A program made the position numbers and the translations under genes. A model generated the notes under the pieces. That model worked only from the letters and a program-made list of their open reading frames with translations, did not search any database and was not told the origin of the DNA. From positions 1 to 45,606 of the IMG/VR virus record IMGVR_UViG_3300009128_000031: a stretch of 45,606 nucleotides of DNA; one strand, written 5' to 3'. Origin of the DNA: a virus. Positions 1-45,606 of this stretch are shown here, piece by piece (position 1 is the stretch's first letter; each line of letters begins with the position of its first letter).

Positions 1-119
1 ATACTCAGCACATCGGGTTTTACGGTATCCCACCAGCTCTTTAAGCCCTCTGCATAGCCCCTGTAGCGTGTCGGAATGGTATCGGGTATAGGATTGCCTG
101 CCTTTAAAACCTCAAACAA
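1..119. repeat. Terminal direct repeat, left copy (identical to 45488-45606)
   Basis: The first 119 bases match the last 119 bases exactly, and the nuclease reading frame continues through the overlap. This is what an assembler leaves when it closes a circle with a k-mer of 119. It implies a circular map of 45,487 bp, from circularly permuted or terminally redundant virion DNA. It need not be a physical terminal repeat. Confidence 0.95.
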
Positions 120-359
120 TGAATGCACTAGCTTGCCTCTGGTAGCCGTAGCCTTAACTCTGGAGAACACTGCGCTAACAACTTCCTTTTCGTTGGAGAT
201 ACAGTCTGGGTTCTCAACTATGGCCTGGGCTGTCTGTTTTATATAATAGGTGTATAGGGCGGGTTTAGATATTATTCCTAGAATGGTTGTTACTGAATCG
301 TAGGCTAATCCATCTTTATGGTATTGCCCGAGCCGTTTAACTGGTAGCTTGATTGGCAT
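1..359 (-). CDS. RecB/Cas4-like PD-(D/E)XK nuclease, N-terminal part (continues at 45487 downwards)
   Basis: Reading leftward from an ATG at 359 behind a GGAGG site, the frame stays open to base 1 and continues in the fragment at 45184-45606. Joined, the protein has 220 residues. This part holds the N-terminal helical region, beginning MPIKLPVKRLGQYH, and includes the segment VTTILG seen in phage RecB-like nucleases. The catalytic residues lie in the right-hand fragment. The start overlaps the end of the upstream gene by 23 bp. It is probably a recombination or end-processing exonuclease working with the SSB-like protein downstream. The gene looks split only because the circle was cut here. 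Confidence 0.85.
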   Translation of the reverse strand, partial: MPIKLPVKRLGQYHKDGLAYDSVTTILGIISKPALYTYYIKQTAQAIVENPDCISNEKEVVSAVFSRVKATATRGKLVHSLFEVLKAGNPIPDTIPTRYRGYAEGLKSWWDTVKPDVLS

Positions 360-555
360 TTTTTTCCTCCCCATGTTCTTTGGCATTATCCCTGCCAATC
401 ATTTCAACTCTGACCCTGGCTTCTGTATACATTCCTACAGCCATAGTTCTAAGGTCTTTTATCGTGAGATCAAATTCGATTTGTTTATCGTACATGTACG
501 TTATTACTGCATTGATTGCGTCTACTCTGCCTTGCCAATAATCCATGCTATTCAT
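337..555 (-). CDS. Small phage protein, unknown function
   Basis: A 72-residue protein starting MNSMDYWQGR behind a GGAGG site. It is mostly helical and charged, with a hydrophilic tail rich in Asn, Glu and Lys. It has no cysteine motif and no membrane segment. Its stop lies inside the start of the nuclease gene, and its ATG abuts the stop of the preceding zinc-finger gene, so the three are probably translationally coupled. I do not recognise the family. Confidence 0.7.
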   Translation of the reverse strand: MNSMDYWQGRVDAINAVITYMYDKQIEFDLTIKDLRTMAVGMYTEARVRVEMIGRDNAKEHGEEKNANQATS

Positions 556-749
556 TAATCCTCCTCATACCCGTAATATTGTCCCTGTCCGTTACAAGTC
601 CGGCACGGATCGCCTTGGTCAGTAATTCCTGTGCCTTCACAATGGGTGCAAGTAAACCAATCTTTAACTGCCTCCTGGAAGTATGGGTCGCTTGATAGGT
701 GGTGTGTCATGTAGTTGCCGGAGGGGCAAATGTCTTTAAAATCTTTCAT
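555..749 (-). CDS. Small DnaJ-type zinc-finger protein
   Basis: A 64-residue protein with two copies of the CxxCxGxG signature of the DnaJ cysteine-rich region: CTHCEGTG near residues 34-41 and CRTCNGQG near 49-56. Full DnaJ has four copies and a J domain; here there is only one pair and no J domain (no HPD). The two motifs should bind one zinc ion. Such minimal zinc proteins are common in phages and their targets are usually unknown. The same early operon also encodes a GroES-like protein, so a chaperone-adaptor role is possible but unproven. Confidence 0.75.
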   Translation of the reverse strand: MKDFKDICPSGNYMTHHLSSDPYFQEAVKDWFTCTHCEGTGITDQGDPCRTCNGQGQYYGYEED

Positions 750-759
750 GGTTTACCTC

Positions 760-900
760 CTACTTGAAAAGGTTAAGCCGCTGGTTAGCGGTGAGTAAGT
801 CCCGGTCTTGTTTGGGTGGGCGATACTTGGTGATTAGATTCTCCGCTAACATGCCAGCCAGGAACGTCAGAAACGGTACGGTTATCATAATAATACTCAT
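760..900 (-). CDS. Single-pass membrane micro-protein
   Basis: A 46-residue protein starting at the ATG at 900, chosen because a GGGGGAAAGG ribosome site precedes it; a longer frame upstream lacks one. The N-terminal 20 or so residues (MSIIMITVPFLTFLAGMLAE) form one hydrophobic helix, followed by a basic, polar tail. It is probably an inner-membrane protein, perhaps one that alters the host envelope or excludes other phages. Function unknown. Confidence 0.55.
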   Translation of the reverse strand: MSIIMITVPFLTFLAGMLAENLITKYRPPKQDRDLLTANQRLNLFK

Positions 901-973
901 CCTTTCCCCCTTTTGCGGTTGAAGCGCCAACGTCGCATAATATACCGGATGTAAATTCCCCTCCTGCAACAGT

Positions 974-1189
974 TTACACTTGCTTCAACTTAACCAAACT
1001 GTATGCAACAAGGTACTTTGTCAAACACTCAACTCTACTAATTACATAAAAAAAATACCCAGTGCCAACCTGGTGAGATTGACCTAACCATTTCTGGATA
1101 GGTAGAACAGTATGCTCTAGCACTGAGTAATTGAATTTAGACGCAAAAAAGCTGTTCCTTTCCTCACCAGGATTTGTTACACCAATCAT
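974..1189 (-). CDS. Hypothetical early protein
   Basis: A 71-residue protein beginning MIGVTNPGEER. The ATG at 1189 is preferred over an upstream TTG because AAAGGAG lies at the right distance from it. No zinc motif, signal peptide or clear membrane helix is visible; the C-terminal third is moderately hydrophobic. It is the first gene downstream of the extended -10 promoter at 1223-1251, with an RNA leader of about 27 nt. Function unknown. Confidence 0.6.
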   Translation of the reverse strand: MIGVTNPGEERNSFFASKFNYSVLEHTVLPIQKWLGQSHQVGTGYFFYVISRVECLTKYLVAYSLVKLKQV

Positions 1190-1222
1190 TTGATTTCTCC
1201 TTTTCAAAAATTACATGGTGTT

Positions 1223-1251
1223 ATGGTATCAAAAACAATGTTCTGTGTCAA
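1223..1251 (-). promoter_or_regulatory. sigma70-type promoter, extended -10
   Basis: On the minus strand there is a perfect -35 TTGACA (1251-1246), a 17-nt spacer, and a -10 TACCAT (1228-1223) preceded by the extended -10 element TGA. It overlaps the last codons and stop of the HTH gene. It would give a second start for the leftward operon, just upstream of the 974-1189 gene. Confidence 0.75.
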
Positions 1252-1504
1252 GTTTATTAATTCTCCGTCGCTGTTCTTCGTCTACTATCCATGCTTTTGG
1301 ATTGGGATCTAGGTTTTCTTTGAGCCAATTACATATCTGCTGTTCACTAATTCTAATCAATCTACCCAATCTGAAACACTCTAAATCACCGTATGCTAAA
1401 TGATTCCTGATAGTCCAGGCGTTCATTTTTAGCAAATCAGCCAATTCTTCTACAGTAAACAATTTCGGTATCCGATCTAGCCCTGGGTATCTGTTCTCTA
1501 TCAT
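1229..1504 (-). CDS. Excisionase/MerR-type helix-turn-helix DNA-binding protein
   Basis: A 91-residue protein. Residues about 14-62 (LFTVEELADLLKMNAWTIRNH, then the wing IRISEQQICNWLKEN) match the HTH_17 family of winged helix-turn-helix domains found in excisionases and small phage regulators. The C-terminal 28 residues are charged. The start is supported by GGGAGG. No integrase is recognisable in the genome, so a transcriptional regulator is more likely than a recombination directionality factor. It sits between two promoters (1533-1561 before it, 1223-1251 at its end), consistent with control of early transcription. Confidence 0.82.
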   Translation of the reverse strand: MIENRYPGLDRIPKLFTVEELADLLKMNAWTIRNHLAYGDLECFRLGRLIRISEQQICNWLKENLDPNPKAWIVDEEQRRRINKLDTEHCF

Positions 1505-1532
1505 AATCCCTCCCTATGCGACGCACTATTAC

Positions 1533-1561
1533 AATAAAGCACATAATATTCTGCTTGTCAA
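1533..1561 (-). promoter_or_regulatory. sigma70-type promoter upstream of the HTH gene
   Basis: Minus strand: -35 TTGACA (1561-1556), 17-nt spacer, -10 TTTATT (1538-1533) with TGC directly before it (extended -10). The start would fall about 20 bases before the HTH gene's ribosome site. The -10 matches only 4 of 6 consensus bases. Confidence 0.55.
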
Positions 1562-1584
1562 TAGCCATATTTGCCCTTCCTTTT

Positions 1585-1866
1585 TTAATAGTTGTATCCG
1601 CTGTAAGTGGTGATTTCACCTCTGTCTATATTGTAGCTTGAGCCGGTAGTGTAGCCGTTTGAATCAGTTGTGAAATTGTAAGTGGTTATTTCGCCAGTAT
1701 CAATGTTATAGCTGCTGCCTGTTGTGCTTCGTGTCCCGTAGCTATAATATGAATTATCGGAGCCTGTAACGGTTTCTCCGGTGTCATAATTGTAGCTATT
1801 CCATGATCCTGCCAGGGCAGGGGTGCTGATTAACGCCAATGCTACTACAATAATACAGTATTTCAT
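1585..1866 (-). CDS. Exported Tyr/Ser/Gly/Thr-rich repeat protein
   Basis: A 93-residue protein starting at ATG 1866 behind AAAGGAGGTAAC. It has a textbook Sec signal peptide (MKYCIIVVALALISTPALA, then GSW, with ALA cleavage). The mature part of about 74 residues consists of three related units: SYNYDTGETVTG, SYNIDTGEITTY and SYNIDRGEITTY, spaced by Tyr/Gly/Thr-rich linkers. This resembles short beta-strand repeats of surface or adhesive proteins. It is probably secreted to the periplasm or cell surface early in infection. Its stop overlaps nothing; its start overlaps the preceding gene by 4 bp. Confidence 0.72.
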   Translation of the reverse strand: MKYCIIVVALALISTPALAGSWNSYNYDTGETVTGSDNSYYSYGTRSTTGSSYNIDTGEITTYNFTTDSNGYTTGSSYNIDRGEITTYSGYNY

Positions 1867-2045
1867 TGTGTTACCTCCTTTGGTTGATAATCCCTTGGGA
1901 TTATATGGGTTGAACAGCATTCATTACAGGTATAAACATATTGTTCTTCACCGTCAATATAAGCCCCGGTACTTTTCCCCCCACAAGCAGGGCATACGCC
2001 CTCGATTATGGTGAGTTTGGGGCGTTTGAATACTAGTTGCTGCAT
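1863..2045 (-). CDS. Small zinc-ribbon protein
   Basis: A 60-residue protein with CPACGG near residue 18 and CNECC near residue 40, a typical two-knuckle zinc ribbon. The 4-bp overlap (ATGA) with the next gene indicates coupled translation. Phage zinc ribbons of this size often bind nucleic acid or host RNA polymerase, but nothing here shows the target. Confidence 0.7.
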   Translation of the reverse strand: MQQLVFKRPKLTIIEGVCPACGGKSTGAYIDGEEQYVYTCNECCSTHIIPRDYQPKEVTQ

Positions 2046-2215
2046 GGTATTACCTCCTTTGACATGAGTTTAACAACCTGAATAATATCAGATCGTTGGG
2101 TTTTTGTCATGCCTGTCCAGTACCCCAATAAATCGCTTGTCTTTGTAACGGTGCTATGGGCGTGTATTGCTGTTAAGGCTAGTAAACTGCCTATGAGTAA
2201 GGCTATGAAGCGCAT
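2033..2215 (-). CDS. Small exported protein
   Basis: A 60-residue protein with a Sec signal peptide (MRFIALLIGSLLALTAIHA, then HST). The mature part is about 41 residues, polar and helical, with one cysteine near the C terminus. It is probably periplasmic. GGAGG precedes its start, and it overlaps the next gene by 13 bp. Function unknown. Confidence 0.6.
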   Translation of the reverse strand: MRFIALLIGSLLALTAIHAHSTVTKTSDLLGYWTGMTKTQRSDIIQVVKLMSKEVIPCSN

Positions 2216-2242
2216 AAAAACCTCCTTTGCCCTTTGAGCGTG

Positions 2243-2605
2243 TTAGTTACTTTCTCCATAATAAAAGTTTCTAGCATATTCAAGCAATGTTTCTTCATTT
2301 CCAGTGTAGTCAGTCCAGTAAGTTCCCCAATCTTGATATTGGAGTTTTGCTGTCTCTGGCATGTTGTATTCGTCAAGCGCCCCACTAATCCGGCAAGCTG
2401 GCCCACCCCAGCAAAGCAATATTTCGTACTGCTTTGTTACTTCTACAGAAAGAGGATCGTTGTATATTTCCTCTTGTATTTCTTCTTCTAAATTATAATT
2501 CTTTTTTTCTACCGCTTGCGCTTTACGGTGCAGCATATCTTGTATGCTATCAAATTGCGCTTTTGCTTGTTCTTCCGCTCTGTTTCTTTCTTCCGTTGCC
2601 ATCAT
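2243..2605 (-). CDS. Conserved-looking phage protein, unknown function
   Basis: A 120-residue protein. The N-terminal half is a charged helix (MATEERNRAEEQAKAQFDSI). The C-terminal half has a distinctive stretch, LLCWGGPACRISGALDE, followed by an aromatic segment (WGTYWTDY). I have a general memory of a similar pattern in unannotated phage proteins but cannot name the family. GGAGGTG precedes the first of two adjacent ATG codons. Confidence 0.65.
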   Translation of the reverse strand: MMATEERNRAEEQAKAQFDSIQDMLHRKAQAVEKKNYNLEEEIQEEIYNDPLSVEVTKQYEILLCWGGPACRISGALDEYNMPETAKLQYQDWGTYWTDYTGNEETLLEYARNFYYGESN

Positions 2606-2643
2606 AACACCTCCAAATGCCGGATTAAGGCTCGGCTTTGCCT

Positions 2644-2997
2644 TTAAATTTTTACCGTTTCCCTTGTAACTTTTTCAATATTGTAGCTGTAAATACTTGC
2701 CCATAAACGTTTTTTCCCTTGTTTCCATAGGATTATATTGTGTTTATCTGCTTGTGTTGAATTATCGTCCTCTAAAATACTAATATCAATTCTGCCATTT
2801 TCATCACAAGCATTGAGCAATAAATCATCATCTTTGACATTGTAAAAATCTTTTATCTTTGTTATTAATTCTTTAATACTATTGGCTGAAAAGGTTATAT
2901 CAATTAAAGCTGTTTGTGTCGTTTCTGGCAAACATCCTTCCGTCCATACATCTTGCTCGGTAAATTTAAGAGCCTTTCCTGTTTCATAAGTTATCAT
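2644..2997 (-). CDS. Hypothetical early protein
   Basis: A 117-residue acidic protein with alternating beta and alpha character (for example IDITFSANSIKELITKIKDF). It has no recognised motif. A strong GGAGG site lies before the ATG. Base composition is more AT-rich than that of neighbouring early genes. Function unknown. Confidence 0.6.
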   Translation of the reverse strand: MITYETGKALKFTEQDVWTEGCLPETTQTALIDITFSANSIKELITKIKDFYNVKDDDLLLNACDENGRIDISILEDDNSTQADKHNIILWKQGKKRLWASIYSYNIEKVTRETVKI

Positions 2998-3026
2998 GAT
3001 AAAACCTCCTTCCGCCTGGGGCGGTG

Positions 3027-3179
3027 TTAGTTAATTCTCAATAATGTTTTGACTGCTTCTAATCGTTCATTTTCTTCTTTAGTATTAAATATTTCCATAA
3101 CTGATAATGCTTTTTTCATGTTGCGTAATTCCCAAACTGCTCTGTTTCCTAAAATATTTAATGCTTTTTGTTTATTCAT
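3027..3179 (-). CDS. Small helical early protein
   Basis: A 50-residue protein (MNKQKALNILGNRAVWELRN...) that is helical, basic in the first half and acidic in the second. The ATG at 3179 is chosen because GGGAGGTGG precedes it. The longer upstream frame runs through an operator-like dyad and probably is not translated. Function unknown; a small regulator is possible. Confidence 0.6.
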   Translation of the reverse strand: MNKQKALNILGNRAVWELRNMKKALSVMEIFNTKEENERLEAVKTLLRIN

Positions 3180-3201
3180 CTTTCCACCTCCCGTTGTTGT
3201 G

Positions 3202-3248
3202 CTGTACGGTATTGTACAGTATATTCTAGACAAAAAAATATTATGCAA
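3202..3248 (-). promoter_or_regulatory. Operator-like dyad overlapping a weak promoter
   Basis: CTGTAC-N6-GTACAG (3219-3202) is a perfect 6-bp inverted repeat. It overlaps a possible -10 TATACT (3223-3218). The best -35, TTGCAT (3248-3243), lies 19 nt upstream, longer than ideal. The layout (gene for a ribbon-helix-helix-like protein, dyad, next gene) suggests a repressor site inside the early operon. Confidence 0.5.
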
Positions 3249-3405
3249 GGTGTTTGTGTTTTTCATTATATTCCCCTATTAACTTAATAAGTAATTTATT
3301 AAGAGTGTAGCCTTGTTTCCCAGCTATCTGCCGGAACATGCCAGCTAGCTTTACTTGATCGCTGTCGTAGAAGGTAATCGTTATTCTATCCATTTGCTTT
3401 GCCAT
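3241..3405 (-). CDS. Ribbon-helix-helix-like small regulator
   Basis: A 54-residue protein beginning MAKQMDRITITFYDSDQVKL. A short beta strand (RITITFYD) is followed by two helices, the size and order of Arc/MetJ-type ribbon-helix-helix repressors. It is the first gene of the leftward early operon, 32 nt below the start of the consensus promoter at 3444-3472, and AGGAG precedes the ATG. A likely role is control of early transcription, perhaps through the dyad at 3202-3219. The fold assignment rests on size and pattern only. Confidence 0.6.
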   Translation of the reverse strand: MAKQMDRITITFYDSDQVKLAGMFRQIAGKQGYTLNKLLIKLIGEYNEKHKHLA

Positions 3406-3443
3406 TTTTTTTCTCCTGGTTTTTCGCTTTTAAATCTCGCCAC

Positions 3444-3472
3444 AGTATAACATGGCATTGCTTTGCTGTCAA
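3444..3472 (-). promoter_or_regulatory. Main early leftward promoter, near-consensus sigma70
   Basis: Minus strand: -35 TTGACA (3472-3467), 17-nt spacer, -10 TATACT (3449-3444). Eleven of twelve bases match consensus and the spacing is ideal. Transcription would start near 3437, giving a leader of about 32 nt before the first early gene. This is the best host-type promoter I found in the genome. Confidence 0.85.
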
Positions 3473-3835
3473 GCGCAGTTGACTCTACAGCGTCGGTATA
3501 ATTCTTTTTTTTATTTGCACACCCAAAAAACTAGCATGGCACGCATGAACGCAATTCAAAGGCAATCAAAGGCTTAGAGCAAATAAACCATGATTTGAAC
3601 AACAAAAAAAACAACGTTCCTCGACGCTGCAGCCAATATTCAACGAAGCAACAAACAACACACCCACATAAACCCCTCACCTCTTGACATTCTACCCCAA
3701 ATCCGCCCAAGCCCTTAAACACCCCTAAATATTTATAAATAACTTATATTATCTTTATATACCTGAATATAAGTAACAATGTTTATTCTTGATTTAAAAA
3801 GCCTCAAAAGCCTCAAATCATTATAATACGTTTCT

Positions 3836-3873
3836 ATAAAGGGCTAATGAACTCATAAAGGGCTAAAGGGCTA
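3836..3873. repeat. Short direct repeats ATAAAGGGCTAA
   Basis: ATAAAGGGCTAA occurs at 3836-3847 and 3855-3866 (19 bp apart), followed at once by AAAGGGCTA at 3865-3873. Just upstream, AAAAGCCTC is repeated in tandem at 3797-3814. These are iteron-like sites in the non-coding hub. Confidence 0.6.
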
Positions 3874-3929
3874 TCTAATTATTATGATTAGTAACTATAA
3901 TTAAGAACGTACGCAAACTAATACCATGA

Positions 3930-4072
3930 ACGTAATACCTCGCTTGAAAGTACGGGAATGTAAAATAATCTTACAACTAACGTAATATGTCATTACATAC
4001 GTAATACCTCTCTTGAAAGTGAGGGAATGTAAAGTATATTATTAAATAAAAAAAATGGTTTTGGGAATGTGA
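3930..4072. repeat. 35-bp direct repeats plus a third partial copy
   Basis: Bases 3930-3964 and 3999-4033 match at 32 of 35 positions and start 69 bp apart. Both contain ACGTAATACCTC, CTTGAAAGT and GGGAATGTAAA. The word ACGTAAT also occurs at 3980, and GGGAATGTGAA recurs at 4062-4072. The copies look like protein-binding iterons for replication initiation or transcription control. Confidence 0.8.
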
Positions 4073-4288
4073 AATGGAATAGTTTCGTCTTGAAATGCTA
4101 TTGACATAACAGGCTAAAGATATACTGTGTTGAATTGCTTGCAGTTAGAGTGTATAGCAACGTCGCATAATTAACGAAGTGTTAACTCACCACATTTTCA
4201 AGCTCTTATTTTTTATTATACACCCATGCACACGCATTAATTTTATTTAATTATATATACACGCATGAAGGCAGGGTATAGGGGACGC

Positions 4289-4302
4289 ACCCCCCTGGGG
4301 GT
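4289..4302. repeat. GC palindrome in an AT-rich setting
   Basis: ACCCCC and GGGGGT arms are separated by CT, within DNA that is otherwise mostly A and T. An alternating TATATATATAT tract follows directly. It could extrude as a cruciform or mark a protein-binding site. Confidence 0.6.
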
Positions 4303-4344
4303 ATATATATATTACGCCCTTAAAGAAATCTCTTATCTCTCACT

Positions 4345-4394
4345 ACACACACTCTTGATACAGTTGTTTCTCTTTCCACACACATACTCTTGAT
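4345..4394. repeat. Imperfect direct repeats containing CTCTTGAT
   Basis: ACACACACTCTTGAT at 4345-4359 and ACACACATACTCTTGAT at 4378-4394 share the core ACTCTTGAT. They lie on the late-gene side of the hub. No -10 box stands at a proper distance, so these are not ordinary promoters. Confidence 0.5.
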
Positions 4395-4604
4395 TGGTTA
4401 CTTTCTTCATACTCTGGTTTTACATCTTTTTTCACACCTAGTTTTTGGTAGATATTGCTTGTTAGTTGCGCACTACCAAAAAAAACTTCATTTTTTTTAT
4501 TTTTTTTAGCATTGATTTGCAAGTAGTTACGTTTTTTCGTGAAAAATAATTTGCGAAATAAATTTCTCAGGTGTGCGTTTTTCGGAAAATGCCTATTGCA
4601 TTGC

Positions 4605-4680
4605 AGACACTTACGATCAAAAGTGAGACACTTAGAATGTTGTATTGGAATGATTTAGGCCCTAAAAGTGCAACACTTTT
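4605..4680 (+). promoter_or_regulatory. Repeated dyad AAGTG-N3-CACTT upstream of the late operon
   Basis: The inverted repeat AAGTG-AGA-CACTT lies at 4621-4633, and a longer version, AAAAGTG-CAA-CACTTTT, at 4664-4680, with centres 45 bp apart. AGACACTTA also occurs as a direct repeat at 4605-4613 and 4626-4634, 21 bp apart (two helical turns). The position directly before the terminase gene suggests binding sites for a late regulator. The second copy is followed by TTACTT and might alternatively act as a weak terminator. I found no convincing host-type promoter between here and 4725. Confidence 0.5.
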
Positions 4681-4724
4681 TACTTAATATGGAGGCTTAG
4701 TTAATTTAAGGAGGGGTGTAGATT

Positions 4725-5039
4725 ATGGGTAAGGCGGCTGATTTTGGGAAGGTGCAAGCGGACGCACAGGAGTATGCGAACAAGCACAGTGTAACGCCAG
4801 CTGATTTGTTACAGACGACTATTTTGTATTGCAATGACGTTATGAAGAGTGCGCACCGTGATTTATTAGCTGGTGTCATGGTGAGTAAGAAGGACGTACG
4901 GTACACGGTAGTGGATCATTTAAGTGCTGAGGCTGCCAAGGTATTAGCTTCTAAGGTACGGAGTGGTCGGGACGAGGTAGTGAACGAGTGGTTAGAGTAC
5001 AAGAACAAGAAGGGAGTGGTGGATGGGGAAGTTAGTTAA
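4725..5039 (+). CDS. Putative terminase small subunit
   Basis: A 104-residue helical, charged protein beginning MGKAADFGKVQADAQEYANK. A strong AAGGAGGGG site precedes the ATG. It is the first gene of the late operon and overlaps the large-subunit gene by 17 bp, the usual place for the small subunit that recognises DNA for packaging. The central HSVTPADLLQTTILYCNDVM could form a helix-turn-helix-like segment, but no family signature is certain. The assignment rests mainly on position and size. Confidence 0.5.
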   Translation: MGKAADFGKVQADAQEYANKHSVTPADLLQTTILYCNDVMKSAHRDLLAGVMVSKKDVRYTVVDHLSAEAAKVLASKVRSGRDEVVNEWLEYKNKKGVVDGEVS

Positions 5040-6711
5040 CTTATTGTTTACTGACGAGTTACGGTTTATTGAGGGATATTTAAAGATCCGTGGTACAGAC
5101 GGTAAGATCATGCCCTTGGTATTGAATCCTATCCAGCGTAAGGTCTACGACAAGATAGTTGAGTTGAGGAAGGCCAAGAAGCCCATACGGTTAATTATAT
5201 TAAAGGCACGCCGTGAGGGGTTAAGTACGTTAATCCAAGCAGTTATGTTCTGCCAATGGTTACGCAGTATTGCAGAGGGGAAGGTAGTACATGAGGTTTT
5301 GGTAGCGCACAAGCAGGACAGTGTAGGTTATTTGTACAATATGGCGAAGCGTTATTTTGATTTATTACCTGAGAGTATCCGGCCTAAGTTAAAGTATTCG
5401 AGTAGGAAAGAGCTTGTAATGGACGGGTTGGGGAGCAGTATCTTTGTTGCTTCAGCTGAAGGTAGTGGAGTAGGGGTAGCCGGTGGGTTTAGTATGCTGC
5501 ACCTATCTGAGTTTGCACGGTATCAGGATGCGGAAGGGTTCATGAACGGGATTATGCCGACTATTCCTGACAACGATCCTGAGAGTATGGTGGTGTTAGA
5601 GAGTACTGCCTGGGGCAGTGGGAACCTGTTTCACAAGTATTGGTTACAGAGTCGTGAGAAAGAGGCGAGTGGTACGGGATACTACACACCGTTATTTTTC
5701 GCTTGGCACGACCATCCTGTGTACAAACGTAAGTTACCTAAGAAAGGGATTTATTTGAGTAAAGACGAACGTGTTATGAAGGAGCGCTACTCTTTAAGTG
5801 ACGAGCAGATTTACTGGTACAGGCGGACGTTAAAGGACAAGTTTGGCGGTGATGAAGTAGCTATGCACGAGAATTTCCCGTCAAATCCTGAAGAGGCGTT
5901 CATCGAAAGTGGCCGTCCTGTATTCCATACCGCTACCTTAAACGATGTGTTTACTAAGTGTCCTGAAGAGCCTAAAGACCGTGGTAGTTTGGTTGATACG
6001 GGTGAGTTTATTGAGTTTAGGAGTGATTCACACGGGGACCTACAGATCTGGCGGTTTCCTGAAGAGGGTAGAAGGTATGTTATCGGGGTAGATTCAGCTG
6101 AATGTGCTACCGCCAAGAGTGATTTTTGTGCTGCTACTGTCTTAGATTTGGACAGTTTTGAGCAGGTAGCTGTTATTCACGGACGGTATCCACCGGAAGA
6201 GTATGTGTACTCGATATTTCATTTAGGGAGTTTTTACAATAATGCGTTACTGGCACCTGAGAGGAACAGTAGCGGAATAATCATAGCAGAAGAGTTGTTG
6301 TACCGGTTGCATTATCCGAACCTGTATATGAGCGAGCGTTACGATGGTATCCAGCGGATAGTTACGCAGAAGATCGGCTGGGAAATGACGAGCATAACCA
6401 AGAGTGAAATGATCGTTTCAACGAATACGGCTTTACGGGAGCGGAGGTTGAAGGTAAACCACCGTGAAACGGTCAAGCAAATGCTCATGTATCGTTATGA
6501 CGAGAGGGGTCGGGCAGGGGCACCTATCGGGGAGAAAGACGATCTAGTCGTGAGTGTATGTATAGCGTGCGTAATCGGCAAGCGTATCCCAGTTAGGCGA
6601 AGCCCGTACAGGAACAAGAAGTTCGGGACTGGCAGGAGTTACAAAGAGCGGCTTGAACGTAGGAGAAAGAACCTCACGCCTATGGAGAGAGCTGGAGTGA
6701 GGGCAGGATAA
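5023..6711 (+). CDS. Terminase large subunit
   Basis: A 562-residue DNA-packaging motor: an ATPase that drives DNA into the procapsid plus a nuclease that cuts the concatemer. The ATPase domain has the phage-type Walker A KARREGLST (residues 61-69), Walker B MLHLSE (158-163) and a coupling segment ESTAWG (193-198). The C-terminal RNase H-like nuclease shows GVDSAE (Asp357), the acidic position PERNSSG (Glu413) and EKDDLV (Asp506 and Asp507). All motifs are present, so the enzyme looks intact. It lies between the putative small subunit and a small basic gene, at the head of the late operon. Confidence 0.95.
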   Translation: MGKLVNLLFTDELRFIEGYLKIRGTDGKIMPLVLNPIQRKVYDKIVELRKAKKPIRLIILKARREGLSTLIQAVMFCQWLRSIAEGKVVHEVLVAHKQDSVGYLYNMAKRYFDLLPESIRPKLKYSSRKELVMDGLGSSIFVASAEGSGVGVAGGFSMLHLSEFARYQDAEGFMNGIMPTIPDNDPESMVVLESTAWGSGNLFHKYWLQSREKEASGTGYYTPLFFAWHDHPVYKRKLPKKGIYLSKDERVMKERYSLSDEQIYWYRRTLKDKFGGDEVAMHENFPSNPEEAFIESGRPVFHTATLNDVFTKCPEEPKDRGSLVDTGEFIEFRSDSHGDLQIWRFPEEGRRYVIGVDSAECATAKSDFCAATVLDLDSFEQVAVIHGRYPPEEYVYSIFHLGSFYNNALLAPERNSSGIIIAEELLYRLHYPNLYMSERYDGIQRIVTQKIGWEMTSITKSEMIVSTNTALRERRLKVNHRETVKQMLMYRYDERGRAGAPIGEKDDLVVSVCIACVIGKRIPVRRSPYRNKKFGTGRSYKERLERRRKNLTPMERAGVRAG

Positions 6712-6712
6712 T

Positions 6713-6877
6713 ATGCCGCATAGCGCACATAAATCTTTGGTTAAAGCTGCACGGAAAAAGGGATTAAAAGGAGATCGTGCAAAGGCATTTGTATTCGGGA
6801 CTTTACGGAAGATAGAGGATCTAAAGAAACCAAGCATAAGCGATATTTTAGGGGTTAAGAAGAAAACCAGGAGGTAG
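6713..6877 (+). CDS. Small basic protein
   Basis: A 54-residue, strongly basic protein (MPHSAHKSLVKAARKKGLKG..., ending VKKKTRR), starting 1 base after the terminase stop. It could bind DNA, as small packaging-associated proteins do, but no motif proves this. The spacing suggests it is translated by coupling to the terminase gene. Confidence 0.6.
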   Translation: MPHSAHKSLVKAARKKGLKGDRAKAFVFGTLRKIEDLKKPSISDILGVKKKTRR

Positions 6878-6880
6878 TTT

Positions 6881-7717
6881 ATGGCAGTAAGAATAGCTAA
6901 TCGAAACATATACGAGCAAGGGCGACAAGAACAGATACGGCGGTTACAGGGTGGCGGTGACGTAGGTACTTTAAGATTCACTCCTGGTAACGAGACAGTT
7001 ACTCCTTTTATTACTACTACGCCAACAAATACTACTCCTACTACAGGTTTTAAGGTTCCTGGGGTTAGCTATACTACTGATGCTGAAGGGAACCTGATTC
7101 CACAGCTTCAATTTGGTAATCGGTTTATAAACGTTGCTGATTTTCAAAAGGCTATATGGAAGAATGTGTTTCCACCGTATTCTTCGTCTAGCAATCCTTA
7201 CGGCTATAGCAACCCTTACAGAACTAGTCCTTACCAACGATATTCAATCCCTTGGTCGTCATTATATGGCGGTGGATATACCTCACCGTATGGTGGAGGC
7301 ACTACTACTAGCGGCAGACAACCTAGTACAGCTGAGTTACAGCAAGGAACTCAAGGCCAACGTGCTGGTGGCGGTATATATTCATCCTTCGGCCCGATTT
7401 GGCGTAGTGCGTTAGCGAAACTATATCAAGGTAATCCAATGCAGTTATGGGGACGTTTATATAATGCACGGCAACAGGATCCGTATATGTTCACTCAATA
7501 TCCCAGTAGCGGTTATCGGTATGGGTCAAGTAATCCGTATGGTAGTTATGCCAGCCCGTATGGTGGTGGAAGCAGCCCGTATGGTGGCGGTAATTTGGGG
7601 CCTAATCCTGGAAATACTTCTTTAGATATTCGTAATAACATTATGGCTTTAAATAGAGGTGGATACGGTGGTGGATACAGTACTCCGCTTGGGTGGAAAA
7701 TACCAGGATATCTTTAG
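6881..7717 (+). CDS. Disordered Gly/Tyr/Ser/Pro-rich protein with SPYGGG repeats
   Basis: A 278-residue protein that begins with a charged segment (MAVRIANRNIYEQGRQEQIR). It then becomes low-complexity, with repeated NPYG, SPYGGG and GGGY units between about residues 105 and 270. A short more ordered stretch lies near 175-200 (IWRSALAKLYQGNPMQLWGR). CAGGAGG precedes the start. It sits between terminase and portal, where most phages have nothing of this kind. Sequences rich in Tyr and Gly often phase-separate or form adhesive coats, but the role here is unknown. It may be a virion component or an assembly factor. Confidence 0.75.
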   Translation: MAVRIANRNIYEQGRQEQIRRLQGGGDVGTLRFTPGNETVTPFITTTPTNTTPTTGFKVPGVSYTTDAEGNLIPQLQFGNRFINVADFQKAIWKNVFPPYSSSSNPYGYSNPYRTSPYQRYSIPWSSLYGGGYTSPYGGGTTTSGRQPSTAELQQGTQGQRAGGGIYSSFGPIWRSALAKLYQGNPMQLWGRLYNARQQDPYMFTQYPSSGYRYGSSNPYGSYASPYGGGSSPYGGGNLGPNPGNTSLDIRNNIMALNRGGYGGGYSTPLGWKIPGYL

Positions 7718-7726
7718 GGGATTCTA

Positions 7727-7924
7727 ATGCACTTTACAGTCGTACCAAACGGTGATGGTAAATACGCAATCATGAATGAGTTTGGTCAGCGTATGAGGGT
7801 GTTTGATACGGTGAATGAAGCTTATACAAACTTAAAAAAATTCAATGCCAGGCAATACATGGAGGATAAAGGTTCCGCACAACCCCAAGGAGTAGTGGAT
7901 AATGACAAAACCGATTTATTCTAA
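7727..7924 (+). CDS. Small late protein before the portal
   Basis: A 65-residue protein (MHFTVVPNGDGKYAIMNEFG...) with a small beta-rich start and a helical middle. It overlaps the portal gene by 23 bp, which suggests coupled translation. TAGGGG precedes the ATG. No family recognised. Confidence 0.6.
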   Translation: MHFTVVPNGDGKYAIMNEFGQRMRVFDTVNEAYTNLKKFNARQYMEDKGSAQPQGVVDNDKTDLF

Positions 7925-9764
7925 GTTAGACAAAGAAGATTTAATGGATATTGCTCGTAAAGTATGGAGTGCGAACGAGATTGCCCTGACTAGTGCCAGC
8001 CGTAAAGAGTTAGAAGACGATATTAAAGACAACCGTGAGAAGGTTTATGACAAAGATTTAGGGAATGTAACGTTTCCTTATCCCAATGCTTCCAATCTCA
8101 ATATCCCTACCTCAATGACAGATGTGCGTGCTTATGTGGCAAGGTTTACCAACATAATCGTTGCTTCAACTCCCCTGGTTGTGATTGATAGCGACCAACT
8201 AGATTATGAGTTTAAGAACAAGTTAGAGAAACAATTCACAAAGCTGGCGCATACTAAGTTGGATATCCCCAATTTCCTTTCGGACTATTTTCACACATAC
8301 CTGATTGACGGGATAGTGGGAATTAGAGTGGTTAAGGAGAAGGGATACAGGCCAGTTAAAGAATACCGTACATACACCGAATGGGTTATGGACGAAGAAT
8401 ATACAGAGAAGTACCAGAAGATAATTAACGAACAGTACACGGAAGAAGACATAGCTGGGTTTACCGCTGATACCGAGATAGGGTTAACGTTCCACAAGAT
8501 TAACGAGGGTACGAGCGTAAAGTATTTAACTTTAGATGAAATTATCTTCCCTGAAGATACAGAAGAGCGTGAACAAGAAAAGGCAGAATTTATTACTTAT
8601 CGTAAATTTATGAGTTTAGATGATGTTAAACGTGCTGTTAAAGCTGAATATTACGATAAAGATGCTTATGAGAAAGTTGAACTTCACTATAACAAGGGTG
8701 GTTACGTTAAAGACGATTTTGCGATTGAGCAAAATAGATTAACCACACTTGATACCTCCAACGTGGGGGATATATCTAAACAACGGGCAAAACTAGAGGT
8801 TTGGGAATGTTACTGTTACTACGATATTAACAATGACGGATTTGATGAGTTGTGTATCGTTGAAATTGACCGTCGTACAAAGACAGTGTTTCGGTGTCAG
8901 GAGTTTTCGGATATTGAACGCCCAATTCAAATCCATTCTTTTGACACTGAAACTAAACTTTTAGTTAATACCCGTAGTTATGTGCATTATATAACTTCAA
9001 TACACGATGCAGTAAATAGTTTTGTTAATGGCAGGATTAATAATATTACTCTTCAGAACGGTATGATGGGTACGTTCAGGGAAGGTAGTGGGTTTGATCC
9101 TGACGAACAGGTACTTGCTCCTGGTGTAATGATACCTCGCCAGGGAGAAAACGATATTACCCTGCTTAAACCGCCTGAGATGAGCCAAAGCTCAGTAGCT
9201 CAGGAACAAATGCTCAATGCCTATCGACAATCTTTCTCGGGACTTCTAGACCAAACCATGCCTAGTCAGAGCAATGTCCTCAAACACCGAACCTATCGTG
9301 GTATAGCAACGGTTATCGGGCAGGGTAATTTAATTATTCAGTACATGCTAGAAACACTTAAACCGAAACTGAACCAGATATTTAATCTCCTCTTTAAGTA
9401 CGCTCTTGATGCCGGTGGGCTCAGAGTAGACGTTAATATAAATATTCTTAATGCCGCTAGGGAAATGAAACAGCAGGCTGTACAGGCAATGCTAGGTACG
9501 TTCCTGGCGTTCCCTGAAGTACAGCAGAATTACCAAGGTCGCAGACACCTAGCGAAGATGTTTTGGGAAACGTTTGGATTACCTGGATTTGACATTGTGT
9601 TTCCTGCACAACAACAACAATCGCCTGGGGCACAACCGCCTGATTTAGGGATGATAAACAATCCTGAAGCTGCACTACAACCTAGAGCCGGTGGCGAATC
9701 ACCAATACCGAGCCAGCAACAGGCAAGGAGATCGTTTCAAACACCTTCACCACTACCAAGATAG
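7902..9764 (+). CDS. Portal protein (P22-like)
   Basis: A 620-residue protein forming the ring at the capsid vertex through which DNA enters and leaves. The region FPYPNASNLNIPTSMTD (about residues 59-75) matches the conserved N-terminal motif of podovirus portals of the P22 group. The length also fits. The C-terminal 60 residues are rich in Gln, Pro and Ala (a low-complexity tail). The start is supported by AAGGAG, and the gene follows terminase in the normal order. Confidence 0.9.
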   Translation: MTKPIYSKLDKEDLMDIARKVWSANEIALTSASRKELEDDIKDNREKVYDKDLGNVTFPYPNASNLNIPTSMTDVRAYVARFTNIIVASTPLVVIDSDQLDYEFKNKLEKQFTKLAHTKLDIPNFLSDYFHTYLIDGIVGIRVVKEKGYRPVKEYRTYTEWVMDEEYTEKYQKIINEQYTEEDIAGFTADTEIGLTFHKINEGTSVKYLTLDEIIFPEDTEEREQEKAEFITYRKFMSLDDVKRAVKAEYYDKDAYEKVELHYNKGGYVKDDFAIEQNRLTTLDTSNVGDISKQRAKLEVWECYCYYDINNDGFDELCIVEIDRRTKTVFRCQEFSDIERPIQIHSFDTETKLLVNTRSYVHYITSIHDAVNSFVNGRINNITLQNGMMGTFREGSGFDPDEQVLAPGVMIPRQGENDITLLKPPEMSQSSVAQEQMLNAYRQSFSGLLDQTMPSQSNVLKHRTYRGIATVIGQGNLIIQYMLETLKPKLNQIFNLLFKYALDAGGLRVDVNINILNAAREMKQQAVQAMLGTFLAFPEVQQNYQGRRHLAKMFWETFGLPGFDIVFPAQQQQSPGAQPPDLGMINNPEAALQPRAGGESPIPSQQQARRSFQTPSPLPR

Positions 9765-9772
9765 GAGGGTAA

Positions 9773-10138
9773 ATGTTTCACAAATATTCAGATAGGTTCT
9801 TGGAATACCTACAAGGAAAACTAACTAAAACCAAGAAGGACAAGTTACCGCCAGAACAAAGACTAAGAGAGATCCAAAAAGAGTTCGCTGCATTATTGAG
9901 ATTAGGGAAACACGCTGATTGGGAGGTATACGAAGACATTCTGATACGAGGTTATTTGCAAGCATGGAGTGAATTTGCGTACCAGCCTAGTTGGGGTGAC
10001 TATCTTAAATTGCAATCGAAAGTAGAAACATACGAACACATACTGAAGACGTTTGATAGAGCAGGAGAAAAACTACAAAAACTGGAGGGGAAGCATGGAC
10101 GAAACAAAGAAAGAGACCTTGAAGACGAAATTATCTGA
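9773..10138 (+). CDS. Small helical head-module protein
   Basis: A 121-residue, mostly helical, basic protein (MFHKYSDRFLEYLQGKLTKT...). It lies between portal and scaffold genes and overlaps the next gene by 44 bp. GGAGGG precedes the ATG. It may be an assembly cofactor or a minor virion protein. No family recognised. Confidence 0.6.
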   Translation: MFHKYSDRFLEYLQGKLTKTKKDKLPPEQRLREIQKEFAALLRLGKHADWEVYEDILIRGYLQAWSEFAYQPSWGDYLKLQSKVETYEHILKTFDRAGEKLQKLEGKHGRNKERDLEDEII

Positions 10139-10343
10139 AAAGGAGAAAGCAGCCCGTGCTGAAATGGCGGATAAAATGGTTCACCTGTGGGAAACAGGGT
10201 TTACGGGAAATATAACTATCAACTGTAAACACGGAGTACCCATGAACTATAACGTTAACTATACGGGCTATCAACGCAGACCATTAACAAAAGAGATTGA
10301 AGACTTAAAAAAACAACTAAATCAGAGTTACAAGGAGGATTAA
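10095..10343 (+). CDS. Small head-module protein
   Basis: An 82-residue protein starting at ATG 10095 (MDETKKETLKTKLSEKE), chosen because GGAGGGG stands just before it; the longer upstream frame has none. The N-terminal third is a charged helix. The middle, ITINCKHGVPMNYNVNY, may be a small beta hairpin. It ends right against the scaffold start. Function unknown. Confidence 0.6.
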   Translation: MDETKKETLKTKLSEKEKAARAEMADKMVHLWETGFTGNITINCKHGVPMNYNVNYTGYQRRPLTKEIEDLKKQLNQSYKED

Positions 10344-11135
10344 ATGAGTCCTGAAGCGATAGAAAAACAAAACGTGAAAGAAGAGCCACTTGAAGTGGAT
10401 GTTTTTGATGAAGGGGCTAAACTACCAGATCCAGCCCAAGAAGAAGAGAAACCGAAATCCCCTGAACCAGAAATAGACGATTTGGATTCTGTAGGCGATT
10501 TAAACGATTTGTTTCCAGAAGATATGGCGGAGGAGAAGAAAGAAGAAGTACCTCTACCGCCAAAACCGGAAGAGCCGAAAGAAGAGGAACCAGAAGAGGA
10601 GTTACCGCCAGAACCGGAGAAGGAACAGCCGCCAGCGCAACCGCCACAACAGCAGTTGAGCATGGATGAGGCGAATAAGAAGTTCCTTAACGATCTGGCA
10701 AATAATCCGCTTCAGACAATACAGCAGGCGGTTGATTACATGATGTACCAACGCCGTAACGAGCTTACTGCTGAGGTTATGAAGGAAATGCGTAAAGCGT
10801 CTAATGTGCGTAATTATGAAGCGGCACGGATACGCAAAGAGTTTTCTGATAAACACACAGATTTTAAAACACTCAAAAAAGACATGGCTGAGTTATGGGA
10901 CAACATGAGTGCTAATGACCGATCTAATTTTGACATGAACAGTAGAGCTGGCTTTGAAGCTTTGTATTGGAGAGCAAAAGCAGAGAAATCTAAGAAGACT
11001 GTACCAACAGCGAAACTCGCTAGTAGCCCTTCAGGTAGTGCTGCTAGTACGAAGACGAAAACACTAACACAAAGGCAGAGGGATTTGGCTCGTAAAGCCA
11101 ACATGACTGAGGAAGAATACATGAGGTTAATGTAG
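10344..11135 (+). CDS. Putative scaffolding protein
   Basis: A 263-residue protein. The first 105 residues are highly acidic and Pro/Glu/Gln-rich and probably disordered. The rest is helical and ends with a compact basic helix-loop-helix (LTQRQRDLARKANMTEEEY). An acidic disordered N terminus, a helical body and a small basic capsid-binding end are typical of phage scaffolds, which shape the procapsid and are later removed. Its place between portal and capsid genes fits. Sequence identity alone would not prove it. Confidence 0.72.
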   Translation: MSPEAIEKQNVKEEPLEVDVFDEGAKLPDPAQEEEKPKSPEPEIDDLDSVGDLNDLFPEDMAEEKKEEVPLPPKPEEPKEEEPEEELPPEPEKEQPPAQPPQQQLSMDEANKKFLNDLANNPLQTIQQAVDYMMYQRRNELTAEVMKEMRKASNVRNYEAARIRKEFSDKHTDFKTLKKDMAELWDNMSANDRSNFDMNSRAGFEALYWRAKAEKSKKTVPTAKLASSPSGSAASTKTKTLTQRQRDLARKANMTEEEYMRLM

Positions 11136-11145
11136 GAGGGGATTT

Positions 11146-11535
11146 ATGGCAGACGAACAGGTAGAAGTAAAAATTGAACAAATAGAAGACCACTGGGAAG
11201 ACCAGTCAAAGGTTATTGGAGATCCAGACAAATACTACGAATGGGCTCTGGAGAATGACAAGACCGCTATGGCAGGGGTCATAAAGAAAGGGTTTCAGAA
11301 AACTACTGACCCTAAAGTAAGAGCACCGTACGGAAAACGAAGAGAAGACGGTACGATAGTAAGACAGCAGTATTATGAAACTTTGGTGTTGATTGAGATG
11401 CCGAAGAAAATGAGGGCCGCTATAGAACAAAAAAAGGCCGAGTTAGCTGAGAAACGGAATCTAACACCAGTACCCGAGGCGAGAGGGGTCAAACAAACGA
11501 TCCGCAAAGTAAGGAAACAGAAAAAGGCCAAGTAA
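11146..11535 (+). CDS. Small capsid-region protein
   Basis: A 129-residue protein with an acidic start and a very basic end (KQTIRKVRKQKKAK). GGAGGGG precedes the ATG. It lies between scaffold and decoration genes. The basic tail could contact packaged DNA or the capsid lattice. No family recognised. Confidence 0.6.
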   Translation: MADEQVEVKIEQIEDHWEDQSKVIGDPDKYYEWALENDKTAMAGVIKKGFQKTTDPKVRAPYGKRREDGTIVRQQYYETLVLIEMPKKMRAAIEQKKAELAEKRNLTPVPEARGVKQTIRKVRKQKKAK

Positions 11536-11547
11536 GGGAGGATTATA

Positions 11548-12072
11548 ATGCCAGACAGACCAAATGGTTTTAGTCTTATGGAGAACGAGAAGTATACGAT
11601 TAAACGCTTTGAGGTTCAGGGCGATGAAGCACTTACAGTCGCTCCTGGCGATTGCGTTGACCAGGATGGGGACGGTTACGTTGCCCGTGCTGCTGCTAAT
11701 GCCGGTGTGACCGTAGTTGGCGTTGTAACGAATTGTTATAACTCTAGCATGGTAGCGCAGAAGTCTTTAGCTGCTAGTACAGCAGGATTTGTTGATGTAG
11801 CGCTTGCATTACCTGGAACACGGTTTATTGTTCAGGGTAACGGTACAGATGCGTTGGCAAATATTGGTGCTACAGCCAATCATGTTGATGGTGCTGCTGA
11901 TACATTTAGGGGTAGATCCATTCAGGAACTTAACAGCAGTGACTATGGTTCAGGATTACAACTGCGTGTATTAGGCAGAGTAGATGCTGTTGATAATGCG
12001 TGGGGAAGTAACACTGACATGGTTGTTGTATTTAACGAATCTATCTTCGCTGGCGATCAAGCGAGTGTCTAA
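11548..12072 (+). CDS. Putative capsid decoration/stabilisation protein
   Basis: A 174-residue beta-rich protein without charged helices (for example EALTVAPGDCVDQDGDGYV and GVTVVGVVTN). The gene sits directly upstream of the major capsid gene, where phages often encode a decoration protein. The small-residue-rich sequence (Ala, Gly, Val, Asp) fits. The function is inferred from position and composition. Confidence 0.6.
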   Translation: MPDRPNGFSLMENEKYTIKRFEVQGDEALTVAPGDCVDQDGDGYVARAAANAGVTVVGVVTNCYNSSMVAQKSLAASTAGFVDVALALPGTRFIVQGNGTDALANIGATANHVDGAADTFRGRSIQELNSSDYGSGLQLRVLGRVDAVDNAWGSNTDMVVVFNESIFAGDQASV

Positions 12073-12090
12073 GTAAAGGAGGAATGACTC

Positions 12091-12987
12091 ATGGCTATAA
12101 CACTAACGACCATTGCGGATGAGCTTAGTCCGATCGTCAAGCGTGGTTATGCAGAAGGAGCAAAGGCTTACAGCCCAGTTTATGACAAGTTTATGAATGT
12201 GGAGAGTTCCGCAGATTATTATTGGGAAGAACTGGAAGCTGGCGGCATAGGGTATTTACAGCAGATTGGTGAACTTGAAGACGTACCGACCGCTGATTTC
12301 ACATACGGTAGCACGAAACAGTATGTGGCAACTGGCAGAGGGTTGTCTATCGTAGTTGGCCGGCAAACCTGGAAATACCAGAGATTGGGAATTGTTTCCC
12401 AAAGTTCCAAAATGCTGGGTATGGCAGTTAAGAAGACTGTTGATGAAGATTGCACAGCATTGTTCAACGATGGAGATGATACTTATACCACTCCAGACGG
12501 ATTGTTCATTTTTGATACCGCACATATTAACCTCTATGGCGGTACTTACGATAACATTCCTGGTGCGGCAAGTGCATTGAGTATTAGTGCGGTTAATAAC
12601 GCATACTATCTGATGAGCACAACTCTGAGACATGATGTTGCTCCTGGTGGAAACCAGCCGAAATATATCATGTTTCATCCTAACAAGGCGTCAGTAGTAC
12701 ATGCGATTCTTAAAAGCGCACAGATCCCTGGTTCCGCTAACAACGACAGCAACTTCATGTTCAACAGATTGATTCCGATTGAGAACAATCTTCTGAATAA
12801 CATTAACAGTTGGTATTTGCTGAGTGACAAAGCGGATCACAGGATGAAACTTGTATGGTTTATGAAACCTAAAATGAGCCGGTGGACACAAGATAGTAAT
12901 AAGTCTATCCACTTTGATGTGGTGACGGATTATGATCGTGGTGCTACCAGTGGCTTGGGCCTATGGGGCGAATACGCAGCTGCCTAA
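12091..12987 (+). CDS. Major capsid protein, HK97-fold type
   Basis: A 298-residue protein. It has an N-terminal helix, the segment DYYWEELEAGGIGYLQQIGE (E-loop region), a long helix beginning SKMLGMAVKKTVDEDC, and a C-terminal beta-rich P-domain region ending in WGEYAAA. Size, gene order and these patterns fit HK97-fold capsid proteins similar to the Mu gpT group. GGAGG precedes the start. It should be the most abundant virion protein. Confidence 0.85.
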   Translation: MAITLTTIADELSPIVKRGYAEGAKAYSPVYDKFMNVESSADYYWEELEAGGIGYLQQIGELEDVPTADFTYGSTKQYVATGRGLSIVVGRQTWKYQRLGIVSQSSKMLGMAVKKTVDEDCTALFNDGDDTYTTPDGLFIFDTAHINLYGGTYDNIPGAASALSISAVNNAYYLMSTTLRHDVAPGGNQPKYIMFHPNKASVVHAILKSAQIPGSANNDSNFMFNRLIPIENNLLNNINSWYLLSDKADHRMKLVWFMKPKMSRWTQDSNKSIHFDVVTDYDRGATSGLGLWGEYAAA

Positions 12988-13015
12988 CGATAGAGATATC
13001 AAGGAGGGATAAGGT

Positions 13016-14083
13016 ATGAAAAAAGTTCTATTTATCGCATTCCTTATTTCTGTCTTAGGAGTAGGGTTTGTGTTGTACGCCGCAATAGGCGATAGATTCA
13101 CCATAACGGATGAAGGCGGTGCTGATGATGTGTTTCGGGTAAACAGTAGTGGCGTGGTTGTGCTAGACAACGGTGAGAGCATTGATAACTCTACCGATGG
13201 CACGATTTCGTTTACTGATGGCACGAACACATTATGGTCAATCGTTGATACTGGCACTACAGGTGATTTGTCGGGGATTCGTAAAGTTATCTTTGATAAC
13301 GGAGAAGAGATCGAGAACATTACTGATGGTGATCTAGCGTTCACAGACGGCACCAACGATTTGATGATTCTCCGTGATACTGGCACTTCAGCTGATTTGG
13401 TTGGACTCAGTATTGTTGAGATGATTAATGGTGAAACGATGGAGAATGACGTAGATGGTCAGATTAATTTCACTGATGGCACGAATACTTTAATGCAGAT
13501 TATTGATGGCGGTACGAGCGGTTCGATTAACGTTACCGGTATTGATAATGGTGACGCCAACATTGCTAATGTAGGTCAGATTGCTCTCGATTCACTTGAT
13601 GCTGATGGTTCAGACATTTCCATTGGTGATGGTGATGAAACCTTAACAGTTAATTCATCTGATTGGGATATTGACCCTTCTGGTATTGTTACCGGGGTAG
13701 GTGATATTACTTCAGATGGAGTGATTCAGGGAGCTGGTTTCAGGATGACTGGTGGTGAAGCAATTACCGCAAGTACAATTTTAGTTAGTTCTGATAGTGG
13801 TAATTTGTTTGCGGTTACTGCAAATGGAGTAACAATGACGTTGCCTGAAGGAGTTACAGCCGGCAATGTTTACACTATTGTTGCTTTTACTAGCAGCCAA
13901 GTGAACATTGATCCTACCGGGACAGACACGATTATCTATTCTCCTAGCGGCAATTCTTTAGCCGGTGGAGATAGATTGCTGAGTGCTGCTAGCGCTACAG
14001 GGACTTCAGTAACTTTGGCTTGTGACGGTAATGGTGGCTGGTTTGTAACAGCGATTAATGGTACTTGGACAGACAACGACTAA
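13016..14083 (+). CDS. Exported three-repeat beta protein in the head-tail block
   Basis: A 355-residue protein. It begins with a Lys-Lys start and a hydrophobic helix (MKKVLFIAFLISVLGVGFVL) like a Sec signal. Three repeats of about 43 residues follow, each starting with a form of NGE and containing FTDGTN (roughly 51-93, 94-136 and 137-177). The C-terminal 100 residues form a beta domain with the pattern AGNVYTIVAF...LACDGNGGWFVTAIN, similar in style to the end of the 17352 gene product. It would suit a fibre or surface protein, but a signal peptide on a virion protein is abnormal. AAGGAGGG precedes the ATG. Confidence 0.7.
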   Translation: MKKVLFIAFLISVLGVGFVLYAAIGDRFTITDEGGADDVFRVNSSGVVVLDNGESIDNSTDGTISFTDGTNTLWSIVDTGTTGDLSGIRKVIFDNGEEIENITDGDLAFTDGTNDLMILRDTGTSADLVGLSIVEMINGETMENDVDGQINFTDGTNTLMQIIDGGTSGSINVTGIDNGDANIANVGQIALDSLDADGSDISIGDGDETLTVNSSDWDIDPSGIVTGVGDITSDGVIQGAGFRMTGGEAITASTILVSSDSGNLFAVTANGVTMTLPEGVTAGNVYTIVAFTSSQVNIDPTGTDTIIYSPSGNSLAGGDRLLSAASATGTSVTLACDGNGGWFVTAINGTWTDND

Positions 14084-14108
14084 AACTGATTTTGTGAGAG
14101 AGTTAAAC

Positions 14109-14138
14109 GGGGGAGGGGTGAAATAATGCCTCTCCCCC
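14109..14138 (+). promoter_or_regulatory. Hairpin sequestering the ribosome site of the Wzy/WaaL-like gene
   Basis: GGGGGAGGGG (14109-14118) pairs with CCTCTCCCCC (14129-14138): ten pairs including one G-U wobble. The 10-nt loop TGAAATAATG ends with the start codon at 14126-14128. The ribosome-binding GGAGGGG is wholly in the 5' arm. There is no U-tract on either side, so a terminator is less likely than translational control. Confidence 0.7.
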
Positions 14139-15259
14139 AAGGATGGTGGATAATGAAAAAGAATACCACATGGTTAGTAATATCGGTCTTTCTCATAGCG
14201 TTTTTTGGGTATATGTACCCGAAATTCTTTCAAATACGAGCAGCTAAAGAGGTATGGATACTGTTTGTGTTCTTCATGGTAGCAGCTTGCTGGATAAAGA
14301 ACTGGTGGTTGAGATTGTTCTTCTTGGCTTGTACGGTTACAGCATTCATACACCATACAGCCCCAGTATACTTCAGCTTTTTTAAAGTAGCTTGCGGTAT
14401 GGGGATATTATGCTTGCTTGTTCAATCTTTGAACAATAAACGATTATCACCGATTTTGAACATGCTTTGTGTGATTGCGTTATTAAATGCGTTGTATGCT
14501 TGGGGTCAGTTCTTTGACTTTGACCCGATATACCACCCGTACAAGAACAATACGGATAACCTGACATTCACACGCAAGATAGTAGTGGGGTTCATGCACA
14601 ATCCTAATCACCTGTCAGCACTCATAGGGATATGTTTACCGTGTTTTTTCAGGCGTAAATGGTGGGTATTAATACCGGTGGTTCTTTCAGCCCTGTTCCT
14701 AAAGAACTGGACAGTGTGCCATACCAGAGGGGGAATGTTACTTGCAGCGTTTACACTTGCTTATTTCCTGTTCTTTTATTTGGATAGTTTCAAAGAGATA
14801 GATACGTTCTGGTTACTATTGTTTTTTGTTATCTTGGGGATGAATATTGTTTATGTGTTGTACAGGTGGAAAGGAGCGCAGGGCAGGTTGGTTTGGTGGG
14901 AGAAAATAGTAAAGAATATGAGTCAGGCAGCTTGGTTTAAGGGTTATGGATTAGGGAATTTTAAGGTTTTGAGGCCGGTAGGCAACAGGGTTTTAGAAGC
15001 GCATAACGAATATTTTCAAATACTTTATGAATCAGGAATGTTTAGCTTATTAGCTGTGATAGGGTATATCGCAGATTCTATATATAAATTTATTAAGATG
15101 AAGAAGACACAAGAAACACTAATAATATTTTGTGTTCTTTGCTGTGTAGCAATTAACTGTTTAACTAATTTCACGTTTCATATGCCACACCTGATGATAA
15201 TTGCGCTCTTAGCGATAGCAATGTGGGAAGTGGTTAAAAAGGAGGTAGCAAATGGCTAG
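14126..15259 (+). CDS. O-antigen ligase/polymerase-like membrane protein (WaaL/Wzy family)
   Basis: A 377-residue multi-pass inner-membrane protein with about ten hydrophobic helices. The family signature is visible: HNPNHLSALIGICLP near residue 160, the Arg-containing periplasmic loop (GAQGRLVWWEKIV, then WFKGYGLGNFKV near 260-280), and EAHNEYFQILYESGMFSLLA near 290-310. WaaL and Wzy enzymes join or polymerise lipid-linked glycans in the periplasm. A phage copy could change the host surface polysaccharide after infection. The start at 14126 lies in a hairpin loop; a second ATG at 14153 (MKKNTTWLVIS) has a weaker GGTGG site. It overlaps the next gene by 8 bp, so it belongs to the late operon. 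Confidence 0.85.
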   Translation: MPLPQGWWIMKKNTTWLVISVFLIAFFGYMYPKFFQIRAAKEVWILFVFFMVAACWIKNWWLRLFFLACTVTAFIHHTAPVYFSFFKVACGMGILCLLVQSLNNKRLSPILNMLCVIALLNALYAWGQFFDFDPIYHPYKNNTDNLTFTRKIVVGFMHNPNHLSALIGICLPCFFRRKWWVLIPVVLSALFLKNWTVCHTRGGMLLAAFTLAYFLFFYLDSFKEIDTFWLLLFFVILGMNIVYVLYRWKGAQGRLVWWEKIVKNMSQAAWFKGYGLGNFKVLRPVGNRVLEAHNEYFQILYESGMFSLLAVIGYIADSIYKFIKMKKTQETLIIFCVLCCVAINCLTNFTFHMPHLMIIALLAIAMWEVVKKEVANG

Positions 15260-15641
15260 AGTTGGTGGAAATATTACGATATTTAGTGCGGAGTTGGTTA
15301 ATGGTACTGGGGCGGTAAGAAGCGATTCAATCGATATTGGTTCTCATGGAACTAATTTCGGGATTGCGATTGTGGCTACTTCTGTTCTGGGAACCCCTGA
15401 CCTGCTGGTGCAGTATGAGCAGAGTTTCACAAGACCCACAACTGAAGGTTCAGCGGATACAAACTACGTTATTCCTGACGGTGCACCGGATATTGTAACT
15501 AACCTTACCCAGGAAACATATTTCATTACCAGTGTTAGTGCTGTGCCGATGAACTATATCCGTATACTTATCACCGGACAGGCAGGAAATCAAACGGATA
15601 CTTTAGTCACCGCTTACTTTTACAGAATGGAAGATGCGTAA
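15252..15641 (+). CDS. Small beta-rich late protein
   Basis: A 129-residue beta-rich protein with no charged helices (MARVGGNITIFSAELVNGTG...). AAGGAGG lies inside the end of the upstream gene. No signal peptide. Probably a minor virion component. Family not recognised. Confidence 0.6.
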   Translation: MARVGGNITIFSAELVNGTGAVRSDSIDIGSHGTNFGIAIVATSVLGTPDLLVQYEQSFTRPTTEGSADTNYVIPDGAPDIVTNLTQETYFITSVSAVPMNYIRILITGQAGNQTDTLVTAYFYRMEDA

Positions 15642-15653
15642 AAAGGAGGAATC

Positions 15654-16523
15654 ATGGGATGGGAAGGCGAAGATACTGTTTATACGACTGTACTAAAGGG
15701 GAAACCTAATCCTTCTACAATAGCGAAGTACAACGCTGAATTAGGGAAGATCAAAGCTGATATTCTTTCGTTAGGTAAAAAGAAGGAAGCATTGATTGCG
15801 GCACTTGAACAGAACAAGGCTGAAGCGGCAGATGATATTACTGCTGCTAAAGCTGAGAAGATTAAAGCTATTAGTGAGATGAATAAGATCAAAGCTGAAC
15901 TCAAAAAAAAGGAGCAGGTTAAAGAGGAAATGGAAGCTGAACTCAATCAAGCACAAGCTGATGCAGATACCAGATTGGTGGATTTGCGTAAACGTGAAGC
16001 TAGTTTGAAGAAACTGGATCAATCGTTGCAGAACAAGGCAACCGGTATCAGGGAAGCAGAAGCGAAAGCAAAGGCTACTCAGATAGCGATACAGAAAGAA
16101 CTCAAGGAACTAGCGGTAGCCAGAGCCAGGGATGAAGAAACCTTGGATGAACTAGACGAACGCAGAGCGTTAGTAAGGGATATGGAAGCTACCCTGACAG
16201 AATCAGCCAATGCGATTAACGAAAGGGAAGATTTACTTAAAGCCGATAGGCTCTTAGTGGAGCAGCAGATTAGTATTTACGAACGGAAAGATAAGGCATT
16301 AAAGAAACAAGAAGCTGAAGTAAACATGAAAAATGTTCAGGCAGAGAAATTGATTGCTAACAGCAAGACTACTTTGGAGAAAGGTAAAGAGTTAATGGAG
16401 CAGATGAAGGATAAAGAGCGTATGTTAGCGAGTAAACAACAAGCATTGAATTTACAGGCAAAAGATTTAAGAGAGTATAGTAAAACCCTTGATGCAAGGG
16501 AGAGGGCGTTAAAGAATGGATGA
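15654..16523 (+). CDS. Long coiled-coil protein
   Basis: A 289-residue protein that is almost entirely heptad coiled coil, rich in Ala, Glu, Lys and Leu, from about residue 20 to the end (for example AELKKKEQVKEEMEAELNQ). The first 20 residues contain MGWEGEDTVYTTV, a possible docking peptide. AAGGAGG precedes the start. It overlaps the next gene by 8 bp. It could be a virion spacer, fibre shaft or assembly rod; nothing shows which. Confidence 0.7.
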   Translation: MGWEGEDTVYTTVLKGKPNPSTIAKYNAELGKIKADILSLGKKKEALIAALEQNKAEAADDITAAKAEKIKAISEMNKIKAELKKKEQVKEEMEAELNQAQADADTRLVDLRKREASLKKLDQSLQNKATGIREAEAKAKATQIAIQKELKELAVARARDEETLDELDERRALVRDMEATLTESANAINEREDLLKADRLLVEQQISIYERKDKALKKQEAEVNMKNVQAEKLIANSKTTLEKGKELMEQMKDKERMLASKQQALNLQAKDLREYSKTLDARERALKNG

Positions 16524-17337
16524 GCATGTAAGGCAACTAGCAAATCTTCTTGGAGTATTGATTAATCCTGCTACGGAAGAGAAGCAGGATGATAGTATTG
16601 CCAATCAGACAGACGGTACGCAAAAGACCCAGATTACTGATGGGGTGAATGACGTTGAAGTAGAAACCTTAACGGATAGCACACATGACCTTGACGGTAA
16701 GAAAGGGATAGTAACGGCAAGTGCTATTTACGGTCGTCGTGATGATGATGATGCCAGACCAATAGAGATGGATGCCGCTACTCACGCTATTGAAACGATT
16801 GAATATGAACACCATGAAATACATAGCGGTAATGCTTTTGTAGTATGTTTTGAGAACCAATGTACAAATACTGGTGAACAATCTGTTGTTGCGTTCAATA
16901 CTCCTGACACAACAAAATGGATTCACATAGTGGCTACTGGATTTTGCACTTCTTTAACCAGACTTGAGATATTAGAAAATCCTACTATTGATAATGATGA
17001 GGGAACGCAAATAACGCCCTATAATAGAGACAGGAATAGCAATACTTTAAGTGAAGTTACTTCTGTTCAAGCCGCTCCTGTATCTAATAATGTTACTACG
17101 TTTAATGAAGCACAAGCGGCTGGTGCTAATATAACCGGGACAGTAATAGCTTCAGTTATTATAGGCTCTTCTGGCGGTTTTTTGGGTATAGGTCAGGCTG
17201 GAGGAGCGGCATCAGGGAGATATGAGTTTCTATTAGAACAAAATCAGCAATATGCGTTTAGAGCCACTAGTTTAGACAATAACGATAATTACCATGTAAT
17301 AGAATTGAATTGGTATGAACATACGAACAAGAGTTAA
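16516..17337 (+). CDS. Putative virion appendage protein
   Basis: A 273-residue protein. The N terminus has a phage-style linker (NPATEEKQDDSIANQTDGTQ), common near the attachment ends of structural proteins. The rest is beta-rich with Thr, Asn and Gly, and the end reads YHVIELNWYEHTN. Unlike its neighbours it has no signal peptide. It is probably a structural or adhesive protein; identity uncertain. Confidence 0.6.
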   Translation: MDEHVRQLANLLGVLINPATEEKQDDSIANQTDGTQKTQITDGVNDVEVETLTDSTHDLDGKKGIVTASAIYGRRDDDDARPIEMDAATHAIETIEYEHHEIHSGNAFVVCFENQCTNTGEQSVVAFNTPDTTKWIHIVATGFCTSLTRLEILENPTIDNDEGTQITPYNRDRNSNTLSEVTSVQAAPVSNNVTTFNEAQAAGANITGTVIASVIIGSSGGFLGIGQAGGAASGRYEFLLEQNQQYAFRATSLDNNDNYHVIELNWYEHTNKS

Positions 17338-17351
17338 TTAAGGAGGGTTAG

Positions 17352-19691
17352 ATGAAGAAGGTTTTGGCTATCGTAACGGGGATTGTACTAATCAGTGGTT
17401 CTGCTTTCTGTTGGGAAGCTGGATGGGAGCAGGCGAAACGTTTCAACTACCTTAAAGTAGGCGGTGGGTACGGACAGACCGGCTGCGACATTGACGGGGA
17501 TGGCGGTATTCAGACAGATAATGGCGTTACTGCTGACAGTGTTGAAATTGGTGGTGGATATGGAGACACTGGTATTAGCCTCACCAGAGAAGGTGATGTA
17601 AGTTTGAATGGCGATCTCGTTGTTGATGGTACGACCACAATCTCCTTAGCCCAAAACTTAGAAGCGGCTTTAACCGTTGATGTAGATGCTGATGAAGCAT
17701 TACTTATTCGTCAGAACGGTGATGCTGGTGACATATTGATTGTTGACACAAATAACAGTATCGTAAATATTCCAGATGATGTACTTCTCGCATGTGGCGA
17801 TAGTGACGATAGTAGTTTTGCGTTTAATACAGCACAGACGGTAGATTCGCTGTTTTTAACGTTAGCCACTGCTAGTAGACATTTAACAATTTGTGAAGCA
17901 GGGGATCAGAGTACAAATTTCGCACATACACAATCTACAAATCCGACTTTATTTATCCAATCATCAGATCAGGCGACTGTAGCAGATTGGCTTGCTTTTA
18001 CTCACAATCAAACTAATGGTGTAATTACAACAGGCGCAGGTGACATTACGTTTGACCCTAATGGGGGGGTAGTAACATTGTCCGGGATAACTGATAGTTT
18101 TAAATCAAATATACTTCAGACTGTTTCCGCTGGTGCTCTTTCTGTAGAGGGTAATGTAGCGGATGGCGGTGGAGTGGCTGGAGTACAAATTGGAAATGAA
18201 ACTAGTTTAACAACAGCAGGTGATAAGATATTGAGTTTATATCCTGATGGGCTTACAACAGAGGTTGCATATTTTGATTATTTAGGTGGATTGATTATAG
18301 CTCAAGGAGCTGGTACTGGTACACCAATAGCATTTAGCGTTACAGGAGGCGCACATACGGCTTTAACAGCGGCTACAGAAGTAACTGGAGTTACTTTTGA
18401 TTTTTCCGCTAATAAGACATGGGCGTCTGGTGCTGGGCCGTTAGCCACGCAACGTGAAATAGAGTTCTTACGTCCAACCTACATTGGTGATGCAGGTGGT
18501 GCATTAACGATAACAGATGCGGCTACGGTTTATATTGATAACGCTCCGGCAGCTGGTGCTAATATGACGCTTACTAACGCTTATGCTATGTGGGTAGATG
18601 ATGGCAGTTGTCGTTTTGATGGTAATGTTCTAGTTGACGGAACTATTGATACAGTTACAGCTACAGCTTTGAATGTTGGTACAGCGACACAAACAGCGTT
18701 AACTCTTGGTAGATCAGGGGTTAATACAACAATTGATAGTGTTTTAATCTTAAATAATTCTACTGTTTCTTGGTCAGCGAGTGCTTCAGCTCCAAGTGTT
18801 TCACAAGGTACTAGGTCGGGAGATCAAGCAACTAGTAATATGACATTGGTTGCACAAACTGCCTATCAGGATGCTTCTGATACAACTAATGATGATGGTG
18901 GCACATTGGTTCTACAAGGCGGTGACGCTAACCTATTGGAAACGGTAGGCGGTGATGGCGGTAATGTAGTGTTACAGCCTGGAAACAACGATACTGGCGG
19001 TAATGGAGATGATGGTTCTGTATATGTTTATTGCCCCGGTAAGACAATTGGCTCTGACCCTGATTACATAGAAAGTTATCACGATGACACAAACGCATAC
19101 ATTACGACTGGTGTAGGTGATTTAAACATATCAGCTGTTGCCGGAAGTGGTGTAAGTATTAATAATCTATTAGCTGGTAAGATTGACATGCCTGACGATA
19201 GTTACTCTATCTCAATGGACGTACCGTCAACTACCACTGCTTCAAGTGGTGATGATGTAGGATATTCTTTTGCGGTAGATGGATTCCCTGTATTTGATGT
19301 AATTGCTGATGCCGATGGTGACGGTTCTGTTACGGACGATGGTGTGCAGTTACATGGAGCGTTCTGGGCTGCTCCTGTGACATATAGCATGGCAGCAGGT
19401 ACAGCAATTACTACCGATAGCGTTTCTATCAGGGTATATGGTTCTGGTGCTGCAACCACGCTTACTGGTACGCCTACGTTGGAGGCAGGTGCTAGGGACG
19501 GGCAGATAGTAATGATTATCGGCACTAATGACACCAATACTGTTACTTTGCAGGATGAGAGCAATCTTGCAAATAGTGATTTACAACTTAGTGGCGGTAT
19601 TGATTTCACGCTTGGGTTAGGGGATACGATACAGCTGTATTACGACCTTACCGATACGGAATGGTATGAATTATCCAGATCAGATAACTAG
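17352..19691 (+). CDS. Large exported fibre-like protein
   Basis: A 779-residue protein with a Sec-type signal peptide (MKKVLAIVTGIVLISGSAFC), then a low-charge, Gly/Asp/Thr-rich beta sequence throughout. Repeated short motifs include GGGYGQTG/GGGYGDTG near residues 37-75 and ALTLGRSG near 450. The C-terminal 100 residues (DGQIVMIIGTN... to EWYELSRSDN) look like the compact beta cap often seen at the ends of phage and bacterial surface fibres. AAGGAGGG precedes the ATG. Probably a receptor-binding or surface protein; why it carries a signal peptide is unclear. Confidence 0.72.
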   Translation: MKKVLAIVTGIVLISGSAFCWEAGWEQAKRFNYLKVGGGYGQTGCDIDGDGGIQTDNGVTADSVEIGGGYGDTGISLTREGDVSLNGDLVVDGTTTISLAQNLEAALTVDVDADEALLIRQNGDAGDILIVDTNNSIVNIPDDVLLACGDSDDSSFAFNTAQTVDSLFLTLATASRHLTICEAGDQSTNFAHTQSTNPTLFIQSSDQATVADWLAFTHNQTNGVITTGAGDITFDPNGGVVTLSGITDSFKSNILQTVSAGALSVEGNVADGGGVAGVQIGNETSLTTAGDKILSLYPDGLTTEVAYFDYLGGLIIAQGAGTGTPIAFSVTGGAHTALTAATEVTGVTFDFSANKTWASGAGPLATQREIEFLRPTYIGDAGGALTITDAATVYIDNAPAAGANMTLTNAYAMWVDDGSCRFDGNVLVDGTIDTVTATALNVGTATQTALTLGRSGVNTTIDSVLILNNSTVSWSASASAPSVSQGTRSGDQATSNMTLVAQTAYQDASDTTNDDGGTLVLQGGDANLLETVGGDGGNVVLQPGNNDTGGNGDDGSVYVYCPGKTIGSDPDYIESYHDDTNAYITTGVGDLNISAVAGSGVSINNLLAGKIDMPDDSYSISMDVPSTTTASSGDDVGYSFAVDGFPVFDVIADADGDGSVTDDGVQLHGAFWAAPVTYSMAAGTAITTDSVSIRVYGSGAATTLTGTPTLEAGARDGQIVMIIGTNDTNTVTLQDESNLANSDLQLSGGIDFTLGLGDTIQLYYDLTDTEWYELSRSDN

Positions 19692-19700
19692 GAGGTTTAT

Positions 19701-20237
19701 ATGCGTAATTTAATAGCTTTGGTGCTTGGTTTAACATTGGTTTGCACACCTGTTCTTGCAGTACAAGTAGGTGGTGCTGGACATGCAAGCGGAGAAGTAT
19801 CGGATGCAACATTTGTGTGGCATTTAGGATTTGCAGATTTTTTATTCATCACAGGACAGCCGATTGAACAAAGTAGTGCAAACATGATATATCCAGACAC
19901 TGTTAATGATACGATTTACGCTCCACTAGGTGTTCCGTATCAAATGTTTGGTGGTACGGTAGTTTTAGACCAAATAACCGTATATTATTATACAGCTGAT
20001 AATGGTGATGATTTTGATTTTGATCTTTATCGTGCTGACCACGATGGTACTGTAACGTCAGATGCTTCTGAAGCAAATATAGGAAATGGAGGAAGTGGAT
20101 ATGCAAGTGAAACCATATTAACGGGAGATGTTACTTTGGCTGATTTTGCGTATTCAATGAGTTTTGATGTTAACAACACGAATGTAGATACAAACGTAAA
20201 GATTATAGATGTCAAAATAGAAGCACATTTAGAATAG
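19701..20237 (+). CDS. Exported small beta protein
   Basis: A 178-residue protein with a canonical signal peptide (MRNLIALVLGLTLVCTPVLA, then VQVGG). The mature part is beta-rich and acidic, with a pattern (GTVVLDQITVYYYTADNGDD) that suggests a jelly-roll-like module. AGGAGG overlaps the end of the upstream gene. Probably works with the flanking exported proteins. Confidence 0.65.
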   Translation: MRNLIALVLGLTLVCTPVLAVQVGGAGHASGEVSDATFVWHLGFADFLFITGQPIEQSSANMIYPDTVNDTIYAPLGVPYQMFGGTVVLDQITVYYYTADNGDDFDFDLYRADHDGTVTSDASEANIGNGGSGYASETILTGDVTLADFAYSMSFDVNNTNVDTNVKIIDVKIEAHLE

Positions 20238-20246
20238 GGAGATTCT

Positions 20247-22289
20247 ATGCTAAAGAAAACTTTAATAAGCATTACGTTATTAACGATTTGTTGCATTTCT
20301 TTTAATAACGAAGCACGGATAATTGAGAGTGATCCTGTTAGCCGTGCTGATTTAAATTTAGAGTTGGATTTCGGTAACAACAACGGTACGGATACGGTGT
20401 ACGATACTGGGGGATCCGACTTAAACCAGACGGAAACAGGTACGCTTACATTTGCTGTTACGGGGGTAGATTTTCCTGGCTCGAATAATAATCATTTTTC
20501 TGGCACAGGTACGGGAGTATATAACACTGCTAATTGTAGCATTATGTATGTATTTACTCCTGATTTTGCCGCTAATGATGGTTCATATTATGTGCTTTCG
20601 GATGGGGCAGATGCAAACACTAGATACGGGATATTTAAACAGGCAGGAGCACAAAGTAATTCATTGGTTGCTATGATAGGCAATACTGTATTAACCACAG
20701 TAGCACTTGCTACTTATGAAGATTATTGGTTAGCAGACGAGAAGAATGTGCTTATTTATTCTGGGACTACAGGGGACAACAATATTTGGTTAAATGGAGA
20801 ACAGATACAAAATTCAGAAGCTACTGCATGGACACCGGATGATCCAGCGACAATTTACATTGGTTCCAGTTATATTGGAGGAAGTTGTTTCGATGGGGAA
20901 ATGCATGATTTTAAAGTGTGGCAACGGTTACTTACGGCTGCTGAAATAGCGGATTTAAGTGCTGATAGGATAGTAGAAAATGATGCTGTCAGCCGTGAGG
21001 GAATGACGTTGGAGTGGAGTTTCGGCAACAATAACGCTACAGATACGGTTTACGATACCGGCGGTAGTGATTTAAATGGTACTGAAACAGGAGTAATGGT
21101 GTTTGTAGAAGGTTCTGACGGGTATGTGCAATACACTGGCGGTGGAGCAGCAAACCATATCTCTTACTCTCCTGGTACTGACCCTATTGGTGGAGGGGCG
21201 GAAATATCTATTGCTGTTAAATACAGACCTAATTTTGCAGCTGATGATGGCAATAATAGACCAGTGTTTGATAGTAGTGGAACTGAATATAGCTTAAAAA
21301 GACCTAGCGATAATAACTTAGACGTAACTTTAGGCGGTACGTTAATAGAGTCTATTGCTACTGCTTCATTTGAAGGTGAGTGGGCGGCTAACGAAACAAC
21401 CATATTTGTTGTTGTAAGTTCTGCAACTACTGATAGAACAGATTTTTACATGAACGGTACGCAGATACTTAATCAAGATACGACTGCCTGGGCACAGGGA
21501 GCGGTAACTCAACTGTTTGGTGCTGGCGGTAATGGTTCTTGGGCTGGTAGGGGTAATTGGTATTATCTTAAAGTATGGGATAGATTGTTAACGGCTGATG
21601 AAGTAGCTGCTCTAAGTGCTGATAGGATTGTAGAAATAAGTGCAGCTTCCCGTGTAGACTTAGTATTGGGTTTGCCTATGGATGCCAATGATGTCAACGG
21701 AACTACGGTATATGATAAGTCAAATGAAGGCAATAACGGTACCACTACTGGTTCTCCAAGTACAGTTCCAGCGCAAATCAAGGAAGGAATAGACTTAGAT
21801 GGGTCAAGTCAATACATTACGGTAAGTGATGCCGATAGTTTAGATTTCAGTACGGGAGAGTTTGCTGTATCTGCATGGATAAATCTGGATACTAATGCGG
21901 CGGCTAGTCAGCATAAGACGATTCTCTGTAAAGGCGACCCGGAAAATGCGAATGAATATGCTTTGCAAGTAAATGGAAATGAAGTTGGCACATTAACATG
22001 GAGAGTAGATGCGGTTAGTGATGCTACTAGTACGGGTACTATATCGTTGAATACATGGCATCATGTAGTTGCAACGAGAGTGGGTTCTAATGTGTATTTG
22101 TATATAGATGGCAGTGCAGATGGATTAGGTGCATCTGCTGATGATTTGGATAATTCTTCTGATGTTATTTTTGGATACCGAAACGCAGGATATAATGCTT
22201 ATTTTGATGGCACGATAGATGATGTACGATTCTATAGTCGTGGATTATCATCGGCACAAGTAAGTGAACTTTACGAGGCAGGTAGATAA
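20247..22289 (+). CDS. Exported protein with three LamG/concanavalin A-like domains
   Basis: A 680-residue protein. After a hydrophobic N terminus (MLKKTLISITLLTICCISF) it has three tandem lectin-like domains at about residues 27-240, 240-460 and 460-680. Each starts with a SR-containing strand; the first two then share FGNNN and VYDTGGSDLN, and the third has PMDANDV and VYDKSNEGN. The third has the classic laminin-G_3 signature (EFAVSAWINL, then SLNTWHHVVATR and IDDVRFYSRGLS). LamG domains bind glycans, so this fits adhesion to the host surface. It is the best candidate for a carbohydrate receptor-binding protein. Its stop overlaps the next start. Confidence 0.85.
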   Translation: MLKKTLISITLLTICCISFNNEARIIESDPVSRADLNLELDFGNNNGTDTVYDTGGSDLNQTETGTLTFAVTGVDFPGSNNNHFSGTGTGVYNTANCSIMYVFTPDFAANDGSYYVLSDGADANTRYGIFKQAGAQSNSLVAMIGNTVLTTVALATYEDYWLADEKNVLIYSGTTGDNNIWLNGEQIQNSEATAWTPDDPATIYIGSSYIGGSCFDGEMHDFKVWQRLLTAAEIADLSADRIVENDAVSREGMTLEWSFGNNNATDTVYDTGGSDLNGTETGVMVFVEGSDGYVQYTGGGAANHISYSPGTDPIGGGAEISIAVKYRPNFAADDGNNRPVFDSSGTEYSLKRPSDNNLDVTLGGTLIESIATASFEGEWAANETTIFVVVSSATTDRTDFYMNGTQILNQDTTAWAQGAVTQLFGAGGNGSWAGRGNWYYLKVWDRLLTADEVAALSADRIVEISAASRVDLVLGLPMDANDVNGTTVYDKSNEGNNGTTTGSPSTVPAQIKEGIDLDGSSQYITVSDADSLDFSTGEFAVSAWINLDTNAAASQHKTILCKGDPENANEYALQVNGNEVGTLTWRVDAVSDATSTGTISLNTWHHVVATRVGSNVYLYIDGSADGLGASADDLDNSSDVIFGYRNAGYNAYFDGTIDDVRFYSRGLSSAQVSELYEAGR

Positions 22290-22723
22290 TGAGATTAAGA
22301 ATGGATGAAGTAGTGTTATTGCTTGTTACAGTAGGTGCGATATTCATTGTGTGTTTACATGCGTTTGGTGCAGATTATCTCGGCGAAATTTGGCAGATTA
22401 AACATGCTAACGGTAAGAGTGAGTACGGCATTATTCTCAGGGATACGATCTACGGCACTAATGACGTAGCTACCTACATTATCGAGAACGAGCTTACCCC
22501 GAAAGACTATGTGTATATCAAGAAGAACAAGAGTGGCAAGATAACCAAATGTATCTTCTCTGATACAGCTGAAGGGATATATACCAGCCAGAACGCTAAT
22601 TCTGAGGCTGGCAACAAGAAGATAAAGAAGTTCATTTATCGTGGTGGTGGCAAGAAATTAAACGAAGATTTTAACGATTGGCGTAAAGGAAAGAAACTAT
22701 CTGTTGAAGCAGTGCCTTTATAA
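22289..22723 (+). CDS. Membrane-anchored or exported small protein
   Basis: A 144-residue protein with an N-terminal hydrophobic helix (DEVVLLLVTVGAIFIVCLHA). It may be a signal peptide cut near FGA/DYL or a membrane anchor. The remainder is basic and probably beta-rich (GEIWQIKHANGKSEYGIILR). The start overlaps the LamG gene stop by one base (TAATG). Function unknown; it shares the export feature with its neighbours. Confidence 0.62.
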   Translation: MRLRMDEVVLLLVTVGAIFIVCLHAFGADYLGEIWQIKHANGKSEYGIILRDTIYGTNDVATYIIENELTPKDYVYIKKNKSGKITKCIFSDTAEGIYTSQNANSEAGNKKIKKFIYRGGGKKLNEDFNDWRKGKKLSVEAVPL

Positions 22724-22735
22724 TGGAGGTTTAAT

Positions 22736-23830
22736 GTGAATCTTCTGGAAGTTTATCAAGAAGCATTTAGACGTAGTGGTGCTAAAGACACTACAGACGG
22801 GCGTAACAGTGTTCGCTTATGGGTGAACAGTGCGGTTGAGGATATGTGCCGGCACTTGTTTGAGAGTCAAGTAAGAGAGTATCGTTTCCGTACTATTGCC
22901 CCTTATGAAACTGGTACTGTCACTGTAACAGACGGTTCTACCACTCTTACTGGCAGTGGAACTACATTTACCTCTGCTATGGTGGGTAGGAAGATTAAGG
23001 TAACTGGTGTGGATGATATATACCGCATATCAGCATTTGTATCTACAACTGAGCTTACATTAGATTTAGCGTTTACGGGAACAACAACAGCTGGCCTGAC
23101 CTTTGAGTTATACCAAGACGAGTATGATTTACCGTACGATTACATTGCTACTAAAGCTATGTTCAGATATGAGGAACCGTTAGAGAAGGATTCTCAAGTT
23201 TGGGATATTTGGTATAACAAGGGAGAGTTTAATAGCGATGAACCTCAGAAATTTATTGAGACAGAATGGACTGATTCTGCATATTATTCTACTGGGACTA
23301 TTACTAATTCTGGTGCAACTGTTACGGGAAGTGGTACAGCTTGGGATTCTACGATGGTGGGAAGGGTTCTTATTGTTGATGCTAATGACATTGAGTATCG
23401 GATTACAGCGGTAGCCAGTGGCACATCCCTTACCGTTCATAAAACTGGTATGAGTGCTAGTACGAGCGCATATGAGATAGATCCTGCTCCTTGCAGGAGA
23501 GTGTTGCTTTACCCTGCGCCTGACGATGAATATATTATTAATCTTAAATATTACTGTAAGTTTTTGAGAGTAAACAACAATAACGAGCAGTTACCGTTCC
23601 AGAAAGTATTTCATCCGATTATCATGAATTATGTTTATTGGAAATTCACTCAGCATCAGAAAGGGATAGCTGAAATGGCAGATGCTAAAGCGGATTATAT
23701 GATGAGTTTACATGACGCTAAATTATTTAATAGCCGTGTCAAATGGCGTGGCAAAGAAAAGTCGAGGTTACATGCGTGGACTGAATTGGAAAAAACTTAT
23801 ACTACTACTCGCCGTTCTGCTGACGTGTAG
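22736..23830 (+). CDS. Putative head-tail adaptor/tail-tube A-like protein
   Basis: A 364-residue protein starting with GTG at 22736 behind GGAGG; the ATG two bases earlier is followed at once by a stop. The N-terminal helices (NLLEVYQEAFRRSGA... and the Trp-containing AVEDMCRHLFES) and C-terminal helices (YVYWKFTQHQKGIAEMADAK) resemble podovirus adaptor proteins that sit below the portal. Two inserted beta modules share GSGT and MVGR motifs (about residues 60-130 and 185-245). It has no signal peptide. The partner nozzle protein follows directly. Confidence 0.7.
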   Translation: MNLLEVYQEAFRRSGAKDTTDGRNSVRLWVNSAVEDMCRHLFESQVREYRFRTIAPYETGTVTVTDGSTTLTGSGTTFTSAMVGRKIKVTGVDDIYRISAFVSTTELTLDLAFTGTTTAGLTFELYQDEYDLPYDYIATKAMFRYEEPLEKDSQVWDIWYNKGEFNSDEPQKFIETEWTDSAYYSTGTITNSGATVTGSGTAWDSTMVGRVLIVDANDIEYRITAVASGTSLTVHKTGMSASTSAYEIDPAPCRRVLLYPAPDDEYIINLKYYCKFLRVNNNNEQLPFQKVFHPIIMNYVYWKFTQHQKGIAEMADAKADYMMSLHDAKLFNSRVKWRGKEKSRLHAWTELEKTYTTTRRSADV

Positions 23831-25364
23831 GGTAGCTCTAGCGCAGGACAATCTTAAAGCACAGAAGTATTTTGGCCTAACTAAAGGTGTTAATAAAGCT
23901 CTCAATCCAATGATGATTGATGATCGGGAGCTTGCCTCTGCACAGAATGTTTATTTTGATGAAGGGAGTATTCTCACCCGTCCCGGCATGGCAACAGTTC
24001 TTAATTCTGTTGCTGTTACCGGAGATGTAGTAGGGTTCCATGATTTTGCTCTTCCTGATGGCAACCGTTATTTCATGTGCGCTTCAGACGATAACTATCT
24101 TTACAAGATGGATGGGTTAGACGGTACATGGGATACGATAAATACTAGTTTCACCTGTGATAATGTTACATTTACCACCTTTGTGCTTACCAATGGGGAT
24201 ACAGTAGCGATTGCTATGGATGATGGAGCTACCCCTGTATACTGGGATGGTTCCTCTGCTACGACCACAGAACTTCCTACAGCTGAAGCTAATGCTATCC
24301 AGATAGTACACCGCAACAGATTATGGGCTGCCGGCAATGATGATTTTCCTAACAGACTATCTTATACAGACGTTTTAGAGGCAGATGATTTTACAAGTGG
24401 CGGGACAATTCAGATAGATTTTAATGACGGTGATGAGATTACTGGATTAGCTGAGTTGAAGTACAGTGGTACTACAATCAATAACTATCTGGTTATATTC
24501 AAGAAACGGTCAATTTATGTTTTGGATGCTTCAGACCCTACAGACACTAATTGGGTAGTATCAAAACTCAATTCAAATGTAGGGTGTATAAGTAACAAGA
24601 GTATTCAGAACATAGATAACATGATTCTGTTTCTTGCCTATGATGGTGTGTACAAGTTAGAGGGCACAAGTGTGTCGCAAATATCTGACCGGATAGACAC
24701 TGATATTAACGCTATTAACCCTGCTCGCCTAGACGATTCTGTTAGTGTGGTATTCAAAGATTACGACCATTACTTGTTGGGTGTTAGTGACGGTAGTGCT
24801 ACTCAGAACAATGTTATTCTAGCTTATGACTATTTGTTGGATGCTTGGTTAGGTGATTGGACTGGGTTAGTTCCAGGGCAAATGACAACTGTTACAGACC
24901 CTACAACTTTAGAACAGTTTATTTATTCTTCTGATTACAATTCAACTGTATTTAGAATGTATACTGGCACTAATGATAACAGTGCAGCGATAGACGCTAC
25001 TTTTGACACTAAACGGTTTACGTTTGATTTAGCGTGGATGAAGCACATACGTTACGAATACGTTTATGCAGAAGGCAGTGGTGCGTGGGAACTAGATGAT
25101 TATTACCGTCTTGATTCAGGGAGCACTTGGACTTCTGGAACTTTAGACCTTACCCCAGCTTCTAATTTATGGGGAACAATGGTGTGGGGTACAGACGTAT
25201 GGGGTTCTGAAGATGATGTTAAGTTACGCAGAGAGATTGATAAAGAATGTTGGGGTATACAGTTCAGGTTCGGGAATGATGATTTGGATGAATACTTTAA
25301 ATTCTATGGGTTTATAGTTTATTTACAAGGTATTAGACGTAGTGAATATTACGGGGATCAATAG
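23772..25364 (+). CDS. Tail-nozzle/stabilisation-like beta-propeller protein with signal peptide
   Basis: A 530-residue protein from ATG 23772, chosen for GAGGTTAC before it; a longer frame from 23712 is less likely. The core has the podovirus nozzle pattern NPMMIDDRELASAQNVYFDE, then LTRPGM, followed by propeller-like beta repeats, as in P22 gp10-type stabilisation proteins. It plugs or extends the tail below the adaptor. Oddly, it begins with a canonical Sec signal (MRGLNWKKLILLLAVLL then TCRVALA/QDN). The start lies 59 bp inside the adaptor gene. Confidence 0.75.
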   Translation: MRGLNWKKLILLLAVLLTCRVALAQDNLKAQKYFGLTKGVNKALNPMMIDDRELASAQNVYFDEGSILTRPGMATVLNSVAVTGDVVGFHDFALPDGNRYFMCASDDNYLYKMDGLDGTWDTINTSFTCDNVTFTTFVLTNGDTVAIAMDDGATPVYWDGSSATTTELPTAEANAIQIVHRNRLWAAGNDDFPNRLSYTDVLEADDFTSGGTIQIDFNDGDEITGLAELKYSGTTINNYLVIFKKRSIYVLDASDPTDTNWVVSKLNSNVGCISNKSIQNIDNMILFLAYDGVYKLEGTSVSQISDRIDTDINAINPARLDDSVSVVFKDYDHYLLGVSDGSATQNNVILAYDYLLDAWLGDWTGLVPGQMTTVTDPTTLEQFIYSSDYNSTVFRMYTGTNDNSAAIDATFDTKRFTFDLAWMKHIRYEYVYAEGSGAWELDDYYRLDSGSTWTSGTLDLTPASNLWGTMVWGTDVWGSEDDVKLRREIDKECWGIQFRFGNDDLDEYFKFYGFIVYLQGIRRSEYYGDQ

Positions 25365-25374
25365 GGAGGAGAAG

Positions 25375-26502
25375 ATGAAGAAATTGGTTTTAGTCCTATG
25401 TGGAACAATATTAGCGGCACAGGTTTATGCTAGTGATTACTCTGTTCAGAACACATACACTAACGGTGCTGTGGCAGATGCGGATGCTATTACCGCAGAT
25501 TTCAATGCTGTATCTACGGCTAGTACAACCAAGCTAGATGAAACAGGCGGTACAATGACCGGTGCATTGACTATGGATGTAGGGAGTAACGATATAGTAA
25601 CAACCGCTAATGGTGATTTGGATTTAACCCCTAATGGTACTGGTGATGTGAATTTATTTGCTGATACGGTTGCTATTGGGGATTTAGATACAGATGTAAC
25701 GCTGACGACTGAAGGTACTGGTGATTTGACTCTTAATACCAATGCTGGCACAAATTCTGGAAGCATACTCATTGCTGACGGTTCTAGTGGAGATATTACT
25801 ATAGATCCTAGTAGTTCTGGCAATATTGTTATGCACAATGCAACAACTTATTTTGATTCAGATGGTGCGTTGATTTATACTGGTGCAGGGGTAGACACCC
25901 AAGGTATAGAGTTTCATAATTCTGACAATGATGTTTCTGTTATTTATTTTCAAAGGATTGGCAGTGATGACACTGATTTAACGTTGTTGATGGCCGATGA
26001 TCCTAATAATAACATACGGTTTGAATTTAATGATCCTAGTAATTCGTTAGAGTTTTATTTTGCATCTAATGGTAACGGATATGCAGATAATTCATGGACA
26101 ACGTTCTCTCCTAAGATTGATAAGCACATGGAAAAGAAAGGTAAGAAAGCTAAAGATGCTACAGCCTCGGATTACCTTGATTGGGCATTAGAAGATGCTA
26201 AGAAACCTGCTAAACCGTATGATGGGATAAGTGGTAAGAATGAACTTGAACATTTAGAAGGGAATATAAATAAAGAAAAAAATAAACCTGATAAGAACCA
26301 GGAAGTGATAGATGAACTGGAAACTAAAAAAGGAAAACTTATTGAGTTGCAAACTGAATATCCTGATAAGACAATCCAAGAGATTGAAATTGATCTTTAC
26401 GGTAAAGATATTTGCCGGATTGCTATAGGAACAGCAATTTGGGCTGAAGATGCACAAGCTAAATTAGAAGAGTTAGAGGCTCGTATAGAAGCGTTAGAAT
26501 AA
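25375..26502 (+). CDS. Exported tail-fibre-like protein with coiled-coil end
   Basis: A 375-residue protein starting at ATG 25375 (GGGAGGAG just upstream). It has a canonical signal peptide (MKKLVLVLCGTILAAQVYA, then SDY). Residues about 20-45 (TNGAVADADAITADFNAVST) resemble the start of many phage fibres. The middle is a repeated beta region (LTPNGTGDV, LTTEGTGDL). The end is helical (IAIGTAIWAEDAQAKLEELE) and looks like the last coil of an intramolecular chaperone tip. Probably a receptor-binding fibre; export again unexplained. Confidence 0.7.
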   Translation: MKKLVLVLCGTILAAQVYASDYSVQNTYTNGAVADADAITADFNAVSTASTTKLDETGGTMTGALTMDVGSNDIVTTANGDLDLTPNGTGDVNLFADTVAIGDLDTDVTLTTEGTGDLTLNTNAGTNSGSILIADGSSGDITIDPSSSGNIVMHNATTYFDSDGALIYTGAGVDTQGIEFHNSDNDVSVIYFQRIGSDDTDLTLLMADDPNNNIRFEFNDPSNSLEFYFASNGNGYADNSWTTFSPKIDKHMEKKGKKAKDATASDYLDWALEDAKKPAKPYDGISGKNELEHLEGNINKEKNKPDKNQEVIDELETKKGKLIELQTEYPDKTIQEIEIDLYGKDICRIAIGTAIWAEDAQAKLEELEARIEALE

Positions 26503-26513
26503 GGAGGCTTAGA

Positions 26514-27959
26514 ATGGCTAAGGTAGGCGATAAACTGCGAAGTAAGTACCGTCCAAACGAACCAGGGTGGAATTTCTTTGGGCCAGATCGTTATACTGGA
26601 GAATCTATCTGGATATACACAGGTGGTGGAGATACTACACCAGCACCTTCTCCTGGCGGTGGTGTAACCATTAGCGGTGAAGAAGGTGAAGGTGAGGGGA
26701 CAACGGGGGTAACTGCTCCTAGTGCTCCAGGAACAATAGATCCACAGTTTCTTGATATCACCGAACCTACTTATTCAGATCCTTGGAGTATTATAATGAT
26801 GCAGGATTTAATGGCTCAACGTGATTTCAGTCAAGCTCAAGCTGGGACAATGATGGAACAGATATTGGCTGAAGAGAGTCCTATGATGCAGAGAGCATTG
26901 GATTATGCTGATTTGTTTGGTGGCAGGGCTGATGTAGGGTATCAAGCTACTCAGCAGATGATAGATGATTTCGTTAGTAGGACAGGGACAAGGGAAACTG
27001 AATTGACGAGTTTAGCTGATTTAATACCGTCAGCAGCCCAGGAAGCTACTATTGGACGTATTTTAGATCCATATAAAAGACAGATAGAAGATGAACGTGC
27101 TGAATCTGAAAGTAAATGGAAAGCTATTAGTGCTGCACATGGCATGATGGGGAGTACCCCGTCAGCTAAACAATGGACGAAGTTACAAGAGAAATACGAT
27201 GATATGTATAACCAGGAGTTTTCCAAGTACCTCTACCAATACCCAAGAGATGTGTTTGCTGCTAAGAGAGGGGTGTTTGGGGATATAGCAGGGCAGGAAC
27301 AGTATGGGATAGGAGCACAGGCAGGATTAACGGGGCAGGCTATGGGTGCTGGTCAGTTCGGGATGCAGCTTGGAGGCGATATCTGGGAACGAGGCAAGGG
27401 CAGAGAAATGGAGGCATTTGAATTAGCGCAACGTATGGGTTTAGATTGGGATAAGACGATGATGGATACCTTGCTCAGACAGCAGGGGATTGGTGTTGAT
27501 GTATACGGAAGAGATATTCAAAAGTACCTCGGTCAGATTGGTGAGCAGGGTGCTTGGGATAGATTGTTACAGCAACAACAGATGCAGAAGTATCAAGCTG
27601 ATACAACTAGATACGGGATGGATTTACAAGATCAATGGAACAGGTTTGAATTGGAAAATCGGGATTATTGGAGAAACCTAGAGCTTCAATATGGTAGAGA
27701 TTACGCAGAACAAGCGAAGAAATCCAGTTTTATGGATAGAATATTTGATTTTGGTGGTCGCATTTTTGATAAATTTGTCCCTGGTTTTGGTGACATATTT
27801 GGCGGAGGAGGAGGGGGGGGCAGCCAGTTTGACTTACCGGATACTGGTAATCCTTATTTAGATTGGAAAAAGAATTATGGTGGTGGCAGAGCTTTTGGTG
27901 GGTTTGGTGCAATAGATCAATATTTACCTGGTGGTAGTCCTTGGCCGCAATCATTTTAG
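26514..27959 (+). CDS. Putative internal virion (ejection) protein
   Basis: A 481-residue protein. The first 75 residues are Gly/Pro-rich and flexible. Residues 95-410 are long amphipathic helices rich in Gln, Met and Ala. The C terminus is Gly-rich, with FGGRIFDKFVPGFGDIFGGG, an amphipathic membrane-active-looking segment. Podoviruses eject such proteins with the DNA to build a channel through the envelope. It leads a run of three late genes of this kind. Confidence 0.6.
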   Translation: MAKVGDKLRSKYRPNEPGWNFFGPDRYTGESIWIYTGGGDTTPAPSPGGGVTISGEEGEGEGTTGVTAPSAPGTIDPQFLDITEPTYSDPWSIIMMQDLMAQRDFSQAQAGTMMEQILAEESPMMQRALDYADLFGGRADVGYQATQQMIDDFVSRTGTRETELTSLADLIPSAAQEATIGRILDPYKRQIEDERAESESKWKAISAAHGMMGSTPSAKQWTKLQEKYDDMYNQEFSKYLYQYPRDVFAAKRGVFGDIAGQEQYGIGAQAGLTGQAMGAGQFGMQLGGDIWERGKGREMEAFELAQRMGLDWDKTMMDTLLRQQGIGVDVYGRDIQKYLGQIGEQGAWDRLLQQQQMQKYQADTTRYGMDLQDQWNRFELENRDYWRNLELQYGRDYAEQAKKSSFMDRIFDFGGRIFDKFVPGFGDIFGGGGGGGSQFDLPDTGNPYLDWKKNYGGGRAFGGFGAIDQYLPGGSPWPQSF

Positions 27960-27969
27960 GAGGTTTTGA

Positions 27970-28851
27970 ATGGCAACTTTAAGTGATATTCTTGGCATTG
28001 GAGATAGGTTCCAGCAAGAACACCCTATATTAAATCTGCTGGGTGATATAGCAGGTGGGTTCAGTGATTTCGGTCAGCAACCTACTCCCATATCTGGCAT
28101 GGGTAAATACTTTAATTTAGGGTATATGAGAGAAGCGCAACCTGATCCTTGGCAGAGTGCGCTAGGTTCATTTGCCAGAGTTACAGCAAAGAAAAAGAAA
28201 GAAGAAGAGAATAAGTTCATGTTCAAAGAAATGGCTAATCTAGCTGGTACGGGTGAATATGATATAGGCATTGAATATGACGAAGCAGGCAGACCTTCTT
28301 TTAAGGTAGCTCCCCAGGATACTTTGGCTAGTGATAAAACGCAAGCGCAGATAGAGAATCTTCAATCTAAATCTTTAGCAAATGAAGCATTGGCACGAAA
28401 GAGAGATGCAACTACAGCAAGGTATGGTGCTACGCAACCCTATTGGCAGGATATAGAGAATTTACGGGAAGCGTACCAAGCTAGAAGAACTGCTATACCA
28501 CAGGGTAAGTATCCAGCTGATCAGATGGAAGAGTTTAAGGGAGCAGCTAGGAGGGCATGGGAAGAAAACAGGGATAAGATTAAGGAGCTTACTGGGAAAT
28601 CAGCGAATATGCCAAGCTGGATGAAGCCAGAAAAAATAACACAGAAAGAACAAAAGAAAGAAGAGAAGGATCTTGTGAAGCAAGCAGTTAGAGAAGCTTG
28701 GGGATTGGAAACGCCAGAAAAAGAAATAAAGAAAGAATTAAAAGCTGGTTATACAGCAGAACAAGAAAGGATGATTCAACAGAACATGGATGCGTACAAG
28801 AAAGATAGAAATGAAATCATTGATGCTTTAAATAGAAAAAGGTTGTTATAA
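27970..28851 (+). CDS. Putative second ejection/internal virion protein
   Basis: A 293-residue, mostly helical, charged protein (MATLSDILGIGDRFQQEHPI...). The N-terminal 40 residues are amphipathic; the C-terminal half is Lys/Glu-rich coil. It sits between two other putative internal virion genes with 3-10 bp gaps. No family match recognised; function inferred from order and composition. Confidence 0.55.
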   Translation: MATLSDILGIGDRFQQEHPILNLLGDIAGGFSDFGQQPTPISGMGKYFNLGYMREAQPDPWQSALGSFARVTAKKKKEEENKFMFKEMANLAGTGEYDIGIEYDEAGRPSFKVAPQDTLASDKTQAQIENLQSKSLANEALARKRDATTARYGATQPYWQDIENLREAYQARRTAIPQGKYPADQMEEFKGAARRAWEENRDKIKELTGKSANMPSWMKPEKITQKEQKKEEKDLVKQAVREAWGLETPEKEIKKELKAGYTAEQERMIQQNMDAYKKDRNEIIDALNRKRLL

Positions 28852-28854
28852 TTT

Positions 28855-31785
28855 ATGCCAAAAGATAATTATGTTATAGTTGACTTATTTGATGAAGATA
28901 CTACAGCTAAACCAGAATCATTAGTTTCTCCAAATTTGTACGATCAAGCAACTCCTCCGCAACAATCCATGGTTATCCCTGATCTTTTTGAGCAACCAGC
29001 CCCTAAGCAAGCATCTATAGGCGGGGCTATTGCCCGTACTGTTTTAGATGTAGCCCCCTTAGATTTCCTTAATAGGTTTCGCAAGAAACAGGTGCTTACC
29101 CCAGAAGAAAAGGTTGTTGCTAAGAACTATTTCAGGGAAGGGGAGGAAGCGGTTAAATGGGCTTTAGCTGGTGCACCTAAAGATTTAGAAACAATAGAAA
29201 AGGTTAGAGGAGGGGATTTTGGAGATATAGCAGTAAGTGGATTTGGCTTAGAAGAAAGTACCTCATGGCCTGCTATGTTTGCTGCAAGAATGGCTGGTGA
29301 AACAGCTGGCTTAACAACTAAGCCTTCTACTTGGCTAGGGGAGTATGCCCTAACTAAAGGAGGAGGGGCTGCAATGCGGAAGTTAGCCAGCACGCCTGGG
29401 GGAAGAAGATTCTTGGCTAAGACTGTTCCTACGTTTACAAGAGGACTATTAGCCGAGCAAGTACCTTTACACCCTGCTAGTGCTGCCAGAGAAGTAATGA
29501 GAGAAGCAGGGTTATTAAAACCTACGCCTACAGCAAAAGGCATTGCCCCTGCTATACAGGCAGTGGTTCCAGAAGAGAAGATTGCTGCCAAAATAAAGGT
29601 TCCTGTTCCAGATGAACAATTACCTAAGATTGGGAATATTAATCTCACGAAATATGAACCAGAAGTTCAGCACGGAATAAAAGAATTAGTTACTGCAAAA
29701 CCTGCTTTAGCTGCACACAAATCTATTTCACATAAAGAGACTATAAGTTTAGCAAGTAGATTAGAAAACACACCTGTCTTAAAGCGGCTATTCCAAATGC
29801 CAGAAGGTCAATTAAGGGCAGAAGTATTAAAGGTACGTCAGGGAGAAGATAAGGCTATACGTAATTTGTTAATGACAGACTTAGGTGATTTGGGTAGGTC
29901 AATGAAGGATTATTTGGCGCACAAACAAACTAGAGAGATTTCCAGAGCAGCGTTTGAAGTTGGTGGAGCTTTAGAGCAATTTAAAATTCCAATAAAAGAA
30001 CAACGAGTAATATCTGAGATGATCTTGGCTAAGATGAAAAACATTAAAACTGATCCTATAATTTCTAAAGAAGCTAAAAAAACATTAATAAAGGGATTAA
30101 GTGACTTTAAGAAAACAGTATTGTCTAAAGACTTTAATCCTACAATGATTGATAACGCATATTTTGTTTGGTTAAATAGTATCCTTTCCGATCCTAGAAC
30201 TCACATGGTTAATACAGGAAGTAACGCCCTGTTTGCTTTAGCGAAGATACCAGAAAAATTTACTCAAGCAGTAGCAGATTTAGGATTAACTGGTTTAGGC
30301 AAGTTAGGGGTTAAACGTATAGGCAAGGTTCCTTTAACTGGAAAACGAAAAGTATTCTTTGGTGAAATCCCAGCAATGATAAAGGGTTTGTTTCATAAGG
30401 GTAAAGTACCTAAAGTTGCTGGATCTAAGTTTGAAGAAATGGTCGCTCGTAGGGGATGGAAGAAATTGTTGCCTACTAGCTTGCTGCAACTAGAAGATGA
30501 TATAGGCAAGGGTATGATAGGTCGAATGGAAAAGTTTGCTCAAGCATATAGAAAAGGAGTAGGCATACGCAAGTTTGGCGAAAAAGGATTAACTGGATTA
30601 GGGAAAATTAAAACTGAACAACTATATAGAACTTTCCAAAATCAACCAGGAAAGATAGCAAAATCTTTACTTAAATTACGCAAGAACATTCCTGGGTTAA
30701 GATGGCTTATTCCCTTTGTTAAAACTCCTGCCGATATTATTAATGCTGGAATAGAGAGAACTATTCTTGGTGCAGCTTTTCTTGGTAAAGCAGCAACACA
30801 AGAACAACTAGCGCAGAGGGTGGGGCTTTTAGGTGCAAGTTCAGTTGCGGCTACTTGGATTGGGTTTCAATATTTTAGAGGCAATGTTACTGGTGATATT
30901 CCTTCTAACAAGGGGGAAAGGGAAATGTTTTACAGAGAGGGAAAACAACCAAATTCTATAAAGCTTTTTGATCATTGGATACCTTTGGAACGGATTGAAC
31001 CAATAGGCAGTTCTTTTGCTATGGTAGCGAATTTAATTGATAGATATTCTAACTCTGAAAAGGAAATGCCAGCAGAAAAAGTCATGGATTCTTTGAGTGG
31101 ACTGAGTAAGACATTAACTAATAAAACCTATTTGCAAGGACTCACTAACTTAGTTAGAGCAATGTCTAATCCTGAAATGTATGGAGCTTCTTGGGGGAGA
31201 AAGATTATTTCAGGCATGTTTACTCCTGGCTTATTGAATTATATTGGTAACTTAAAAGATCCTTACATTAGAGAAACAACCACTGTTCCTGAAACCATTA
31301 AAGCACGATTGCCATTCTTATCAGAAACGGTTGAGCCTAAGATGGATGTGTTTGGAGAGAAGGTTGAACGGAGAACGCCAGCTATTCCTTTTAGAATATC
31401 AAAGGATGAAATAAGTAGCGTAGATGAAGAATTGAGGCGATTAGATATTTTCCCAACAAAAATAGGGAAAAAGTATAAAGGTCTACCATTGTCTTCAGAA
31501 GAAAGAAACAGAATGACCTTGGTAGAAGGGCAGCTTATGAAAAAGAGATTGGAATCATTAATTAGTCTTCCTGGCTACCAAGAATTAAATGATATAGAGA
31601 AAGAAAAACATATAAGAAAGATAATAACAAAGACTAGATCTGAATCTAGGAATCCTGCATATCAAATAAAACTATTAAATGAATTAAATAAGCGTGAAAC
31701 AACAGAAGAAAAATTTGAATATCTTAAGAGGCTAGACAAGAAGAGTTCTATCCCGAAGGAACTTAAAGATCTCATTTATTCATGA
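28855..31785 (+). CDS. Large internal virion protein
   Basis: A 976-residue, mainly helical protein, the largest in the genome. The segment WLNSILSDPRTHMVNTGSNA (about residues 440-460) is typical of large phage internal or polyvalent proteins. A hydrophobic stretch near 640-670 (LGASSVAATWIGFQYF) may insert in membranes. It is probably packaged in the capsid and ejected ahead of the DNA. It is the last gene of the main late block. Its 3' end overlaps a leftward gene by 14 bp. The weak site before its ATG suggests coupling to the preceding gene. Confidence 0.75.
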   Translation: MPKDNYVIVDLFDEDTTAKPESLVSPNLYDQATPPQQSMVIPDLFEQPAPKQASIGGAIARTVLDVAPLDFLNRFRKKQVLTPEEKVVAKNYFREGEEAVKWALAGAPKDLETIEKVRGGDFGDIAVSGFGLEESTSWPAMFAARMAGETAGLTTKPSTWLGEYALTKGGGAAMRKLASTPGGRRFLAKTVPTFTRGLLAEQVPLHPASAAREVMREAGLLKPTPTAKGIAPAIQAVVPEEKIAAKIKVPVPDEQLPKIGNINLTKYEPEVQHGIKELVTAKPALAAHKSISHKETISLASRLENTPVLKRLFQMPEGQLRAEVLKVRQGEDKAIRNLLMTDLGDLGRSMKDYLAHKQTREISRAAFEVGGALEQFKIPIKEQRVISEMILAKMKNIKTDPIISKEAKKTLIKGLSDFKKTVLSKDFNPTMIDNAYFVWLNSILSDPRTHMVNTGSNALFALAKIPEKFTQAVADLGLTGLGKLGVKRIGKVPLTGKRKVFFGEIPAMIKGLFHKGKVPKVAGSKFEEMVARRGWKKLLPTSLLQLEDDIGKGMIGRMEKFAQAYRKGVGIRKFGEKGLTGLGKIKTEQLYRTFQNQPGKIAKSLLKLRKNIPGLRWLIPFVKTPADIINAGIERTILGAAFLGKAATQEQLAQRVGLLGASSVAATWIGFQYFRGNVTGDIPSNKGEREMFYREGKQPNSIKLFDHWIPLERIEPIGSSFAMVANLIDRYSNSEKEMPAEKVMDSLSGLSKTLTNKTYLQGLTNLVRAMSNPEMYGASWGRKIISGMFTPGLLNYIGNLKDPYIRETTTVPETIKARLPFLSETVEPKMDVFGEKVERRTPAIPFRISKDEISSVDEELRRLDIFPTKIGKKYKGLPLSSEERNRMTLVEGQLMKKRLESLISLPGYQELNDIEKEKHIRKIITKTRSESRNPAYQIKLLNELNKRETTEEKFEYLKRLDKKSSIPKELKDLIYS

Positions 31786-32008
31786 GGAAAAACAATTTGC
31801 TTTTGTTTAATGGCGTTATTTTAGTATAGATGTATTTTGCTAAGATAACGATGGCCAAGAGAGGAATGAGTTTTACAAAGTATTTAATTGCAAATGGCCC
31901 TTGACTGACTAACTCAAGAAAATTGTCTGCGGCAACAATGAAGGTAAGCAATAGAAACCCATGAAAAACAACAAACAATACAACGTGAGTAATTGCTCTC
32001 ATATTCAT
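31772..32008 (-). CDS. Two-helix membrane protein, possible holin
   Basis: A 78-residue protein starting at ATG 32008 (GGAGGT five bases upstream; a longer frame would use the Shine-Dalgarno region as codons). It has two hydrophobic helices (THVVLFVVFHGFLLLTFIVA and FVKLIPLLAIVILAKYIY) and a basic C terminus. Two-helix proteins of this size can be holins, but a leftward gene against the late strand is unusual. It could also be an envelope or exclusion protein. Confidence 0.6.
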   Translation of the reverse strand: MNMRAITHVVLFVVFHGFLLLTFIVAADNFLELVSQGPFAIKYFVKLIPLLAIVILAKYIYTKITPLNKSKLFFLMNK

Positions 32009-32032
32009 GTGTACCTCCATTTATTGAATGGT

Positions 32033-32200
32033 TTATTCTGATTCTTCTACAGGATGTAAACGGATTCTAGTTGTTTTCGCAGGGCTTTCTTGATGCGCCG
32101 AGCCGACATAACGAGGATAACGTTTTTTGGTTATAAAGCGAGCACATAGAGTAAGAACGACAATAAGGAGAACGATCTGGAGAAAAAGTTTCCATTTCAT
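32033..32200 (-). CDS. Small single-pass membrane protein
   Basis: A 55-residue protein. The N-terminal helix (MKWKLFLQIVLLIVVLTLCA) is followed by a basic, polar tail (RFITKKRYPRYVG...). AGGAGG precedes the ATG, and a 5-bp hairpin TTCGC-N6-GCGAA sits directly before that site. It lies 24 bp upstream of the two-helix gene in the same leftward island. Function unknown. Confidence 0.6.
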   Translation of the reverse strand: MKWKLFLQIVLLIVVLTLCARFITKKRYPRYVGSAHQESPAKTTRIRLHPVEESE

Positions 32201-32261
32201 AGTTACCTCCTTCGCATATTTGCGAAAAACAAGCGAGCGTGATTATACGAGAATGTAATGT

Positions 32262-32567
32262 TTAAGTTAAAAGAGCATAAGCTTCTTTTTCGTGAGGGCA
32301 ATAACCAAAAAAAGCTAAAGCCATATTACAGTTATGACAAAGAATCCTAAGATTATTGGGGAATTTATTTTTAATAATCCAGATATACCAAACTTTACCA
32401 GATTTTCTAGGGATCTTTTTATCTTTATTAATATGATCTATTACTAGGAATTCGTAGCGAGTTTCATTGCAACATTGGCATTTATGACCATAATGATTAA
32501 AGATAGTTTGTTTTAATTTTCGATTGTATTTATATTGATCTCGTTTTTCTTGTTCTTTTGTTTTCAT
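32262..32567 (-). CDS. HNH endonuclease-like protein
   Basis: A 101-residue protein. The zinc pair CQCC (near residue 33), the motif VIDHINK (near 47) and NNLRILCHNCNMAL (near 72-85) form a typical phage HNH fold of the free-standing homing type. It may cut DNA to spread itself and the two membrane genes behind it. It has no Shine-Dalgarno site: the -10 box of its own promoter ends six bases before the ATG, so the mRNA may be leaderless. It is an inserted leftward gene in a rightward region. Confidence 0.8.
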   Translation of the reverse strand: MKTKEQEKRDQYKYNRKLKQTIFNHYGHKCQCCNETRYEFLVIDHINKDKKIPRKSGKVWYIWIIKNKFPNNLRILCHNCNMALAFFGYCPHEKEAYALLT

Positions 32568-32573
32568 GGGTTA

Positions 32574-32602
32574 AGTATATTATAAAGACAACACAAAGTC
32601 AA
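32574..32602 (-). promoter_or_regulatory. sigma70-type promoter for the leftward island
   Basis: Minus strand: -35 TTGACT (32602-32597), 17-nt spacer, -10 TATACT (32579-32574). The expected start falls at or next to the A of the HNH start codon (32567), predicting a leaderless transcript. Confidence 0.75.
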
Positions 32603-32632
32603 GAGGGACTTTACACTTTTTATAGGAGCACA

Positions 32633-32869
32633 ATGAAAAACATACTTTGGGGCTTAGTAACTACCTTAATCATAGGCTCTTACGCTTATACAGCCTACAC
32701 TAACGAGAGTGTTAATCGTGGTGTGGTTAGGCGTGAAGATAAGATTGACCGTAAGCTCGAACAGATATCAGAGGACGTAGTTGAGATGAAGGAGATACAG
32801 GCTGAGTTACGCACTATAATGAAGATGATGAGGGCATATGAGCGACCAGACGATATCACGCATAATTAG
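32633..32869 (+). CDS. Membrane-anchored coiled-coil protein
   Basis: A 78-residue protein starting at ATG 32633 (AGGAGC just upstream). One N-terminal membrane helix (ILWGLVTTLIIGSYAYTAY) is followed by a charged heptad region (DKIDRKLEQISEDVVEMKEI). This shape (inner-membrane anchor plus periplasmic coil) is seen in inner-membrane spanins, although it is short. It overlaps the next gene by 32 bp. It begins the rightward lysis-like group. Confidence 0.6.
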   Translation: MKNILWGLVTTLIIGSYAYTAYTNESVNRGVVRREDKIDRKLEQISEDVVEMKEIQAELRTIMKMMRAYERPDDITHN

Positions 32870-33083
32870 GTTAGAGACGCAGATGACGGAACGATGGGAC
32901 GCACACGATTCTCGATCCTCAGAACAGTGGGGGTTTGTACGTACCCAGTTAGAGAAGTTAATGGACAGGAAGAATGGGTGTATGAAAGAGGCTAAGGGAC
33001 ACACACACAGAATGATTGCTCTTGCCCTGGGCGTACCTGGAACGATAGCGGTTATATATGGGCTTATAAAGTTATTCAAATGA
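32838..33083 (+). CDS. XhlA-like coiled coil with C-terminal membrane helix
   Basis: An 81-residue protein. A helical coil (ISRIIRLETQMTERWDAHDS) is followed by a C-terminal membrane segment (MIALALGVPGTIAVIYGLIK). This order (coil, then a single C-terminal helix) matches the haemolysin XhlA type, which is linked to holins. It overlaps both neighbours, the next by 4 bp. Likely part of a lysis or membrane complex. Confidence 0.6.
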   Translation: MSDQTISRIIRLETQMTERWDAHDSRSSEQWGFVRTQLEKLMDRKNGCMKEAKGHTHRMIALALGVPGTIAVIYGLIKLFK

Positions 33084-33265
33084 TAGATAACGATCTTTTA
33101 CACACAATGAAAAACATTGCTATAGAGGGTACAATCTTGCGTAAAGATATGGAGAGGGTGAACAGTGATATGGAGAAGTTACGCAACGATATGGGTGACT
33201 ATCAAGTGCTCTTAAATGAGTTCTTTGCTCAAGCAGGATACCAAGCTATTGGCGGAGGAACGTAG
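33080..33265 (+). CDS. Small coiled-coil protein
   Basis: A 61-residue coil (LRKDMERVNSDMEKLRNDMG) with no membrane helix. It probably pairs with the two coiled-coil membrane proteins before it. Its last codons (IGGGT) also form the 5' arm of an RNA-like stem described at 33251-33381. Confidence 0.6.
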   Translation: MIDNDLLHTMKNIAIEGTILRKDMERVNSDMEKLRNDMGDYQVLLNEFFAQAGYQAIGGGT

Positions 33266-33381
33266 GCAAATCCAACATATAAAATAATAGCCTATCAAAT
33301 AGGTGATACGGCATCAATGTAGCTCCGGCTACGATGATCGTGTTTGTTAAGACACGGGGTTTTATAGCCTGCACCTCCGCC
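33251..33381 (+). ncRNA. Candidate structured RNA, multi-arm
   Basis: An 8-bp closing helix, GGCGGAGG (33251-33258) with CCTCCGCC (33374-33381), encloses three hairpins. Arm 1: GCCTAT/ATAGGT with loop CAA (33290-33304). Arm 2: GTAGC/GCTAC (33319-33332) closed by a UCCG loop of the stable UNCG class and extended below by ATCA/TGAT. Arm 3: CGTGT/ACACG (33339-33356). No U-tract follows. The shape recalls a cloverleaf, but no tRNA T-loop is present on either strand. It could be a free RNA, an mRNA control element or a tRNA mimic. Confidence 0.55.
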
Positions 33382-33389
33382 TTTAAAAT

Positions 33390-33557
33390 ATGAATACTAA
33401 ACTATGTTCTCGTTGCGGTGAATGGACAAAAGAAAACATTGAAGTACAGCTACGTGATTATTTAAAGAAACCTTCCGAAATGTTGGTTGGCACTTACTGG
33501 GTATGTAGCAAATGCCTGAAAGAGGTGATACATGAATTGGAAAGAAGCTATCCATAA
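33390..33557 (+). CDS. Small zinc-ribbon protein
   Basis: A 55-residue protein with CSRC (residues 6-9) and CSKC (39-42), a two-knuckle zinc ribbon. It has no Shine-Dalgarno site; the RNA-like element ends nine bases before its ATG, so that element may affect its translation. It overlaps the glycoside hydrolase start by 26 bp in another frame. Confidence 0.55.
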   Translation: MNTKLCSRCGEWTKENIEVQLRDYLKKPSEMLVGTYWVCSKCLKEVIHELERSYP

Positions 33558-34461
33558 GATCCATTGCCGGCGTCAATACCTTCTCAAGAAAGCTTGTTGC
33601 ACTCACATGCGTGGTTTCCTGCGTTGCGGTGACGATGATGATAATGAAGACGGTGACGGAACAGTCCCACCTCTTCTAGGATATGTGATTTCCACAAATG
33701 AAAACCATGTAGAAGCGTTTAAGACAATAAAGCCACAGTTTGTTAGGCTAGCAGGTGCTACTCTGGATAACTTTAATCGAACAGTTAATAGAGTCCGGTG
33801 GTATAGGAGCAGAGGTGTCTGGGTAGTGTTACTTATTGCCGATAGAAACAATGCTGAGAACACGCCGGTTGTTGCTGAACACTATGCTAAGTTCCTCCGT
33901 AGTGACGGGGTTATATACGAATGTTGGAACGAGCCTAATTTAATGGTGCCACCGTGGGCTGACTATCCAAGTAACTATTTAGACCCGGATAGATACTTTA
34001 ATATTTTTACTGAGTTCAGAAATAGATTGAAAATTGTTGATCCTAATATCAAGGTAACTCTGGGAGGATTAGCTGGTGGTGCTAAAGACAAAGAAGGTAC
34101 GAATCTAAAATCCGTAAGTGCTTTAACTTACAGACAACGGTTAGCTGATTTAGGTATTGTCCCGTTAATAGATTATTGGAATTTCCATACCTACGGTGAT
34201 AAGAAGTTCTATACTAATTTAGCGCAATGTAGGAAGCTTGACCCGGGGAAGCAAATTATTATTGGTGAGTTTGGTAGTGACAGGGATGAAGCTACTAAAA
34301 TAGCCCATTACAAAAAGTGTATAGACAGGTTTACCGCAAACAAAATATCAATCGCTATTGTGTACGCATGGGAAAACGGCGGTGAATGGTCTGTTTGTAC
34401 TAAACCTGCGTACAAAGAATGTATCAGGACATATAGGCGGCATCCAAGCACAATACAGTGA
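33532..34461 (+). CDS. Clan-A glycoside hydrolase (GH39/GH5-like)
   Basis: A 309-residue TIM-barrel enzyme. The acid/base motif WNEP (Glu134), the NFHTYG strand (His219) and the nucleophile motif GEFGS (Glu246) are intact and about 112 residues apart, as in clan-A retaining glycosidases. The N-terminal 44 residues are Cys/Arg-rich and then acidic (CGDDDDNEDGD), not a normal signal peptide. It sits among holin- and spanin-like genes, and no standard endolysin was recognised, so it may be the cell-wall or capsule-degrading lysis enzyme. Substrate unknown. AGAGGTG precedes the ATG. Confidence 0.8.
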   Translation: MNWKEAIHKIHCRRQYLLKKACCTHMRGFLRCGDDDDNEDGDGTVPPLLGYVISTNENHVEAFKTIKPQFVRLAGATLDNFNRTVNRVRWYRSRGVWVVLLIADRNNAENTPVVAEHYAKFLRSDGVIYECWNEPNLMVPPWADYPSNYLDPDRYFNIFTEFRNRLKIVDPNIKVTLGGLAGGAKDKEGTNLKSVSALTYRQRLADLGIVPLIDYWNFHTYGDKKFYTNLAQCRKLDPGKQIIIGEFGSDRDEATKIAHYKKCIDRFTANKISIAIVYAWENGGEWSVCTKPAYKECIRTYRRHPSTIQ

Positions 34462-34475
34462 AAAGGAGGTAACTT

Positions 34476-34661
34476 ATGGCTAGTTTGTTAGCGTGGTTAA
34501 AGAGTAACATTGTTGAAATACTGGCTATCTGGGGTGGATTACAGATAGTTATTAGCGGTATCGTTAAGCTGACACCTACGAAGAAAGACGATGAGATGTG
34601 GGCGAAAGCTATTGCTGCTATTAATAAGCTTCTCACTATTGGGACTTCAAAAAAAAAATAA
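34476..34661 (+). CDS. Small holin-like membrane protein
   Basis: A 61-residue protein with one hydrophobic helix (NIVEILAIWGGLQIVISGIV) and a basic C terminus. AAAGGAGG lies nine bases before the ATG. A small helix with a basic tail next to a glycan hydrolase suggests a holin or pinholin, but one helix alone does not prove it. Confidence 0.55.
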   Translation: MASLLAWLKSNIVEILAIWGGLQIVISGIVKLTPTKKDDEMWAKAIAAINKLLTIGTSKKK

Positions 34662-34677
34662 AGAGAGATCGTCTCTT
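34649..34677 (-). terminator. Intrinsic terminator shape for leftward transcripts
   Basis: Minus strand: AAGAGA-CGATC-TCTCTT (34677-34661), a 6-bp stem, followed by TATTTTTTTTT. The stem is AT-rich, so it may be weak. It lies inside the rightward late region and would end leftward early RNA that runs past 35107. Confidence 0.5.
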
Positions 34678-34719
34678 GGCTTCATGGGTTACTGGAAACG
34701 TTAAGATTGGAGCAGTTAT

Positions 34720-34926
34720 ATGAGCATACTATCTACTATTGGGATAGTGCTAGGATTTTTGCGTACATTATTCGGCTGGGTAGGTAACATAATAGCGTTT
34801 ATTAGAGAACGAATATTGCGTAAACGCCAAATAAGGAAGAAACTTTATGAAGAAGGAAAGGAAGCGATTAAGAGTGGAGATAGCGACCAGCTTACTCGTA
34901 GCCTTAATCGCATTAACCGTAGGTAG
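34720..34926 (+). CDS. Small membrane protein with basic tail, possible spanin partner
   Basis: A 68-residue protein: N-terminal hydrophobic helix (LSTIGIVLGFLRTLFGWVGN) and a very basic second half (RERILRKRQIRKKL). It overlaps the next gene by 80 bp in another frame. A membrane protein whose gene overlaps a lipoprotein-like gene recalls the Rz/Rz1 layout, though the coil is shorter than usual. Confidence 0.5.
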   Translation: MSILSTIGIVLGFLRTLFGWVGNIIAFIRERILRKRQIRKKLYEEGKEAIKSGDSDQLTRSLNRINRR

Positions 34927-35110
34927 TGGGTGCGGTAAGACAGTTGTTTATGTATTGCGTGATAACAGCTGTTTCCCTATCGCTACAGGTACGGCTATTA
35001 AAGCAGCTACAGGTGAGTATCGGACAACAGCAGAGCCAGGGTACTTTATGACCTCAGTGTATATCGAGGATGTAATCGCTGCTAAGTTAAAAGACCCTGA
35101 CTTACCTTAA
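34847..35110 (+). CDS. Lipoprotein-like small protein
   Basis: An 87-residue protein. A basic start and hydrophobic helix lead to LTVGSGCGK, which resembles a lipobox, although Gly at -3 is atypical. The mature part is short and polar. The gene is partly nested in the preceding one, similar to an outer-membrane spanin subunit (Rz1-like). It ends the rightward genes and overlaps the leftward micro-gene by 4 bp. Confidence 0.5.
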   Translation: MKKERKRLRVEIATSLLVALIALTVGSGCGKTVVYVLRDNSCFPIATGTAIKAATGEYRTTAEPGYFMTSVYIEDVIAAKLKDPDLP

Positions 35111-35187
35111 TGGTTCCTGTGTATAAACACATGCGCTGCAAACCAGCCTATGTAGAACCCTACAAATAATCCAAGGACAAACCACAT
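35107..35187 (-). CDS. Micro-protein, single membrane helix
   Basis: A 26-residue peptide that is nearly all hydrophobic (MWFVLGLFVGFYIGWFAAHV, then a His/Arg tail). GAAGGAAA precedes the ATG. It is the last leftward gene and overlaps the end of the rightward operon by 4 bp. Expression is uncertain. Confidence 0.4.
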   Translation of the reverse strand: MWFVLGLFVGFYIGWFAAHVFIHRNH

Positions 35188-35188
35188 A

Positions 35189-35257
35189 TCAGTTTCCTTC
35201 AGCTATAACTATTAGTGCTAGTAACACAACAATAATCATAACCACATTCTCTAACAT
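35189..35257 (-). CDS. Micro-protein, single membrane helix
   Basis: A 22-residue peptide with a hydrophobic core (VVMIIVVLLALIVIA). AAAGGAAA precedes the ATG. It lies just upstream of a second membrane micro-gene. It may be real or chance; the paired ribosome sites favour it. Confidence 0.4.
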   Translation of the reverse strand: MLENVVMIIVVLLALIVIAEGN

Positions 35258-35271
35258 TTTATTTCCTTTCA

Positions 35272-35375
35272 CTAACTAGCCCAGGTTGCCCCTCCCTGGG
35301 TAACCGCTACCGACCTTTGTTCATAGGTTTGAAGGTGGTGGCTCAATCCCCTGGGTGCATTGCACCCCTAGTTAG
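35272..35375. ncRNA. Candidate structured element between convergent operons
   Basis: A perfect 8-bp closing helix, CTAACTAG (35272-35279) with CTAGTTAG (35368-35375), encloses three arms: CCCAGG/CCTGGG (35280-35285 with 35295-35300, or alternatively 35350-35355); GCTACC/GGTGGC (35306-35311 with 35337-35342, one T-G wobble) stacked on ACCT/AGGT; and GGGTGC/GCACCC (35353-35367). It could fold in RNA of either strand. The 3' arm contains the stop codon of the leftward 35368 gene. The two competing pairings for CCCAGG suggest alternative states. No U-tract, so not a simple terminator; tRNA features are absent. Confidence 0.5.
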
Positions 35376-35589
35376 TCTCGTTTAATTCCTTGTACGCATC
35401 CCTCTTACCTCTCAGGTAGAGGATCTCCTGTTTCGTTGTTTCCAATGCTTGCTGTAACTGCACGAAATACTGTTCCTTTTCCACCAGCTGTTGTTCAACT
35501 ATTGAACATGGACTTGGTGTTGTAACCTCTTCTGCCAGAGCGACTGAGCAGAGTAGGGCGCTACTTACTATTGCGATTATTACTTTCAT
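35368..35589 (-). CDS. Exported coiled-coil protein
   Basis: A 73-residue protein with a canonical signal peptide (MKVIIAIVSSALLCSVALA, then EEV). The mature part of about 54 residues is a coil (VEQQLVEKEQYFVQLQQALE). It is probably periplasmic. It starts 29 bp inside the preceding zinc-ribbon gene. Confidence 0.6.
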   Translation of the reverse strand: MKVIIAIVSSALLCSVALAEEVTTPSPCSIVEQQLVEKEQYFVQLQQALETTKQEILYLRGKRDAYKELNETN

Positions 35590-35725
35590 TTTCCTCCTCC
35601 TTTTTAAATTTGGTATCCCATGCTTTCACCTGTTTGTAGAAACATTCTACGCACACTTCTTTTCGTTCTAACTCATACTGGTTGTGGGAGCAGATGATCT
35701 CTCCACACCGTTCACACGTTCTCAT
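35561..35725 (-). CDS. Small zinc-ribbon protein
   Basis: A 54-residue protein with CERCG (near residue 4) and CVEC (near 25) and a Lys/Glu-rich tail. GGAGGAG precedes the ATG. It overlaps the DUF1064 gene by 4 bp and the exported gene by 29 bp. Function unknown. Confidence 0.6.
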   Translation of the reverse strand: MRTCERCGEIICSHNQYELERKEVCVECFYKQVKAWDTKFKKEEENESNNRNSK

Positions 35726-36060
35726 ATCTCCTCCAGGTCGATTCCATACTCCAACTTTAAAAGTTTACGTTTGATCCTATAGGCCTGGGTTTTAGTAGCA
35801 TTCCCACCTTTAACGTCGTAGAGTTTCCAAGTAGGTATACCTTCTGGCCCAGACGCATAACATACAAGAAAATCAGCGAAATATTTTCCTCCATAAGCGA
35901 ATTTAAAAGGCACTTGTCGAGCAACAAAGATCACCCGTTCTTTGGGATCTTCCGCTCTTCGGAGAAGGTCGAACTCAGCTGCCCTCCTACTTTCCTTGCG
36001 ACTATCATACAGCACCCCGTTATACATGGTTTTAATTGCGTTATATTTATTCCTCTTCAT
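35722..36060 (-). CDS. DUF1064 family endonuclease-like protein
   Basis: A 112-residue protein matching the phage DUF1064 pattern: KYNAIKTMYNGVLYDSRKES at the start, a central RQVPFKF, then YFADFLVCY and LYDVKGG, and a basic helix (TQAYRIKRKLLKLE). The acidic ADF and DVKG positions fit a PD-(D/E)XK-type nuclease core. In phages it lies with replication and recombination genes and may resolve junctions. It is coupled by ATGA overlap to the gene before it. Confidence 0.82.
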   Translation of the reverse strand: MKRNKYNAIKTMYNGVLYDSRKESRRAAEFDLLRRAEDPKERVIFVARQVPFKFAYGGKYFADFLVCYASGPEGIPTWKLYDVKGGNATKTQAYRIKRKLLKLEYGIDLEEI

Positions 36061-36212
36061 GAAATCTCTTCCGAAACAATTAGTTTTATATATTCTTCAA
36101 TAAACTTTTCATCAGTAATTAAATCCTCAATCTTTTGCTGTGCGTCCTCCATACGAAGGTTGCTATACCCATACTTGTAGAGCAAATCTTGTAACTGTTC
36201 CCGTGGATTCAT
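36057..36212 (-). CDS. Small helical protein
   Basis: A 51-residue acidic helical protein (MNPREQLQDLLYKYGYSNLR...). It overlaps the genes on both sides by 4 bp, so it is translationally coupled. GGAGG precedes the ATG. No family recognised. Confidence 0.55.
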   Translation of the reverse strand: MNPREQLQDLLYKYGYSNLRMEDAQQKIEDLITDEKFIEEYIKLIVSEEIS

Positions 36213-36388
36213 TTAGCCTCCAATCGTCTAATTATCTCGTTAATTGCATTACCCACCGCTAAGTTACGGTGTGGGTTTGGATCGTCGCTGTCCGCTAGAG
36301 CAACGGCGAAACCTTTTTCAAATACATCCTCTAACACGTCCCTGAGTTTACGCCTAAGTATTCGTGCTTTTGGGTGTTCAAAGTACAT
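36209..36388 (-). CDS. Small helical protein
   Basis: A 59-residue basic protein (MYFEHPKARILRRKLRDVLE...). GGAGGA precedes the ATG. Its stop TGA overlaps the next ATG, and it overlaps the upstream gene by 11 bp. Function unknown. Confidence 0.55.
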   Translation of the reverse strand: MYFEHPKARILRRKLRDVLEDVFEKGFAVALADSDDPNPHRNLAVGNAINEIIRRLEAK

Positions 36389-36533
36389 TATCTTCCTCCA
36401 GCATGATTAGGTACAGTATCTCTATTCGTTGCGCTGCGTAGAACCTGTATAACTCCTCTTGTTTCCCCCAATAGATGCTCATTTTTTGTTCCAAATGTGT
36501 GAGGCGTTTGCGTAAAATACCTTTTGAGATCAT
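36378..36533 (-). CDS. Small helical protein
   Basis: A 51-residue protein (MISKGILRKRLTHLEQKMSI...), helical, with basic start and acidic end. AGAGGG lies before the ATG, which overlaps the upstream stop (ATGA). Function unknown. Confidence 0.5.
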   Translation of the reverse strand: MISKGILRKRLTHLEQKMSIYWGKQEELYRFYAAQRIEILYLIMLEEDNVL

Positions 36534-36658
36534 CGTTCCCTCTTCCGGTTTATCCAATCAACTATTCCGAGTAAGACCAAGAGCAAGGACACTAGCATAA
36601 CGAACGAGCCTATTGTTACTAGGATAACCATAGCTGTAGAGAGTAGTTTTTCAATCAT
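36530..36658 (-). CDS. Membrane micro-protein
   Basis: A 42-residue protein, mostly one long hydrophobic stretch (VILVTIGSFVMLVSLLLVLL) with a basic end (NRKRER). GGAGGA precedes the ATG, within the end of the upstream gene. It may be one or two short membrane helices. Function unknown. Confidence 0.55.
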   Translation of the reverse strand: MIEKLLSTAMVILVTIGSFVMLVSLLLVLLGIVDWINRKRER

Positions 36659-36803
36659 TTTCTTCCTCCTCATCTGTCCAAGCAGGGTACGACTCTCTCA
36701 TGTATGTGTCTTCGGGCATTAAGTTACAGTACGGACACCCGTGATCCCCTTCCTCACCTTCTGGGACTCTAAAGTAACGGTGGCATCTATGGCATGTACT
36801 CAT
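36651..36803 (-). CDS. Small zinc-finger protein
   Basis: A 50-residue protein from ATG 36803 (CAGGAG upstream): CHRCH near residue 4 and CPYC near residue 23, then a very acidic tail (DEEEEND). It overlaps both neighbours. Likely a zinc ribbon with a protein-binding tail. Confidence 0.6.
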   Translation of the reverse strand: MSTCHRCHRYFRVPEGEEGDHGCPYCNLMPEDTYMRESYPAWTDEEEEND

Positions 36804-36955
36804 TCTTTTTCTCCTGTTGGATTTTCTTTCATTGCCTTGTAAGAAATCCTTACAATACAATCCGGGCAATATAGATCCCCCATAATGTCGTAACAGCCTC
36901 TAACCCCACAAATGTCACACACTTCATCTGGATAAAATGGGTATTCTCTGGTCAT
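36800..36955 (-). CDS. Small zinc-ribbon protein
   Basis: A 51-residue protein from ATG 36955 (GGGAGG upstream): CDICG near residue 13 and CPDC near residue 30. It overlaps the Dam gene and the next zinc-finger gene by 4 bp each. Confidence 0.6.
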   Translation of the reverse strand: MTREYPFYPDEVCDICGVRGCYDIMGDLYCPDCIVRISYKAMKENPTGEKE

Positions 36956-37389
36956 TGTTTCCTCCCAAATATAACTATGCAACTCGGAAAAGGAGCAGAA
37001 TTTTTACTATCATTAAACTTTAATCTACCTTTGATAAATCTTATTTCGTCCGCTTTCATAACATAATCATGCCACCATTTAGTATCTGTACGAGCCGGTA
37101 ATAAGCAAACAACTCTACCCCCTGAACATACATACCAACTTTCTTCCCATGCTTTTTTTACCCACTTTCTTATCTCTCTCCCATAAGGTGGGTTCATCCA
37201 ACATGGCTTTACCCAAGATTGATTTAACGCATCATCTTTTTCTGTATAAAATTTATAGCATTTAGCATTATCTTTATTAGCACATACATCTAAAAGAAAA
37301 TTAAATTCTTTATTTAACTCATCATACAACCATTGAGGGGTTGCATATTCACAAGTCAAAGATGTCATTAATCCTTTAAACTTTTTCAT
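36952..37389 (-). CDS. Phage DNA N6-adenine methyltransferase (Dam-like)
   Basis: A 145-residue protein of the phage Dam family. The start EYATPQWLYDELNKEFNFLL, the catalytic NPPY (residues 66-69), LLPARTDTKWWHD and the end SAPFPSCIVIF are all typical. It transfers a methyl group from SAM to adenine N6, perhaps shielding phage DNA from host restriction. ATG 37389 is chosen because GGAGGGG precedes it. The length is normal for the short phage form. Confidence 0.9.
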   Translation of the reverse strand: MKKFKGLMTSLTCEYATPQWLYDELNKEFNFLLDVCANKDNAKCYKFYTEKDDALNQSWVKPCWMNPPYGREIRKWVKKAWEESWYVCSGGRVVCLLPARTDTKWWHDYVMKADEIRFIKGRLKFNDSKNSAPFPSCIVIFGRKQ

Positions 37390-37400
37390 GCTCCCCTCCT

Positions 37401-37574
37401 TCACAGCTCCTTAATCATCTTAGGTATAGGACACCACTTTGGGTGTGTTTTAATTTTATCGCAGACACTATTTTTCGATGTTGCTATAAACTTAATCTGT
37501 TTATGGTCATTGCTATCTTTTCGTTTTGTCCAATAATAATCGTAGCAATATTTACAACAAAAACATGCTATCAT
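37401..37574 (-). CDS. Cys-rich small protein
   Basis: A 57-residue protein from ATG 37574 with MIACFCCKYCYDYYW at the start and later single cysteines, probably a zinc site. GGGGAG precedes the ATG. It overlaps the upstream gene by 4 bp. Function unknown. Confidence 0.55.
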   Translation of the reverse strand: MIACFCCKYCYDYYWTKRKDSNDHKQIKFIATSKNSVCDKIKTHPKWCPIPKMIKEL

Positions 37575-37939
37575 TTTTCTCTCCCCAGCCTTTCTGAGAT
37601 TGCTTTTGCTATTAAATCGCACGCATCTCTTCCCATACCAAAACTAAAATTATACTTGTAAGCTATATCGCTAATTTCTTTTTTGCTCGGCAACTGGGTT
37701 ACTTGTTTGCGTAATTCCTCTATATGCTCTGGTATTGATTTCCCTGTATATTCTTTAATTCCCAATGCTTTCCATGCTTGAGTACAACAACAATCCTTAC
37801 AATGTAGATTGCCTTCTATTACCCATGCTTCAAAAGCATCACAGGCTTGGTTGTAGCCATCCTTTATGCACTCAACACAAGTATCAGCTTCACAACAATG
37901 GTTAAATTCACTTAACGCTTTCTTTTCCGGCTTCTTCAT
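37571..37939 (-). CDS. Cys-rich hypothetical protein
   Basis: A 122-residue protein with cysteine clusters near the N terminus (HCCEADTCVECIKDG, then CKDCCC near residue 47) and a helical C-terminal half. Starts MKKPEKK. The ribosome site AAGGAGCGT is inside a junction sequence shared with two neighbouring genes. Function unknown. Confidence 0.6.
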   Translation of the reverse strand: MKKPEKKALSEFNHCCEADTCVECIKDGYNQACDAFEAWVIEGNLHCKDCCCTQAWKALGIKEYTGKSIPEHIEELRKQVTQLPSKKEISDIAYKYNFSFGMGRDACDLIAKAISERLGREK

Positions 37940-37954
37940 GGTGTACGCTCCTTT
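37929..37954 (-). repeat. Repeated gene-junction sequence, copy 1
   Basis: Minus strand AAAGGAGCGTAC, then ACC, then ATGAAGAAG. It encodes the end of one gene (KERTP in the related copy) and the start of the next (MKK). Related copies lie at 38114-38139 and 38408-38433. Confidence 0.65.
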
Positions 37955-38124
37955 ATCTTATTAAAATATGTAGATATTTTTTTCCCACAATACATGCAAT
38001 ACTTAAATCCTTGTTGTTCAAGGCTTGTACCTGCAAGCACAAACATATCACCACAACTAGTATGAAAATATGCAGGATTCTCCGGCTTATAAATTAACCA
38101 TTTACATTCTTTCCGCTTCTTCAT
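37936..38124 (-). CDS. Small zinc-ribbon protein
   Basis: A 62-residue protein with a late knuckle pair, CMYCGKKI (near residue 43), and earlier Cys7 and Cys24. It ends KERTP, the same as the next upstream gene, because both ends lie in a repeated junction. Coupled by ATGA overlap. Confidence 0.6.
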   Translation of the reverse strand: MKKRKECKWLIYKPENPAYFHTSCGDMFVLAGTSLEQQGFKYCMYCGKKISTYFNKIKERTP

Positions 38125-38139
38125 GGAGTACGCTCCTTA
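38114..38139 (-). repeat. Repeated gene-junction sequence, copy 2
   Basis: Minus strand TAAGGAGCGTAC, then TCC, then ATGAAGAAG. It differs from copy 1 at a few bases only and has the same role: ribosome site plus overlapping stop and start. Confidence 0.65.
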
Positions 38140-38375
38140 CTTGGCTTATGTATCCATATTGTTTGGTTTTTTTCTTCCATTGCGGGTTTTGTATACGGTA
38201 AATACATATCAAGTGCAGGGTCAGTAACAGTTTTATGTGACCAATCCACAACAGACTCCTCTGGCTCATCCCATACTTTTATGGTTTCAAGTTTCTGGAT
38301 AATGGTTACTAGCATGAATGTGTTTATTGTTACCGCAATCCAAATTGTAATCAATAGTGCTGTTGTTAGTTTCAT
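38121..38375 (-). CDS. Membrane-anchored small protein
   Basis: An 84-residue protein: N-terminal membrane helix (LTTALLITIWIAVTINTFML) and a polar, acidic domain ending KPSKERTP. AGGAGGTC precedes the ATG. It overlaps a short upstream frame in another phase. Function unknown. Confidence 0.6.
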   Translation of the reverse strand: MKLTTALLITIWIAVTINTFMLVTIIQKLETIKVWDEPEESVVDWSHKTVTDPALDMYLPYTKPAMEEKNQTIWIHKPSKERTP

Positions 38376-38418
38376 TCTGACCTCCTAATGGACATTCCTT
38401 TTTAATTGGCTTCTTCAT
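38287..38418 (-). CDS. Possible overlapping small protein
   Basis: A 43-residue frame starting MKKPIKKECPLGG behind AAGGAGCGT (junction copy 3). It overlaps the membrane-anchored gene by 89 bp in another frame. The good ribosome site supports translation, but it may only be a leader or a remnant of a gene like the MKKPEKK protein at 37571-37939. Confidence 0.35.
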   Translation of the reverse strand: MKKPIKKECPLGGQNETNNSTIDYNLDCGNNKHIHASNHYPET

Positions 38419-38433
38419 TCCGCACGCTCCTTG
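38408..38433 (-). repeat. Repeated gene-junction sequence, copy 3
   Basis: Minus strand CAAGGAGCGTGC, then GGA, then ATGAAGAAG. It encodes the C-terminal KERAE of the upstream gene and a new MKKP start. Confidence 0.6.
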
Positions 38434-38843
38434 TTGATTTTTACTAATAATTTACTTAATGGACTTTTAGGAAAATCTGTTGGGTAATTATCTTTAAATG
38501 CCGCAGACTTTTCTTTTTGATAGTCATATAACTCAAATTTCCATATTGTCAATTTTTTCCCTTTATTTTCAATTAAAAATCTAATAAATTCAATAGGTGG
38601 TAAAGCTAATTCAAAACAATTGTAGATACTAGAAATATTAACTGGCTGAATATCAATTGTTTTAAGCCATATTTCTTTTCTTACCCCCAATTCATAATTA
38701 ATATTTAATGCTATATCTTTATATTTTGATGGAATAGTTATAGCAATTTTTAATACACCATCTGTATTTCCAATATTAATTTTTTCAGTTACCAAAGTTT
38801 TATTCTTTTTTATTGTCAGTTTATTAAATTCACCTATTTTCAT
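38415..38843 (-). CDS. Hypothetical protein, AT-rich
   Basis: A 142-residue protein from ATG 38843 (AAGGAGG upstream). It is beta/alpha mixed and Lys/Ile/Asn-rich (KIGEFNKLTIKKNKTLVTEK). Its very low GC content contrasts with the GC-rich DNA just upstream, which suggests separate origin. It ends KERAE in junction copy 3. No family recognised. Confidence 0.6.
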   Translation of the reverse strand: MKIGEFNKLTIKKNKTLVTEKINIGNTDGVLKIAITIPSKYKDIALNINYELGVRKEIWLKTIDIQPVNISSIYNCFELALPPIEFIRFLIENKGKKLTIWKFELYDYQKEKSAAFKDNYPTDFPKSPLSKLLVKINKERAE

Positions 38844-38845
38844 CA

Positions 38846-38970
38846 CCCTCCTTACCGCACAGCGGCTGGCAGGATTCCCCACTCTGCTCCGACTGTATGC
38901 GTCCAGATTGCACCACCGCAATTTACCCTCGCAACGGGCGTCCTTACCATGGCATTAAAATGCCACAGCC
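38846..38970 (-). other. GC-rich leader segment with hairpins
   Basis: About 125 bp without a supported gene, markedly richer in G and C than both sides. Minus-strand hairpins include GGCATT-TT-AATGCC (38964-38951), ATTGC-N6-GCAAT near 38920 and CCGC-TGT-GCGG close to the next ribosome site. It could be a 5' control element of the 38415-38843 gene or a small RNA. An open frame runs through part of it but lacks a ribosome site. Confidence 0.4.
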
Positions 38971-38980
38971 ATCTGTGCTT

Positions 38981-39130
38981 TTATCTCTTAAAGAACCGTT
39001 CTGTTAACATTGCAACCAATATCAACCCAGCTATTACCAGATTTATTACCTTACCCCACATCCAGGGGTTTGTTTGACCCAGTACAACGAAAAGTAGCAG
39101 TATGATAATGTCACCTTGGCGTTCGGTCAT
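38981..39130 (-). CDS. Two-helix membrane micro-protein
   Basis: A 49-residue protein with two hydrophobic segments (DIIILLLFVVLG and VINLVIAGLILVAML) and a basic end (ERFFKR). The ATG is three bases after the HNH gene's stop, so coupling is likely. Holin-like in shape but encoded in the early operon. Confidence 0.55.
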   Translation of the reverse strand: MTERQGDIIILLLFVVLGQTNPWMWGKVINLVIAGLILVAMLTERFFKR

Positions 39131-39132
39131 TT

Positions 39133-39687
39133 TTAATTGCCACCCCCATATACTTTTTTAATCCAACTTTTATCTGTTGGTGTTTCTGGTAATCGAATTG
39201 CAGTTTTCCTCTTAATTTGTTTTTGTACGTTATATGGCCTGTATCCCCACGCTTTAAATAACTCTTGTGTACGCTTTGTTGCATGTTCCAGTATAATCGT
39301 TACCTTAGTCCTTGGGTGATAGATAGTTGAGTTAAGTGTTACAGGTGTGTTACGGTTTTTTAGGGTATCTGTGCATGAAAAAGGGGCTGTAACACTTGTA
39401 AGGGGCCTTTCTGTGCGTTTTAAGGGCATTCTGTGGGGTCTAATACTTTTTTGCTGAGAAAACGTAGAATCGGTATCAATCAAGTGATCTATGCTCAGAT
39501 GGCATTTACGGCAAATACCCAATAAATTTCGTGCTTGGTTGTTGTTGTGGTTTTGGTCTATATGGTGCAGCGTTTGTACTGGATTCTCACAATAAAAGCA
39601 CTTCTCTTTAGTTTTTATTCGTTTCTTTAGCTCTTTACCATAACGATACTTGTTCATATAATCCTTGTTTTTATCTCTTGTTCTCAT
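39133..39687 (-). CDS. HNH endonuclease-like protein
   Basis: A 184-residue protein from ATG 39687 (GGGAG upstream). CFYCENPVQTLHHIDQNHNN, then ARNLLGICRKCHLSIDH, gives a full HNH zinc site in the first 75 residues. The remaining 110 residues are basic and probably bind DNA. A free-standing homing-type nuclease is likely; a host-DNA degradation role is also possible. Confidence 0.8.
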   Translation of the reverse strand: MRTRDKNKDYMNKYRYGKELKKRIKTKEKCFYCENPVQTLHHIDQNHNNNQARNLLGICRKCHLSIDHLIDTDSTFSQQKSIRPHRMPLKRTERPLTSVTAPFSCTDTLKNRNTPVTLNSTIYHPRTKVTIILEHATKRTQELFKAWGYRPYNVQKQIKRKTAIRLPETPTDKSWIKKVYGGGN

Positions 39688-39754
39688 TAAACACTCCCAT
39701 TTAAAACATAATACTCGTTGTAAAAAATTTTCATTCATCCCATTTTAGCCCTCT

Positions 39755-39826
39755 TCAGCGCTCATTTAATAAATTTATCTTAAATAAAGCTAATTGAGAT
39801 TCATTATTTTCTTTAATTTTCAACAT
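39755..39826 (-). CDS. Possible micro-protein
   Basis: A 23-residue polar helix (MLKIKENNESQLALFKINLL...). AAAGGAAA precedes the ATG, and it overlaps the previous micro-gene by 7 bp. Weak evidence. Confidence 0.3.
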   Translation of the reverse strand: MLKIKENNESQLALFKINLLNER

Positions 39827-39903
39827 AATATTTCCTTTCTAACTAATATAGCTATAATAGTTAATATAGAACTGACTAGAAACACATAGTCGTTAGCGAT
39901 CAT
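39820..39903 (-). CDS. Possible membrane micro-protein
   Basis: A 27-residue peptide with one membrane helix (YVFLVSSILTIIAILV). GGGGGAAG precedes the ATG, which overlaps the stop of the upstream gene. Weak but consistent with the many membrane micro-genes in this operon. Confidence 0.35.
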   Translation of the reverse strand: MIANDYVFLVSSILTIIAILVRKEILC

Positions 39904-40280
39904 TCTTCCCCCTTCAACCGCCACAATTCCTTGAATATTCTGTTAAATCCACAAAGTTCCTCATCCCGCACCCCTTTATTTTCTAACCACTTACAGCCAT
40001 CTATTGCAATTTTAACTAATTCTAAATAGCGTCTGCGGTTCATAGCAGTTACTATTACTAATTGTTCAGACTTAGGTTCTAGGTGTTGCGCACCAACAGT
40101 TACCCCGCTATAAACAGGGTCGCCAGCCCAAATTTCTTTTGTACCAGTTACGGGGATAACTCCCGACAGTTTCTTATTTTTCTTCTTCCGATACCAATCT
40201 TTTTGGTAATGACTTATGCACAGATTTTTATATTTCTTTTCCTTTTTACAACCTTTTACGCTACACAACTTTTTACGCAT
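39900..40280 (-). CDS. Small protein with N-terminal zinc-finger-like motif
   Basis: A 126-residue protein. The N terminus CSVKGCKKEKKYKNLCISHY matches the short Cys/His motif common in phage HNH and DNA-binding proteins. The C-terminal part is a separate helical domain (NRRRYLELVKIAIDGCKWLE). GGAGG precedes the ATG. Possibly DNA-binding. Confidence 0.6.
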   Translation of the reverse strand: MRKKLCSVKGCKKEKKYKNLCISHYQKDWYRKKKNKKLSGVIPVTGTKEIWAGDPVYSGVTVGAQHLEPKSEQLVIVTAMNRRRYLELVKIAIDGCKWLENKGVRDEELCGFNRIFKELWRLKGEE

Positions 40281-40324
40281 AATAGCCTCCTTTCCACCAC
40301 TTTTTCTACATTTGTTTCACTCAT
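40256..40324 (-). CDS. Possible leader micro-peptide
   Basis: A 22-residue frame (MSETNVEKVVERRLLCVKSC...) behind GGAGGGG, overlapping the next gene's start in another frame. It may couple translation rather than make a functional protein. Confidence 0.3.
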   Translation of the reverse strand: MSETNVEKVVERRLLCVKSCVA

Positions 40325-40339
40325 TTCACCCCTCCTCAA

Positions 40340-40627
40340 TTAACCATTTGTAATATATCCTATGAAAGAATATACATCTTTTTTAGATAAACGAGCTAAT
40401 TCTTTTGGATCATTTATTCGTTTTACAATTCCATTTTCCATCTTTACCCAATCATTATAGGTTAATTTGTCTTTTGAACGAGCTTGTATCAAATTAATAA
40501 TATTGCAATAATTTTCGTGTAATTCGTATTTAGTATTAATACTAGAAATAAAACACTTTTTCAGCTTTCCTTCTGAATTTGAAACAAAACCTGTATCAGT
40601 TCCTACAATCGTAATAGAATTTTCCAT
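40340..40627 (-). CDS. Hypothetical early protein
   Basis: A 95-residue protein from ATG 40627 (GAGGAGGGG upstream), sharing one base with the previous stop. Starts MENSITIVGTDTGFV; mixed alpha/beta; no motif recognised. Confidence 0.55.
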   Translation of the reverse strand: MENSITIVGTDTGFVSNSEGKLKKCFISSINTKYELHENYCNIINLIQARSKDKLTYNDWVKMENGIVKRINDPKELARLSKKDVYSFIGYITNG

Positions 40628-41052
40628 CACCCCTCCTCAAGGATAACATCCCGCACGTTTACCAGTGGGGTTTCCTGCTCTTTCCGCTTGCCTTTTACTG
40701 GGGTAAGTTCCCTTAACCAAGCCTCTACCTTCTTCACCTGAGTGTAAAACTCGCTCAGGTTCCGCACCAGTTGGCTACTTTCCTCTTCCGTAATCAGTAA
40801 CTTGTCCTGGTTAGAGGCACTCTCAATCTCACGCAGCCAGCGGTAAGTACCGTAGTTATCAGCGTGATACCAGAGTATCTTCTTTGAGTACGCTTTATCC
40901 AGGTACTTTAGTTTGTAGGCTTTGTACTGGTGCAAGTTCTCTATCGCCCAGCGGTAGCATTTGGTAAGCAGGTCGTCTAACCCAATCTGTTCTCGTTCGT
41001 AAGCACGCAGATCGTGGAGTAGGGGATTGTTAGCGGTGTGTAATAAGCTCAT
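40627..41052 (-). CDS. Hypothetical protein near the replication gene
   Basis: A 141-residue helical protein (MSLLHTANNPLLHDLRAYER...). It overlaps the replisome-organiser-like gene by 4 bp (ATGA). In comparable phage operons this slot can hold a helicase-loader partner, but no ATP-binding motif is present. Role unknown. Confidence 0.55.
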   Translation of the reverse strand: MSLLHTANNPLLHDLRAYEREQIGLDDLLTKCYRWAIENLHQYKAYKLKYLDKAYSKKILWYHADNYGTYRWLREIESASNQDKLLITEEESSQLVRNLSEFYTQVKKVEAWLRELTPVKGKRKEQETPLVNVRDVILEEG

Positions 41053-41702
41053 TCATCTACCTCCAAACATTTCTCTCTAAACTCAGCATCTAGTTCGGCC
41101 TCTGTTTTTCGGGGGGGCGGCTTCCGCTGGGTTTTCATAAAGTCAGGCCACATCTTGATACAGGTTTCCAACGTCCATTCGTGCCGCCGCCGGGACATCC
41201 AATCCAAACAAGAAAGAATTAGGTTGGTATCACCTTTTGCTAAGACAAGAAGTTGGTTCATACGGAGTCCTGTTCTTTTATAAAATGGTTGTCCTAAGTC
41301 CTGCCAGTCATACGCTTTTAGCGTAATGTATTTAGATCTTATCTTCTTCTTATCTTCTTCTTTATCTGCAAGCTCCTTGGGAGTTCCTTGGGAGTTCCCC
41401 GGGAGTACCCAATTGTGTAGTTTCTTGAACCCTTTAATGTAGTAATAGTCTCTGTGTGCCAACACTTTAGGAAAATTGGCTCTAATTTCAGAAAAAATTG
41501 CCTCTAATTCACTTTCAGTTTCGTTTGCTCGTAAAAGCTGGATAAGAACGGGATACTTTCGAGGTACTTTGTTCATATATTCCGCACATAACAGCATTAA
41601 TTTGATGTAATATAGCTGCGCTGTTTGGCTCATTAAAAAAAATCTTGGGTCATTTAGTAATCGCTTTTCCAGTTTAATCCAATGAATTTGTCTATAGGGC
41701 AT
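41049..41702 (-). CDS. Replisome-organiser-like (DnaD-type) protein
   Basis: A 217-residue protein. The N-terminal WIKLEKRLLNDPRFFLMSQT, followed by QLYYIKLMLLCAEY, follows the winged-helix pattern of phage replisome organisers and DnaD-like initiators. The C-terminal end is charged. These proteins bind the phage origin and recruit the host helicase. It is the only replication-initiation candidate here, with no phage polymerase, helicase or primase visible. It lies 500 bp from a large periodic non-coding array. Confidence 0.65.
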   Translation of the reverse strand: MPYRQIHWIKLEKRLLNDPRFFLMSQTAQLYYIKLMLLCAEYMNKVPRKYPVLIQLLRANETESELEAIFSEIRANFPKVLAHRDYYYIKGFKKLHNWVLPGNSQGTPKELADKEEDKKKIRSKYITLKAYDWQDLGQPFYKRTGLRMNQLLVLAKGDTNLILSCLDWMSRRRHEWTLETCIKMWPDFMKTQRKPPPRKTEAELDAEFREKCLEVDE

Positions 41703-41712
41703 AACTACTCCT

Positions 41713-42195
41713 TTAAACTAATACCTTCTCTGTATTGTCAATAGCCATATAGATCTTTGACAATTCCTGATAGTTGTTGTATCTAGTTTTCCATTCTCTT
41801 ACCTCTCTCATAGCATTTTGTAAAATCTGTTTATGGTATTCCTTATCTGAAAGTACATTGTCTATTGATACATAACAGCTCTCGTTGCTTTCTGCTGGAG
41901 TTACGCTAAAAAATGCTTCTATGTGTTTTTCCTCATTGCCATCTTTGATAACGACTACTTCTACTGATCTAATGTAATATCTTGCTTGGCTCATTCTATA
42001 TTTATGTGCAGCAACATCGTTGTTCCATTCAAACAGGTGATGAATCGGGGATCTTTTCATTGCTGCATTTTTGACAATCTCTTCTGGAGTTATTTTGTGG
42101 TTGTTCTTCGCTAGTAACCTCTCTATTTCTTGTCCTAAAACTTGAGCATCTTCTTGCGATATACTGTAATTCTTTCTAGGAACATACTTTTTCAC
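41713..42195 (-). CDS. Conserved-type phage protein of unknown function
   Basis: A 160-residue protein starting with GTG 42195 (AGGAGGG upstream; the ATG two bases earlier is followed at once by a stop). The central pattern SPIHHLFEWNNDVAAHKYRM, followed by ARYYIRSVEV, is one I associate with a widespread unannotated phage family near replication and DNA-binding genes. It is probably nucleic-acid related. The periodic array ends 25 bp upstream of its start. Confidence 0.6.
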   Translation of the reverse strand: MKKYVPRKNYSISQEDAQVLGQEIERLLAKNNHKITPEEIVKNAAMKRSPIHHLFEWNNDVAAHKYRMSQARYYIRSVEVVVIKDGNEEKHIEAFFSVTPAESNESCYVSIDNVLSDKEYHKQILQNAMREVREWKTRYNNYQELSKIYMAIDNTEKVLV

Positions 42196-42220
42196 ATAAC
42201 CCTCCTTTGTTAATTATCCA

Positions 42221-42352
42221 TACCCTACCGTACCTTAATCCAAAACACCGTTACATTCCTTTAAGTACCTCACCACAACTCACCTTAACGGATCGCACCA
42301 AACCATACCGGACATTACCCCACATCAACATACCATTCCCGACCCCTCCTCG
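42221..42352. repeat. Degenerate 5-nt periodic array, part A
   Basis: Read from 42221 in steps of five, 16 of 26 pentamers have CC at positions 3-4 on the plus strand (for example TACCC, TACCG, TACCT, CACCA). On the transcribed minus strand this is a GG every 5 nt. No gene explains it. A 48-bp AT-rich spacer separates it from part B. Confidence 0.75.
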
Positions 42353-42400
42353 TTATAGCGTATTTTTTTGGTTTCAAAGGATGCCTGTATATTTTAGTTA

Positions 42401-42560
42401 CCCTTACCTTACCCAATCCTACCCGACCATACCGTACCTCAACGCACCATTCCGTGCCAAGCCTGGCCGTAACGCACCTAACCAATATGAACCATGCCTA
42501 ACCGGACCATGCTCTGCCAATACCACTTCCCACCCAACCTAGACATGCCTAACCACGCCT
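42401..42560. repeat. Degenerate 5-nt periodic array, part B
   Basis: From 42401, 19 of 24 consecutive pentamers have CC at positions 2-3 (ACCTT, ACCCA, ACCAT, ACCGT, GCCAA and so on). After a one-base phase shift at 42521, 6 of the last 8 continue. The minus-strand RNA would read GGNNN repeatedly, which could form two-layer G-quadruplexes or bind a protein at regular steps. Confidence 0.85.
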
Positions 42561-42568
42561 CAGTTTCT

Positions 42569-43168
42569 TTATTTCTTTACTACTTCATACATCCCGAAAT
42601 TCCCACTCTTTTGAGGACGCCAATCACCCACGCCCATAGCAAAGCCAGCTTTATCAATTAGTTTGAATATCTGTTCTAGTGATAAAATAGCTTCATCGTA
42701 TTTTACGATTAAGGTTGTTGACCATTCTGTAAACATTGGCCTAACTCTTATATCTAATACTCGTCCACCACGACCATTAAGGTAAACGCCATCTTGTCTT
42801 CTAATAATCTCTTTATATTTGAGTTCTGCCATGTCATTTAATACTTGCATACCACTAAGTACCGACTTTTTCGTAATATTAGGAAAGAATGTTGCAACTT
42901 CCACCGCTCCTTTCTTAAAGCCAACACCAGGAAACCCATATTTCTTTGTTCCCGGCACATAATGAAAGCAGGATTCATATTCAGCATCAAAATCTCTTAT
43001 TCCTCTTACCTTCGTTCCTTCTTTAACTTGTTTGATTCTTATTTTTTCTAAAGCTGCTGCGGATACAGCATGTACTATTAATGGTGTTACCCCTCGTATC
43101 GGAACATTAACTACAACGTATTTTGATGCAAGTATGCTTACGGGTTTCTTTTCCTTAGTTTTTTTCAT
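42569..43168 (-). CDS. Phage protein with Gly-rich RAMP-like C terminus
   Basis: A 199-residue protein. It begins with a beta strand and IRGVTPLIVHAVS (near residue 24-36), has an acidic, aromatic middle (FDAEYESCFHYVPG) and ends with GVGDWRPQKSGNFGMYEVV. The final Gly-rich loop recalls the G-rich loop of RAMP-fold proteins such as Cas5/Cas7, and the overall pattern is that of a common unannotated phage family. An RNA- or ssDNA-binding role is plausible. The GG array lies just downstream of its stop in the same transcript. Confidence 0.55.
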   Translation of the reverse strand: MKKTKEKKPVSILASKYVVVNVPIRGVTPLIVHAVSAAALEKIRIKQVKEGTKVRGIRDFDAEYESCFHYVPGTKKYGFPGVGFKKGAVEVATFFPNITKKSVLSGMQVLNDMAELKYKEIIRRQDGVYLNGRGGRVLDIRVRPMFTEWSTTLIVKYDEAILSLEQIFKLIDKAGFAMGVGDWRPQKSGNFGMYEVVKK

Positions 43169-43487
43169 TGTCTCCTCCTTTACCGTTTTGGTTTTTTTTA
43201 TATCGGTTTTTAAATAACTCCTGTTGTTCTGCCCTGTGTCTTTGCACCTCCTCTGAAGGCAGTAGCAGTTTGCGTTCCTGGATTTTTTGTCTGGAACGTC
43301 TAATGGATTCTGATTTCACCCAATGAGTAACACGGAAGTGAATTTGTTCATCCGTTATTTCTAGCCCTTCATGTTTCTGTCTATATTTTTGTTCTAGGAA
43401 CATGTCGTTGCCTCTCGCTTCAGGATAATCAACGAGGATTTGCATTACGTTGCGTTCAATTTTGTCCATTAATTGCCCGAATTTCAT
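43155..43487 (-). CDS. Hypothetical phage protein
   Basis: A 110-residue protein: N-terminal helix with ILVDYPEARGNDMFLEQKY, a pattern I associate with small unannotated phage regulators, then a very basic C terminus (RYKKNQNGKGG). AAAGGAAG precedes the ATG. Possibly DNA-binding. Confidence 0.6.
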   Translation of the reverse strand: MKFGQLMDKIERNVMQILVDYPEARGNDMFLEQKYRQKHEGLEITDEQIHFRVTHWVKSESIRRSRQKIQERKLLLPSEEVQRHRAEQQELFKNRYKKNQNGKGGDNEKN

Positions 43488-43855
43488 TTTTCTTCCTTTA
43501 ACAACTCAGGGTGTTCGTAAATGTTGCCTATGACTTCAATATCTTCAATAGGTTCGTAGTCAGAGTGCCAACTCTGGAAAGGTCTAAACCCAGTAACCTT
43601 TTTATCCCACTCTACAATAACTTTATCACTTTGTTTGTAATATAAGTCGTATGTTTCTTCTCCCAAAACAATTATATCCCCCTCATAAATCTCTTTCCCG
43701 TTCTTGTCTTTCAATCCGGTGTATTGCATGAGGATATAAAAGCCACTTAAGTTCCAATGGTTGCACCAAATGTTGCCTTCTGGGTCTATATCAAAACCAG
43801 CATGTTTTATCTTTTGTTCTTGTTTATCCCACACTCTGAATTTTATCTCTCTCAT
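43484..43855 (-). CDS. YopX family protein
   Basis: A 123-residue protein with the family signature MREIKFRVWDKQ at the start and LMQYTGLKDKNGKEIYEGDI in the centre. YopX proteins are common in phages of many hosts; the biochemical role is not established. Coupled by ATGA overlap to the HTH-like gene. Confidence 0.9.
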   Translation of the reverse strand: MREIKFRVWDKQEQKIKHAGFDIDPEGNIWCNHWNLSGFYILMQYTGLKDKNGKEIYEGDIIVLGEETYDLYYKQSDKVIVEWDKKVTGFRPFQSWHSDYEPIEDIEVIGNIYEHPELLKEEK

Positions 43856-44145
43856 CTCTTAATCCACCTTCCATGCCTGCGTTTAGGGTTTTTGAGTAAC
43901 CACTCCATATAGCCTTTGGCAAGGCCAGTTTGGATGGCTCTATTAAGGACGTTCACACGCTTATGGGGGGTCAGCAGCTGTCTTAGTTTCTCGTTATCTG
44001 TTATTTTAGCGTCCAGTTTTTTTAGTTTTCTGTATACCGCTGACCTGTTTTGTATTCCGAAACATTTACATATTCGTTTTGTTGTCCAACCCAACCTTTT
44101 GTGCAGCATCCATATTATCAGTAGTGTTTCCCGGTTCAACGTCAT
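43852..44145 (-). CDS. Helix-turn-helix-like DNA-binding protein
   Basis: A 97-residue basic protein. WTTKRICKCFGIQNRSAVYR, followed by KLKKL, looks like a helix-turn-helix, and the C terminus is strongly basic (NPKRRHGRWIKR). It overlaps the GroES-like gene by 80 bp and has no clear ribosome site at the first ATG. A start at an internal Met near residue 13 is possible. Confidence 0.6.
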   Translation of the reverse strand: MTLNRETLLIIWMLHKRLGWTTKRICKCFGIQNRSAVYRKLKKLDAKITDNEKLRQLLTPHKRVNVLNRAIQTGLAKGYMEWLLKNPKRRHGRWIKR

Positions 44146-44437
44146 CTGTTATTTCGCAATGTGTAATCGCCCACTCTCGGACGAGCAAGTATGTGTGATT
44201 ATCGCTGGCTTTAATTACTCTTTTGATACCGTTGGTTCTGGTAGTGCTAGGTTCAAGTGGCACTCTCATGCCTGGGGTGAGGTAAGTAGGTACTTGCTGA
44301 CCGACACTAACTATTGTTCCGGTACGTTGTTTCTTACGTTCGGAACTAGGTGTGTAGTAGATGCCGCCTTCTGTTTGGTCATATTCCGAATCCATTTTGA
44401 GTAAGATAAAGTCACCAAGAACCTGTATCTTCAACAT
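44066..44437 (-). CDS. GroES/Cpn10-like co-chaperonin
   Basis: A 123-residue protein from ATG 44437 (GGAGG upstream). The Cpn10 core is visible: VLGDFILLKMDSE, then the mobile-loop motif EGGIYYTPSS, then GTIVSVGQQVPTYLTPGMRV. Phages such as T4 (gp31) use their own GroES to fold capsid protein with host GroEL. The last 25 residues are an extra polar tail. It is encoded early, before the capsid genes are made. It overlaps both neighbours. Confidence 0.8.
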   Translation of the reverse strand: MLKIQVLGDFILLKMDSEYDQTEGGIYYTPSSERKKQRTGTIVSVGQQVPTYLTPGMRVPLEPSTTRTNGIKRVIKASDNHTYLLVREWAITHCEITDDVEPGNTTDNMDAAQKVGLDNKTNM

Positions 44438-44999
44438 ATCCTTCCTCCGTATAAGGTGCTGCGTCTTCAAATATTTCTTCTTTAGTCGCCGGTTGTTTCT
44501 CTAATATTGTAGGCTGCTGCCCCGGCGTTTCGCTCTTTGGCTGGCTGGTCTGTAGAGGCGGTGCTTCTTTAATCTCTGCTTCCTCTTTTGGTGGGGCAGG
44601 GGAGGTTACTGGTTCAACTATCCAAGGGCGTTCAGGGTTTACTTTCCTACCAGGGTGTGAGATCTTAACCTTTACCCCACCTTTCTGCTGTATCCGCTCT
44701 CTGGTATAGCCCAATATGTCCATGCCTACCAGCACACCTTTGGCGGTGCAGGTTACTTGCTGGCCGTTAGCCAGTTTGAATGCAACCCTAAACTCTTTAA
44801 TAACTGTCCTACCTGTTTCTGGGTCTTTGGTTTTGTTTACTATCCATTGGTCAAACTTTGTGTTCGGTGCGGTGTCGGGAGTTTCAATCTCGGTATCAAT
44901 TATGTGTAGTATTACTGGTTCACCACCTACTTTTGGGAGATAAATATATTTATTCTGTTTATCTCCCTTTTTTGTTCCCATCAATTCACCCCAACTCAT
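44412..44999 (-). CDS. Putative single-stranded DNA-binding protein
   Basis: A 195-residue protein: a beta-rich first 115 residues, a Pro/Glu/Lys-rich linker, and an acidic, aromatic tail (EEGYVEDTGSW). An OB-like body plus a flexible linker and acidic C-terminal tip is the design of bacterial and phage SSBs. It sits next to the nuclease, as in recombination modules. Two possible starts (MSWGE and MGTKK) both have ribosome sites. Confidence 0.6.
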   Translation of the reverse strand: MSWGELMGTKKGDKQNKYIYLPKVGGEPVILHIIDTEIETPDTAPNTKFDQWIVNKTKDPETGRTVIKEFRVAFKLANGQQVTCTAKGVLVGMDILGYTRERIQQKGGVKVKISHPGRKVNPERPWIVEPVTSPAPPKEEAEIKEAPPLQTSQPKSETPGQQPTILEKQPATKEEIFEDAAPYTEEGYVEDTGSW

Positions 45000-45184
45000 C
45001 AGTTACCTCCCTTGAAAAGTTTTTCAACTTCGTTAAATTCCATGTTTACTTCCGATTGGGTATCGGCTTGAAAGAATATTTCTTCATGTCCGTTGCTGAA
45101 ATGTAAACATTCGCCATCTTTTTTTACATAAAGAACATTATCCAAGTTGATAATGTAATCTCCACGCCTATAATACTTAGCCAT
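44999..45184 (-). CDS. Small hypothetical protein
   Basis: A 61-residue, beta-rich protein (MAKYYRRGDYIINLDNVLYV...). Its ATG shares one base with the nuclease stop, and AGGAGG lies just before. Between nuclease and SSB-like genes. The style resembles small PH-like phage proteins, but this is not certain. Confidence 0.55.
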   Translation of the reverse strand: MAKYYRRGDYIINLDNVLYVKKDGECLHFSNGHEEIFFQADTQSEVNMEFNEVEKLFKGGN

Positions 45185-45606
45185 TAGTTACCTCCTTTGT
45201 TATTCTGCCACTGCCATAATGCTTGGGCGTGCAGAAATGCTTTAAAATCTCCATGTACTTCACTAAAGATATAAGAACCGTCATCTTTAACTAACAATAT
45301 GGCTGTCTTCTCGATCTCCACACCCATTTCTTTAAGTGCCTGTTTGTACGCTTCAACCTGAAGGGGATACTCTGGGTACACCGCTTTAGATGTTTTGAGA
45401 TCCACTAGATAAACAATGCCATTAATCCGGCATATGAGGTCACAAGAGCCTGCGTAACCGTACTTTTTTGAGTAAACTTCCTTCTCAATACTCAGCACAT
45501 CGGGTTTTACGGTATCCCACCAGCTCTTTAAGCCCTCTGCATAGCCCCTGTAGCGTGTCGGAATGGTATCGGGTATAGGATTGCCTGCCTTTAAAACCTC
45601 AAACAA
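45184..45606 (-). CDS. RecB/Cas4-like PD-(D/E)XK nuclease, C-terminal part (joins 1-359)
   Basis: The last 140 residues of the 220-residue protein whose start is at 359. The catalytic core is clear: YAGSCDLI (Asp136 of the joined protein), VYLVDLKTSK (Asp149 and Lys151) and the QxxxY motif QVEAY (163-167) of the RecB/AddB/Cas4 class. It is probably an exonuclease for recombination or DNA end processing. The TTG at the edge is not a real start; it is the point where the circle was cut. Confidence 0.88.
   Translation of the reverse strand: MFEVLKAGNPIPDTIPTRYRGYAEGLKSWWDTVKPDVLSIEKEVYSKKYGYAGSCDLICRINGIVYLVDLKTSKAVYPEYPLQVEAYKQALKEMGVEIEKTAILLVKDDGSYIFSEVHGDFKAFLHAQALWQWQNNKGGN
45488..45606. 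repeat. Terminal direct repeat, right copy
   Basis: Identical to 1-119. See the left copy. It should be removed once when the genome is drawn as a circle. Confidence 0.95.

Follow-up and report, generated by a model that had tools for sequence, protein, structure and literature searches.

Conserved export signals on the tail nozzle and fibre-like proteins of a family of uncultured short-tailed phages

The tails of tailed phages are held to assemble entirely in the cytoplasm, and in P22-type phages the nozzle seals the filled head. Virion proteins synthesised with Sec-type signal peptides are characteristic of filamentous phages such as M13. Among other described systems, D3 and the VarioGold serotype-conversion clusters carry a phage-borne Wzy_C-type enzyme, which in the VarioGold clusters, as the relevant sections of the source describe them, has signal-bearing neighbours (PMC9658991). 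Tailed-phage genes that obey host export rules, with a Gln noted at +1, are described in Porphyromonas gingivalis phages, where the signal-bearing set consists, in the sections that treat it, of unknown genes, spanins and capsid proteins, the capsid leaders being thought to be cut by the prohead protease (PMC10367356); unlike the system described here, no nozzle or receptor-binding protein is reported in those sections among the signal-bearing genes (PMC10367356). The first-pass annotation of the present DNA knew of no standard phage system like it, and our literature searches agree, no tailed-phage system with such export signals having been found within their limits.

The window analysed here, viz. 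the whole stretch of 45,606 nt (positions 1 to 45,606 of the IMG/VR record IMGVR_UViG_3300009128_000031), is the complete genome of a short-tailed phage. It contains terminase, portal and icosahedral-head capsid genes (PHROG families) as well as lysis-type genes. With the P22-like short tails (P22 gp10 and the nozzles of Pa223, VP1, SU10 and T7 gp12) it has in common the nozzle fold, the place of the nozzle after the adaptor and the terminase-portal-capsid gene order; it differs from them in the cleavable-type Sec signals that precede the entire nozzle and several fibre-like products. The likeness to filamentous phages lies in the Sec-type signals on virion proteins, but here the tags are found on tail and fibre-like parts only, and membership in the filamentous phages was rejected because terminase, portal and capsid genes are present. 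When the nozzle, the capsid protein, the terminase and the products of genes 28855 and 17352 (genes are named by their start positions) were used as single queries, they returned only same-species IMG/VR records or no match; against 50,697 phage records, the nozzle of the clade described below gave 1 weak match and none close, and its capsid protein gave none.

Seven genes of the window open with a hydrophobic N terminus at the starts proposed in the first-pass annotation, and six of them have an in-frame ATG and a clear or moderate ribosome-binding site, the site of 22289 being weak. These genes were evaluated with a signal-peptide scorer calibrated on Escherichia coli K-12 (cut-off 6.5, without additional transmembrane segments), which found 28/35 exported E. 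coli proteins with no false calls among 94 cytosolic and 32 membrane proteins (0/126 in total), and with an independent trained logistic model, which in leave-one-out trials found 29/35 and made false calls for 1/94 cytosolic and 5/32 membrane proteins. With the first scorer, six of the genes pass and 20247 is weak; the logistic model accepts five (13016, 17352, 19701, 23772 and 25375; 0.52-0.95) and rejects 22289 and 20247 (Table 1). On these combined verdicts, the signals are firm in five genes, doubtful in 22289 and weak in 20247. The same grading applies to the n-, h- and c-regions with a small residue at -1 that were found in these proteins. Textbook cleavage sites had been claimed for 19701, 23772 and 25375, and they read VLA|V, ALA|Q and VYA|S, respectively. 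Six of the 23 late window genes of at least 120 aa score as signals, vs 22/1,491 same-strand genes from 166 loci, nearly all terminase-anchored, of other phages and prophages (binomial P 8e-7).

Table 1. Features of the window discussed in the text; paired scores are those of the first scorer and of the logistic model
Feature	Position	Strand	Evidence
Major capsid protein, without signal	12091..12987	+	PHROG head families; homologous to MCPs of G002 (E 8e-9) and G003 (E 3e-8)
SPa, signal-bearing, adjoins capsid gene	13016..14083	+	7.64 / 0.78
Multi-spanning membrane protein resembling O-antigen ligases (Wzy_C)	14126..15259	+	Alternative start 14153
SPb homologue, without signal	15252..15641	+	Score 3.7; E 1e-5 to L262 11169-11615
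Signal and repetitive fibre-like protein, ~760 residues	17352..19691	+	7.43 / 0.52
Signal and 158-residue protein, no family assigned	19701..20237	+	8.01 / 0.87
Weak signal and three Laminin_G_3 lectin-like domains	20247..22289	+	5.22 / 0.06
Possible signal or anchor, 144-residue protein just 5' of adaptor	22289..22723	+	7.02 / 0.15
Adaptor-like protein, without signal, adjoins nozzle	22736..23830	+	Weak match to L262 3017-3796 (E 0.025)
Tail nozzle (P22 gp10 / Pa223 type) with signal	23772..25364	+	PHROG 3287, 578; model; Foldseek
Nozzle signal peptide, 24 codons	23772..23843	+	8.81 / 0.89
Signal and fibre-like protein 3' of nozzle	25375..26502	+	8.27 / 0.95

That the nozzle-like protein itself has a signal, as the first-pass annotation maintained, is borne out by both scorers and by the match of its fold. 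The structural model of this protein (pLDDT 76, pTM 0.79; a first model built from 6 sequences reached a pLDDT of only 40 and was discarded) matched 9nwi_Y in Foldseek (E 9e-26; Z 31.6 over 458 residues, 3.1 A), and its comparison with solved nozzles gave Z 31.6 for Pa223 and Z 25.6 for P22 gp10. The nozzle fold spans the full length of the protein, and the first residues of the solved nozzles align with model residue 28-30; hence the 24-residue signal precedes a complete nozzle. No ATG, GTG or TTG lies in frame between the start of the gene and the nozzle fold, so a later start could not delete the signal, and its loss in this manner, raised earlier for related phages as a possible refutation, is ruled out for the window nozzle. 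The predicted mature protein has a net charge of +3 across its first 18 residues, the values in its relatives ranging from -5 to +1.

The same trait, for which related genomes were to be searched, recurs in them. Signals were present in 3/66 readable nozzle homologues, and searching from those 3 led to a clade in which all of the 15 readable nozzles carry one; L275, whose 5' end is missing, and L270, which has a signal-like stretch with no usable start, were excluded as unreadable. For the nozzle of L264, the start adopted is a TTG with a score of 6.4; an ATG located 30 nt upstream scores 7.4. The -1 residue of the nozzles is Ala in 15/16 and Gly in 1/16, and the +1 residue is Gln in 14/16 and Glu in 2/16. 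The adaptor-then-nozzle order is the same in all 16 clade records that have an adaptor. Four of the records (G002, L190, L264 and L278) stem from a single sample, yet they are divergent, the other nozzles being 45-53% identical to that of G002. No isolate of the clade was found.

The signal trait is real, conserved and sorted by protein family. Signals are present in 16/18 members of the nozzle family (1 of the others is truncated and 1 is without a usable start), 11/14 of the Mtd-like cluster, 3/3 of the SPa cluster and 3/4 of the SPb cluster, the window protein 15252 being the SPb member without one. None was found in the adaptor (0/16), capsid (0/6), ligase-like (0/5), decoration, scaffold and portal proteins (0/4 each), in a 114-aa family (0/8) or the family of the gene at position 26514 (0/8), or in the window terminase. 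The receptor-binding types among the signal-bearing proteins of the clade include the Mtd domain (Mtd_2nd above cut-off in four proteins), the S74 chaperone (Peptidase_S74, 38.6 bits) and tail-fibre families (phrog_863, E 1e-29; phrog_9942, E 3e-36). Periplasmic disulfides were rejected as a rationale for export because the Cys content is unchanged (0.74% in exported and 0.79% in other proteins).

The first-pass annotation had placed all seven genes in a virion module; this stands for the nozzle, and for 13016, 17352 and 19701 it is suggested by gene position, together with the sequences of 13016 and 17352, which we take to resemble phage fibres, as the C terminus of the 17352 product presumably does. 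The C-terminal domain of SPa (248-355) is conserved in G002 and G003, whose proteins also carry signals, and blastp matched SPa to L259 9124-9597 (36%, E 4e-10) and L262 12802-13311 (32%, E 0.03). Huge-phage matches to 17352 (L177 and L178) cover a single domain and were set aside; the L177 gene scores 6.9 with an extra hydrophobic stretch and is unconvincing. The 20247 product matches Laminin_G_3 with 147 bits over 3 stretches, and the LamG relative L259 4225-5085 scores 7.7 when counted from the second ATG. The counterpart in G002 at the slot of 22289 is a 118-aa signal protein. The slot of 25375 is occupied in relatives by signal-bearing proteins, some of the Mtd type, a relation that is positional only.

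The Wzy_C-like protein of the window scores 22.4 bits with Pfam Wzy_C, under the gathering cut-off of 31.7, which its relative L269 6524-7750 exceeds (47.4 bits). The ligase-like proteins share a multi-spanning topology and an HNE motif that is invariant in 5/5; the only PDB match was a weak one to WaaL (7tpg, E 0.11). Unlike the D3 and VarioGold clusters, as the available description presents them, the gene lies here near the capsid gene, between the capsid and tail genes, in the late orientation, and is conserved in five records. In L273 and L276, its slot is taken by a multi-spanning protein without Wzy_C similarity.

In regard to the host, the clade nozzle profile was searched against 124, 295, 395 and 398 genomes from four phyla, which were reached through loci titled Cloacimonadota (G007), Nitrospirae (G005), Bacteroidota (G008) and Desulfovibrio (G006), and against 10 single genomes. 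Matches were obtained in 17 genomes, 8 of them with loci that were inspected. Seven of these loci hold nozzle relatives with no signal from the called start; the eighth (L282) is signal-bearing but of low similarity, and was taken for a host protein. A negative outcome of this search carries little weight. A Bacteroidota host by the Q-rule is unsupported, since +1 Gln occurs in 14/16 nozzles but in just 3/61 of the other signal proteins of the clade.

From the signals and their conservation we infer, with a probability of about 0.5, that Sec exports the nozzle, fibres and receptor-binding proteins and that these dock outside the cytoplasm to heads already filled with DNA, probably upon lysis. 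Sec would move the tagged proteins over the inner membrane, signal peptidase I would cut the tag and leave Gln or Glu as the N terminus of the nozzle, and the proteins would fold in the periplasm or at the cell surface during the maturation of DNA-filled heads within the cytoplasm. Opening of the inner membrane by lysis would let the two pools meet, and the nozzle and fibres would attach to the adaptor. Against this scheme count the absence of a signal from the window protein 15252, the uncertain signals of 20247 and 22289, the unchanged Cys content and the charge of the mature window nozzle. The putative Wzy_C-like enzyme may work on the periplasmic face, where, speculatively, it could alter the surface glycan and spare periplasmic receptor-binding proteins from trapping by their own receptor or, alternatively, could put glycan on the exported proteins. 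The complete picture, a two-compartment virion of cytoplasmic heads and Sec-exported, peptidase-cut tail parts, perhaps Wzy_C-modified, that are joined at lysis, we hold tentatively, at a little under even odds.

The tagged proteins could instead be exported without being virion parts. Acting late in infection with the Wzy_C-like enzyme, they would cover or alter the envelope of the host and could serve in receptor masking, superinfection exclusion or release from debris. Moron-like clusters pair phage O-antigen enzymes with signal-bearing genes, as described for VarioGold (PMC9658991), and five signal-bearing genes of the P. gingivalis phages are read, in the section concerned, as potential modifiers of the host outer membrane (PMC10367356). 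However, its fold and gene place mark the nozzle as a virion part, a second, untagged nozzle gene was not seen among the listed genes, and Mtd, S74 and tail-fibre domains occur in tagged proteins. Because of the nozzle, Mtd and S74 identities, virion parts are favoured over mere host coats, and we consider the coat unlikely. Uncleaved signals that anchor the nozzle and fibres to the inner membrane during assembly would accord with the strong hydrophobic cores, which are long in 13016 and 22289 (19-residue mean hydropathy 2.6-2.8), but insertion of the signal would leave the protein across the membrane from the heads, and the small -1 residue and the Gln or Glu at +1 are constant in 16/16 nozzles despite the variability of the remaining signal. 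This conserved site speaks for cleaved export rather than for a tether, which appears quite unlikely. Hence, among the three readings offered by the first-pass annotation, cleaved export of virion parts is the favoured one, and the tether and the host coat are disfavoured.

Use or removal of the signal without export, through delayed folding or assembly or a cytoplasmic cut by a phage protease, would spare the phage from returning exported nozzles to cytoplasmic heads; it is improbable, as nothing positive speaks for it, no phage protease was identified for the cutting, and the complete n-, h- and c-region structure is maintained across families. Chance, wrong start codons or composition might be suspected from the first 59 nt of the window nozzle gene, which overlap the end of the adaptor gene, so that overprinting could yield a hydrophobic stretch. 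This explanation is largely refuted by conservation and is scarcely credible: the starts of six clade nozzle genes overlap the adaptor stop by 4 nt, out-of-frame ATGs within genes reach at least 6.5 in 37/4,129 cases and at least 8.8 in 2/4,129, and every readable clade nozzle has a signal that no adaptor has.

Our results indicate that a family of uncultured phages tags its tail nozzle and fibres, not its head, and that its virion may be put together from two pools, one within the cell and the other beyond the inner membrane. The Ala|Gln or Ala|Glu nozzle signal provides a simple marker for such phages in metagenomes, and the clade-wide signals on nozzle and receptor-binding proteins make the rule of cytoplasmic assembly directly testable. 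If export is real, late joining would require another means of DNA retention, since the nozzle seals the filled head in P22-type phages, and the heads must hold their DNA without a nozzle until lysis. It would also offer a natural route to secrete phage fibres and, if the proposed scheme is true, would constitute a two-compartment assembly route of a kind that we found described for no tailed phage.

The two ends of the window are identical to each other over 119 bp, and we therefore treat it as a complete phage genome (~45.5 kb), in which terminase, portal, scaffold-like, capsid, adaptor-like and nozzle genes follow the order of short-tailed phages. Closest to it are two IMG/VR contigs from the same species, whose main blocks are 99.3–99.9% identical to it.

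Signals were scored on their n-, h- and c-regions by a scorer calibrated on E. coli K-12 proteins that we labeled ourselves, in part by product name, as exported (35), cytosolic (94) or membrane (32) proteins; when proteins with a further transmembrane stretch are excluded, a cut-off of 6.5 finds 28 of the 35 exported proteins and 0/126 others. The first-pass annotation had assigned Sec-like signal peptides to seven virion-module genes, and this stands for six of them by the scorer (20247, genes being named by start position, falls below at 5.2) and for five by a second classifier, a logistic model with different features, which rejected 20247 and 22289. The remaining late proteins of the window score from −6.0 to 3.7, except for the multi-spanning 14126 (6.0). 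The comparison set, 166 loci from other phages and prophages, has 1,491 same-strand genes of at least 120 aa; 22 of these pass the scorer (several being, by our reading, host genes adjoining prophages), compared with 6/23 in the window (P 8e-7). No late protein with a signal was found in three freshwater phages from Manatee Spring, save a holin-like membrane protein, and the nozzle relatives of three isolates (Pelagibacter HTVC103P, Rhizobium RHph_N3_19, and HMO-2011) score 2.0–2.6.

The claim that even the nozzle-like protein has a signal is borne out. The 23772 product matches stabilisation/nozzle families and passes both classifiers, and its structure model (27 sequences; pLDDT 76, pTM 0.79) aligns with the Pa223 nozzle (9nwi_Y) over 458 residues at 3.1 A (Z 31.6; Foldseek E 9e-26) and with other solved nozzles (SU10, Z 28.2; VP1, Z 27.5; P22 gp10, Z 25.6). 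The first residues (1–3) of the solved chains align with model residues 28–30, so that cleavage at the predicted site, after residue 24, would remove none of the nozzle itself. The signal codons overlap the final 59 nt of the adaptor gene, and the stretch from the 23772 start to the nozzle fold contains no further ATG, GTG or TTG.

A search of related genomes for the same trait, proposed in the first-pass annotation, recovered it in a clade of uncultured phages. A two-row nozzle profile matched 80 homologues in IMG/VR, with signals in 3 of the 66 that have a readable 5' end (L186, L187, and L190; scores 8.1–9.6); genes neighbouring the L186 and L187 nozzles are also signal-bearing, and the signal of the L190 neighbour is lipoprotein-like. 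The relatives containing L186 and L187 (G002 and G003) share the order of the window, viz. capsid, signal protein, multi-spanning protein, more signal proteins and fibres, adaptor, and signal-bearing nozzle. The profile of these three nozzles matched 17 loci, and all 15 readable nozzles (one other being cut and one lacking a usable start for its signal-like stretch) carry signals of at least 6.4; the logistic model accepted 13 of them (the other two at 0.40 and 0.44) and 0/16 clade adaptors. Across 16 nozzles, including the window's, the −1 residue is Ala (15) or Gly (1) and the +1 residue Gln (14) or Glu (2), Gln being found at +1 in 3/61 other clade signal proteins. Since clade nozzles are 43–53% identical to the G002 nozzle, and two compared with the window nozzle show ~29% identity, the nozzle signals are kept across long divergence.

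Signals are present in 75 of 213 clade proteins of at least 80 aa. Protein clustering over 18 records places them in the nozzle (16/18), an Mtd-like cluster (11/14), the signal protein next to the capsid gene (3/3), a second signal-protein family (3/4, the exception being 15252 of the window) and a 125-aa family (3/3), and in no member of the adaptor (0/16), 114-aa (0/8), 26514-position (0/8), capsid (0/6), ligase-like (0/5), decoration (0/4), scaffold (0/4), portal (0/4) and 60–72-aa (0/3) families. The 20247 product has three Laminin_G_3 stretches, and the C-terminal domain of 13016 is common to tagged proteins of G002 and G003. In the multi-spanning 14126 and its relatives there is a shared Wzy_C region, and an HNE motif is invariant; 14126 scores 22.4, below the Pfam cut-off of 31.7, and the L269 relative 47.4, above it. 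Among solved structures this family matches just one, the O-antigen ligase WaaL (7tpg), and that weakly (E 0.11). A ligase-like gene is found in five of the seven records with the slot visible, and a different multi-spanning protein in the other two.

Coordinates of features in the window and in other loci
Feature	Source	Position	Strand
Small protein, strong signal (8.6), outside late block	window	1585-1866	-
35-bp stretches, mutual match 91%; gap in L002 alignment adjoins	window	3930-3964, 3999-4033	
Terminase	window	5023	
Portal	window	7902	
Scaffold-like	window	10344	
Capsid	window	12091	
Adaptor-like; stretches 57-123 and 182-248 belong to a domain known elsewhere from tail-fibre PHROGs	window	22736-23830	
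Nozzle	window	23772	
Glycoside-hydrolase-like (Cellulase 23.4 bits, slightly below cut-off), perhaps a lysin	window	33532-34461	
Overlapping small genes, could be a spanin pair; 34847 with lipobox-like site (VGSGC)	window	34720-35110	
Small protein, strong signal (8.4), outside late block	window	35368-35589	-
Dam-type DNA adenine methyltransferase (114 bits)	window	36952-37404	-
Tagged, Mtd second domain above cut-off	L261	2503-3324	
Tagged, Mtd second domain above cut-off	L269	12952-13821	
Tagged, Mtd second domain above cut-off	L266	13154-13981	
Tagged, Mtd second domain above cut-off	L267	12942-13787	
Tagged, Peptidase_S74 and beta-helix	L276	4722-7694	
Tagged, tail-fibre PHROG	L273	12309-13157	
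Tagged, tail-fibre PHROG	L262	7898-9955	
3,504-codon open frame near tail genes, size as very large virion-internal proteins	L260 (G002)	9395-19909	-
Odd Phe/Met/Lys-rich stretch (such stretches ~100-190 codons) before nozzle	L270	4192-4770	
The same, in Mtd-like cluster member	L271	3823-4120	
The same, in Mtd-like cluster member	L261	3338-4378	-
Genes with glycosyltransferase and methyltransferase annotations, placed between the capsid and the nozzle genes, freshwater podophage	L007	3147-11978	

In keeping with the earlier remark that no standard phage system resembles this, searches of open-licence papers turned up no account of tailed phages whose nozzles or receptor-binding proteins bear signal peptides. 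Individual papers describe signal-bearing genes in P. gingivalis phages (PMC10367356), two rumen phages with one or two signals (PMC5723332), target proteins of phage diversity-generating retroelements, said to be without signals (PMC6199706), cellular hypermutation targets with signals (PMC8144416), the VarioGold ligase cluster (PMC9658991), and the Q-rule (PMC5837995).

The tags, their conservation and that of the cleavage site, and the identity of the nozzle are established by this analysis. We infer that the head and adaptor would constitute a cytoplasmic pool, and that the nozzle, fibres and receptor-binding proteins would be exported, have their signals cleaved and join late, when the two pools meet at lysis. 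The chief difficulty of this proposal is that filled heads would be without a nozzle before lysis. The pattern of an untagged head and adaptor with tagged nozzle, fibres and receptor-binding proteins fits a virion joined at lysis from cytoplasmic and exported pools.

What the first reader, a model, noticed from the sequence alone, without database searches (positions are those of the whole stretch)
42221..42560. Two arrays with a GG dinucleotide every five bases in the early transcript
In part B, 19 of 24 consecutive pentamers have CC (GG on the transcribed strand) in the same phase, while the other three bases vary. Part A shows the same at 16 of 26. The region has no gene. Fixed spacing with a variable filler is not a normal tandem repeat; it suggests selection for the spacing, such as stacked G-quadruplexes (GGNNN), a protein filament with a 5-nt footprint, or an origin element. 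The replisome-organiser-like gene and a RAMP-like protein are on either side.
Basis: seen in the sequence. Interest (0 to 1): 0.85.

Follow-up and report, generated by a model that had tools for sequence, protein, structure and literature searches.

The report
VIPR guide-RNA arrays in a phage
The odd five-base rhythm is real: it is the guide-RNA region of VIPR, a recently described RNA-guided system (a CRISPR-like relative) that phages use against rival phages, so this is another member of a known system, with a partner gene unlike that of the lab-studied example.

Summary
On the minus (transcribed) strand, 42559-42215 is built of GGYNN pentamers in three in-phase blocks of 8, 24 and 27 units. 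GG recurs at lag 5 with z = 7.3 against shuffles; nothing else in the window behaves this way. It is the guide-RNA region of a Viral Interference Programmable Repeat (VIPR) system, described in a 2026 preprint (PMC13142463), not a G-quadruplex array or origin. The upstream gene 42569-43168(-) is the Vipr protein: it matches the solved SUSP1 Vipr chain 36pp (single-sequence E = 1.7e-8; family profile 9.6e-42), and its confident model resembles Csm3/Cas7 RAMPs. Searching IMG/VR only for a GGNNN rhythm returned 120 loci, 81 of which carry a homolog of this gene. Arrays lie on the vipr strand 290 to 2. The downstream gene 41713-42195(-) is the candidate accessory (vap); its family occurred only beside Vipr. 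Window and SUSP1 (type II) fall in different, well-supported Vipr clades. No natural target was identified. Verdict: a new member of a known kind. Open: the arrays' length (24 and 27 units against the reported 9-16) and the target.

The parts
42569..43168 (-). vipr: Vipr protein, 199 aa, a RAMP (Cas7-like) with C-terminal glycine-rich loop GVGDWRPQKSGNFG
   Evidence: PDB 36pp 'SUSP1 Vipr protein' phmmer E=1.7e-8, profile E=9.6e-42; AF2 pLDDT 93.3; Foldseek Csm3/Cas7 best E=3.5e-6; homolog in 81 of 120 array-selected loci
42520..42559 (-). vrRNA block B1: 8 in-phase GGYNN units, 6 with GG
42399..42518 (-). vrRNA block B2: 24 in-phase GGYNN units, 19 with GG; ends GGTAAGGTAAGGGTA then AACTAA
   Evidence: SUSP1 arrays end in a similar GGGTAGTTA
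42350..42398 (-). spacer between blocks, possible 3' tail of the B guide; no stable predicted fold
   Evidence: fold z = +0.86 for 42340-42415; no Rfam match
42215..42349 (-). vrRNA block A: 27 in-phase GGYNN units, 17 with GG; ends GGTATGGATA then ATTAA
41713..42195 (-). vap candidate: 160-aa accessory protein, possibly winged-helix DNA binding; GTG start after AAAGGAGGG
   Evidence: family of 33 members in the fetched loci, each in a locus with Vipr; phrog_15946; AF2 pLDDT 95.1; weak matches, many of them winged-helix or other DNA-binding proteins, E about 0.5

Best explanation
The region is a VIPR locus: vipr, then arrays of GGY/NN guide RNA (vrRNA), then vap, all on the minus strand with the neighbouring non-structural genes. 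Vipr, a small Cas7-like RAMP, oligomerises on the RNA, probably one subunit per 5-nt unit, holding each GGY. The two free bases of each unit pair with double-stranded DNA in the pattern NNxNNxNN (one target base skipped per unit), so that transcription through the bound site is blocked. Targets are expected to be competing phages, satellites or prophages in the same host. Membership is shown here from sequence and predicted fold. Guide pairing, the 1-nt skip and repression are inferred from the published SUSP1 experiments (PMC13142463). One subunit per unit and the role of this vap family (probably DNA binding) are inferences.
For: GGYNN periodicity far above shuffles; a pattern scan with no protein information finds loci of which 81 of 120 encode a homolog of the neighbouring protein, none in 86 kb of control loci; arrays on the vipr strand 290:2 and 289 of 290 within 1.5 kb; homology to PDB 36pp SUSP1 Vipr; RAMP fold; SUSP1 locus itself recovered with the same gene pair and arrays; candidate vap family always in loci with Vipr.
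Against: No natural target found under the 1-nt-skip rule. Blocks of 24 and 27 units exceed the 9-16 reported, and 17 of 59 units lack an exact GG. No stable 3' tail structure was predicted. Expression and activity are untested.
Confidence: 0.93

Rival explanations
1. A decayed or non-functional VIPR locus: the vipr and vap genes are intact but the guides have degenerated (imperfect GG) and no longer direct silencing.
For: Only 42 of 59 units have an exact GG, where many relatives are near 1.0; no target found.
Against: Phase holds over 27 units without an indel; 55 of 59 units keep at least one of the two Gs; SUSP1, experimentally active, also has imperfect units such as GTTAA and TGTCT; both genes are open.
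Confidence: 0.15
2. The array works as stacked two-tetrad G-quadruplexes in RNA or DNA, without a guide function.
For: GGN3GG spacing is sterically compatible with two-tetrad quadruplexes (general knowledge).
Against: Does not predict the pyrimidine at position 3 (p = 3e-7), the tie to one RAMP family or the strand rule; units with one G lost are common.
Confidence: 0.02
3. An origin of replication element bound by a nearby replication protein.
Against: The units are not iterated in sequence; in other phages arrays sit in unrelated contexts, including among tail genes (LittleE; Ecliptus), next to vipr.
Confidence: 0.01

Closest known systems
VIPR of Escherichia phage SUSP1 (type II), PMC13142463; PDB 36pp; genes ALH47069 (vipr) and ALH47068 (vap1), identified here by position and homology
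   Same: Vipr homolog, GGY/NN arrays in the intergenic regions, array on the vipr strand, one small accessory gene, phage-borne, imperfect units such as GTTNN and TGTNN
   Different: Window Vipr lies in another clade (100/99 support); vap is a different family; arrays sit between vipr and vap and run 24-27 units in one phase; no tail structure like the pseudoknot reported for SUSP1 was found
VIPR loci of Gordonia phages Pipp (gp42-gp44) and Ecliptus (gp19-gp20)
   Same: Same Vipr clade, same vap family, same order vipr-array-vap
   Different: 35-37% Vipr identity; arrays are shorter staggered blocks joined by a 4-nt GGCA step
Cas7/Csm3 backbone of Class 1 CRISPR-Cas
   Same: Predicted fold; a protein filament on a guide RNA with periodic unpaired positions is the expected working mode
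   Different: 5-nt GGY/NN scaffold rather than 6-nt periodicity on an arbitrary spacer; no CRISPR repeats or cas genes; phage-borne

Membership tests
VIPR | Vipr protein: single small RAMP with RRM core, G-loop and thumb | tested here: met
   36pp match E=1.7e-8 / 9.6e-42; Csm3/Cas7 fold matches; G-loop residues G179, R184, G192 invariant in 66 relatives. The thumb was not examined separately.
VIPR | vrRNA of alternating GGY/NN motifs next to vipr | tested here: met
   59 GGYNN units at 42215-42559
VIPR | 9-16 repeats per vrRNA | tested here: inconclusive
   Phase blocks of 8, 24 and 27 units; transcript ends unknown. 37 of 309 blocks in relatives are also 20 or longer, so block length does not fix guide length
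VIPR | Accessory vap gene | tested here: met
   41713-42195(-), family always in loci with Vipr
VIPR | Structured invariable 3' tail on each vrRNA | tested here: inconclusive
   Similar GGRTAAYTAA ends after B2 and A, no stable fold
VIPR | NNxNN (1-nt skip) match to a competing element | tested here: inconclusive
   No hit extends beyond the exact seed; host unknown
VIPR | vrRNA expressed, bound by Vipr, represses the target | not testable with these tools
   -
VIPR type II (SUSP1) | Groups with SUSP1 Vipr and carries vap1 | tested here: not met
   Outside the SUSP1 clade; SUSP1 vap1 not found by the profile of this vap family
CRISPR-Cas Class 1 | CRISPR repeats with unique spacers plus cas operon | tested here: not met
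   No tandem-repeat array of that kind here; the neighbouring genes scanned match no cas family

The most novel reading that the evidence does not exclude
This locus uses very long, uninterrupted guides: 24 and 27 units here, which would read about 70-80 bp of target with 48-54 specified bases, with in-phase runs of up to 141 and 173 units in other Vipr clades (L021, L072). That would be a long-guide mode not characterised in the preprint.
Probability: 0.2. Interest if true: 0.6.

Novelty: new member of a known kind. Interest (0 to 1): 0.42.

Why it matters
A tool-less reader found, from base spacing alone, a guide-RNA system first reported in April 2026, and protein-blind retrieval recovers the Vipr-array link in 81 uncultivated viral loci. 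The window adds a divergent member (35-37% identity to its nearest relatives found) from a clade whose accessory protein matches no characterised family here and whose blocks here are longer than the guides tested so far. Such loci are open to direct tests of guide length and of what the accessory protein does.

Tried and rejected
G-quadruplex and origin readings (see rivals). A coding explanation, + strand ORF 42207-42542: no family match; taken as a by-product of the periodicity. TRAP-type 11-mer ring: considered because many relatives have 11-12-unit (54-59 nt) blocks; dropped once the neighbour proved to be a RAMP and a Vipr. Target search by the 1-nt-skip rule: one search gave one chance hit (L133, no extension); genome hits L136-L140 do not extend (best L137, Weissella, 16 of 36 flanking bases against 9 expected, not convincing for the best of five); L141-L143 do not extend. 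Decoded peptides gave nothing in phages (best E = 3) or PHROGs. Block A read as codon positions 1-2 looks coding (p = 3.5e-4), but most long arrays in relatives show the same sense bias, so I treat it as compositional. Host identification through the terminase in GTDB genomes found nothing. The window vap's own viral-contig search found nothing.

Full report
Observation. On the minus strand the region downstream of gene 42569-43168 is a run of pentamers GGYNN. In B2 (42518-42399) 19 of 24 units have GG in phase, and in A (42349-42215) 17 of 27; a leading block B1 (42559-42520) has 6 of 8. The lag-5 autocorrelation of CC on the + strand is 29 against 8.9 +/- 2.8 in 2000 dinucleotide shuffles (z = 7.3), with peaks at 10, 15 and 20. 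The region has 19 same-phase CC in 125 bases, where the best place for GG on the other strand has 8, and a both-strand scan of the window finds no second array. The third base is a pyrimidine in 49 of 59 units (p = 3e-7), while 15 of the 16 possible NN pairs occur. So two bases vary, not three.

Search without protein information. Apart from a minority of G-rich runs, these are GG[CT]NN arrays, typically in blocks of about 12 units, in contigs from about 40% to 71% GC. A profile started from the single window protein 42569-43168 finds a homolog in 81 of the 120 loci, never two in one locus, and none in 86 kb of loci fetched for other reasons. Of the 39 without a hit, 10 are runs without the pyrimidine and 13 have the array near an end of the stretch. 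The other 16 may hold Viprs too divergent for the profile; this was not followed up. Arrays lie on the same strand as the gene in 290 of 292 cases, and 289 of the 290 lie within 1.5 kb. In the reverse direction, 12 loci fetched because they encode a homolog (2 viral contigs, 10 named phage records) were examined, and 11 have arrays. The exception, prophiBWHA-1 (L131), has none even at a lower threshold.

Identification. Before any literature search the anatomy pointed to a RAMP filament on a discontinuous guide; I also half-remembered the name VIPR and noted it as a lead (note). Full-text search then found the VIPR preprint (PMC13142463, doi 10.64898/2026.04.26.720920), which describes the same unit, gene pair and phage setting, and shows experimentally for SUSP1 that the NN pairs read double-stranded DNA with one skipped base per unit and repress transcription. 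The window protein matches the PDB chain 36pp named 'SUSP1 Vipr protein' (phmmer E = 1.7e-8; profile of 66 relatives E = 9.6e-42). Its AlphaFold2 model (pLDDT 93.3) hits Csm3 and other Cas7-type RAMPs (best E = 3.5e-6; TM-scores mostly 0.4-0.57, so the fold is related but not close). The SUSP1 record (KT454805) has genes at 28474-29061 and 28031-28471 flanked by arrays, as the preprint says, and its arrays contain imperfect units (GTTAA, TGTCT) like those in the window.

Accessory gene and type. 41713-42195(-) starts at GTG after a good ribosome-binding site. Its family has 33 members in the fetched loci, every one in a locus with a Vipr homolog; because the loci were chosen for arrays or Vipr, this shows association, not exclusivity. 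The SUSP1 vap1 is not among them. The model (pLDDT 95.1) has only weak structural matches, many of them winged-helix or other DNA-binding proteins, E about 0.5, so DNA binding is a guess. In a tree of 89 Viprs the window falls in a 38-row clade (support 100/99) in which 32 rows carry this vap family; SUSP1, Mijalis and LESphi2 fall outside. The window is the longest tip of the tree (1.81), so its exact place inside the clade is unsure. It therefore does not look like type II. The preprint says types II, VI and VII have DNA-binding vaps, but the type number cannot be fixed without its supplement.

Guides. Read by the 1-nt-skip rule, B2 specifies 48 bases and A 54. Five 9-unit exact scans of viral contigs and one of 84,980 species genomes gave 9 hits. 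By my own rough estimate that is no more than chance would give for 18 specified bases, and none extends convincingly to neighbouring units. The host is unknown: the terminase search in genomes found nothing, and the nearest record (L134) is a 99.93% identical fragment of the same phage covering 3804-19481. The target is therefore open.

What is unusual. Characterised vrRNAs have 9-16 units; here the phase runs unbroken for 24 and 27. Across all Vipr loci 37 of 309 blocks have 20 or more units, the longest 141 (L021) and 173 (L072), both in other Vipr clades. Several loci of the window's own clade instead show staggered blocks joined by a 4-nt GGCA step, probably the staggered overlapping vrRNAs mentioned in the preprint. 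Whether the long blocks are one long guide, several overlapping guides, or decaying guides is not settled.

Verdict. Observation confirmed, interpretation partly right, object identified: a VIPR guide-RNA region, a new member of a known kind. Shown here: array statistics, Vipr homology and predicted fold, vap association, clade. Inferred from the preprint: RNA-guided DNA binding, 1-nt skip, repression of rivals.

Noticed in passing
window 41337-41406: Two sets of 11-bp tandem repeats (TCTTATCTTCT x2.7 and TCCTTGGGAGT x3) inside gene 41049-41702(-).
   Followed up: no
window 3270-4720: Stretch with no convincing gene, with a 38-bp direct repeat (3930-3967 / 3999-4036, 89%), a 27-bp direct repeat (4333 / 4368) and an AT-rich inverted repeat 4035-4057 / 4235-4257. 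Possibly regulatory or an origin.
   Followed up: partly
L021:6311-7015 and L072:8059-8923: In-phase GGYNN arrays of 141 and 173 units next to Vipr, far beyond the 9-16 units described for vrRNAs.
   Followed up: partly
L127 (Mycobacterium phage LittleE) and L124 (Gordonia phage Ecliptus): VIPR loci inserted among tail genes, in LittleE on the opposite strand to them: a moron-like placement that suggests the system moves as a cassette.
   Followed up: no
L001, L002, L012, L019, L025, L029, L031, L033, L054, L059, L063, L086, L090, L101, L103, L108: Loci with pyrimidine-type GGYNN arrays and enough flank but no Vipr hit by the profile: possible divergent Viprs or stand-alone arrays. L002 or others may include coding repeats.
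   Followed up: no
arrays of all Vipr loci: NN pairs of single arrays are more strand-coherent as codon positions 1-2 than NN pairs pooled within a locus (257 arrays, z = 5), in line with coding targets read with the wobble base skipped; a general sense-strand bias makes this only suggestive.
   Followed up: partly
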